A program made the translations under genes and the position numbers. Source: Planctomycetales bacterium (GTDB lineage Bacteria > Planctomycetota > JAKEIC01). From it: a stretch of 32,767 nucleotides of DNA. Location of the stretch: positions 1 through 32,767 of the forward strand of contig JAKEIC010000161.1 of assembly GCA_022614695.1 (NCBI GenBank), written 5' to 3'. The notes under the pieces were generated by a model that saw only the letters and a program-made list of their open reading frames with translations, was not told the origin of the DNA and did not search any database. Positions 1 through 32,767 of this stretch are shown piece after piece; the stretch's first letter is position 1, and each line of letters begins with the position of its first letter.

Positions 1-1172
1 AGGGTTCCGTCCCCCGTCACGTCCGCGCACTGGATCGCCTGGCCGGACGCGTTTCCGAGCTGGTCGCTCGCGACGGCTCCCGAGACTCGCAGGATTGCTA
101 AGGGCGTCCCGGATGGGGTGGTGCTCCCGGCCCAGACGTAGAGCGCGCCCGTGTTCACCGTCCCGCCGATGTCGGCCAGGGATGCCCCGGCGACGACGTC
201 CAGGATCCCGTCCCCCGTCACGTCCGCGACCACGATCGCCGAGCGACTCGGGGCGCCGACGACGTGAACCGGGACCGCGAGCGTCGTCCGAAGCGACGGC
301 ACGACATTGTCGTTCGCCTGGAAGAGGAGCCAACGCAGCCCTCCCCATTCTGGTGTCACGGTCCACCGCGCGGCCACGGTACCTGGCGACGAGGCCCCCG
401 AGAGGGGGTCGAAACTGCACGCGGGCGGCGGGTTCAGGAGCCGCAGGGAGACCGAGTCTCCGTTCGGATCGGTCGCCGTGACGGTGAACCTGACCGTGGT
501 CCCGATGAAGACCGTCCGGAACGACGTGAGGCTGGTTGTGATCGCGGGAGGACCGTCGTAGGTGAACCCGCCCGGGAGGGCCCCGGATTGCCCGTCGGGA
601 TTCGTGACCACGACCGTCCTCGCGCCCGCCGTGCCTGCCGGAGTCACGGCGGTTAACTGGAAGGCCGAGACGAACACGACGCTCGTCGCCGCGGTGCCGC
701 CGATCGTCACGGTCGCGCCCGGCCGGAAGGACGACCCGCTGATTGTGATCGCGGCTCCGCCTCCGGTGGACCCTGCGCTCGGCGCCACCGCGGCGATCGT
801 GGGGGGCGACACGTAGGTGAACCCGTTCCCCAGCGCCCCGGACTGCGTGTCGGGATTCGTGACCACGACCGTGACCGGGCCCAGGCTCCCCACGGGGGTG
901 ACGGCCGTGAGTTGGGTTGCCGAGACGAAGACGACGCTCGTCGCGGCCGCTCCGCCGATGGTGACCGTCGCGCCGCTCTGGAACGCCGAGCCCGTGATCG
1001 TCACCGCCGTCCCGCCGGCCGTCGAACCGAACGAGGGCACGACCGCGGTCAGGACCGGCGGGGACGCCGGGGCCGACGGCCCCTGCTGCACGACAATCTT
1101 CTTCTCGGTGCAGCCGACCGCGGCTGCGGCGACGGCGGCCACGAGACAGGCGAGGGCGGTGGTATGGCGCAT
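1..1172 (-). CDS. Lipoprotein with two IPT/TIG domains and FG-GAP repeats (3' end cut by window)
   Basis: Exported lipoprotein of unknown role, probably on the cell surface. The 390 visible residues begin with a hydrophobic signal ending in a lipobox (AAVGC, Cys21). Two IPT/TIG Ig-like domains follow at about 39-120 and 123-205; they are close copies of each other, including the shared ATSVVFVSA. A further Ig/cadherin-like stretch covers about 207-290. FG-GAP-type repeats start near 293, with DVTGDG calcium-binding motifs typical of integrin-like propellers, and run off the window. The ATG is chosen because GGGGAG precedes it by a few bases and the signal peptide starts there. A sigma-54-like promoter lies about 100 bp upstream. 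The plus-strand open frames over this stretch are mirror images of the TIG repeats. Ligand and function cannot be read from the sequence. Confidence 0.88.
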   Translation of the reverse strand, partial: MRHTTALACLVAAVAAAAVGCTEKKIVVQQGPSAPASPPVLTAVVPSFGSTAGGTAVTITGSAFQSGATVTIGGAAATSVVFVSATQLTAVTPVGSLGPVTVVVTNPDTQSGALGNGFTYVSPPTIAAVAPSAGSTGGGAAITISGSSFRPGATVTIGGTAATSVVFVSAFQLTAVTPAGTAGARTVVVTNPDGQSGALPGGFTYDGPPAITTSLTSFRTVFIGTTVRFTVTATDPNGDSVSLRLLNPPPACSFDPLSGASSPGTVAARWTVTPEWGGLRWLLFQANDNVVPSLRTTLAVPVHVVGAPSRSAIVVADVTGDGILDVVAGASLADIGGTVNTGALYVWAGSTTPSGTPLAILRVSGAVASDQLGNASGQAIQCADVTGDGT

Positions 1173-1273
1173 AAGTCTCCCCGCGGCCGAGGCGGCCGCT
1201 CCAGGTTCCCGAATCGAGATCACAGCACGGGCCGCCGCATCATCATGGTCTTGCTTCTCTCCGCCATCTTCGG

Positions 1274-1288
1274 GCGGGGCTCGTGCCT
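1274..1288 (-). promoter_or_regulatory. Sigma-54-like -24/-12 promoter for the TIG/FG-GAP lipoprotein
   Basis: On the minus strand AGGCACGAGCCCCGC has GG and GC exactly ten bases apart and a perfect GGCACG -24 box. The -12 box is CCGC rather than TTGC, so it is weaker. It lies about 100 bp upstream of the ATG at 1172. No clear copy of the CGGGAG palindrome was found upstream of it, unlike the other three promoters. The rest of the 1173-1365 gap shows nothing recognisable. Confidence 0.45.
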
Positions 1289-1365
1289 ATTCCTTCCTAC
1301 TCCCGGGGACCCCGAGCGTTCCTTGGATAGACCCGCGAGCAGGACACCGATCTTCAGGCCCGTGC

Positions 1366-2163
1366 TCATCGCGTCTCCGTTCGGGGACTCTCTCCCCGTC
1401 TGCAAACCGGTTCGCCCTCCATCACAGGGCCCGCAAGTCCCGAGTGTCCCCGCGCACCTTCGCGCGCTCTCAGGGTCGCGGCCACGGCCGAGGGTCCCAA
1501 AGAGAGCCCACCTGGGCCCGCAGGGCCATCGAGGCACTCCAAGACCGGCCAGCGGAGGACGCCGGCCCTGGCGGCGATCCCAGCGACTCCTGGATCAGAG
1601 GGGCTCGAGATCCGGACGACATCCACACCGCGGAGCCCCGCCGGGATCGGGCTCCCGGAGGTCACGTAGAGCCGAGCCCAGGGCGCAGGGCCGGCCTCTT
1701 CCTCTCTCGCTGCTCCTCCGGCTGCGGCAGGCGCTCCCGCAGTCGGTTCAGTCCAGCAGACCGTACCCCGGAATCGGGACCGATCCTCGCGGATCACGTC
1801 GGCCCACTGGCTCCGGACGCTGAGCTGCGAGGCGCCCCACGCGAGCCCGATCACGGCCTCTACGACCCCGATGACGGCTGCCACCTCCCAAGGCTGCCGA
1901 AACGACCTCTTGTCCTCGTCCGTCAGTATGGGATCGGAATTGATCGAGGAAATCACGGCCGCGCTGAGGAGTGCCAGGATCGCGCCCTGCCCCATGACAC
2001 CCATTCCGACGGCGCCTGAGACGGTCGCCTTCCGCTTCTGGGACTGGGCGTACAGGATGCGGTCCGGCGCGCTTGCCCAGCTTGTGTCGCGACCAGGCGG
2101 CGCGATGCAGCCCATCGTGAGGGGAAGGACGAGCATCCCAATGACCGCGCGGCTCCGATCCAT
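1366..2163 (-). CDS. Hypothetical lipoprotein, 265 aa, with two hydrophobic segments
   Basis: I do not recognise a family. The protein starts with a short signal and a lipobox (LTMGC, Cys19). Residues about 45-65 (AVGMGVMGQGAILALLSAAV) and 83-102 are hydrophobic and may be membrane segments. A hydrophilic Ala/Gly/Glu-rich linker follows, then a C-terminal domain containing GLRGVDVVRISS. The start is the ATG preceded by AGGAGGGACG. A longer frame upstream has no ribosome binding site and crosses the promoter. About 100 bp further up is a sigma-54-like promoter, with two CGGGAG palindromes beyond it, so it is a likely target of the activator at 3293-5197. The last 60 residues look less protein-like, so a frameshift near the end cannot be excluded. 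Confidence 0.65.
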   Translation of the reverse strand: MDRSRAVIGMLVLPLTMGCIAPPGRDTSWASAPDRILYAQSQKRKATVSGAVGMGVMGQGAILALLSAAVISSINSDPILTDEDKRSFRQPWEVAAVIGVVEAVIGLAWGASQLSVRSQWADVIREDRSRFRGTVCWTEPTAGAPAAAGGAAREEEAGPAPWARLYVTSGSPIPAGLRGVDVVRISSPSDPGVAGIAARAGVLRWPVLECLDGPAGPGGLSLGPSAVAATLRAREGARGHSGLAGPVMEGEPVCRRGESPRTETR

Positions 2164-2265
2164 CGTCGTCCCTCCTGGTCCCCAGTGGACCTGCGGAGCG
2201 TTCGCGACCGCGAGCGGGTGCCGGGATCCTCGCAGGAGCGCACACTCCGAACGCCGCGACGACAG

Positions 2266-2281
2266 ATCAAGCGTCGTGCCG
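2266..2281 (-). promoter_or_regulatory. Sigma-54-like promoter upstream of the 2163 lipoprotein
   Basis: Minus strand CGGCACGACGCTTGAT matches the sigma-54 consensus (GGCACG, four bases, TTGCT) except that the -12 GC reads GA. A transcript starting about 12 bp downstream would have a leader of roughly 90 nt. Two 26-bp palindromes lie 75-153 bp upstream, a normal distance for enhancer sites of a sigma-54 activator. Confidence 0.5.
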
Positions 2282-2355
2282 TTCGGCGTGACTCCCGACC
2301 TCTGCGTGACCGACAACCACCGAGCCCGGCCCTCGGGCAAGAACTCCCCGGCCGA

Positions 2356-2381
2356 GGCAGATCTTGGCGGGAGGAATTGCC
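2356..2381 (+). promoter_or_regulatory. CGGGAG palindrome copy 1 (putative enhancer site)
   Basis: Imperfect 26-bp inverted repeat with outer arms GGCA/TGCC and CGGGAG starting at the centre. It shares the GGCAG.TCTT left half with copy 2. A related half-site (GGGCAAGAACTCCCC) lies just before it at about 2337-2351. Confidence 0.5.
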
Positions 2382-2408
2382 CCGCCCCCGGGAGCGCCCC
2401 TACCGTTC

Positions 2409-2434
2409 CTGGAGTTCTCCCGAAAAGAACTGCC
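2409..2434 (-). promoter_or_regulatory. CGGGAG palindrome copy 2 (putative enhancer site)
   Basis: On the minus strand it reads GGCAGTTCTTTTCGGGAG followed by AACTCCAG, so the CGGGAG core and left arm match copy 1 while the right arm is weaker. On the plus strand an inner repeat AGTTCT/AGAACT with a 7-bp spacer is visible. Copies 1 and 2 lie in tandem upstream of the 2163 lipoprotein, 27 bp apart end to start. Confidence 0.45.
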
Positions 2435-2719
2435 CCACCGCGATCGACTCTTCCCGCCGCGCCGCCAGCGGAACGCACTGAAATCGCTTCGCGATGCTCG
2501 CCTTGCTACCCCGCCAGGTGCGCCCATTGCGCACACTCGAAGACCGGGAATTCCGCGCGGGGGGCGTCGGGCCGGGATCCGCTTCCACCAGTTTCTTGGT
2601 GTGCCGGCACGCTGCCGCGGAGGCGTCGGCCCACGAGAGCCTGCCCGAAACATGGACACGGGCTGTCCCGAGCTCGCGCCCGGGCCAGCCCGTCTCAGGG
2701 GACGGCAGACCATCCAGGA
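2435..2719. other. Gene-free stretch, no recognised content
   Basis: Open frames on both strands here have no ribosome binding site, no recognisable domain and unfavourable composition. I see no RNA gene, terminator with U-run or further palindrome copy. Confidence 0.4.
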
Positions 2720-2959
2720 CTAGGCGAGGTTGCTGGCCTCCCTCCCGACCCGATGGCCGCGGGCGACCTCGCCGCACACCTGCTGCGGGATGGTGGAAGG
2801 AGCCTGCGCCATGGGCCGCGAGGACTCTCCACTCGCGAGATGGGGCACGCGACCCTCCGAGCCTCCACCCATCCGAACATCGCAGCAGCAACAGGACCGC
2901 GCCCCCTGTGAGAGCAGCGCAACGAGCGCCGCGGACAACGCCATCTTCACGCGCTTCAT
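2720..2959 (-). CDS. Small exported Cys-rich protein, 79 aa
   Basis: Unknown function. The start is strongly supported by AAGGAGGAGG a few bases before the ATG. Residues 1-20 form a signal-like segment (VKMALSAALVALLSQGARSC) followed by four consecutive cysteines. The first of these could be the lipidated Cys, although the preceding residues fit a lipobox poorly. The rest is short, polar and without a recognised domain. A longer upstream start in the same frame ignores this ribosome binding site. A sigma-54-like promoter lies 50-65 bp upstream and a CGGGAG palindrome about 280 bp upstream, placing it in the same putative regulon as the neighbouring lipoproteins. The reading frame after the signal could be degraded, since composition is not strongly coding. 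Confidence 0.55.
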   Translation of the reverse strand: MKRVKMALSAALVALLSQGARSCCCCDVRMGGGSEGRVPHLASGESSRPMAQAPSTIPQQVCGEVARGHRVGREASNLA

Positions 2960-3008
2960 ATGATCCTCCTCCTTGCCGGGCTCCTGGGCCGCGGCTGATC
3001 GGCTGAAT

Positions 3009-3024
3009 CTCAAAGCCCGTGCCG
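3009..3024 (-). promoter_or_regulatory. Sigma-54-like promoter upstream of the 2959 gene
   Basis: Minus strand CGGCACGGGCTTTGAG repeats the -24 box CGGCACG seen at 2281 and 5401, with a TTGAG -12 region at the right spacing. As at 2266-2281, the -12 GC is replaced by GA. The leader to the ATG at 2959 would be about 40 nt. Confidence 0.45.
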
Positions 3025-3292
3025 CGTTGCTGGGGCCCCGGTGCGGTCCAGCTGCTGGACAAGTCGAACGAGGCCGCCGATGGCCAGAGAGGTTCGCCAG
3101 TTGAGCCTCTCGTCACTAATGAGTCCTACTCTCGAGAGCGAGCCCTCGCCGGGCGGGTGAAGGTCCCAGCGACGTGAGTCCGGCTCTCACTCGATCCGCC
3201 ACCGCGCAGGGTGGTTCGAGGGTAGTGAGTACCGCGGGGGAGCAACCTTGTCCGGGAGAAGTTGCTGAGCTCAAGAAGCGCGGCGCGCGTCT
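3025..3292. other. Intergenic stretch with nested hairpin and palindrome
   Basis: No gene is supported. A nested hairpin at 3186-3229 pairs CTCACT with AGTGAG and CCACC (3199-3203) with GGTGG (3210-3214). Together with the palindrome at 3241-3266 it lies in the 3' region of the regulator gene and could shape its transcript end, but no U-run follows. Confidence 0.35.
3241..3266 (+). promoter_or_regulatory. CGGGAG palindrome copy 3 (putative enhancer site)
   Basis: 26-bp inverted repeat with arms AGCAAC and GTTGCT and CGGGAG starting at the centre. It aligns without gaps to the copy at 5312-5337 (17 of 26 positions equal, same symmetry). It lies about 215 bp upstream of the sigma-54-like promoter at 3009-3024 and directly downstream of the regulator gene. 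Confidence 0.5.
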
Positions 3293-5197
3293 CTAACTGG
3301 ACCCCTTGCCAGTTAGACGGACCCGCGCCCGCGCGGCGATGAGTTCCTCCGTGAGCCCCAGGGCGCGGACGAGCTTCCGGAGTGTCTTCGGGGCGCTCCG
3401 ATCCCAGAAAGGCGCGATCCGATCGAAGTCGCCTCCGAACTCCGCGATGAGCGCGGCGAGCCAGGTCCTCCGCGCGTAGTCCACGTGGGCAGGGCACTCC
3501 GGCGGACGGGCTACGTGCTCGGGCTTGGTCCGCCGGATCTGCGACCGGAGGCGCGCCACGTCTATGACGGGGCCCTCCTCCGGGGAAGCCCCGTCTGCCT
3601 CAGGAGCCCCGGAGCCCTCAGAGGCCGGCGATGGGGGAGTCCCCTTCCTCGCGAGTGCGAGGCGGATGTCCCGGGGCAAGTCGTCCACCGTGATCTCTTC
3701 TCTCTCGGACATAGCGGCTGCATGCCGCAGCGCGTGATCCAGCTCGCGGATGTTCCCGGGCCAGTCGTACTGAGCGAGCGAGGCGGCGAGGCCGGGCGCG
3801 AGGCGATGGGTGGGGAGGCCGCTCGCTCGGGCGTGCCGGCCGAGGAGGTACTCCGCGAGCGAGGCCACGTCCTCGCGCCGCTCGCGCAGGGGAGGGAGCA
3901 GGACCGGGATGACGTTCACGCGATAGTAGAGATCCTGGCGGAACTTCCCTGCGGAGACGAGTTGCTCGAGGTTCCGGTGGGTGGCCATCACGATCCGCAC
4001 GTCCACCTGCGTGTCCTGGGTTCCCCCGAGGCGACGGAACCGGCCGGTCTCGAGGACCCGGAGGAGCTTCGCCTGCAGTTCGGGAGACGCGTCGCCGATC
4101 TCGTCTAGGAAGATGGTCCCGCCGTCGGCGAGCGAGAAGAGGCCCTGCTTCCGCTCCGAGGCGCCGGTGAATGCCCCCTTCTCGTGACCGAAGAGGTCGG
4201 ACTGGATCATGTTGTCGCTGCCGATGTCCGACGCGAGCCCCACCTCCACGAGCGGCCGGTCCCGCCGCGGAGACAGCTCGTGGATCCGCTTCGCGACGTG
4301 GCTCTTCCCCGTCCCCGACTCTCCGCGAAGGAGGACGATCTCGTGGGTGCGGCTCGCCCGCCGGAGCTTCTCCCAGGTCTCGCGCATTCGGGGCGAGGTG
4401 AGGATGAGGTTGCTCTCGAACCGCTGAGCTGCCTCGGCGTCCTCTGCCCGCACCTTGATCTGGGTGATGTACCCAAGGAGGGTCGCGATGAGCGCGGGGT
4501 AGGAGAACTCCGGCGCGGGGCCGATGGGGAGGTGGATCGCGCCCCGGAGCCCCTCGCGGATCGCTCGCGCGCGGTGAGGGGCGTAGCCGGCCACGAGCCG
4601 CTCGGCGAGCGCGTCGAGCGCGCCGGCGATGATGTCGAGGCTGTTCTGGAAACACGCCTCCACCTCGAGCCCGTAGCCGGCGAGGTAGGACGCCATCGCC
4701 TGGGGATCGCGATACGCGAGCCCGAACCGGATCTCCTCCGGACCGAAGAGGACGTCGGTCGCGTACTTTTCCCCGGCAGTCAGCACGATCTTCTGCTGGA
4801 CGGCCTCCGCGAACCGCATCCTGAAGTCGCCGGGCTTGGCGAGCGCGAGTTGCAGGACGTCGTAGAGCCCCTCCGTCAGGTAGGCGCCCATGAACCGTCG
4901 CCCTGCCTCGAAGCAGAGCTTCGGGCCGAATGCCGGGGGGACGAGCTGCTGGCCGAATGCGTAGAGCTGTTGGAGCTGGTGGTAGAAGACCGAATGGCGC
5001 GTGCGCGCGATCGTCGCGCCGTACGCCGCGGACCCCTCCGGACTGTCCCGGAGGCCCCGGGCGACGACCGCCTCGGCGGCTCCGAGGTCCGGACGTTGGT
5101 GGACGATCTCCTGAGCGACCGCCCAGGCCGAAGCGAACGGGCTACGGTCGTCCCGGGTCCGCTCGACGGAGTCAATCGCGCTCGGGGTGCTCCCCAT
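3293..5197 (-). CDS. Sigma-54-dependent transcriptional activator (bacterial enhancer-binding protein)
   Basis: Activates sigma-54 promoters by ATP-driven remodelling. The 634 residues show an all-helical input region (about 1-255), a complete AAA+ domain (about 263-505) and a Fis-type HTH (about 574-616). In the AAA+ domain I see Walker A GESGTGKS (292-299), the sigma-54 contact loop GAFTGA (341-346), Walker B GGTIFLDEIG (359-368), the arginine-finger region FRQDLYYRVNV (419-429) and sensor II WPGNIRELDHAL (479-490). The input domain is neither a receiver nor a PAS or FHA domain; it may be a ligand-binding V4R-like or Myxococcus-type paralogous domain, but I cannot assign it. The linker 515-545 is Pro/Glu-rich. 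The start ATG follows AAGGAACGGAG. Nearby palindromes and GGCACG promoters suggest it governs the flanking lipoprotein genes. Confidence 0.93.
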   Translation of the reverse strand: MGSTPSAIDSVERTRDDRSPFASAWAVAQEIVHQRPDLGAAEAVVARGLRDSPEGSAAYGATIARTRHSVFYHQLQQLYAFGQQLVPPAFGPKLCFEAGRRFMGAYLTEGLYDVLQLALAKPGDFRMRFAEAVQQKIVLTAGEKYATDVLFGPEEIRFGLAYRDPQAMASYLAGYGLEVEACFQNSLDIIAGALDALAERLVAGYAPHRARAIREGLRGAIHLPIGPAPEFSYPALIATLLGYITQIKVRAEDAEAAQRFESNLILTSPRMRETWEKLRRASRTHEIVLLRGESGTGKSHVAKRIHELSPRRDRPLVEVGLASDIGSDNMIQSDLFGHEKGAFTGASERKQGLFSLADGGTIFLDEIGDASPELQAKLLRVLETGRFRRLGGTQDTQVDVRIVMATHRNLEQLVSAGKFRQDLYYRVNVIPVLLPPLRERREDVASLAEYLLGRHARASGLPTHRLAPGLAASLAQYDWPGNIRELDHALRHAAAMSEREEITVDDLPRDIRLALARKGTPPSPASEGSGAPEADGASPEEGPVIDVARLRSQIRRTKPEHVARPPECPAHVDYARRTWLAALIAEFGGDFDRIAPFWDRSAPKTLRKLVRALGLTEELIAARARVRLTGKGSS

Positions 5198-5311
5198 TCT
5201 CCGTTCCTTGGCGGCCGGTGCCGCCTGTATGCCGCGGGGGCGCGAGCAGGCAGCATGCCGGACTCCGCCCCGCGGCCCGGGCCCGACGCGTGGCAGATCC
5301 TACCCCGCCCG

Positions 5312-5337
5312 GGGAACTTCTCTCGGGAGGAGTTCCC
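5312..5337 (+). promoter_or_regulatory. CGGGAG palindrome copy 4 (putative enhancer site)
   Basis: The best of the four copies: GGGAACTTCTCTCG faces CGGGAGGAGTTCCC, pairing at 12 of 14 positions. It lies in the gap between the divergent regulator gene (start 5197) and the FN3 lipoprotein (start 5484), 64 bp upstream of a sigma-54-like promoter. It could also mediate autoregulation of the activator. Confidence 0.6.
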
Positions 5338-5400
5338 GCGAGATCGGATCCGACGCGCGGCGGGAGGGCACCCGCGCGAGCCGGCGCGCGTCGTCGCTCG

Positions 5401-5416
5401 CGGCACGGCCCGTGCT
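5401..5416 (+). promoter_or_regulatory. Sigma-54 promoter of the FN3 lipoprotein gene
   Basis: CGGCACGGCCCGTGCT has GG (5402-5403) and GC (5414-5415) exactly ten bases apart with a perfect GGCACG -24 box and a GTGCT -12 box. It is the best sigma-54 promoter in the window. The leader to the ATG at 5484 would be about 57 nt. Confidence 0.6.
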
Positions 5417-5483
5417 CCGTCTCCGCGCGACTCGGTCGGGGCCGTCGCCCCTTGCTCCGGCCGGCTCACGGAAGGAGCCTACG

Positions 5484-7580
5484 ATGGAACTGTTCGAGAA
5501 GCTGGCGGCCAGCATGGCCTTCGGGGCCCTCCTGATCGGCTGCACCGACAGCCAGCGCAAGCGCGAGTCGGCCCTGCCGCCCGCGCCGCCCACGGTCCTT
5601 GCGGCGCAGGTCCTGTCGCCGCAGTGCGTCTGGGTGACCTGGAACGACCGTTCGTCCGACGAGCACGGATTCCACATAGAGCGCGCAATGGGGACCGCCC
5701 CGCAAGGGCTCCTCTTCGAGCGGGTTCGCGCTACTGGTCCCAACGAGACGACCTACGTGGACGCCGGCCTCGAGCCGACCCGGACCTACCATTACCGTGT
5801 CCGCGCGTTCGGCCTGCATGGGACGTCCCTCTACACCGAGACAATCTCCGTCACCACCCCCCTGGAGCCGGCGACGAACGTCTCGGCGGCATTCCTCCCC
5901 GACGCCCGGGTGAACGTCTCGTGGACGCCGGGCGCCGGCGCGTGGTCTTTCGTGATCGAGCGGTCAACGGACGCCGCCAGCTTCTCCGCCATCGCATCCC
6001 AGAAGTCCCCGGGCTCGACGTGGGTCGATTCCAACGTCTCGGCGTCTACCACTTACACCTACCGCGTGCGCAGCGTGAGCGAGGATGGCCGTTCGACGAC
6101 CTCCGCGCCGGCGACCGTCGTCACGCCCGGGCCGCCTCCTCCGCCCTCGGCGCCGTCCGACCTGCGCGCCACACGCGGTGCAGGCGCGACCGTCACGCTC
6201 TCCTGGCGCGACAACTCGACGGACGAGAGCGGGTTCGATGTCGAGCGCAGCGGCGACGGCGGCGGCACGTGGGTCAATGCCGCCCGACTCGCGCCGGGCT
6301 CCATCTCGTATGTGGATGCGTCCGCCCCCGACAGCGCCGCGATCCTCTATCGCGTTTCGGCCACGAACGCGTGGAGCCGCTCCTCCTTCACGACGACGGG
6401 GATCGAGCGTACGGAGCCCGGGACCTGGACCGCCCTCCAGGGATCGGCGACCGGAGCGGGACTCGGCCGTCCCAGGGTCAACTCCTGGATAAGCGCCCCT
6501 TCGATCGCGGCAGGCGCCTCGGGGTTTCTCTACGTAGTTTGGGTCGATGGGGGGGATTATCCCGCTCAGGTCCGGCTGTTGAAGTGGGACGGAACGACCT
6601 GGGTCGCCCTCGGCGGCTCCAACAGCACCGGCGGGCTTAGCCAGAGTGCCGGCTGGACCACCACCTTCCACCCGATCGTGCGAACCGACTCGCTGGGCCG
6701 CCCCGTCGTGGCGTATTGGGGCGGTGACGCACAGGGCGGCGGACTCCTCGTCAAGCGGTGGACCGGTGTGGCATGGGAGCCGGTCGGCGCCGGAGTAGTC
6801 GGGGTCGGGGATACTAATGGCAACGGCGTCGGTTTGGGGCTGGATGCGTCCGATCAGCCAGTGGTCGCGTGGTCGTGTCGAGACGCGATTCGCGTGCGGC
6901 GGTGGAACGGCGCGGCGTGGAACGATGTCGGCGCGTCCGTGGGAAGCGCGCGGCATGCCTGCCGGCCCTCCGTCGCCCTTGTGGCGGACCAACCCGTCGT
7001 CGCGTGGCACGAGTACGGCTCGATCCATGTGCACCGCTGGACTGGTGAGGCCTGGTCCGCGATGCCGGCGGTCACGCGTGCCGGCGACGGCCAGAGCCCC
7101 GCTGTCGCGACCGACCCCGCCGGCCGGCTCGGCATCTGTTGGACGGACAACTCCTCCGGCAGTTGGCAGATCCGATTCAAGCTGTGGGACGGAAGCGCGT
7201 GGACAGAGCTGGCCGGCTCGGGCTCCGGCCGCGGCGTGACCGACATGGCCGGCTCCACGTTCCTGACTCCCGCGCTCGTCTTCGACGCCGCGGGCAGGCC
7301 CATCGTCGCCGCCCAGATGCTGAGCGGCACGCCCCAGATGCTGAGCGGCACGACCAACCCGGTCGATCCGATCTTCGTGCGCCGGTGGAATGGCTCCGCT
7401 TGGAGCGGTCTCGACAACTCCGCGACAACGGGGATCAACGGCGACAATCCCGGCCCCAGCGGCTGGACGCTTTGCCCCTCGATCGCGGTCGATACCCAGG
7501 GCCGCCCTGCCGTCGTCTGGTACGACACGACGGTCCCCGGCTGCGGCATCTACTTGAAGAAGTGGAACCCGGCGCCATAG
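5484..7580 (+). CDS. Lipoprotein with three FN3 domains and a C-terminal propeller-like repeat region
   Basis: 698-residue exported lipoprotein, probably a surface adhesion or binding protein. The signal ends in a lipobox (LIGC, Cys20). Three fibronectin type III domains lie at about 35-126, 129-215 and 221-307; the first and third contain the N[DS]xS[ST]DE[HS]GF motif common in bacterial FN3 domains. The remainder (about 311-698) is a string of roughly 50-residue units with WDG/WNG...W turns and 'PVVAW' strands, consistent with a beta-propeller. Within it an 18-bp unit is tandemly duplicated in frame (QMLSGT twice, about 7316-7351). The ATG is preceded by GGAAGGAGCC; longer starts run through the promoter. 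It is transcribed divergently from the sigma-54 activator, with a matching promoter and palindrome upstream, so it is a likely target. Confidence 0.9.
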   Translation: MELFEKLAASMAFGALLIGCTDSQRKRESALPPAPPTVLAAQVLSPQCVWVTWNDRSSDEHGFHIERAMGTAPQGLLFERVRATGPNETTYVDAGLEPTRTYHYRVRAFGLHGTSLYTETISVTTPLEPATNVSAAFLPDARVNVSWTPGAGAWSFVIERSTDAASFSAIASQKSPGSTWVDSNVSASTTYTYRVRSVSEDGRSTTSAPATVVTPGPPPPPSAPSDLRATRGAGATVTLSWRDNSTDESGFDVERSGDGGGTWVNAARLAPGSISYVDASAPDSAAILYRVSATNAWSRSSFTTTGIERTEPGTWTALQGSATGAGLGRPRVNSWISAPSIAAGASGFLYVVWVDGGDYPAQVRLLKWDGTTWVALGGSNSTGGLSQSAGWTTTFHPIVRTDSLGRPVVAYWGGDAQGGGLLVKRWTGVAWEPVGAGVVGVGDTNGNGVGLGLDASDQPVVAWSCRDAIRVRRWNGAAWNDVGASVGSARHACRPSVALVADQPVVAWHEYGSIHVHRWTGEAWSAMPAVTRAGDGQSPAVATDPAGRLGICWTDNSSGSWQIRFKLWDGSAWTELAGSGSGRGVTDMAGSTFLTPALVFDAAGRPIVAAQMLSGTPQMLSGTTNPVDPIFVRRWNGSAWSGLDNSATTGINGDNPGPSGWTLCPSIAVDTQGRPAVVWYDTTVPGCGIYLKKWNPAP

Positions 7581-7705
7581 GCAGAGTGAGAGGAAAGTGA
7601 AGAGTGGAATGCGCGGCCTCGTCGAGAAGAAGAGCTGGACTTGAACTGCGAGAGAGCGTTGCTCTGGGTCTCCTCCGAACCTCCAGCCTATCGCACTCAC
7701 GAACG

Positions 7706-7730
7706 CCGCCTTCGTAGGCGGACGTATAAT
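7706..7730 (+). promoter_or_regulatory. Promoter with perfect TATAAT and overlapping hairpin/operator
   Basis: TATAAT at 7725-7730 is a perfect -10 in a GC-rich context. The inverted repeat CCGCCT/AGGCGG with a TCGT loop (7706-7721) covers the spacer and could bind a regulator. No good -35 is visible. It would drive the propeller gene starting at 7834 with a leader of about 95 nt. Confidence 0.5.
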
Positions 7731-7833
7731 GAGAGACCATGATGATGGCAGGTTTCCGAGGGATGGTTGCCGGTCGCCTGAACGCCCGGACAGGCAGCGG
7801 CTCGGATCGTTGCCGGGCGAACAGGAGGCAGGA

Positions 7834-9198
7834 ATGAGGCGCTGGGTGCTTGTCTTCCTCGTCACCGCGGTCGCGTCATCCTGCAGTGAGCGCGGCGGCG
7901 ACGCACCAGCCCTTCCCTCGCCCTCGCCGGCGGTCCCCGTGACGGTCCGCGTTTCGGTTGATTCCGCCGGGGCGCAGGCGACCGGGACGAACGGGAACAG
8001 CTACACCTACGCCCGTTCCATCTCGTCGGACGGGAGCTACGTCGCGTTCGATTCGTATGCGACGAACCTCGTGGCCGGGGACACCAACGGGCTGACCGAC
8101 GTGTTCGTCCGCGACAGAATCCTCAACACGACGACGCGCGTCTCGGTCAATTCCGCCGGAGCACAGGCGACGGGCACGAGCGCGGGCCCCTCCATCTCGT
8201 CAGACGCGCGCTACGTGGCGTTCTTCTCAGATGCGTGGAACCTCGTGGCCGGCGACACCAACGGGTTTGGCGACGTTTTCGTCCGCGACAGGTCCAACAA
8301 CACGACGACGCGCATCTCGGTCAATTCCGCCGGGGCACAGGCGACGGGAGGGGCCAGCTACTACCCCTCCGTCTCGTCCGACGGACGCTACGTGGCGTTC
8401 TCTTCCGGCGCGACGAACCTCGTGGCCGGCGACACCAACGGGTTAGGCGACGTCTTCGTCCGAGACAGGACCACCCTCACGACGACGCGCGTCTCGGTCG
8501 ATTCCGCCGGGACACAGGCGACGGGAGGGGCCAGCTACTACGCCTGCATCTCGTCGAACGGACGCTACGTGGCGTTCTCTTCCGGCGCGACGAACCTCGT
8601 GGCGAGCGACACGAACGGGCTCACCGACGTGTTCGTCCACGACACGATCCTCAGCACGACCACGCGCGTCTCCCTTGATTCCGCCGGCGCGCAGGCGACG
8701 GGAGGGGTCAGCGGCGAACCCTCCATCTCGTCGGACGGACGCTACGTGGCGTTCTCTTCCGGCGCGACGAACCTCGTGGCCGGGGACACGAACGGGCTCA
8801 CCGACGCATTCGTCCGCGACACGATCCTCAACACCACGACGCGCGTCTCCGTCGATTCCGCGGGGGCGCAGGCGACGGGAGGGGTCGGCGGAGGGGCCAG
8901 TGACGAACCCTCCATCTCGTCGGACGGACGCTACGTGGCGTTCTCTTCGCTCGCGACGAACCTCGTGGCCGGCGACACCAACGGGCTTCGCGACGTTTTC
9001 GTCCGCGACAGGACTCTCAACACCACGACGCGCGTCTCGGTCAATACCGCCGGGGCGCAGGCATCGGATTGGGCCAGCGACCGTCCCGCCATCTCGTCGG
9101 ACGGACGCTACGTGGCCTTCTCTTCCGGCGCGTCGAACCTCGTGGCCGGCGATACCAACGGGATGTACGACGCTTTCGTCCGGGGACCGCTCTTTTAG
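7834..9198 (+). CDS. Seven-repeat propeller lipoprotein (TolB/WD40-like)
   Basis: 454 residues; signal with a probable lipobox (ASSC, Cys17), then seven units of about 53-57 residues with the pattern SISSDGRYVAFSSGATNLVA, then GDTNG..DVFVRD, then a TTTRVSV strand. Seven units suggest a closed seven-bladed beta-propeller. The unit before the first blade supplies an isolated VRVSV strand, and the last unit stops at FVRGPLF without that strand, which fits 'velcro' ring closure. GDTNG resembles a calcium-binding turn. The DNA repeats are nearly identical with a period of about 160 bp, so the array is recent or kept similar by recombination. The ATG follows ACAGGAGGCAGG. Function is unknown; a surface or periplasmic binding role is plausible. 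Confidence 0.85.
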   Translation: MRRWVLVFLVTAVASSCSERGGDAPALPSPSPAVPVTVRVSVDSAGAQATGTNGNSYTYARSISSDGSYVAFDSYATNLVAGDTNGLTDVFVRDRILNTTTRVSVNSAGAQATGTSAGPSISSDARYVAFFSDAWNLVAGDTNGFGDVFVRDRSNNTTTRISVNSAGAQATGGASYYPSVSSDGRYVAFSSGATNLVAGDTNGLGDVFVRDRTTLTTTRVSVDSAGTQATGGASYYACISSNGRYVAFSSGATNLVASDTNGLTDVFVHDTILSTTTRVSLDSAGAQATGGVSGEPSISSDGRYVAFSSGATNLVAGDTNGLTDAFVRDTILNTTTRVSVDSAGAQATGGVGGGASDEPSISSDGRYVAFSSLATNLVAGDTNGLRDVFVRDRTLNTTTRVSVNTAGAQASDWASDRPAISSDGRYVAFSSGASNLVAGDTNGMYDAFVRGPLF

Positions 9199-9555
9199 GG
9201 TTCATCCGGATGTGTACCTTCCCAGTCTGCGCATCCTGCGGCTGGACAGGGGCGTACGGTGGCGTCTGAATGAACAAGTGGAAGCCGGCGCCATGAGCAA
9301 GGCGGGAGACCCGCGGATGGTGGCGGGCGCAGTACTGGGGGCACGCGAATGGGAGTGGGCAGGCGCTCCTGAACCCGATGACGGCGAACTTCAAGCGTGG
9401 GGCGAAGCTGCCCGCGTCTGGCGTGGGACTACCGGGGCTGAGGCTCGCGATCCTGTGGCGGCTACCCTGCCGACGATCCCGCCCTCGGTCCGGGTGTGGA
9501 TGATAGGGGCCAGTTCCGCACTCATCCGAGACGCCCACCCGACGAGGCCTGAGCC
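9199..9555. other. Gene-free stretch between convergent genes, with a small gene remnant
   Basis: No gene with a ribosome binding site or recognisable product is seen. The only notable content is the relic at 9270-9296. The stretch separates the plus-strand propeller gene from the minus-strand kinase. Confidence 0.4.
9270..9296 (+). pseudogene. Relic matching the 3' end of the FN3/propeller lipoprotein gene
   Basis: The last codons here read NKWKPAP-stop and match KKWNPAP-stop at 7557-7580 at about 20 of 24 bases. A TGA lies in frame immediately upstream (9267-9269), so nothing longer can be translated. It may be what remains of a second copy of the 5484-7580 gene after deletion, or of an exchange between paralogs. 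The match is short, so chance is possible. Confidence 0.35.
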
Positions 9556-11721
9556 TCACCGATCGGTCCCCTGCCCCGCGAGTGCCGCGCGGGCGCGGGC
9601 TAGGCTCTCCTCCACCCTCTTCCGATGCGCCCATCCGGGGGGCGCGACCTCCAGGGCCTTCGCGAGGTCCTCGATCCCCTCTGCGCCGTCGCCCTGCGCC
9701 ACCCGCGCGCAGCCGCGGTTGTAGTAGGCCGCCGCGTCCAGCGGGTTCGCCGCCAGGGCGCGGCCGTGGTCCTCGATCGCACCGGCAAGGTCGCCCTGCA
9801 AACCGCGCGCGATGCCCCGGCCGCTGTAGGCCTTCGCGTCCCGAGGATTCACCTCCAGGGCGCGGCCGTAGTCCTCGATCGCCCCGGCGAGGTCGCCCTG
9901 CGCCGCCCGCGCGAGGCCGCGGTTGCTGTAGGCCTCCGCGAGCCGCGGGTTGAGCTTCAGGGCGCTGCTGTAGTCCTCGATCGCCCCGGCAACGTCGCCC
10001 TGCGCCTTCCGCGCGAGGCCGCGGTTGCTGTAGGCCCCCGCGTCCCGCGGGTTCACATCCAGGGCCCTCGCAAAGTCCTCTATCGCCTCGACGAGGTCGC
10101 CCCGCGCCGCCCGCGCGAGGCCGCGGTCGCTGTAGGCCCTTGCCAACCGCGGGTCCACCTCCAGGGCGCGGTCAAATTCCTCGATCGCCCCGGCGAAGTC
10201 GCCCTGCGCCGCCTTTAGGATGCCGCGGTTGTAGTGCGCCCAGGCGAAGACGATCCCTTCCCGGAGGGCCCCTCCGTACTCGCGGACCGCCGCTCCCCTG
10301 TCCCCGGCCGGATCCGTGTCCTCCACGCCCCCGCGAAGCAGCGCCGCTTCCCATCCGGCCTGGCCCGCAAGCGCCTCGCGCGCCTCCGCCCACCTCTCCC
10401 CCATCAACGCGAGCGCCGCGCGTGCGAGCCTCCCCTCCCTGCCGGGGACCGCTTCCAGAACCCGCAGGTCGGGCTCGGCCTCGTCACAGCGGAATCTCCC
10501 CTCCTCGAGCCGAAAGAACGCCTCCAGCCCCCTGTAGAGCTGCCCCGCGGTCGCCTCGGGGCCGCCGGGCCGGATCTCCGACCAGAGCCTCCTCGCCTCC
10601 GCGCCCTCGCCGATCGCCCAGAGCATGAGCCCGCGCTCGAGCCGCCAGTCGTCGCGGGCTGGCTCCATGTCGAGCGCGCGCCGGAGGAGCGCCTCCGCCC
10701 GCCTCGGGTCCACGCCGCGGAGGGCACGGGCCTGGACAGCGAGCGCCTCGGCCTCCGAGGGCGCCGCCGGAGCGGGTGCCGGGACGGCTGGGGTTTCGGG
10801 CTCCGGCCGAGCGACCGCTGCGACCGTCGCGGCTGCGGCCACGGCCAGCCCCGCGGCGGCGGCCCTCCAGCGCCAGGCTCCGGGCAGCCTCGCCCGCGGC
10901 CGCTCGCCGCGCAGGATCCGGTCAAGATCCTCGCGAATCGCGCTCGCGTCGCCGTAACGGTCGCTTGGGCGCTTCCCCATCGTCGCGCGGACGATCCGCT
11001 CCGCTCCAGGGGGCACGTCCGGGCGCAGCGCCCGCAGCCGCGGGGGCTCGGCGAGGAGGACCTTCCCAACGACCGCCGCGTCCGTCTCGCCCTCGAATGC
11101 CCTCCGCCCTCCGAGCATCTCGTAGAGTACGCAGCCGAGCGACCAGACGTCCGTCGCGGGCGTCAGAGAGGAGATCTCCCCGCGCGCCTGTTCGGGGGAC
11201 ATGTAGGCGGGGGTGCCGAGCGCCTGGCCCGTCTTGGTCAGCTTCGACCCGTGCGCCGAGAGCTTCGCCAGCCCGAAGTCCACGACGTGCGGCCCGCCCT
11301 CGCGATCGAGGAGGATGTTGCCGGGCTTCAGGTCGCGGTGCAGGACGCCCCGGGCGTGCGCGTGCGCCACGGCGTCGGCCACGTCCCGCGCGATCCCCAC
11401 GGCCCCCCGCCACGGGAGCGGCTCCCGCGCGATCCGCGCCGCGAGCGACTCCCCCTCGATCAGCTCGAGCGCCACCCACGAGGGGTGCTCGCCCTCAGGG
11501 CTCACCTCGAGGACCATGACGATCCCCGGATGGTCGAGGGCACGCGTTGCCTCGATCTCGCGGCGGAACCTGCGGACCTCGTCGGGGCCGGGGCCGCCCT
11601 CCCCCGTCCGGAGGACCTTCAGCGCAACTTCGCGGGCGTCGCCGTCACGGCGGGCGCGGTAGACGGTCGCGAAGCCGCCGCGGCCCAGCTCCCCGAGGAT
11701 CTCGTATGGTCCGATACGCAC
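9556..11721 (-). CDS. Membrane Ser/Thr protein kinase with six C-terminal TPR repeats
   Basis: 721-residue eukaryotic-type kinase. The kinase domain (1-270) has the glycine loop GRGGFATV (13-20), VALK lysine (Lys35), catalytic loop HRDLKPGN (128-135), DFG (148-150) and the PAYMSPEQA activation segment (171-179), so it should be active. A single membrane helix lies at about 286-304, followed by a Pro/Ala-rich hinge, a helical region, and six tandem 34-residue TPRs with the pattern AYSNRGLARAAQGDLAGAIE. These would sit outside the cytoplasm and may bind a partner or signal. The start is GTG: homologous kinases begin just there with GxYEIL, and no Shine-Dalgarno is present. A TAGACT -10-like box nine bases upstream suggests a leaderless message. 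The same architecture appears truncated at 22153-24096. Confidence 0.93.
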   Translation of the reverse strand: MRIGPYEILGELGRGGFATVYRARRDGDAREVALKVLRTGEGGPGPDEVRRFRREIEATRALDHPGIVMVLEVSPEGEHPSWVALELIEGESLAARIAREPLPWRGAVGIARDVADAVAHAHARGVLHRDLKPGNILLDREGGPHVVDFGLAKLSAHGSKLTKTGQALGTPAYMSPEQARGEISSLTPATDVWSLGCVLYEMLGGRRAFEGETDAAVVGKVLLAEPPRLRALRPDVPPGAERIVRATMGKRPSDRYGDASAIREDLDRILRGERPRARLPGAWRWRAAAAGLAVAAAATVAAVARPEPETPAVPAPAPAAPSEAEALAVQARALRGVDPRRAEALLRRALDMEPARDDWRLERGLMLWAIGEGAEARRLWSEIRPGGPEATAGQLYRGLEAFFRLEEGRFRCDEAEPDLRVLEAVPGREGRLARAALALMGERWAEAREALAGQAGWEAALLRGGVEDTDPAGDRGAAVREYGGALREGIVFAWAHYNRGILKAAQGDFAGAIEEFDRALEVDPRLARAYSDRGLARAARGDLVEAIEDFARALDVNPRDAGAYSNRGLARKAQGDVAGAIEDYSSALKLNPRLAEAYSNRGLARAAQGDLAGAIEDYGRALEVNPRDAKAYSGRGIARGLQGDLAGAIEDHGRALAANPLDAAAYYNRGCARVAQGDGAEGIEDLAKALEVAPPGWAHRKRVEESLARARAALAGQGTDR

Positions 11722-11730
11722 GGAAGGTCG

Positions 11731-11736
11731 AGTCTA
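11731..11736 (-). promoter_or_regulatory. Candidate -10 box for a leaderless kinase transcript
   Basis: Minus strand TAGACT ends nine bases before the GTG start and no ribosome binding site lies between them. This fits the TAnnnT-short-gap-start pattern also seen at 21983, 27058 and 31035. The rest of the 11722-11881 gap holds only a weak GAGCCG/CGGCTC hairpin. Confidence 0.35.
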
Positions 11737-11881
11737 CACCGAGCCGGACGGCTCATGGCGTAGGGCACTCCGACACTCGGGGCCCGCGAGACCCCCCGCA
11801 GCCCCATGAGTGAGGAATCGCGCCTTCCCTTACACATACTGGACGTGCGCGGCTCCGGATCGCGCGCTTGTTGGACTCCTT

Positions 11882-12754
11882 CTAGAACGTGATCACGGCC
11901 CCGAGAGCGACGATCCACCCCGACATCCGGTAGTAGACCCGGCCCATCTGGTACGCGATGGGCCCAGTGCTGCTTGAGAGTGTCGGGTCCCACTCGATCT
12001 CCAGCGGGTCCACCCACAAGTAGCCGACGTGGAACCGCATCCCGAGTAACTGCGTCCGGCGCCCTTCTCCCCACCGCTGCCGTTGCCACGGCGTTGGGAA
12101 GTTGAACCCGAGGGTCAGCCCTAGCCGCGCCGCAGCCTGGAATCCGTTTCCATCGCCTTGGCCACTCGCCAGCACGAGCGGCGGCACGTTCACATCGGCT
12201 TCGTAGTCCACTTCCACGTCCGCGTTCATCCCCCCGAGGGCGACCTCTCCCCGCAGGAGGAACTCTCGTCCGGGCGACAGGTATGTCAGCCCACCCGACG
12301 CGAAGACCCCGAACATGGCACCCGCGCTGAACCGCACGCGCTCAACGGCGCTCGCGAAGCCGGGGCCTGGGGCCATGGACCATTCGTCCTCGCCTTCCGC
12401 TGGGTACTCGTAGACCAGTTCCGGGCCGAGCCCGAGCCGCACACCTCCACCGATCGGGAGAAGATGCCGGTAGTACCAGCGGTTCCCCGCGCTGAAATCC
12501 GAGGGGACCGAGACAGGTGACGACGGAAGTGTGTCGATGTTCGCGAACTTGGCTCCGAAGCGGAGCCGCTGGCCGATCGGGAAGAAGGCGTCCACGCCGA
12601 TCTCGTTCAAGGGGCGCGCGGCCCTGGGCGATCCCGTCCCGAGATCGGCGCCGCGCCCGCCACTCCACTCCTGGGCCGCCGCGCTTCGAGCCCCGAGTAC
12701 GCCGACCAGTATCGCGCCGACAAGCTCGCGCACGGCCCCCTGTCGTCGGTTCAT
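11882..12754 (-). CDS. Exported beta-barrel-like protein, 290 aa
   Basis: Probable outer-membrane or surface protein of unknown family. The signal peptide (1-27) ends ARSAAAQ, with cleavage likely before Gln. The rest alternates short amphipathic strands and turns (RLRFGAKFANID, VRLGLGPELVYEY, RFSAGAMFGVFASGGLTYLS, FHVGYLWVDPLEIEW) and ends in an aromatic residue (AVITF), as outer-membrane barrels do. An upstream extension of 60 residues in the same frame has no signal character and overlaps the Kelch gene, so the ATG at the signal peptide is preferred, although only a weak GAGCAGG precedes it. It follows the Kelch lipoprotein gene by 44 bp on the same strand and is probably co-transcribed. 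Confidence 0.75.
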   Translation of the reverse strand: MNRRQGAVRELVGAILVGVLGARSAAAQEWSGGRGADLGTGSPRAARPLNEIGVDAFFPIGQRLRFGAKFANIDTLPSSPVSVPSDFSAGNRWYYRHLLPIGGGVRLGLGPELVYEYPAEGEDEWSMAPGPGFASAVERVRFSAGAMFGVFASGGLTYLSPGREFLLRGEVALGGMNADVEVDYEADVNVPPLVLASGQGDGNGFQAAARLGLTLGFNFPTPWQRQRWGEGRRTQLLGMRFHVGYLWVDPLEIEWDPTLSSSTGPIAYQMGRVYYRMSGWIVALGAVITF

Positions 12755-12798
12755 CCTGCTCGCCGCCTGCACGGTGCGCTCTCTCGGGTGGCGTGCAA

Positions 12799-13920
12799 CT
12801 ACGGCGAGTAGAGGTAGCTGCTCGTCCTGGGACCGGAGAGGCCCTGCCCCCCGGCGATCAAGACCTTTCCGCTCTGCAGCAGGGTTGCCGTGTGCCAGAA
12901 GGGGGCCGACGGCAGAGTGGCTGCGGGGCTCCAAGTCCCCAGTGCCGGGTTGTAGAGTTCGGCGGTCACGCTGCCGGTTGATGGAATGCCGACGATGAAC
13001 CCGAGCCCAGTTCCGAGGAACACAGCTGGATCATCGTCGCGCCCGGCGCTCATCGAGCCCGTCGAGGTCCACGTTCCTGTCGAGGGGTCGTAGAGTTCAG
13101 CGCTGGAGAGCCACGCCGCGCCAGCGGATCCACCGGCGACCAGCACTCTCCCGTTGGACAGGAGGACCGCCGCATGACGTGTCCGCGCAGTCGCCAGGGA
13201 TCCGGTTGCCGTCCACGTTCCCGTGCTCGGGTTGTAGATCTCGCACGTGGCCGTGGTAGTAGCGGGCGAGCCAGTCTGGCCGCCGACGACCAAGACCCGT
13301 CCGCTCTGTAGCAGGGTCGCTGTGTGCTCATACCTCCAGGTGGCGAGCCCTCCCGTCGCCGTCCAGGTTCCCGTGCTCGGGTTGTAGAGCTGTGCGCTGG
13401 TCAATGCCGCTCCCGCATAGAGAACACTGCCGGAGCCGAGCAGGGTGAGAGTGTGGTCCCAGTCACCGGCGAGCAGGGAGCCGGTTGCAGACCAGTTCCC
13501 GGTGCCCGGGGTGTAGATCTCGGCGCTGCTGATGGAGGAGCTGGTCGCGTTGTCCCAGCCGCCCGCGACCAGGACGCTGCCGCTCGCGAGCAGTACAGCC
13601 GCGTGGAAGGTACGGGCGGTCGAAAGCGACCCCTGCGTCAGCCACGTACCGGTCCCCGGATCGTAGATCTCGCTGCTCGCCAGGGACGGCTGCGGCGATC
13701 CCGCTCCTTCCCCACCGGCCACGAGAACCCTCCCGCTGTTGAGCAACGTCGCCGTGTGGCTGTCCCGCGCTGAGTTCATCGAGCCGGTCGTGCTCCAGGA
13801 GTTGCCGGACGGCCCCGAGGGCGGTGGCGAGGCTGGGCTACTCTTCTTGTGCGTGCAGCCGGTGGCCACACCGCCGACCGAGACCCCGAAGACGATGGCG
13901 AAGACGAGCCCGCGCTTCAT
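12799..13920 (-). CDS. Seven-Kelch-repeat lipoprotein
   Basis: 373 residues. The signal ends with a lipobox (ATGC, Cys22) and a short Ser/Pro linker (27-40) leads to seven Kelch units of 45-50 residues. Each has the pattern TWTATGSLATARTRHAAVLL, a GRVLVAGG strand and a SSAELYDPSTG turn. Seven units make a complete Kelch beta-propeller. Unit three has GAALTS in place of the double-glycine motif, and unit six carries FIVGIP, so these blades are degenerate. The ATG follows GCAGGAGGGGCAC, a strong ribosome binding site. Probably first gene of a two-gene unit with the beta-barrel-like protein, which could act together with it at the outer membrane. The ligand is unknown. Confidence 0.9.
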   Translation of the reverse strand: MKRGLVFAIVFGVSVGGVATGCTHKKSSPASPPPSGPSGNSWSTTGSMNSARDSHTATLLNSGRVLVAGGEGAGSPQPSLASSEIYDPGTGTWLTQGSLSTARTFHAAVLLASGSVLVAGGWDNATSSSISSAEIYTPGTGNWSATGSLLAGDWDHTLTLLGSGSVLYAGAALTSAQLYNPSTGTWTATGGLATWRYEHTATLLQSGRVLVVGGQTGSPATTTATCEIYNPSTGTWTATGSLATARTRHAAVLLSNGRVLVAGGSAGAAWLSSAELYDPSTGTWTSTGSMSAGRDDDPAVFLGTGLGFIVGIPSTGSVTAELYNPALGTWSPAATLPSAPFWHTATLLQSGKVLIAGGQGLSGPRTSSYLYSP

Positions 13921-14033
13921 GTGCCCCTCCTGCGGCGACCCTGGCCGCGCGAGAAGCGGGCCGACCGTCCGCCTTCCGGGAGTTTGTCTCCGACGTCGCG
14001 GAGAGAGGCCGGCGCCGTCACCTTTGGGAACCC

Positions 14034-14149
14034 CGGCCTGCTAGAGCACGGAGAAGCCGCGGGTGCCGACGCCGACCAGAAGTCGGCGCGGATGCGGCTC
14101 CTCCATGAGACCGGGCGGCGCGCTGCCTTCCCGGGGCTCTAGCAGGCCG
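14034..14149. ncRNA. Structured element closed by a 14-bp perfect inverted repeat
   Basis: CGGCCTGCTAGAGC (14034-14047) is the exact reverse complement of 14136-14149. Inside, AGCCGC pairs with GCGGCT and CGCCGAC with GTCGGCG around a CAGAA loop (14070-14088). The nested pairing suggests a folded RNA of about 116 nt or a pair of binding sites. No known RNA family is recognised, and no promoter or terminator is clear. Confidence 0.35.
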
Positions 14150-14257
14150 AGAGCAAGCTAACCCAGGCCCCTGGCAGAGTCAAGCCAACCGGAGGTCCTC
14201 CCCAAGCAACGGCTCCACTCCTCCTGGGCGACTGAGGCATCAGTCCGCATCTGGAGG

Positions 14258-14305
14258 GGCCGTTCTCGGCCGTTCTCGCGCGTATATCTATGTGGAGGCG
14301 CCTCC
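14258..14305 (+). promoter_or_regulatory. Putative promoter-operator of the ribozyme operon
   Basis: GGCCGTTCTC is repeated in direct tandem (14258-14277), followed by the AT-rich TATATCTA (14283-14290), a plausible -10, and the perfect 12-bp palindrome GGAGGCGCCTCC (14294-14305) at the expected transcription start. This would give a leader of roughly 95 nt to the first gene at 14391. Confidence 0.45.
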
Positions 14306-14390
14306 GGCTCACCTAGAGCCGGACGGTAGCTTCCCGAACCGGCCCGGGGGGCGTACCCCCGGGCCGGACGGCACCTCGAAGGAGGTGGGC

Positions 14391-14669
14391 ATGACGATCG
14401 TTCTGCTGGTCGTGCTCATGCTCCTCATCGGGTGGCACGTCTGCGACTGGATGTACCGGTTCGGCCCCCTGCGGAGGAGCCGGGTCCGGTTCAAGGTCTA
14501 CCTCGACCCGGGGGCGGGGGCGTCGCGGCCGTCCGGAGGTCCCCAGCAGGACCTCCGGCGGCAGCAGCCGCCTCCCCGGGACAACGGGTGGAACCAGAAC
14601 CGGAACCCCGGTCCCCCTCCGCAGGGCGGCCCGGGCGGCGGGCACCAGGAGCAGAGGCGGCTCCTGTGA
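14391..14669 (+). CDS. Small membrane-anchored proline-rich protein, 92 aa
   Basis: Unknown function; first gene of the operon that ends at 19402. Residues 2-17 (TIVLLVVLMLLIGWHV) form one membrane helix. A basic stretch (RRSRVRFKVYL) follows, then a low-complexity tail rich in Pro, Gln, Gly and Asn. The predicted orientation is N-terminus out, tail in the cytoplasm, on the positive-inside rule. The start is firm: GAAGGAGGTGGGC directly precedes ATG. The gene lies close to the next genes, with no ribozyme between them. Related small anchored proteins occur in prophages and integrative elements, but I cannot name a family. Confidence 0.7.
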   Translation: MTIVLLVVLMLLIGWHVCDWMYRFGPLRRSRVRFKVYLDPGAGASRPSGGPQQDLRRQQPPPRDNGWNQNRNPGPPPQGGPGGGHQEQRRLL

Positions 14670-14676
14670 GGAGGAG

Positions 14677-14886
14677 GTGAGCCGTGACCAGGACCAACGG
14701 CCCGGAGGCGCGAGCGCCCCCGGGTTCCCGCCCGACGGCCCCCGGGTCATCGTCCCGGGCGGGTGGCGCCGGCGAGCAGCTCGTAGCTGGTTTGCCGGCG
14801 GCCAAGAGGGGCCGAAGGAGGAGACATGGGATCTATGGCGGTGGTGCCGGTCCCGAACGCGCAGTCGTACTCGCCGGGGGAGCTGA
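14677..14886 (+). CDS. Possible small basic protein, 69 aa (uncertain)
   Basis: A GTG-started frame seven bases after the previous stop, with GGAGGAG immediately upstream and high GC in third positions over its first half. The product contains GFPPDGPRVIVPGG and an Arg/Trp-rich end and has no recognised domain. It overlaps the start of the clamp-like gene at 14826 by 61 bases in another frame. An alternative GTG at 14684 in the next frame has better Shine-Dalgarno spacing (GGAGGTGAGCC) but worse codon composition. One or neither may be translated. The RNA here also folds (CAGCT/AGCTG, GGCC/GGCC), so the stretch may be a leader instead. Confidence 0.3.
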   Translation: MSRDQDQRPGGASAPGFPPDGPRVIVPGGWRRRAARSWFAGGQEGPKEETWDLWRWCRSRTRSRTRRGS

Positions 14887-15503
14887 TCTTCGGGCCGTAC
14901 AAGGTCGAGCCCGAGATGAGGAACCTCGTGTGGGTGTGCGCCTACGACGCGGACCCGAGGGGTCTGCATCGCGTGGCGCTCTACCCGAAGGTGCCGGCTC
15001 TCGTGGCGAGCGACGGCACGCGCGTCGTGACGGTGCCACTCATTCCGGTGGATCCCTCGAACTACGAGAGGGAGGGACAGGCGAGGGAGTTCGGGCCGGA
15101 CTGCGGGCGGGCGGAGGTCTTGCTGCCGAAGGAGGCGTACGAGCAGACGCCCCGGCAGATCGGACCGGCCTACCCGATCCGGGGCGTCTTCCTCAAGGTC
15201 GAGAAGCAGCGGTTCGGCGGGCTCTGGCAACTGGTCGTCGAGACGTACCACGCGAACGGGAATCCGGTCGCGAAGACGTACGACGTCGAGCCCGCTTCCG
15301 GGTACCCCGACATCGGGGAGGCCTGGAACCGTCACTACAGGCCCGGAGGGGCCTCGGTGACGGTGAACGCGAAGCGGCTCTCCGGCCTTGCGGAGTGCCT
15401 CGGGCCGGACGGGACCGCCCGGATCATGGTCCGGGGACCGAACGACCCGGTGATCGTCCGGGGCCAAGGCCTCGGCGCCGGGATCCTGATGCCGGTCGCG
15501 TGA
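14826..15503 (+). CDS. Two-domain beta-clamp-like (DnaN-related) protein A
   Basis: 225 residues, paralogous to the protein at 16367-17080. Shared landmarks are GPY..(K/L)(V/R)P near the N-terminus, LH(R/H)VALY..VP.LVA(S/T)DG (about 47-66), which resembles the end of DnaN domain 1, a (Y)P(D/E)(I/V)G turn (160-163), and a C-terminal ILMPVA, matching the DnaN ending (V/L)MP(M/V). True DnaN has three domains and about 370 residues, so this is a two-domain form, similar in size to phage gp45 or PCNA. It may act as an element-specific clamp or clamp modifier at replication forks. The ATG follows AAGGAGGAGAC. No ribozyme precedes it. The next gene follows after a hammerhead-containing gap. Confidence 0.6.
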   Translation: MGSMAVVPVPNAQSYSPGELIFGPYKVEPEMRNLVWVCAYDADPRGLHRVALYPKVPALVASDGTRVVTVPLIPVDPSNYEREGQAREFGPDCGRAEVLLPKEAYEQTPRQIGPAYPIRGVFLKVEKQRFGGLWQLVVETYHANGNPVAKTYDVEPASGYPDIGEAWNRHYRPGGASVTVNAKRLSGLAECLGPDGTARIMVRGPNDPVIVRGQGLGAGILMPVA

Positions 15504-15580
15504 CCTCTCGGGGTTCGGGAAACCCGGGCTCGTAGCCCGGGTCGCCGGACGGCTCGTGGCCGTCCGGCCTGACGAGAGGA
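15504..15580 (+). ncRNA. Type II hammerhead ribozyme 1 (near-canonical)
   Basis: Order GAAA (15519-15522), stem III (A15522-U15542, eight pairs, loop TCGTA), cleavage base C15543, stem I (15544-15553 with 15559-15568, ten pairs), core CUGACGA (15569-15575). All catalytic bases are present. The oddity is stem II: two extra G bases precede GAAA, so only UUC/GAG pairing with a bulge, or CCUCUC (15504-15509) with GAGAGG, is possible. Self-cleavage is predicted after 15543, leaving a 44-nt leader on the 15588 gene. Confidence 0.65.
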
Positions 15581-15587
15581 GGAGAAC

Positions 15588-16280
15588 ATGACGACGAACG
15601 GGGCGGAGCGTCCGCGCTTCAAGTTCGAGGGCATCCACGGGGTCCACGAGGACCTCGAGGCCGCCCTCAAGGGTCTCGACGGTCGAGGCGCCCTCCGGGA
15701 CGTCCTGGACGAGTTCTTCGAGGACCTGTGGAACTCGGGGACCCCGATCGAGGAGTGCGTGAGCGACGCGACCTACCAGAAGTGGCGGACGCACTGCTAC
15801 TACGAGCTGGAGAAGCAGGGCGTCTCTTCTTCCTCTCCGGAAGGATGGGACGAGGCGAGCGAGGAGGCCGTGAACGATATGGACGGCTTCCAGACCTGGA
15901 TCGAGGAGAAGTTCTGGGACGACAAGGAGTTCCAGGACGAGCTCCTCCAGGGCTACACGGGAGACATCGTGAGCGAACGGTGGCCGATCGTCGGGGTGTT
16001 CTCGCGCGGACTCGAAGCGGTGATCCCGCTCGGGGAGGTCGCGGGCTTCTGCCCCTGCTGCTGGGACCCGATCTCGAAGGAGTTCGGGTTGCGGCGCGGG
16101 GAGCGGGAGCCCGAGCCGAACATCGTCTGCGCGAAGTGCGGCCTCGACGAGAAGGCCTCGGAAGCCCAGATGCGCTACCAGCGCTCGTTCGACGTCGTTC
16201 CGGAGTGGGGCGGACTGACGATCCAACAGCTCGTCGCGGAGTCCCGGGCGGCTCAGGGCGAGCCGCTCTGCGGGACCTAG
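15588..16280 (+). CDS. Acidic protein with C-terminal zinc ribbon, 230 aa
   Basis: Unknown function. The first 150 residues are acidic and mainly helical (Asp/Glu-rich, with several Trp). A four-cysteine zinc-ribbon-like module lies at about 155-184: CPCC (155-158) and CAKC (181-184), separated by 22 residues. The last 35 residues are again helical. Such ribbons often bind nucleic acid or a polymerase partner, which would suit a neighbour of clamp-like proteins, but this is inference. The ATG follows GAGGAGGAGAAC. It is the first gene of the operon preceded by a hammerhead ribozyme, and a variant ribozyme follows one base after its stop codon. Confidence 0.75.
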   Translation: MTTNGAERPRFKFEGIHGVHEDLEAALKGLDGRGALRDVLDEFFEDLWNSGTPIEECVSDATYQKWRTHCYYELEKQGVSSSSPEGWDEASEEAVNDMDGFQTWIEEKFWDDKEFQDELLQGYTGDIVSERWPIVGVFSRGLEAVIPLGEVAGFCPCCWDPISKEFGLRRGEREPEPNIVCAKCGLDEKASEAQMRYQRSFDVVPEWGGLTIQQLVAESRAAQGEPLCGT

Positions 16281-16354
16281 CGAATCCCGGCCTCGCGGCC
16301 GGGATCGGCCCGGGAGGAGTCCGTCGCGGCCGGGCCGCGGAGAGCCCGCGACGG
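16281..16354 (+). ncRNA. Hammerhead-related pseudoknot element (variant core), copy a
   Basis: After CGAA come stem III (16285-16292 with 16297-16304, loop TCGC), U16305, stem I (16306-16313 with 16330-16337, eight pairs) and the variant core CGGAGAG (16338-16344). Stem I's loop holds CCGTCGCGG (16321-16329), which pairs perfectly with CCGCGACGG (16346-16354), making a nested pseudoknot. The closing pair of stem III is U-A instead of the usual A-U. Whether it cleaves is unknown. If it does, the site would follow 16305, leaving a 61-nt leader. Confidence 0.5.
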
Positions 16355-16366
16355 CGAAAGGAGAAC

Positions 16367-17080
16367 ATGTCGAAGTCGAAGGAGCCGGAGGCGACCTACG
16401 GCCCGTACGTGCTGCGACCGCAGCACCGGCACCTGGCGAAGATCGCGGCGAAGGAGGCGTCACGGTACGCGCTCCACCACGTCGCGCTCTACTCGGAGGT
16501 GCCGATGCTCGTCGCGACGGACGGCCGCAAGATCGTCTACTGGCCGATCGAGAGGGCGAAGGACACGGAGTCGGAGGAGGTGATCCCTCCGGATCGCCTC
16601 GACCCGAAGGAGTTCGGCGAGCCGGTCTGCCTCGTCCCGAGCGAGCTCTTCTCGCGCCTCCCCGGAGGGAGCGCGCGGGAGGGGTGGAGGCGGGACAAGG
16701 CGACGCGGACGGCCCCGAGGCTCCTGCTCCGGTTCGAGAGGAACGGGACGAAGGACGCGAAGGAGAGCCTCACGTACACGGCGACCGTGGAGACGTGGGT
16801 GTACGGCAAGTCCGTGGCATCCGCGGCCTACGAGTGCCCGACCGAGGGACGGTACCCCGAGGTCGGGGCCGTGTTCGTGAAGCCCAAGCGGAAGCACGTC
16901 CGCTTCGCGTTCGACATCTCGTACCTCTCGGACCTGGCGCAGGTCCTCGGGCCGCCCGACAACGCGGTGCGCTTCTACTTCGAGGACGAGAAGAGCGGGA
17001 TCCGGATCGACGTGCCGGCGAAGGGGGAGACCCCGCAGCCGGTCGCCGTTCTGATGCCCGTGACGCTGCAAGAGGGCTAG
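16367..17080 (+). CDS. Two-domain beta-clamp-like (DnaN-related) protein B
   Basis: 237 residues, clearly paralogous to the 14826 product and the better match to DnaN. Residues about 46-66 (LHHVALYSEVPMLVATDGRK) resemble the DnaN LVATDG strand. The final 70 residues (FAFDISYLSDLAQVLGPPDN, then VRFYFEDE, ending VAVLMPVTL) align in order with the end of DnaN domain 3 (FNVSYLxDxLxAL...VxVxxxD...YVxMPxxL). The middle domain is missing, giving the size of a PCNA or gp45 subunit. Two such paralogs could form a hetero-oligomeric ring. No DNA polymerase or clamp loader is encoded nearby, so any ring would rely on host factors or serve regulation. The ATG follows GAAAGGAGAAC right after pseudoknot element a. 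Confidence 0.68.
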   Translation: MSKSKEPEATYGPYVLRPQHRHLAKIAAKEASRYALHHVALYSEVPMLVATDGRKIVYWPIERAKDTESEEVIPPDRLDPKEFGEPVCLVPSELFSRLPGGSAREGWRRDKATRTAPRLLLRFERNGTKDAKESLTYTATVETWVYGKSVASAAYECPTEGRYPEVGAVFVKPKRKHVRFAFDISYLSDLAQVLGPPDNAVRFYFEDEKSGIRIDVPAKGETPQPVAVLMPVTLQEG

Positions 17081-17131
17081 AGGGAGGACGAGGAGGGAAA
17101 GTCCGCCCCCGACGCCGAGTCCAAGCCCGAT
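17081..17131. other. Spacer before hammerhead 3
   Basis: A 51-nt spacer, the longest between a stop codon and a ribozyme in this operon. No structure or coding potential is evident. Confidence 0.3.
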
Positions 17132-17203
17132 GCCGAAACCCAGGCCGCGTAGGCCCGGGTTGGGCCGTGCCGCGCCCGTGGCCCCTGACGAGAGAGGCGC
17201 GGC
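17132..17203 (+). ncRNA. Type II hammerhead ribozyme 3 with loop I pseudoknot
   Basis: GAAA (17135-17138), stem III (A17138-U17160, eight pairs around one A/C mismatch, loop GCGTA), cleavage base U17161, stem I (17162-17167 with 17179-17184), core CUGACGA (17185-17191). Stem II is only C17134-G17192. It is supplemented by pairing of loop I GCCGCGCC (17169-17176) with GGCGCGGC (17196-17203). This copy has both the canonical core and the long pseudoknot of the variant copies, so it links the two forms. Predicted leader on the 17217 gene: 55 nt. Confidence 0.8.
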
Positions 17204-17216
17204 GAGAAGGAGAACC

Positions 17217-17711
17217 ATGGGTACCAGGGCGACGGTCCATTTCCACCACGCGGAGGAGAAGACCCCGAGCGCGATCGTCTACCGTCACTACGACGGTTAC
17301 GTCGTGGGCCTCGGGGCGGACCTCTTCCGCTTCTTCGAGGACGTGAAGGCGCAGACGAAGGACACGAGGTTCGGCGACCCGTCGTACCTCGCGGCGAAGT
17401 TCATGGTCTGGCAGGCGCGCGAGAGCGCCAAGACGTACGACCCGAAGACCCGGGTCGAGACGTCGCACGCGAACGAGCGCCCGCTCGACTTCCTGTCGGT
17501 CGGGATCCTCTTGGAGGACCCGGACGACATCGAGTTCCGCTACCACGTCCTCTGCGGGAGCGGGGAACCGCCCGAGGTTCGATTCGAGGAGCGCGGGGGG
17601 TGGGATCCCCCGAAGTGGACGAAGTGGACCGTGCTCACGAGGAAGCTCATCGGGAAGGAGAAGGCCAGGATCGAGGCCAGGCTGAAGGCCGCGGTCGCGG
17701 CGTCCCGGTGA
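17217..17711 (+). CDS. MGTRA-type conserved phage/plasmid protein, 164 aa
   Basis: The N-terminus MGTRATVHFHHAEEK followed by AIVYRHYDGYVVGLGADLFRF is characteristic of a conserved family found in phages, plasmids and integrative elements, where MGTR(A/S)T, a strand and (Y/W)xHxDGY recur. No activity is established to my knowledge. The middle has LAAKFMVWQARE and a VGILLEDPDDIEFRYHVLC strand pair, and the C-terminus is a basic helix. The ATG follows GAGAAGGAGAACC. The gene sits between two canonical hammerhead ribozymes and is a good sign that the operon belongs to a mobile element. Confidence 0.65.
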   Translation: MGTRATVHFHHAEEKTPSAIVYRHYDGYVVGLGADLFRFFEDVKAQTKDTRFGDPSYLAAKFMVWQARESAKTYDPKTRVETSHANERPLDFLSVGILLEDPDDIEFRYHVLCGSGEPPEVRFEERGGWDPPKWTKWTVLTRKLIGKEKARIEARLKAAVAASR

Positions 17712-17780
17712 GCCTCGAAACCGACCGGCTTCGGCCGGCGGTTGGCCGGGGACCCCGTAGGTCCCCGCCCTGACGAGAGC
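17712..17780 (+). ncRNA. Type II hammerhead ribozyme 4 (canonical)
   Basis: CUC|GAAA (GAAA 17717-17720), stem III (A17720-U17742, nine pairs, one bulged A, UUCG tetraloop), cleavage base U17743, stem I (17744-17754 with 17760-17769, one bulged C), core CUGACGA (17770-17776), stem II CUC (17714-17716) with GAG (17777-17779). All conserved bases of the hammerhead are present. It begins directly after the TGA of the 17217 gene. Predicted leader on the 17794 gene: 50 nt. Confidence 0.9.
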
Positions 17781-17793
17781 GAAGGAGGGACAC

Positions 17794-18108
17794 ATGGTAT
17801 CTATGGTCGACGCGGCGGGTGGAGACGAGCGGACGGAGCGGATCCGGGGAGCCCCGCGGCCGCACTGCGGCCGCGGGTTCGCGTCGGATCTCGCGACACG
17901 GAGGACGGGCGACGGCCGGATCGAGGCCGTGGTGCGGTTCGAGGGGGGCTGCGAGGGGTGCTTCAAGAACTTCCTCGAGTGGCCGCTCGAGCGCCAGCAC
18001 CAGGTCCTGTTCGGCTCGGGGCACGGTCCCATCGTGCGGATCGCGAGGGACGACAGGGAGCCGCTCCTTGCGCTCTATCTCTGCGCCACGCCGAAACCCG
18101 CCCCATAG
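17794..18108 (+). CDS. Small hypothetical protein with CEGC motif, 104 aa
   Basis: Unknown family. The first 40 residues are basic and Gly/Arg-rich, followed by IEAVVRFEGGCEGCFKNFLE (about 48-67) and a C-terminal strand-rich part (GPIVRIARDDREPLLALYLC). The CxxC pair plus a later Cys and His could bind a metal, but the count is too low to claim a zinc finger. The ATG follows GAAGGAGGGACAC and a second in-frame ATG lies three codons later. The TAG stop lies in the loop and base of a duplicated stem III hairpin, so the end of the frame and the start of the ribozyme region overlap. Confidence 0.65.
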   Translation: MVSMVDAAGGDERTERIRGAPRPHCGRGFASDLATRRTGDGRIEAVVRFEGGCEGCFKNFLEWPLERQHQVLFGSGHGPIVRIARDDREPLLALYLCATPKPAP

Positions 18109-18115
18109 GCGGGTC
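18093..18115 (+). ncRNA. Duplicated hammerhead stem III (GAAAC-hairpin-GUC)
   Basis: GAAA (18093-18096) opens a perfect seven-pair hairpin (A18096-U18114, loop CCATA) followed by C18115: exactly the stem III cassette of a hammerhead, with no stem I or CUGANGA behind it. The stop codon of the 17794 gene (18106-18108) lies in its loop and stem. The complete element that follows has the same CCATA loop, so this looks like a tandem duplication. Confidence 0.55.
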
Positions 18116-18192
18116 GAAACCGCGGGCCCATAGCCCGCGGTCGGGCCTGGGAAACCAGGCCGCGCCGCCAGGCCCCGGAGAGCCGGCGCGGC
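18115..18192 (+). ncRNA. Hammerhead-related pseudoknot element (variant core), copy b
   Basis: CGAAA (18115-18119), stem III (A18119-U18141, nine pairs, loop CCATA), C18142, stem I (18143-18150 with 18168-18175), variant core CGGAGAG (18176-18182). A pseudoknot pairs GCCGCGCCG (18159-18167) with CGGCGCGGC (18184-18192). The stem I and pseudoknot strands abut with no base between, as in copies a and c. A competing local hairpin GGCCUGG/CCAGGCC is also possible. Predicted leader on the 18205 gene: 62 nt. Confidence 0.5.
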
Positions 18193-18204
18193 CAGAAAGG
18201 GACG

Positions 18205-18504
18205 ATGGATCTCACGAAGTGCCTCACGCGCGCGCCGTTCCCGACAGGGGTCTACGAGTACCCCCGCCCCGGGGACCGCGTGCAGCTCGAGTTCGTCCGG
18301 TTCGCCGACGAGATGGAAGGTCTCGTCGTCGAGCGGGTCTGGGCTCGGGTCACGCGCGTCACCGGGAGCCGGTGCGAGGGCGAGGTCGAGAGCGACCCCG
18401 TCATCTCGCCGGTGCGCCGCGGCTCGATCGTGGAGTTCGAGTCGCAGCACGTCCAGGCGATCGCGCGCGCGGAGAGGACTGTCGAAACCCTGGGGGCGGC
18501 GTAG
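18205..18504 (+). CDS. DUF2314-like small protein, 99 aa
   Basis: The central part (PRPGDRVQLEF at 21-31, ERVWARVTRVTGSRCEGEVE at 45-64, SDPV, and RGSIVEFESQHVQAIA) follows the order of the DUF2314 family, in which GDxVxLxF, (E)RMWVxV, a G-x-L/V-x-N-x-P strand and Gd-V-x-F...hI recur. The function of that family is not established. The usual Asn before the Pro strand is replaced, so assignment is moderate. The start ATG follows AGAAAGGGACG. The stop codon (18502-18504) sits in the loop and stem of the next ribozyme-like element, so translation to the end of the gene would unfold that stem. Confidence 0.6.
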   Translation: MDLTKCLTRAPFPTGVYEYPRPGDRVQLEFVRFADEMEGLVVERVWARVTRVTGSRCEGEVESDPVISPVRRGSIVEFESQHVQAIARAERTVETLGAA

Positions 18505-18567
18505 CCGCCCTGGGGTTGGGCCCGGAGACGGGCCGCGCGGCCGGGCCCCGGATGAGCCCGCGCGGCC
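18483..18567 (+). ncRNA. Hammerhead-related pseudoknot element (variant core), copy c
   Basis: CGAAA (18483-18487), stem III (ACC/GGU plus GGGCGGC 18494-18500 with GCCGCCC 18504-18510, loop GTA), U18517, stem I (18518-18525 with 18541-18548), variant core CGGAUGAG (18549-18556), one base short of copies a and b in divergence from canonical CUGAUGAG. Pseudoknot: GGCCGCGCGG (18531-18540) with 18558-18567, ten pairs. It overlaps the end of the 18205 gene by 22 bases. Predicted leader on the SymE-like gene: 63 nt. Confidence 0.5.
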
Positions 18568-18580
18568 GGCAAAGGAGCAC

Positions 18581-18892
18581 ATGCAGGAGAGGAGACACGT
18601 GACGGTGTGCAGGGGTCCTCGCTCGAGGGCCGCCGACGGTGGAGACCGCACGGTGCCGGAGCTCCGGCTGCGCGGGGAGTGGCTCCGCAAGGCCGGCTTC
18701 GGGATCGGGACCGTGACGGAGGTCCTCGTGGACGACGCGAGGCTCACGATCACGGCCCGCGCGAAGGCGGGTCCGCCGCCGACGGCGGCCGAGAGGGAGC
18801 GCTTCGCCGAGGAGGAGTACATCGAGGCGCTCCGGGAGGACCTCCGCCCCGACACCCACGACTTCTTCGAGCGCGACCCGGACGAGGGGTAG
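18581..18892 (+). CDS. SymE-like toxin-family protein, 103 aa
   Basis: Residues about 26-60 (PELRLRGEWLRKAGFGIGTV, then a VxVxxxxLxIT strand) match the core of the SymE family: (I/L)RLxGxWLxxAGFxxG, then a swapped-hairpin/AbrB-like strand ending in LxI. E. coli SymE is the toxin of a type I toxin-antitoxin system and is normally repressed by an antisense RNA; some SymE proteins condense nucleoids or cut RNA. Here an acidic C-terminal helix (70-103, rich in Glu and Asp) is added, which is unusual and could modulate activity. The ATG follows GCAAAGGAGCAC. No antisense promoter is obvious, so control through the ribozyme-like leader is a possible alternative. It sits in the mobile element, where it could act in maintenance or defence. 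Confidence 0.65.
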   Translation: MQERRHVTVCRGPRSRAADGGDRTVPELRLRGEWLRKAGFGIGTVTEVLVDDARLTITARAKAGPPPTAAERERFAEEEYIEALREDLRPDTHDFFERDPDEG

Positions 18893-18905
18893 CCCCAGTC
18901 CGGGC

Positions 18906-18969
18906 GCTCGAAACCCCGGCACCGCCGGGGTCGGCCTCGGACCGCGTAGGCCGAGGCCCTGACGAGAAC
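18906..18969 (+). ncRNA. Type II hammerhead ribozyme 7 (canonical)
   Basis: GAAA (18910-18913), stem III (A18913-U18931, eight pairs, loop ACC), cleavage base C18932, stem I (18933-18940 with 18951-18958, eight pairs, ten-base loop), core CUGACGA (18959-18965). Stem II pairs GCUC (18906-18909) with GAAC (18966-18969), with one C/A mismatch. The GAAAC...GUC arrangement is textbook. Predicted cleavage after 18932 leaves a 52-nt leader on the last gene. Confidence 0.9.
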
Positions 18970-18984
18970 GAAAGGAGAGGGCAC

Positions 18985-19359
18985 ATGGGAGAGAGGAGCG
19001 TGAACCATGCCAACGGCCATCAACCGCTCGGATCAAAGGCGAGGCGCGCGGGCTGGCGCCCGGAGGACTACCTCCGGCGTTTCCCGCGCCTGGTCGCGCA
19101 CGTGATCTGCAGGTCGCTCGGGTACGCGACGCCGATATGCGCGGCGAGGATCCTGAGGGACGCCGACCGCGGGGGTATGAACGGGTGCGAGTGGATCGCG
19201 TCCTGCTACGGGGGGGACCCTGTTCCCGCCGTGCGGCTAGCGATCCGCGGCCGGCACCACCACCGCGGGTACATGGCGGACTACGGGACCGCCCTCGCCC
19301 TCGTGCGCGAGGTCCTCGCGCACGGGGAGCCGAACGGGATGCTGGCGAGCTGGTTCTGA
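18985..19359 (+). CDS. Hypothetical protein, 124 aa, last gene of the ribozyme operon
   Basis: No family recognised. The protein is basic and His/Arg-rich at the N-terminus, with a helical middle (EDYLRRFPRLVAHVICRSLG) and a C-terminal part containing DYGTALALVREVLAHGEPNG. The composition is compatible with a small nucleic-acid-binding or regulatory protein, but nothing more can be claimed. The ATG follows AAAGGAGAGGGCAC, directly downstream of canonical hammerhead 7. A longer frame upstream is open only because it reads through the SymE-like gene and ribozyme in another phase. An intrinsic terminator begins four bases after the stop codon. Confidence 0.65.
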   Translation: MGERSVNHANGHQPLGSKARRAGWRPEDYLRRFPRLVAHVICRSLGYATPICAARILRDADRGGMNGCEWIASCYGGDPVPAVRLAIRGRHHHRGYMADYGTALALVREVLAHGEPNGMLASWF

Positions 19360-19363
19360 GGGA

Positions 19364-19402
19364 ACGGCCGGTCGGGCCACAAGCCCGGCCGGCCGTTTTT
19401 TT
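19364..19402 (+). terminator. Intrinsic terminator of the ribozyme operon
   Basis: A GC-rich stem of about 13 pairs (CGGCCGG.CGGGC with GCCCG.CCGGCCG, one U-G pair, loop CACAA) is followed by seven T residues (19396-19402). It marks the end of the transcription unit that started near 14.3 kb. Confidence 0.85.
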
Positions 19403-20236
19403 GTCGGCGCATTTTGCGCGGCTAGATCAGCCAGGACCCGTGACCGCGGGTTCGCCGCGAGGTTCGTGCTTGGGACCCCGGCAGTGTTTCACCTTGCGAA
19501 TGCCTGTCAGATGCCTGGGGGTAGGGGTTTCCACCGCTCACACGGTACCGTCCCGGTACCGGAACGGTACCGCCTTGACCCCATCCGACCCACGTCCGAC
19601 CCCATTCTTACGTCAGACGGACGCCGGACTGGGGTCACGGCGAATCGGGAACTATCCGTGAGGCCAAGAATCGAGAGAACGTAGGACACCGTCCGCGCGA
19701 CGCAGGTCGGCTACCCGTGCCCTGGCGTCCTTCTCTCGGGATCTCGGGACACGCCCCAACGGAGTTCTCCTTGCATTGGGGTGCGACGGCCCGTTATCCT
19801 CCGGGATGCACGGACGGCAAGGGACGGAGCGTGGCCCGTCCCCAGTCGGCCCCTACGGGCCCCACGTCCCGGTTTCGGTGGCACGTAGGGAGGGCCGGAT
19901 GACTCGGAGGCGAAGGCTGTACTTCCGCCGGCGCCGGACCCGCTACTCGGGTCGGGCCCGGCAGGGACGGTCTCGGGCGGGAGAGTGGGGCCGTCCCCGC
20001 GAGAGGCGACGGAGGGGTTCCCGACTGGGCCCGCGGCGGCATGCACTGCTGCGGCTGCGGCGCCAGGCTCGCCCGGCGGCCGCGCTTCGCCGAGCCCGTA
20101 CCCGGCGCAGGCGAACTCGCGGTAGCAGGACGCGCGCCCCGAGCCCGCGAGGCGACTCAGAACCGCACCGCTGGTTGAGGCAGGGCGGCGGCGGCGCTTC
20201 CGGGCGAGCCACCGCCCACCCTGTGGGGATGCGCTC
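19403..20236. other. 830-bp gene-free region with a helically phased site array
   Basis: No gene with a ribosome binding site and domain is seen; open frames here are Arg-rich mirror frames. A 45-codon frame from 20041 starting MHCCGCGARL is the only one with a hint of a metal motif but has no Shine-Dalgarno. The main content is the array at 19544-19605 plus GACCCCA facing TGGGGTC (19598-19636). It could be an origin, partition or control region of the mobile element. Confidence 0.4.
19544..19605. promoter_or_regulatory. Array of 11-bp-phased GGTACC and GACC sites
   Basis: GGTACC occurs at 19544, 19555 and 19566, each exactly 11 bp apart and each within CGGTACCG. GACCC then occurs at 19577, 19587 and 19598, within GACCCCAT (19577 and 19598) and TCCGACCC (19584 and 19595, again 11 bp apart). 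One site per helical turn puts all on the same DNA face, as in operators or iterons bound by a cooperative protein. Confidence 0.5.
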
Positions 20237-20551
20237 GTGAGCGAGGCGCTACCACCTCCGGTCCCGCGGACTTGGCTCCTACCAGCAGAGGCCGCCAGAG
20301 CACTCGGGCTCCCCGGGCGGGAGGCCCTCAACCGGCTCGTCCGCGCCGAAGGATTGCCGGTCGTCCGCGTAACCCACGGCAACGGCGGCTACGTCGTTCT
20401 CGTGGCCGACCTGCTGCGTTGGCTCGAAGGCCGGCGGGTGGACAACGCGAATCTCCGAGAGGCATCGGAGAAGGTCCGGGCCCGGACGCCGCGTAGGTCG
20501 CGATCAGTGGGAAGTCCCTCGACGCCAGCGGCGGAGAGGACCGGGGCGTAG
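20237..20551 (+). CDS. Excisionase/HTH_17-like DNA-binding protein, 104 aa
   Basis: Residues about 12-68 (TWLLPAEAARALGLPGREAL, VRAEGLPVVRVTHGNGGY and LVADLLRWLEGRR) have the order of excisionase-type winged HTH proteins of the MerR/AlpA group: an N-terminal 'L(s/p)xxEAAxxLG' helix pair, a basic wing with GLPxVR, and a closing 'L..WL' helix. Such proteins direct recombinase polarity during excision or act as element regulators. The start GTG has only a weak GGGGAT upstream. The C-terminal 35 residues are basic and disordered. The gene converges on the integrase gene with 19 bp between stops, the position expected of an element control gene. Confidence 0.65.
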   Translation: MSEALPPPVPRTWLLPAEAARALGLPGREALNRLVRAEGLPVVRVTHGNGGYVVLVADLLRWLEGRRVDNANLREASEKVRARTPRRSRSVGSPSTPAAERTGA

Positions 20552-20570
20552 GCCGGTGCTGCCCCTCTCG

Positions 20571-21731
20571 CTAGACGGCCGCGCGCTTCGCAGGATTGGC
20601 CGCAGGCCGGTCCAGGAGCCTCCGGGCCTCCTCGGCCGCAGCGCCCGGCGCGAAGTGCAGGTACTTCTGCGCAGCCGCGAGGCTCCGGTGGCCGCTCACT
20701 CGCATGAGCGCCGTCAGTGGGAGCCCCTGCGAGACCATCCAAGAGAGCGCGACGTGACGACAGTCATGAAACCGGAACTCCTTCCCAAGCCCGGCCGCGA
20801 CCGTCGCGCGCTTCCAGTCCTTCTGCATCATGCCCGACCACTTCTCGGGCAGGTGGGCGAACACGCGGTCCGGCTTCGTGGACGGGTCGAACGGGACCGG
20901 ACCGCGCTGCGTCTCCAGCTCGCGCAGGTTCTCTGCGACGTCCTTCGGGAGCGGGACCTCGCGCGGCGTCCCGTTCTTCGACTTGGGGATCCGGATGACC
21001 CGGCGACTCCAGTCCACGCTCTGCCAGCCGAGTCCGAGGGTCTCCGACTCGCGGAGCCCCGTCCGGAGCGCCAGGTGGACGACGGCGCGGAGGTAGCCGG
21101 GACACGAGGCGACGAGCTTCTCCTGCTGCTCCCGGTCGAGGAAGGGGACCTCCCGCTTCTCCTCCCGCTCGCCCTCGATCCCGGCCGTGGGGTTCTCCCT
21201 GGCGCAGTTGAGCACGATCGCCCTCTTGAACATCGCGCCGAGGACCGCCTTGTCCCGGTTCCGCGTCGCCTTGCTCGCGCCCTCGGCCTTCCGCTTCGCG
21301 AGGAAGCCCGCCACGTCCTCTCGCCGGATCTCGTCGAGGTGGCGTCCCCGGAACGCGGGGACGAGGACGCTGCGGATCTTCGAGGTCTCGGACTGGATCG
21401 TGCTCTCGGTGTGGGAGCCCTCCACGAGGCGGAGGTACTCCTCGGCCCAGTCCTCGAACAGTCTCCGCTGGACCGGGCGGAGGTTGCCCATCTTGGCCTG
21501 GTCGTACTCCTTCCAGCGGTCGCGGAGGAACTTCTGCGCGTCCCGACGGTCGGGGGAGACCGCCCTCTCCATCCTGCGCCCATCGGGGAGCGTGAAGCGA
21601 ACGTACCAGCGGCCGAGGACCCGGCCCGAGTGGGGGCTCCTCTTCCTGTAGATCCGGCCGAAGTCCCTCCGCCCGCGGCCCCGCGCCGTCTCGGTTCGCT
21701 CGACCGTCTCCATCGTCGTCGTCTTGCTCAT
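20571..21731 (-). CDS. Tyrosine recombinase (phage-type integrase)
   Basis: 386 residues. An N-terminal arm-binding region (about 20-80, with GRWYVRFTLPDGRR), a SAM-like core-binding domain (90-180) and a catalytic domain (195-370) are present. Catalytic residues can be placed: Arg227 in TGLRESE, Lys250 or Lys252 in the PKSKNG hairpin, His322 and Arg325 in HDCRH, His348 in GHRS and the nucleophile Tyr357 in QKYLHF. It should be active. The ATG follows GGGGAGGGGAAGCG and overlaps the stop of the XRE gene as ATGA, so the two are translationally coupled. The enzyme presumably inserts the element at tRNA-Cys, whose 3' fragment lies 345 bp upstream of its start. Confidence 0.95.
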   Translation of the reverse strand: MSKTTTMETVERTETARGRGRRDFGRIYRKRSPHSGRVLGRWYVRFTLPDGRRMERAVSPDRRDAQKFLRDRWKEYDQAKMGNLRPVQRRLFEDWAEEYLRLVEGSHTESTIQSETSKIRSVLVPAFRGRHLDEIRREDVAGFLAKRKAEGASKATRNRDKAVLGAMFKRAIVLNCARENPTAGIEGEREEKREVPFLDREQQEKLVASCPGYLRAVVHLALRTGLRESETLGLGWQSVDWSRRVIRIPKSKNGTPREVPLPKDVAENLRELETQRGPVPFDPSTKPDRVFAHLPEKWSGMMQKDWKRATVAAGLGKEFRFHDCRHVALSWMVSQGLPLTALMRVSGHRSLAAAQKYLHFAPGAAAEEARRLLDRPAANPAKRAAV

Positions 21732-21976
21732 CGCTTCCCCTCCCCGCGCTCCACGCGCGCGATCCACGTCTCGATCGCCCTCACGTACAGGCCCCTCGGG
21801 CGGAACGTCCCGGACTCCCACCGCACGATCGTCCCGACGTTCACGCCAAGGTGCTCGGCCAGGCGGGCGAGCGTCATGCCCGCGGCCATCCTCGCGCGGA
21901 TGAGCCGCGCCCCGAACTCCGAGCCAGGGGGCCTCTCGCTCCGCGCTCCGAACCGTCCTCGTCCCTTCCCGGCCAC
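21728..21976 (-). CDS. XRE-family HTH regulator, leaderless GTG start, 82 aa
   Basis: Helix-turn-helix at about residues 22-60 (FGARLIRARMAAGMTLARLA, then HLGVNVGTIVRWESG), the classic XRE/Cro pattern ending in WExG. It probably represses its own promoter and the coupled integrase gene. I chose the GTG at 21976 because the frame upstream runs through a strong promoter whose predicted transcription start coincides with this codon; no ribosome binding site exists. Longer in-frame starts would begin in the tRNA fragment and are implausible. The stop overlaps the integrase ATG (ATGA). Confidence 0.75.
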   Translation of the reverse strand: MAGKGRGRFGARSERPPGSEFGARLIRARMAAGMTLARLAEHLGVNVGTIVRWESGTFRPRGLYVRAIETWIARVERGEGKR

Positions 21977-21982
21977 ACTTGT

Positions 21983-22011
21983 ATCATACGCATACGCGTA
22001 TATAATATCAA
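21983..22011 (-). promoter_or_regulatory. Sigma-70-type promoter with palindromic operator for XRE-integrase operon
   Basis: Minus strand TTGATA (22011-22006), a 17-bp spacer and TATGAT (21988-21983), each one mismatch from consensus, in a short AT-rich island. Position +1 falls on or next to the GTG at 21976. The spacer holds the palindrome ATACGCGTAT (21992-22001) and a directly repeated ATACGC, a likely XRE operator that would block RNA polymerase. Confidence 0.75.
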
Positions 22012-22076
22012 GCTCCGAGACTCCTCCCGGGAGTGGTAGACTGGGGGGCACGGGAGGGGCACGGCGTCGCAAGTCC

Positions 22077-22145
22077 TTGTCGGTAATGGGTCGGCAAGGG
22101 ATTGCAAATCCCTCATCCCCGGTTCAAATCCGGGTGCCGCCTCCA
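22077..22145 (+). pseudogene. 3' fragment of tRNA-Cys(GCA), element attachment site
   Basis: D arm (GTCG 22079-22082 with CGGC 22092-22095), anticodon stem AGGGA/TCCCT (22097-22101, 22109-22113) with anticodon GCA at 22104-22106, T arm CCCGG/CCGGG with TTCAAAT loop, acceptor 3' strand TGCCGCC, discriminator T and CCA (22143-22145), all typical of bacterial tRNA-Cys. The acceptor 5' strand (expected GGCGGCA) is missing, so it cannot fold into a complete tRNA. Such fragments mark the edge of an element integrated in a tRNA gene. Confidence 0.8.
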
Positions 22146-22152
22146 GCAGACC

Positions 22153-24096
22153 GTGAGTTCCTTCTTGACGGATTTCGGCCTCGCGAAGTCCGTCGTGACC
22201 GGCTCGAAACTCACCCGGACCGGAGAGGCCCTCGGGACGCCCTCCTACATGTCCCCGGAGCAGGCCCGGGGCGAGGTCCGGGAGCTCGCGTCCTCGACGG
22301 ACGTCTGGAGCTTGGGCTGCGTCCTCTACGAGATGCTCGCGGGGCGACCGCCCTGGGAGGGGGACGGGGCGGCGGCGATCCTCGCGGGGATCCTCACGCG
22401 GGAGCCGATCCCGCTCCGGCGACTGCGACCGGACATCCCTCCGGGGCTCTCGACGGTGCTGCGCGTCTCGTTCGCGAAAGGGGCGGGGCGCCGCTACGCC
22501 GCGGCCGACGGCCTCCGCGACGATCTCGACCGGCTCCTCGGCGCGGAGCGTCCCCGGGCCCGGCCGCCTCGCGACCTGCGACCCTGGGTGGGGGCGCTCG
22601 CGGCGGCGGGGCTGCTCGCCGCGGCCTCGGTCGTTGGTGCCGTGTCGGTCCCCGCGGGGGGCGCCGCGCCGGCGACCGTCCGGGCGGACGGCCCGGCAGG
22701 CGCCGCGGGCCTCGCGGCGAGGGCGCGCGACATCCGCGCGACCGACCCGGCCCGGGGGGCCCGACTCCTCGCGGACGCCCTCCAGGCGGAGCCGGAGCGG
22801 GACGACTGGCGCCTCGACCGGGGGCTCCTCCTGTGGGCGTCCGGGGACGGCGCCGGCGCGCGGGAGGAGTGGCGGCGTATCGGCACGGCCTCCGAGGAGG
22901 CGCCCGCCGCGCATCTCTACGCCGGGCTCGAGGCCTTCTTCCGACAGATGGGAAGACAGCTCCAGGGACGGGAGGCCTGGAGCGACCTGGAGGCGGCGGC
23001 GGCGGGGAGCGGCCGCGCGGCGCGCCTCGCCCGGGCTGCGATGGCGGCCGGCGACCGCCATTGGCCCGAGGCGCGCCGGCTCCTGGCGTCCGAGCCGGGG
23101 TGGGAGGCGGCGCTCCTCCGGGCGTGCGTCGAGGGGACGGACCCCTCCGGGGACCGCGCCACGGCGGTGCGGGAGTACACGAGCGCGCTCGAGGGAGGGC
23201 CCCCCTTCGCCTGGGCCTGCGTGAACCGCGGGCTCGCCCGGTGCTCCCTCGGCGAGACTCGGGCGGCGCGGGACGACTTCGCCGACGCGATCCGCCTCGA
23301 CCCGCGGATCCCCGTCGCCTGGTACGAGCGGGGCTCCGCCCGGGCACGGCTCGGGGACGCCGCCGGTGCTCGCGCCGACCTCGACGAGGCCCTCCGCCTG
23401 GACCCGCGGTTCGCCGAGGCGTGGACCTACCGCGGCGTCGTGCGACGGAGGCTCGGCGACCCGGACGGCGCGCTCGAGGACCACGCCACGGCCCTCCGCC
23501 TCCGTCCGGACTTCCCCGAGGCGCTCTTCAACCGGGCCTCGCTGCGCCGCTCCCTCCGCGACTTCTCCGGCGCCCTCTCCGACTGCGATGCGGCGCTCCG
23601 GCTGCGACCGGGCTACGTGCTCGCGCTCGAGGACCGGGCCCTCGCCCGCTACGACTCGGGCGACCCCCAGGCGGCGCTCCCCGACCTCGACGAGGCGATC
23701 CGACTCGACCCCGCCTCCTCCGTGCCCCTCGTCCACCGGGGGGACGTGCGCGCGGCGCTCCGCGACATGACCGGAGCCCTTGAGGACTACTCGCGCGCCC
23801 TCGCGCTCCAGCCCGACCTGGCGGTGGCCTGGAACAACCGCGGGAACGCGCGCCGCTCCCTGCGCGACCTGGCGGGCGCGGTCTCCGACTACGAGGAGGC
23901 GCTCCGGCTGCAGCCCGAGTTCCTCGAAGCCCGCGCCAACCTCGGGATGGCCCACCGGTCCCGGCGGGACTTCCGGGCGGCCGTCGCCGCCTACGAGGAG
24001 TTCCTCCGACGGGCGCCCCCCTCCGATCCGCGCCGCGCGGAGATCGAAGGGTTCCTGGCGGAGTGCCGCGCGCGGCTCGGGGAGTCGGGCGGGTAG
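22153..24096 (+). pseudogene. 5'-truncated Ser/Thr kinase with eight TPR repeats
   Basis: Homology starts at LTDFGLAK (DFG of the kinase) and continues through the activation segment (PSYMSPEQA), the C-lobe, a membrane helix near PWVGALAAAGLLAAASVVGA and eight 34-residue TPRs. Compared with the intact kinase at 9556-11721, about 145 N-terminal residues are gone: the glycine loop, VAIK lysine and HRDLKPGN loop. It cannot be an active kinase. The break lies within 20 bp after the tRNA-Cys fragment, so insertion or a later deletion at the element edge probably removed the 5' half. A GTG at 22153 or TTG at 22165 could still start a membrane TPR protein, but there is no ribosome binding site. The frame is otherwise intact, so the loss is recent or the remnant is used. 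Confidence 0.8.
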
Positions 24097-24106
24097 CGAC
24101 GGGCCC

Positions 24107-26356
24107 TCACTTACCCTCGAGCAGCCGCTCCAGCTCCCCGACCGTCGTCACCGGCGCGGCGCAGGCGAAGTTCCTGCAGACGTAGGCGGCGGCCTTCCCG
24201 TCCACGGGGTCCTGGCCCTTCGTGGCGGGGAGGAGAGCCTCGACCTCGGCGGTCGCGGGGCCCCCGGGGCGGTAGGCCACGACGGACTCGGGCAGGAGGC
24301 GCCGGTCCACGGCCCGCCGCAGCGCCTCGAAGCCGGGCTCGCCCGGGCGGCCCGCGAGCACGATCTCGCGGCCCTCGCCGCCCGCGAAGTCGAGCGCCAT
24401 GAGGAGGACCGCGTGCTCGGCCGGGCCGCGCGAGAGGGCCTCGGCCGCCCCGCGCAGGATCTGGTCCGCGGCCGTCTCGAAGGCGGGGTCCCCCGTCAGG
24501 CGGGCGAGCCGCGCGAACAGCAGGGCCGCGACCGAGTTCCCGGCCGGCGTGGCGCCATCCCCCAGGTCCACGGGGCGGACGATCAGCGCCTCCCCGTCGC
24601 TCGCCGTGTAGTAGAGGAGCCCGCCGGGAGCGCCTCCGAAGCGGGCGAGGATCTCGCGCGCGAGGCGGATCGCCTCGGCGAGATGGCGGGGGTCGGCCGT
24701 GGCCTCGTAAAGATCGAGCAGACCCTCGGCGAGGCACGCGTGGTCGTCGAGGTAGCCGGGGAGGTCCGACGGCTTCCCGGCCCGGAAGCTCCGCAGGAGC
24801 CGCCCGTCCCGGCGCAGGGTCGAGAGGACGAAGTCGGCCGCGCGCCGGGCCTCCTCGGCGTAGCGGGGCTCCCCGAGCGCGCGGGCCGCGCGGGCGAGCG
24901 CCGAGATCATGAGCCCGTTCCAGGCCGCGAGGACCTTGTCGTCCTTGAGCGGTCGCACCCGACGGGACCGGACCTCGAGGAGCCTCTCGCGGGCGGGCGC
25001 CAGCCGCGCCTCGAGAGCCTCCGGCGTGAGCCCGCGCGTCTTCGCCGTCTCCGCGAGGGGCCGCGGGAGGTGCAGGATGTTCGTCCCGGACCGGTGTCCC
25101 GAGGCCTCCTCCACCCAGTTCCCGAGCGGGTCCGCGCCGTAGGCGTCGGCGAGCAGCTCGCCGTCCTCCTTCCCGAGGACCGAGACGATCGCCTCGCGGG
25201 TCCAGACGTAGAACTTCCCCTCCTCGCCCTCGGAGTCGGCGTCCTCGGCGGAGTGGAACGCGCCCCCGGGGTCGCGGAGGTCCCGGAGGACGTAGTCGAG
25301 GATCCCCCGCGCCACGCGGGCGTGGCGTTCGGCGCCGGTCGCCTGGAAGGCCTCGACGTAGGCCCGCGCAAGCAGCGCCTGGTCGTAGAGCATCTTCTCG
25401 AAGTGCGGGAGGAACCAGTCGGGGTCGGTCGAGTAGCGGTGGAACCCGCCCCCGATCTGGTCGTGCATCCCGCCGGCGGCCATCGCGTCGAGGGTCGTCT
25501 CGACCATCCGGAGGAGGTTCGCGTCGCCGGTGCGCCTCCAGCGCCGCAGCAGGAAGGAGAGCCGGTGGGGGACCGGGAACTTGGGCGCGCCGCCGAATCC
25601 CCCGCGGGACGGGTCGAACGCGCCGGCGAGCTGGTCGGCGGCGAGGGCGAGCAGCTCGGGGCCCGGGCCCTCGCCGGCCGGCGAGGCCGGCTGAGGGGCG
25701 AGCTTCTCCGCGAAGCCGCGGCCGACCCCCTCGAGGTCCGCGCGGCGGGACTTCCAGGCCTCGGCGATGTGCCGGAGCACGGTCTTGAACCCCGGGCGGC
25801 CGTGACGGTCCTCCGGAGGGAAGTAGGTGCCGGCGTAGAACGGGGTCCTGTCGGGCGTGAGGAAGACGCTCATCGGCCAGCCACCGTGGCCGGTCATCCC
25901 GATGGTGACCTCCATGTAGATCTGGTCCACGTCGGGCCTCTCCTCGCGGTCCACCTTGATCGGGACGAAGTCCCGGTTCAGCAGCGCCGCCGTCGCCTCG
26001 TCCTCGAAGCTCTCGCGCTCCATGACATGGCACCAGTGGCAGGTCGAGTACCCGATCGAGAGGAAGATGGGCTTCTGCTCGCGCTTCGCCTTCTCGAACG
26101 CCTCCGCGCCCCACGGATACCAGTCCACCGGGTTGTGGGCATGCTGGAGGAGGTACGGGCTCGTCGTCTTGGCGAGACGGTTCGCGCGTCGGGGCATGGG
26201 GCCTCCGGCGGCCGGGGCCGCCATCGGGTCGGTCGGGGGGGCCCCGTCGGGGGCCGTCCCGCAGCCTCCGGGAAGAGTCAGGACGAGGACGGATGCCGTC
26301 GCGAGCAGCGCCGCCAACGCGAGCCCCAGACCCCACCACCGCGACGCGCTGCTCAC
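24107..26356 (-). CDS. Thioredoxin-like DUF255/YyaL-family protein with N-terminal membrane anchor
   Basis: 749 residues of the YyaL/SPATA20 family: an N-terminal thioredoxin-like domain followed by an (alpha/alpha)6 glycosidase-like barrel. The TRX domain (about 58-215) has [18 protein letters not shown] and the active-site pair CHWC (106-109) in [16 protein letters not shown]. The barrel shows [20 protein letters not shown] and [12 protein letters not shown], all diagnostic. The biochemical activity of the family is unsettled. Unlike most members it has a hydrophobic N-terminus (7-31) ending GGC, so it is probably exported and anchored. The GTG start overlaps the stop of the UDG gene as GTGA, so translation is coupled. 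It converges on the truncated kinase with a 10-bp gap. Confidence 0.93.
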
Positions 26357-27051
26357 TCGCGGGACGATAGCCGCGCCCCCCCACGAGCCGCAAGGCGGAC
26401 CGCGGTCCGGAGCGCCGCGAGGAACATCGGCATCGTGAGCCGGCCGGTCTGCGTGTTCTGCCGGCTCGGGTGGTAGGAGTCCACGAGGACCGGCCGGCCG
26501 GGGAGCGCGTGGACCGCGCCGTGCGAGAAGGGGAAGGGCCCGGGCCTCTCGCCCGCGAGCCGCAGCCACCCGTCGTGCGCGATCCGGCCGAGGGCGACCA
26601 CGACGCGGGCGCGCGGGAGGAGCGTCACCTCCTCGCGCGCAAACCCGGAGCAGCGGCGGATCTCGTCGGGGCGGGGCTTGTTCCCGGGCGGCGCGCAGCG
26701 GACGACGGCCGTGATGAAGACGTCGCGGAGCCGCAGACCGTCCCGCGGGTCCGAACCGTCGGGGCGGCTCGCGAGACCGAGCGCGTGCAGGGCACGGAAG
26801 AGGAACCTCCCCGACGCGTCGCCGGTGAACATCCGCCCGGTCCGGTTCGAGCCGGCCCGGCCCGGGGCGAGGCCGAGGAGCACGATCCGCGCCCGCGGGT
26901 CGCCGAAGGCGGGCACAGGCCGGCACCACCAGTCGGGGTGCCCGCCCCGGATCGCGGCGAGGTACTCGACGAGCCGCGGGCAACGGTGGCACGCGACGAC
27001 GCGGCGTTCGACGCGCGCGAGCGGGCCCCGGAAGCCGGCGCGGAGTTTCAC
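26353..27051 (-). CDS. Family 5 uracil-DNA glycosylase (UDGb type)
   Basis: Removes uracil, and in this family often hypoxanthine, from DNA to begin base-excision repair. Of 232 residues, motif [20 protein letters not shown] (60-78) is typical of family 5, where the usual catalytic Asp or Asn of other UDGs is absent. The DNA-intercalation motif [13 protein letters not shown] (194-206) is also present. Cysteines 21, 24, 119 and 134 fit the [4Fe-4S] cluster of families 4 and 5. The start is a GTG with no Shine-Dalgarno; a -10-like TATCTT seven bases upstream suggests a leaderless message. The gene diverges from the EVE gene with just 20 bp between starts and overlaps the DUF255 gene downstream. 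Confidence 0.93.
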
Positions 27052-27071
27052 GGACGATAAGATACGCGGCG
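27052..27071. promoter_or_regulatory. Overlapping divergent leaderless promoters (UDG / EVE)
   Basis: Only 20 bp separate the GTG of the UDG gene from the ATG of the EVE gene. The AT-rich GATAAGATAC carries TAAGAT on the plus strand (27058-27063), eight bases before the ATG, and TATCTT on the minus strand (27064-27059), seven bases before the GTG. Neither gene has a ribosome binding site, so both messages probably start at their first codon, and the two -10 boxes compete for polymerase. Confidence 0.5.
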
Positions 27072-27482
27072 ATGGCCTGGTTCCTCCTCGCCGATCCCAC
27101 CGACTTCGGTTTCGCGGAGCTCGAGAGGCGCGAGGTCGCCCCGTGGGACGGGATCAAGGGCGCGCCGGCGCAGAAGAACCTCCGGTCCGCCCGGAGGGGC
27201 GACGCGGCCCTCGTCTACGAGACCGCCCCGGTGAAGGCTCTCGTGGGCCTCGCGGAGCTGGTCTCGGACCCGTACCCCGACCCCTCCGACCGCGCCGGAA
27301 AGCGCGTCGTCGTGGACGTGCGGGCGGTCCGGCGGCTGCGGACGCCGGTCCCGCTCGCCGCCCTCCTCGGGGCGAGAGGGCTCGCGAAGATGTCATTCGT
27401 GCGCGTGAAGCGCGTCGCCGTCTCGCCGGTCTCCGCGGCCGAGGAGAAGATCCTGCTCCGCCTCGCGGGAGAGGCGCGGTGA
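27072..27482 (+). CDS. EVE-domain protein, 136 aa
   Basis: A single EVE (PUA/YTH-like) domain: [18 protein letters not shown] (strand 1 and helix), [20 protein letters not shown] (the aromatic-Asp-Gly, AxxNL and GD signature), VVGIAEV-like [15 protein letters not shown] and a closing [18 protein letters not shown] domains bind modified bases in DNA or RNA and occur in modification-dependent defence and in stand-alone repair-associated proteins. Being divergent from a uracil-DNA glycosylase fits a role with modified or damaged bases, but that is inference. No Shine-Dalgarno; likely leaderless. The stop overlaps the next GTG (GTGA). Confidence 0.88.
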
Positions 27483-28078
27483 CCTCGATAGACCCGGGGG
27501 CGCTCTCCCCCCGCGACCGCTACCGGCTCATGATCTCCGCGATCGTCCCCCGGCCGATCGCGTGGGTGACGACCCTCTTCCCGGACGGCCGGGTGAACGC
27601 GGCGCCCTTCTCGTACTTCAACGGCGTCTCCTCCACGCCGCCCCTCGTCTCGATCGCGGTCGGGCGGAAGGGGCGGACCGGCGAGAAGAAGGACACCCTC
27701 CGGAACGTCGAGGCGACGGGCGAGCTGGTCGTGAACGTGGTCTCCCAGCCGTCCCTCCGGGCGATGGTCGCGAGCTCGGGCGACTCCGACACGGCCCGCG
27801 CGGGACTCCGGACGGTCCCGAGCGAGGCGGTGGCGGTCCCGGGTCTCGCCGACGCGCGGGTCCGGTTCGAGTGCCGTCTCCACGCGCTCCTCGACCTGCC
27901 CGAGGCGAACGCGACCCTCGTCCTCGCCCGGATCCTCCGGATCCGCGCCGACGACGAGGTCCTCAAGGGGGGCGTCGTGGACCCGCGCGCCCTCGACCCC
28001 GTCGCCCGCCTCGGCGGCGACGCCTACGCCCGGCTCGGGGACATCACGGACGTGACGAGGCCGGAGGAGCCGAAGTGA
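27479..28078 (+). CDS. Flavin reductase-like FMN-binding domain protein, 199 aa
   Basis: A split-barrel flavin reductase (flavoredoxin type). The N-terminus has PRDRYRLMISAIVPRPIAWV (about 11-30), the conserved IxPRPIAxVTT motif, then NAAPFSYFNGVSSTPPLVSI and KKDTLRNVEATGELVVNVVS, the usual flavin-contact strands. It probably binds FMN and reduces flavin or a small substrate with NAD(P)H. The GTG start overlaps the EVE stop codon (GTGA), giving translational coupling, so the two genes form one unit. Length is normal for the family. It converges on the lipoprotein gene ending at 28097. Confidence 0.92.
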   Translation: MTSIDPGALSPRDRYRLMISAIVPRPIAWVTTLFPDGRVNAAPFSYFNGVSSTPPLVSIAVGRKGRTGEKKDTLRNVEATGELVVNVVSQPSLRAMVASSGDSDTARAGLRTVPSEAVAVPGLADARVRFECRLHALLDLPEANATLVLARILRIRADDEVLKGGVVDPRALDPVARLGGDAYARLGDITDVTRPEEPK

Positions 28079-28096
28079 CCGAGGCGCGAGGAGAGA

Positions 28097-28759
28097 CTAC
28101 CGGACGCGTTTCGCGGGCGGTTCGTAGGCCCGGTCGTCCCCGGCGATGTCGATCCCGAACCAACCCAGGACGAAGTCGAGGAACTCGCCGGGGCTGAAGC
28201 CGACGCGGGCGCAGACGAATCCGGCATAGGCGCTGGCTTCGACGTCGAAGGCGTGGACTCGCAGCCATCGGTTGGTCCCGGTGTCGTCGTCGCTCCATAT
28301 CCAGGTCTTCTTCCTGCCGTACGAAATGAGGGCGGGAAGGGCGCCATACGAGTAGCGACCTACGAGGCGTCCCGGTCCTCGGATTCCGATCTCGGCATAG
28401 ACCGCGTTCGGGCCCTCACCCGGCATCAAGAGGGGGACAGGGAAGAGGAACTCCGCGTCCACGGGAAGGGCGGAGTCGCTCTTCCCCTCGATCTCGTGCG
28501 TCGCGGCGCCCAATGCGTAACCGTAGCCGTAGTTCCAGCCGAGTCCGAGCGGATACGGCATGGCTCCGAGTCCGAGTCCGGCCTCCACAACTCCGCCGAC
28601 GCGTACCCCGGCCCCGAGCCCGAACCCCAAACCCGCCTGGACCCGGAAGCACTCCCCGAAGTCTCGCGACCGGTTGGCGAGGTAGTTCCCGAACGCCCCG
28701 CAGCCGGAGCCGGACCCCGCGACGGCGAGGAGCGCTGCAGAGAGGACCCTGCGGTGCAC
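28097..28759 (-). CDS. Hypothetical Gly-rich lipoprotein, 220 aa
   Basis: Unknown family. The signal (1-20, RRVLSAALLAVAGSGSGC) ends at a probable lipid-modified Cys20. A Gly-rich strand-forming segment follows (FRVQAGLGFGLGAGVRVGG, GLGLGAMPYPLGLGWNYGYG), resembling the first strands of a small barrel or a YadA-like surface segment. The C-terminal half is polar, with WIWSDDD and FSPGEFLDFVLGWFGID. The GTG start is chosen because the signal peptide begins there; AGGA lies about 12 bases upstream. The gene lies 95 bp downstream of the HEAT/cyclophilin gene on the same strand and may be read through from it. Confidence 0.7.
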   Translation of the reverse strand: MHRRVLSAALLAVAGSGSGCGAFGNYLANRSRDFGECFRVQAGLGFGLGAGVRVGGVVEAGLGLGAMPYPLGLGWNYGYGYALGAATHEIEGKSDSALPVDAEFLFPVPLLMPGEGPNAVYAEIGIRGPGRLVGRYSYGALPALISYGRKKTWIWSDDDTGTNRWLRVHAFDVEASAYAGFVCARVGFSPGEFLDFVLGWFGIDIAGDDRAYEPPAKRVR

Positions 28760-28854
28760 CGCGGGGATCCTACCAGCCCCGGGAGCGCCCGCTCTCTCCG
28801 GACTACCCGGGGCACCCGTCGCCGTGTCCCCGCGTCGCCGCGTCGAGCCGCGAG

Positions 28855-31023
28855 CTATTCCGTCCTCGCCCGCACGATCACGTCCCCCACCTCGATCCGG
28901 TCCACCACTTCGAGGCTCGCGGCATCGGCCAGGCGGCCGAAGACGGTGTAGTTCCCGTCGAGGTGCGGCGTCGATAGGTGTGTGATGAAGAGCTGGCAGC
29001 CGCCGGTGTCGGGGCCGGCGTTCGGCATGCCGAGGGTGCCGCGCGAGTAGACGCGCGGGTTCACCTCGTCCCGGATCGCGTAGCCGGCGTCGCCCCAGCC
29101 GTCCCCGCGCGGGTCTCCTCCCTGGATCACGAAGGCGGGGACGACCCGGTGGAACGCGAGGCCGTCGTAGCGGCCCGCGTCGGCGAGCGCCGCGATGTTC
29201 GCGACGTGGACCGGGGCCTCTTCCGGGAAGAGGTCGAGCACGATCGGCCCCTTCGTCGTCTCGATCCGGAGCCGCCGCGCGAGCTGCGGCACCCTCGCCC
29301 GGGTCTCCTTCGGGTCGGGAGCGCCGACGTCCGCGGGCGGAGGGAGGGTCGGCGGGGTGATCGTCTCGTCCCGGAGAGCCTTCAGCCCCGCCGCGGCGGC
29401 CTCGCGGACCGACTTGTAGGGGTCGTTGAGCGCCTCGCGGAGCACCGGCACGGCGCGGTCGTCCTTCAGGGCCGTGAGGGCCTGGAGCATGGTCACGCGC
29501 GTCTCGTACCACTCGCGTCCCGAGGAGCCGCGGAAGGCGTCCACGAGGGCGGTGACGACGTCGCGCTTCGCCTCGGCGATCTCCTCGGCGCGGCCCTTCA
29601 GGAGCTCGGCGGCGCCGCCCCGGACGGCGAGATCGGCGACGGCCAGCCCCCTCTCCGCGAGGTCGCACGCTCCGGCGAGGTCGAGCGTCTCGAGCGCCCC
29701 CATCACGGCCGCCCGGTCCCGAAGGTCGCCTTTCTCGAAGACACCGAGGAGGAACTCGGCGACGGGGACCGAGGCCGCGACATGGGTCGCCGAGGCTCGC
29801 GCCGCGGCCTCCTCGGCGGCGGCCGCCTCGGTCGCGGCCGCGTCGGGCTTCTTCCGGATCCCCTCCAGGTCGGCCCGGGCCTTGTCGCGCTCGCCCTTCG
29901 GGCCTGCGAGCGTCGCCCCCGCGGCTCCGATCGCCGACGCCCGGACGTAGGGGCTGTCCGAAGAGAGCGCGGCCCGGATCGCGGGAAGGGCCTCCGCGCC
30001 CCGGAGCGCGGCCCACGTCCCGAGCGCCGCGCGCTGGACTGTCCGGGAGCGGTCTCGGAGGCAGCGCTCGACCACGGCTTCCGTCTCCGCGCCCTTCCGC
30101 TCGGCGAGCTGCTCGAGGGCCGTCTCGCGGACGAGGGGATGGGGATCCTCGCCGGCCACGGCGCGCAGCGTCCGCGTCGTCGCGTCGTCCATCGCCTTCG
30201 CCGCGGCCCGGATGGCGGAGACGCGCACGATCCAGTCGGGGTCGAGGACGAGCCGCGCGAGGTCCGGGCCGGCCGAATCGCCGAGCACCCGCCCGAGGCC
30301 GCTCGCCCCGTAGGTGCGCGAGTATCGGTGCGGGTCCCCCGGGAGGCCCGTGGCCCGACGGAGGGCGAGGAGAAGGGCCTCCCGCCCGGCGTCGTCGAGA
30401 GGCGGTGGAGTCGCCTTCCCGCGACGTTGCCTCGGGTTCCGGAGCGCGGCGACGGCGTAGACCATCCGCCAGAGGGCCTCGGGGTCCTCCTCGCGCGCCG
30501 CGGCCCGCGCAACGTCGAGCGCCCGTTCGAGGGCGGGCATCCGGAAGAGCGCGAGCGCGGCCTCGCCCCGGATCGCGGGGGACGGGTCCCCGAGGAGGGC
30601 CGCCACCGGGCCGGCGGACCTCTCGGCGTCGCCGATCTTCCCGAGCGCCTCGATCGCCGTCGCGCGGAGGTCCTCCTCCCGGCTCCCCGCCGCGAGGCGG
30701 AGGAGCGCCGGCACGGCCTCGACGGCGCGGGCGTCCCCGTCCCGGAGCTGCCCGAGCGCGAAGAGGGCGGCGAGGACGACCTCCCCCGAACGGTCGTCCA
30801 GCGCGGCGAGGAGCGCGGACGTGTCGGAGGGGGTCCCGCCGCGTCCCAGCGCCGTCGCGGCGGCGGCGCGCACGCGCCGGTCGGGGTCCTTCCCGAGGAG
30901 TTCGGCGAGACGTCCCCCCTCCCGGACGCGGCCGTCCTCGAGCTTCGCGATCTCCCGCATCCTCTCCTCGGGCCAGGACGCGCAGCCGGCGGCGGCGAGG
31001 ACCAGCACGACGGTCCGACGCAT
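28855..31023 (-). CDS. Lipoprotein with HEAT repeats and C-terminal cyclophilin (PPIase) domain
   Basis: 722 residues. The signal ends with lipobox AAAGC (Cys14). Residues about 40-560 are armadillo/HEAT-like helical repeats (for example VRAAAATALGR, LRATAIEALGKIG, VREAAAAGLKAL). The last 145 residues are a cyclophilin-type peptidyl-prolyl isomerase with IETTKGPIVLDLFPEEAPVH, the catalytic FHRVVPAFVIQGGDP, AGPDTGGCQLFIT and LDGNYTVFGR. The catalytic FHR and QGGD are intact, so it should isomerise prolyl bonds, probably in the periplasm, with the HEAT solenoid recruiting clients. A Lys/Ala-rich coiled stretch (about 375-405) interrupts the solenoid. The ATG has no ribosome binding site; a TAGCAT box lies seven bases upstream. 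Confidence 0.93.
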   Translation of the reverse strand: MRRTVVLVLAAAGCASWPEERMREIAKLEDGRVREGGRLAELLGKDPDRRVRAAAATALGRGGTPSDTSALLAALDDRSGEVVLAALFALGQLRDGDARAVEAVPALLRLAAGSREEDLRATAIEALGKIGDAERSAGPVAALLGDPSPAIRGEAALALFRMPALERALDVARAAAREEDPEALWRMVYAVAALRNPRQRRGKATPPPLDDAGREALLLALRRATGLPGDPHRYSRTYGASGLGRVLGDSAGPDLARLVLDPDWIVRVSAIRAAAKAMDDATTRTLRAVAGEDPHPLVRETALEQLAERKGAETEAVVERCLRDRSRTVQRAALGTWAALRGAEALPAIRAALSSDSPYVRASAIGAAGATLAGPKGERDKARADLEGIRKKPDAAATEAAAAEEAAARASATHVAASVPVAEFLLGVFEKGDLRDRAAVMGALETLDLAGACDLAERGLAVADLAVRGGAAELLKGRAEEIAEAKRDVVTALVDAFRGSSGREWYETRVTMLQALTALKDDRAVPVLREALNDPYKSVREAAAAGLKALRDETITPPTLPPPADVGAPDPKETRARVPQLARRLRIETTKGPIVLDLFPEEAPVHVANIAALADAGRYDGLAFHRVVPAFVIQGGDPRGDGWGDAGYAIRDEVNPRVYSRGTLGMPNAGPDTGGCQLFITHLSTPHLDGNYTVFGRLADAASLEVVDRIEVGDVIVRARTE

Positions 31024-31046
31024 GGGGCGGATGCTACCATCCCCCC
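31024..31046. promoter_or_regulatory. Overlapping divergent leaderless promoters (HEAT-cyclophilin / EboE)
   Basis: The two start codons are 23 bp apart. ATGCTACCAT carries TACCAT on the plus strand, six bases before the EboE GTG, and TAGCAT on the minus strand, seven bases before the other ATG. No Shine-Dalgarno is present on either side. The arrangement repeats that at 27052-27071. Confidence 0.45.
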
Positions 31047-32228
31047 GTGCCCGTCTTCCGTCTCGGCGACCGGACGGTGACGCTCGGATACTCCGCGAAC
31101 GTCCGGCCCGGCCGGACTCTCGCGGACGTCCGCGCCCACCTGCGGCAGGACCTGCCGCGGGTCCGCGCCGCCGTCGCGCCCGGGCGGCCGTTCGGGGTGT
31201 GCCTCTACCTCGGGGCGGGCGCGCTCGGCGAGATCGCGGCCGACCCTCGGGCCGTGGACCGGCTGCGGGAGGACCTCGCCGCGGGTGACCTCTTCCTCTA
31301 CGCCGTGAACGCCTTCCCGCTCGGGGACTTCCATGCGCCGGTCGTGAAGGAGGCGGCGTTCCGGCCCGACTGGCGGGACCCGCGGCGCCGGGACCTGACG
31401 CTCCAGGTCGCCCGCATCGCCACGTCCCTAGTCCCCGAGGGAGCCGAGGTCGTCGTCTCGACGGTCGCCGGGGGCTTTCGTCCCGAGACGGCCGCCGCCG
31501 CCCGGCAGGAGATCGCCGAGGCGCTGGCGGCGACGGCCGGCGATCTCGCCCGGCTCGCGGCCGAGACGGGCCGGACCATCGTCCTCGCCCTCGAGCCCGA
31601 GCCCTGGACCACCTGCGAGACGGCCGACGAGGCGGCGGAGCTCCTGGACGGGCGGGTCCTCGCCGCGGCCGAGGACTCGGGGCTCGCCGACGCCGCCCGC
31701 CGGCACCTCGGGGTGAACCTCGACCTCTGCCACGCCGCCGTCGCGTTCGAGGACCCGATCGCGGCCGCTCGCATGCTCGCCCGCCGGGGGATCCGGCTCG
31801 GGAGCGTCCACGCCACCGCGGCGCTAGAGGTTCCGGGGCCGGTTGAGGGTCTCGGACGGCTGCGCCGGTTTGCCGAGCCGCGCTACCTCCACCAGGCGGT
31901 GGCGGCGGCCGGGGGGCGGGCCGTCGCGCGCTGGCGTGATCTCCCCGAGCTGCTGGCGGCCGGGCCCTCCGCCCTCGCGGGCGCCAACGAGCTGCGGGTG
32001 CACTTCCACGTGCCCCTCGATGCGCCCGACGTCGGCGGCCTCCCGACCACCGCCCCGCTCACGCGCGACGCGCTGCGGGCGATCCTCGCCGAGGGTCTGA
32101 CCGCCCGGGTGATCGCCGAGACCTACACGTGGGGCGCGGGCCCCCTCGCCGATCCGGGCGACCTGCCCGCGCGCCTCGCCCGCGAGCTCCTCTGGCTCGT
32201 GCGCGAGCTCGGGCTCTCGCCGGGGTAG
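31047..32228 (+). CDS. eboE: EboE-type TIM-barrel metabolite traffic protein
   Basis: 393 residues resembling EboE, a sugar-phosphate-isomerase-like TIM barrel of the eboABCDEF cluster, which is linked to moving precursor metabolites toward the periplasm. Diagnostic segments are LGYSANVRPGRTLADV (about 13-28), AVNAFPLGDFHAPVVKEAAF (95-114) with RPDWRDPRRRDLT, a VSTVAGGF strand, ALEPEPWTTCET and NLDLCHAAVAFEDP (metal-site region). No other ebo genes are visible here, so either the cluster continues elsewhere or the protein acts alone. GTG start with no ribosome binding site, diverging from the HEAT-cyclophilin gene. The gene converges with the LptF/LptG gene across a long inverted repeat. Confidence 0.85.
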   Translation: MPVFRLGDRTVTLGYSANVRPGRTLADVRAHLRQDLPRVRAAVAPGRPFGVCLYLGAGALGEIAADPRAVDRLREDLAAGDLFLYAVNAFPLGDFHAPVVKEAAFRPDWRDPRRRDLTLQVARIATSLVPEGAEVVVSTVAGGFRPETAAAARQEIAEALAATAGDLARLAAETGRTIVLALEPEPWTTCETADEAAELLDGRVLAAAEDSGLADAARRHLGVNLDLCHAAVAFEDPIAAARMLARRGIRLGSVHATAALEVPGPVEGLGRLRRFAEPRYLHQAVAAAGGRAVARWRDLPELLAAGPSALAGANELRVHFHVPLDAPDVGGLPTTAPLTRDALRAILAEGLTARVIAETYTWGAGPLADPGDLPARLARELLWLVRELGLSPG

Positions 32229-32235
32229 CCAGGAC

Positions 32236-32356
32236 GATCCGTGAACCGCAGAGACGCGGAGAGCGCGGAGAGAGCAGCACGGCAATCAGGGTCGGCATGC
32301 CCCCTCCGTCTCCCTCGTGCCTCTGCGGCCTCTGCGTCTCTGCGGTTAGTGATCCG
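32236..32356. repeat. Long imperfect inverted repeat between convergent genes
   Basis: AACCGCAGAGACGC (32244-32257) is the exact reverse complement of 32334-32347, and the similarity continues inward as GAG-rich against CTC-rich arms (cGGAGAGCGCGGAG facing CTCTGCGGCCTCTG). Near-copies of this CCGCAGAGACGC-type repeat are common between convergent genes in many GC-rich environmental genomes. It could form a long hairpin acting as a bidirectional terminator. Confidence 0.75.
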
Positions 32357-32358
32357 GT

Positions 32359-32767
32359 CTACGTCGGCAGAGTCTCCCACCGCGCGAGCCCCAGCGCGGC
32401 GAAGATCCCGAGCGGCGCCCAGCCGGCCAGCGCCGGCGGCACGAGCCCCCGGCTCCCGAGCTCCGCTGCCACGGCCTGCACGACGAAGTACGCCCCGCAC
32501 ACGGCCCCCGCGAGCAGCGGGCCGAGGAGGACCGTGCGCGCCTCCCGCGCGAGCACGAGCGGGAGCCCGACGAGGAGCAGCGCCAGGTGCGCCAGCGGGT
32601 GGGCCAGCCTCGCGTGGAGCTCCACCCGCGGGCCCGGCGCCTCCGGGAGCCGCGCCGAGTCGCGGGCCAGGACCGTCAGCGACCGGAATCGGCCCTCCTG
32701 GCCCCCCGCCTCCACGTCGTAGGGGAGGAGGTCGGTCCCGATGTAGTCGAGGCTCTCGAACCGGTCG
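32359..32767 (-). CDS. LptF/LptG-family permease, C-terminal part (5' end cut by window)
   Basis: The visible 135 residues are the C-terminal end of a YjgP/YjgQ-type lipopolysaccharide-export permease. The beta-jellyroll end has YDVEAGGQEGRFRSLTVLAR, followed by the typical membrane hairpin LHARLAHPLAHLALLLVGLPLVL, where the R.(A/P)xPLaxLxxxLxxxPL pattern is diagnostic. Two more membrane helices (LLGPLLAGAVCGAYFVVQAV and GWAPLGIFAALGL) follow. LptF and LptG pair with LptB to extract LPS from the inner membrane. I cannot tell LptF from LptG on this fragment. Its presence implies a diderm organism. Confidence 0.88.
   Translation of the reverse strand, partial: DRFESLDYIGTDLLPYDVEAGGQEGRFRSLTVLARDSARLPEAPGPRVELHARLAHPLAHLALLLVGLPLVLAREARTVLLGPLLAGAVCGAYFVVQAVAAELGSRGLVPPALAGWAPLGIFAALGLARWETLPT

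What the first reader, a model, noticed from the sequence alone, without database searches (positions are those of the whole stretch)
15504..18970. An operon punctuated by seven hammerhead-type self-cleaving RNA elements, one in every gap
From the gap before 15588 to the gap before 18985, all seven intergenic gaps hold an RNA with the type II hammerhead order: GAAA, stem III hairpin, U-H, stem I hairpin, then CUGACGA or a variant. Each starts near the upstream stop codon and ends just before the next Shine-Dalgarno. Predicted cut sites lie 44-63 nt before the next start codon. Cleavage would leave each upstream message ending in the stem III hairpin and each downstream message starting with the stem I hairpin, turning a polycistronic transcript into single-gene mRNAs with protected ends. 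Isolated bacterial hammerheads near prophage genes are known. A run of seven in one operon acting as processing punctuation would be unusual and may be undescribed.
Basis: partly seen in the sequence, partly recalled or inferred. Interest (0 to 1): 0.97.

Follow-up and report, generated by a model that had tools for sequence, protein, structure and literature searches.

The report
Operon cut by many hammerhead ribozymes
A small integrated mobile element in an uncultured bacterium carries a ribozyme-like RNA, built on the hammerhead plan, in seven successive gaps between the genes of one operon; four have the normal hammerhead core and three an altered one, and similar series of hammerheads occur in phages, so this looks like a known but little-explored way of cutting long messages into single-gene ones.

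Summary
All seven gaps from 15504 to 18984 contain the type II hammerhead layout, with predicted cuts 44-63 nt before the next start codon. They are not equal. Four copies (c1, c3, c4, c7) carry the canonical CUGACGA core; shuffled windows give 0.08 such matches on average. c3 adds a 7-bp loop I-tail pseudoknot. c1 has a mispaired stem II and a competing fold. Three copies (c2, c5, c6) carry CGGA(U)GA: U4 replaced by G, N7 missing in two. They keep the other CUGANGA/GAA residues and have 9-10 bp pseudoknots that covary with c3. Rfam gives no match above threshold and three below it. The operon lies beside a tyrosine integrase in a bacterial contig. 'May be undescribed' is too strong: clustered hammerheads flanking single prophage genes, and the processing idea, were published in 2011 (PMC3088659). 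Phage contigs hold up to 20 type II hammerheads per record; Streptomyces phages Hank144 and R4 have series too. New here: the full set of gaps in a bacterial integrative element, and the altered-core copies, whose activity is untested. Most likely role: co-transcriptional cutting into single-gene mRNAs.

The parts
14391..14669 (+). g0, 92 aa, N-terminal hydrophobic stretch then Pro/Gly/Gln-rich; first gene of the operon
   Evidence: translation; no family
14826..15503 (+). g1, 225 aa, paralogue of g3
   Evidence: 27-28% identity to g3; no family
15519..15576 (+). c1: canonical hammerhead core; stem III 15522-15542, predicted cut 15543|15544, stem I 15544-15568, CUGACGA 15569-15575; G10.1/G11.1 mismatch; competing helix CCUCUCG/CGAGAGG and UCGG/CUGA
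   Evidence: RF02276 27.7 bits; R1 28.0
15588..16280 (+). g2, 230 aa, orphan with a CPCC...CAKC cysteine motif
16282..16354 (+). c2: altered core CGGA-GA (U4G, N7 absent) at 16338-16343, GAAU with U15.1-A16.1, predicted cut 16305|16306, stem I 16306-16337, 9-bp pseudoknot 16321-16329 with 16346-16354
16367..17080 (+). g3, 237 aa, paralogue of g1; weak C-terminal match to phrog_3007 (RusA-like)
17135..17202 (+). c3: canonical core CUGACGA 17185-17191, predicted cut 17161|17162, stem I 17162-17184, 7-bp pseudoknot 17170-17176 with 17196-17202, one-pair stem II
17217..17711 (+). g4, 164 aa, phrog_1987-like (unknown function)
   Evidence: (E 6.4e-6)
17717..17779 (+). c4: canonical core CUGACGA 17770-17776, predicted cut 17743|17744, stem I 17744-17769, 3-bp stem II, no significant pseudoknot
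   Evidence: RF02276 25.1 bits; 18.3 bits
17794..18108 (+). g5, 104 aa
   Evidence: no significant family
18093..18115 (+). extra GAAAC-hairpin-GUC block in front of c5; its loop contains the g5 stop codon (18106-18108)
18116..18193 (+). c5: altered core CGGA-GA 18176-18181 (U4G, N7 absent), predicted cut 18142|18143, stem I 18143-18175, 10-bp pseudoknot 18158-18167 with 18184-18193; competing local hairpin GGCCUGG-GAAA-CCAGGCC
18205..18504 (+). g6, 99 aa; its stop codon 18502-18504 lies inside stem III of c6
18484..18567 (+). c6: altered core CGGAUGA 18549-18555 (U4G only), predicted cut 18517|18518, stem I 18518-18548, 10-bp pseudoknot 18531-18540 with 18558-18567
18581..18892 (+). g7, 103 aa, SymE-like (PF08845)
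   Evidence: E 3.1e-10, over cut-off; NCBIfam SymE below its cut-off
18910..18970 (+). c7: canonical core CUGACGA 18959-18965, predicted cut 18932|18933, stem I 18933-18958, 2-bp stem II
   Evidence: RF02276 34.0 bits, E 3.4e-4; 32.8 bits
18985..19359 (+). g8, 124 aa, last gene
   Evidence: no family
19365..19403 (+). GC-rich hairpin followed by a T run: likely intrinsic terminator of the operon
   Evidence: read by eye; the pattern scan did not list it
20237..20551 (+). small helix-turn-helix protein
   Evidence: PF12728 E 5.9e-6, 26.9 bits, just below the 27-bit cut-off
20571..21821 (-). tyrosine recombinase (integrase)
   Evidence: PF00589 E 8e-29; NCBIfam recombinases below cut-off

Best explanation
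The operon g1-g8 of a small integrase-bearing mobile element is punctuated by seven related type II hammerhead elements, one per gap. During transcription each active copy folds as it leaves the polymerase (GAAA block, stem III hairpin, U-H cleavage site, stem I hairpin, core) and cuts its own strand between stem III and stem I. The upstream mRNA then ends in the stem III hairpin after its stop codon. The downstream mRNA starts with the stem I hairpin, or with the stem I/pseudoknot fold, 44-63 nt before its start codon. So a polycistronic transcript becomes single-gene mRNAs with structured ends and independent lifetimes. Shown here: the anatomy, its non-randomness for the canonical copies, the relatedness of the copies, pseudoknot covariation, and similar layouts in phages. 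Inferred: that the copies cleave (likely for c3, c4 and c7; doubtful for c1; open for c2, c5 and c6), that cleavage is co-transcriptional, and that the purpose is to uncouple expression of neighbouring genes.
For: Seven of seven gaps, 44-63 nt from cut to start codon. Four canonical core-plus-stem matches against 0.083 expected from shuffles, none on the other strand. Three sub-threshold RF02276 matches in the right gaps. Model R1 from four copies recovers the other three. 24 pairs in three helices: 93.5% of 92 cells paired, 8 pairs changed on both sides (5 of them in the pseudoknot), 0 of 500 shuffles as high on both, and slid structures at 34-52% paired. The pseudoknot between loop I and the 3' tail is the known type II tertiary contact, and one-pair stem II is known (PMC3088659). 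Similar layout elsewhere: 12 of 120 fetched phage loci hold 5 or more canonical elements, 8 hold 7 or more; in Hank144 7 of the 8 annotated gaps of 90 nt or more hold hammerheads and none of the 11 shorter gaps holds a whole one. Published tandem sets cleave in vitro and one set in E. coli (PMC3088659).
Against: No Rfam match at the gathering score. c1 mispairs next to the core, and its minimum-energy fold pairs the core bases. Three of seven copies have a substitution at U4 not seen in a convincing element elsewhere in my scans. For c3, c5 and c6 the free fold lacks stem I; enforcing it costs 10.0, 8.2 and 9.1 kcal/mol before the pseudoknot is credited. c2 has no significant folding energy. 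Stop codons sit in or next to stem III in several copies, so translating ribosomes may block folding. No transcript data were available for this genome. No homologue of the operon proteins was found beyond the g1/g3 pair in the searches made, so there is no evidence across species. In three phage records only 11 of 22, 5 of 10 and 3 of 5 intervals are mostly one ORF.
Confidence: 0.62

Rival explanations
1. Only the canonical copies cleave. c2, c5 and c6 (and perhaps c1) are former hammerheads kept as non-cleaving structured RNA, for example mRNA-end protection or a pseudoknot that tunes translation of the next gene.
For: U4G and loss of N7; all nine folding position-4 variants in one phage-contig scan are U4C, none U4G. 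Stems and pseudoknot covary while the core has changed. The shared U4G suggests one event followed by duplication (inference).
Against: Ten other core residues (C3, G5, A6, G8, A9, G10.1, C11.1, G12, A13, A14) are identical in 3 of 3 variants, although only 33 of 64 other ungapped columns are (rough P about 0.001, assuming independent columns). This suggests the core is still under selection.
Confidence: 0.45
2. The elements are stem-loop punctuation in general (mRNA stabilisers or partial terminators between genes), and their likeness to hammerheads is a side effect of GC-rich hairpins.
For: Very GC-rich hairpins; the gaps before g0 and g1 also hold GC-rich hairpins without a hammerhead core.
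Against: CUGACGA and GAAAC stand exactly where the hammerhead core needs them, 4 against 0.083 by chance; the three sub-threshold RF02276 hits fall in the gaps; the pseudoknot topology matches type II hammerheads.
Confidence: 0.1
3. Cleavage is used for ligation or circularisation (circular or spliced RNA products) rather than for processing.
For: Hammerheads can ligate (own knowledge), and several predicted cut sites lie on one transcript. The duplicated stem III block before c5 shows block shuffling.
Against: PMC3088659 could not detect circular or spliced products. Placement between genes with a Shine-Dalgarno-like stretch after each element fits processing better.
Confidence: 0.05

Closest known systems
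Type II hammerhead ribozyme, Rfam RF02276 (clan CL00010)
   Same: Order GAAA - stem III hairpin - UH - stem I hairpin - CUGANGA; short stem II; loop I-tail pseudoknot in c2, c3, c5 and c6
   Different: No copy reaches the gathering score; pseudoknots of 7-10 bp; U4G in three copies, N7 missing in two; c1 lacks G10.1-C11.1
Clustered prophage hammerheads (Agrobacterium triple around ardA, C. scindens, A. caulinodans; PMC3088659)
   Same: Several hammerheads flank single genes or short blocks, many near integrase genes; processing to single-gene mRNAs proposed
   Different: Here every one of seven consecutive gaps is occupied, none of the operon proteins matched a phage structural family, and three members have an altered core
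Hammerhead series in phage contigs, e.g. Streptomyces phages Hank144 and R4 and an IMG/VR record with 20 RF02276 matches (found here)
   Same: Elements at many gene boundaries, often close after a stop codon and before the next start codon
   Different: Found with a canonical-core pattern, so mostly canonical by selection; the only convincing position-4 change seen is U4C
Pseudoknot-containing hammerhead of known structure (PMC11300833; abstract, introduction, core and comparison sections read)
   Same: Loop I-tail pseudoknot, one-pair stem II (G10.1-C11.1)
   Different: In c2, c5 and c6 the residue before the turn is G, and in c2 and c5 the core strand is six residues long, between seven in that hammerhead and four in pistol

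Membership tests
Type II hammerhead ribozyme | CUGANGA strand and GAAA strand at the three-way junction | tested here: met
   Canonical in c1, c3, c4, c7
Type II hammerhead ribozyme (c2, c5, c6) | CUGANGA strand | tested here: not met
   CGGA-GA in c2 and c5, CGGAUGA in c6. These are described as hammerhead-like, not as proven members
Type II hammerhead ribozyme | A15.1-U16.1 pair and H at 17 | tested here: met
   6 of 7; c2 reads as U15.1-A16.1 with U17, a natural variant reported to self-cleave less efficiently (PMC3088659)
Type II hammerhead ribozyme | Stems I and III closed by hairpin loops, stem II open | tested here: met
   7 of 7 by sequence; c3, c5 and c6 have a lower-energy nested alternative to stem I when the pseudoknot is ignored
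Type II hammerhead ribozyme | G10.1-C11.1 pair | tested here: inconclusive
   Read from the sequence: 6 of 7; G-G in c1, where the predicted fold is different
Type II hammerhead ribozyme | Rfam RF02276 score at or above gathering (37 bits) | tested here: not met
   Best 34.0, 27.7 and 25.1 bits; the other four not listed at E 5
Type II hammerhead ribozyme | Loop I-tail pseudoknot (common, not obligatory) | tested here: met
   c2 9, c3 7, c5 10, c6 10 bp (shuffle P below 0.0005, 0.011, below 0.0005, below 0.0005); not significant in c1, c4, c7 (P 0.20, 0.30, 0.77)
Type II hammerhead ribozyme | Self-cleavage at the predicted site | not testable with these tools
   Needs in vitro transcription

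The most novel reading that the evidence does not exclude
c2, c5 and c6 are an active hammerhead subfamily with a re-built core: U4 of the U-turn is replaced by G (a GNR turn instead of UNR) and, in two copies, N7 is lost so that C3-G8 closes a three-base loop, with an unusually long (9-10 bp) pseudoknot compensating. One operon would then mix fast canonical and slower altered ribozymes, so that each gene boundary is cut at its own rate and the operon's gene dosage is set by ribozyme kinetics.
Probability: 0.3. Interest if true: 0.8.

Novelty: new variant of a known kind. Interest (0 to 1): 0.62.

Why it matters
What bacterial and phage hammerheads are for is called an open question in the passages I read of PMC6155905, and the reason for their association with phage genes is called unknown in PMC10085705. 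A complete run of seven gaps in one operon, together with phage records that carry 8 to 20 hammerheads, many of them between genes, makes the processing idea directly testable, for instance in the named Streptomyces phages Hank144 and R4. If the U4G copies cut, they would widen the accepted hammerhead core, and the current covariance model would be missing such members, as it misses c3 here.

Tried and rejected
Homologues of the operon: tblastn of g2, g3 and g4 in 'phages', g2 and g3 in viral contigs, the g1/g3 alignment in genome contigs, g3 in 199 genomes. None was found apart from g1 itself and two weak matches to g3 (E 2.9e-4, 8.1e-4) that I did not follow. g5-g8 and g0 were not searched this way. 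No protein structure was predicted.

Similar RNA elsewhere: R1 in the own genome finds only the four training copies at E 0.1. In 392 genomes of the phylum, 13 others match at 24-28 bits; of the 6 alignments shown none keeps GAAA block, stem III and core together (L029 has CAGAUGA but no stem III), so I took them as chance. DNA pattern for the c5-like core: 11 matches, none hammerhead-like when read by eye. U4G with the canonical GGCAG tail: 6 loci; 3 of them, one near-identical sequence, pass a loose stem test with a 4-pair stem III, and I judged them weak. Pattern for the canonical copies in genome contigs: 19 loci; 1 of 19 (L049, Planctomycetia) passes the loose test at the pattern's place, with a strong stem III but a 4-pair stem I and no second element nearby; I left it as unproven.

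The promoter and terminator pattern scan was uninformative. No direct repeat of 11 bp or more was found between 13851-14400 and 21781-22300, so no att sites are claimed. HDV-like and pistol readings of c2, c5 and c6 were considered and dropped because the GAAA block, U-H and C3...G8A9 fit the hammerhead.


Full report
WHAT IS THERE. The window is the whole of contig C150 of a 4.99 Mb draft genome, 369 contigs, 88% complete. Left and right of about 14.2-22 kb several proteins are ordinary bacterial ones: a kinase with TPR repeats, a sigma-54 activator, Kelch, HEAT/cyclophilin and thioredoxin-type proteins. One ORF at 5187-7580 also matches tail PHROGs. Between them lies a run of nine genes on the + strand (14391-19359), a hairpin with a T run at 19365-19403 (read by eye), a small helix-turn-helix protein, and a tyrosine recombinase on the - strand (20571-21821, PF00589 E 8e-29). 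I read this as an integrated mobile element; I found no att repeat. The operon proteins are mostly orphans: g7 is SymE-like, g1 and g3 are paralogues, g3 and g4 have weak PHROG matches.

THE SEVEN ELEMENTS. Each gap from g1/g2 to g7/g8 holds one element. c1: GAAA at 15519, cut after 15543, CUGACGA. c2: GAAU at 16282, cut after 16305, CGGA-GA. c3: 17135, cut after 17161, CUGACGA. c4: 17717, cut after 17743, CUGACGA. c5: 18116, cut after 18142, CGGA-GA. c6: 18484, cut after 18517, CGGAUGA. c7: 18910, cut after 18932, CUGACGA. The distance from the cut to the next ATG is 44-63 nt. All cut sites are predictions.

MORE THAN CHANCE. The canonical stem-and-core scan gives 4 places on the + strand, all in gaps, and none on the - strand; 60 dinucleotide shuffles give a mean of 0.083 and at most 1. 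The altered-core scan gives 2 (c5, c6), while shuffles, scanned with a slightly stricter GAAA prefix, give a mean of 0.117 and at most 2, so that scan alone proves nothing. Rfam at the gathering score gives nothing. At E up to 5 it lists Hammerhead_II at 18906 (34.0 bits, E 3.4e-4), 15515 (27.7) and 17713 (25.1), below the 37-bit cut-off; c2, c3, c5 and c6 are not listed. A covariance model from c2, c3, c5 and c6 (R1) finds c7, c1 and c4, which it had not seen, at 32.8, 28.0 and 18.3 bits; seven other matches in that search are at 10.7-14.1 bits. In 391 other genomes of the phylum 13 have matches, at 24-28 bits, so c7 and, narrowly, c1 stand above that background and c4 does not. Folding energies against 200 shuffles: z -4.29 (c1), -0.49 (c2), -2.19 (c3), -2.20 (c4), -2.46 (c5), -1.73 (c6), -2.65 (c7), and -1.30 for the gap before g1; this method ignores pseudoknots.

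COVARIATION. On the alignment of c2, c3, c5 and c6 with stem III, stem I and the pseudoknot, 93.5% of 92 cells pair and 8 of 24 pairs change on both sides, 5 of 9 in the pseudoknot. No shuffle of 500 reaches these, and sliding partners by 1-3 columns drops pairing to 34-52%. With four related sequences, chosen because they share the fold, this is support and not proof. The pseudoknots are 9, 7, 10 and 10 bp in c2, c3, c5 and c6 (shuffle P below 0.0005 for three and 0.011 for c3); c1, c4 and c7 have no significant one (P 0.20, 0.30, 0.77). Loop I to 3'-tail pseudoknots, and stem II of one or two pairs, are reported for type II hammerheads (PMC3088659).

NOT ALL ALIKE. c3, c4 and c7 look like good hammerheads. 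c1 has the core letters, but G10.1 faces G, and the lowest-energy fold pairs CCUCUCG with CGAGAGG and UCGG with CUGA, burying the core. c2, c5 and c6 share G at position 4, and c2 and c5 also lack residue 7. c2 reads best as U15.1-A16.1, a variant reported to cleave less well (PMC3088659). In these three copies the other core positions C3, G5, A6, G8, A9, G10.1, C11.1, G12, A13 and A14 are the same in 3 of 3, whereas 33 of 64 other ungapped columns are. If columns were independent that would have a chance of about 0.001. The core strings were typed by hand. In the pseudoknot hammerhead crystal the chain turns sharply between U4 and G5 (PMC11300833). A GNR turn is structurally close to a UNR turn (my own knowledge, from no call), which makes U4G thinkable but does not show activity.

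SIMILAR LAYOUTS IN PHAGES. My scan of these 120 found 0 elements in 2, one in 76, two in 17, three in 11, and four or more in 14; 12 had five or more, and 8 had seven or more (the 12 are confirmed for one strand). Some of these contigs are near-copies of each other, and loci are pieces of records. I gave 11 records, chosen mostly for their richness, to a full search with RF02276: 20, 11, 8, 7, 6, 7, 8, 7, 9, 8 and 3 matches. One of the records is Streptomyces phage Hank144. Against its annotated genes, 7 of 8 gaps of 90 nt or more hold hammerheads (8 elements), one gap of 255 nt holds none, none of 11 shorter gaps holds a whole element, and a ninth element overlaps an annotated start. Phage R4 has 9 by the same scan, several of them inside annotated ORFs; the opposite strands of both regions have none. 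In three other records, intervals between neighbouring elements are more than 75% filled by one ORF in 11 of 22, 5 of 10 and 3 of 5 cases. So 'one element per gene boundary' is common but not universal.

POSITION 4 ELSEWHERE. In 41 of the 120 loci, those with two or more canonical elements on one strand (162 elements), a scan for ten kinds of core change listed 17 hits on the element strand and 3 on the other; the only convincing one was U4C, one sequence present in three related contigs. A pattern for any non-U at position 4 with a GCCANCC tail found 11 loci; 9 fold as hammerheads and all 9 are U4C, in four distinct sequences; the 2 that do not fold have G. Two other U4G patterns gave 3 of 6 loci (one near-identical sequence) and 2 of 120 that pass a loose stem test, all judged weak. 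So U4G was not seen in a convincing element in these scans, which cover only some tails.

HOW IT WORKS, MOST LIKELY. Each gap is cut as it is transcribed, giving single-gene mRNAs whose 3' end is the stem III hairpin and whose 5' end is the stem I hairpin. The anatomy is shown; cutting and purpose are inferred. Stop codons inside hairpins (g5 in the block before c5, g6 in stem III of c6) suggest that cutting and translation compete. In c3, c5 and c6 the free fold replaces stem I by other pairings (-38.2, -50.0 and -59.8 against -28.2, -41.8 and -50.7 kcal/mol with stem I enforced; pseudoknot duplexes of -14.7, -25.0 and -26.0 not included; c2 differs by only 0.9). In c5 and c6 the alternative is a local hairpin that would form first, which could delay folding.

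KNOWN OR NEW. PMC3088659 (abstract, parts 1-2 of 3 of Results, part 1 of 2 of Discussion, find passages) describes type II hammerheads in bacteria, clusters that flank single prophage genes or short blocks, the processing idea, and cleavage of tandem sets. PMC10085705 (passages) notes enrichment of hammerheads near Mu-like phage genes and near each other. PMC6155905 (passages) calls the prokaryotic roles open. In nine searches of the open-access library, the rows shown (some lists were cut, e.g. 15 of 217 and 15 of 96) named no paper on operon-wide hammerhead series, on hammerheads of Streptomyces phages, or on U4G hammerheads; subscription papers and preprints are largely not covered, and figures and supplements of PMC3088659 were not seen. 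I therefore file this as a new variant of a known kind.

Noticed in passing
L187 (IMG/VR record of L063), 1-16000: 23 canonical type II hammerheads by scan in 16 kb; the RF02276 search gives 20 in the record, all within its first 14 kb, on one strand.
   Followed up: partly
L191 (Streptomyces phage R4, NC_019414.1), 3308-3356, 6260-6308, 8628-8676: Hammerheads lie inside the tiny annotated ORFs gp75.1, gp67.1 and gp60.1, which may therefore not be genes.
   Followed up: partly
L193, L196, L197 and the L113 group: Natural U4C type II hammerheads in phage contigs, four distinct sequences.
   Followed up: partly
window 14296-14390 and 14670-14825: GC-rich hairpins with GUA-type loops stand before g0 and g1 but lack a hammerhead core; R1 scores 9.6 and 7.6 bits there.
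   Followed up: partly
window 18093-18142: The GAAA-stem III-GUC block is duplicated in front of c5, with the g5 stop codon in the loop of the first copy.
   Followed up: partly
window 18143-18175 and 18518-18548: c5 and c6 can form a local hairpin that competes with stem I and the pseudoknot, a possible folding delay.
   Followed up: partly
L049, element strand near 6398 of the reverse complement: A lone hammerhead-like match in a Planctomycetia contig, strong stem III but weak stem I, possibly over a gene's 3' end.
   Followed up: partly
L007-L013: Type II hammerheads over the Rfam cut-off, one listed per genome, in 7 of 391 other genomes of the phylum.
   Followed up: no
window 18581-18892: g7 is a SymE-like protein flanked by two of the ribozyme elements (c6 and c7).
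   Followed up: no
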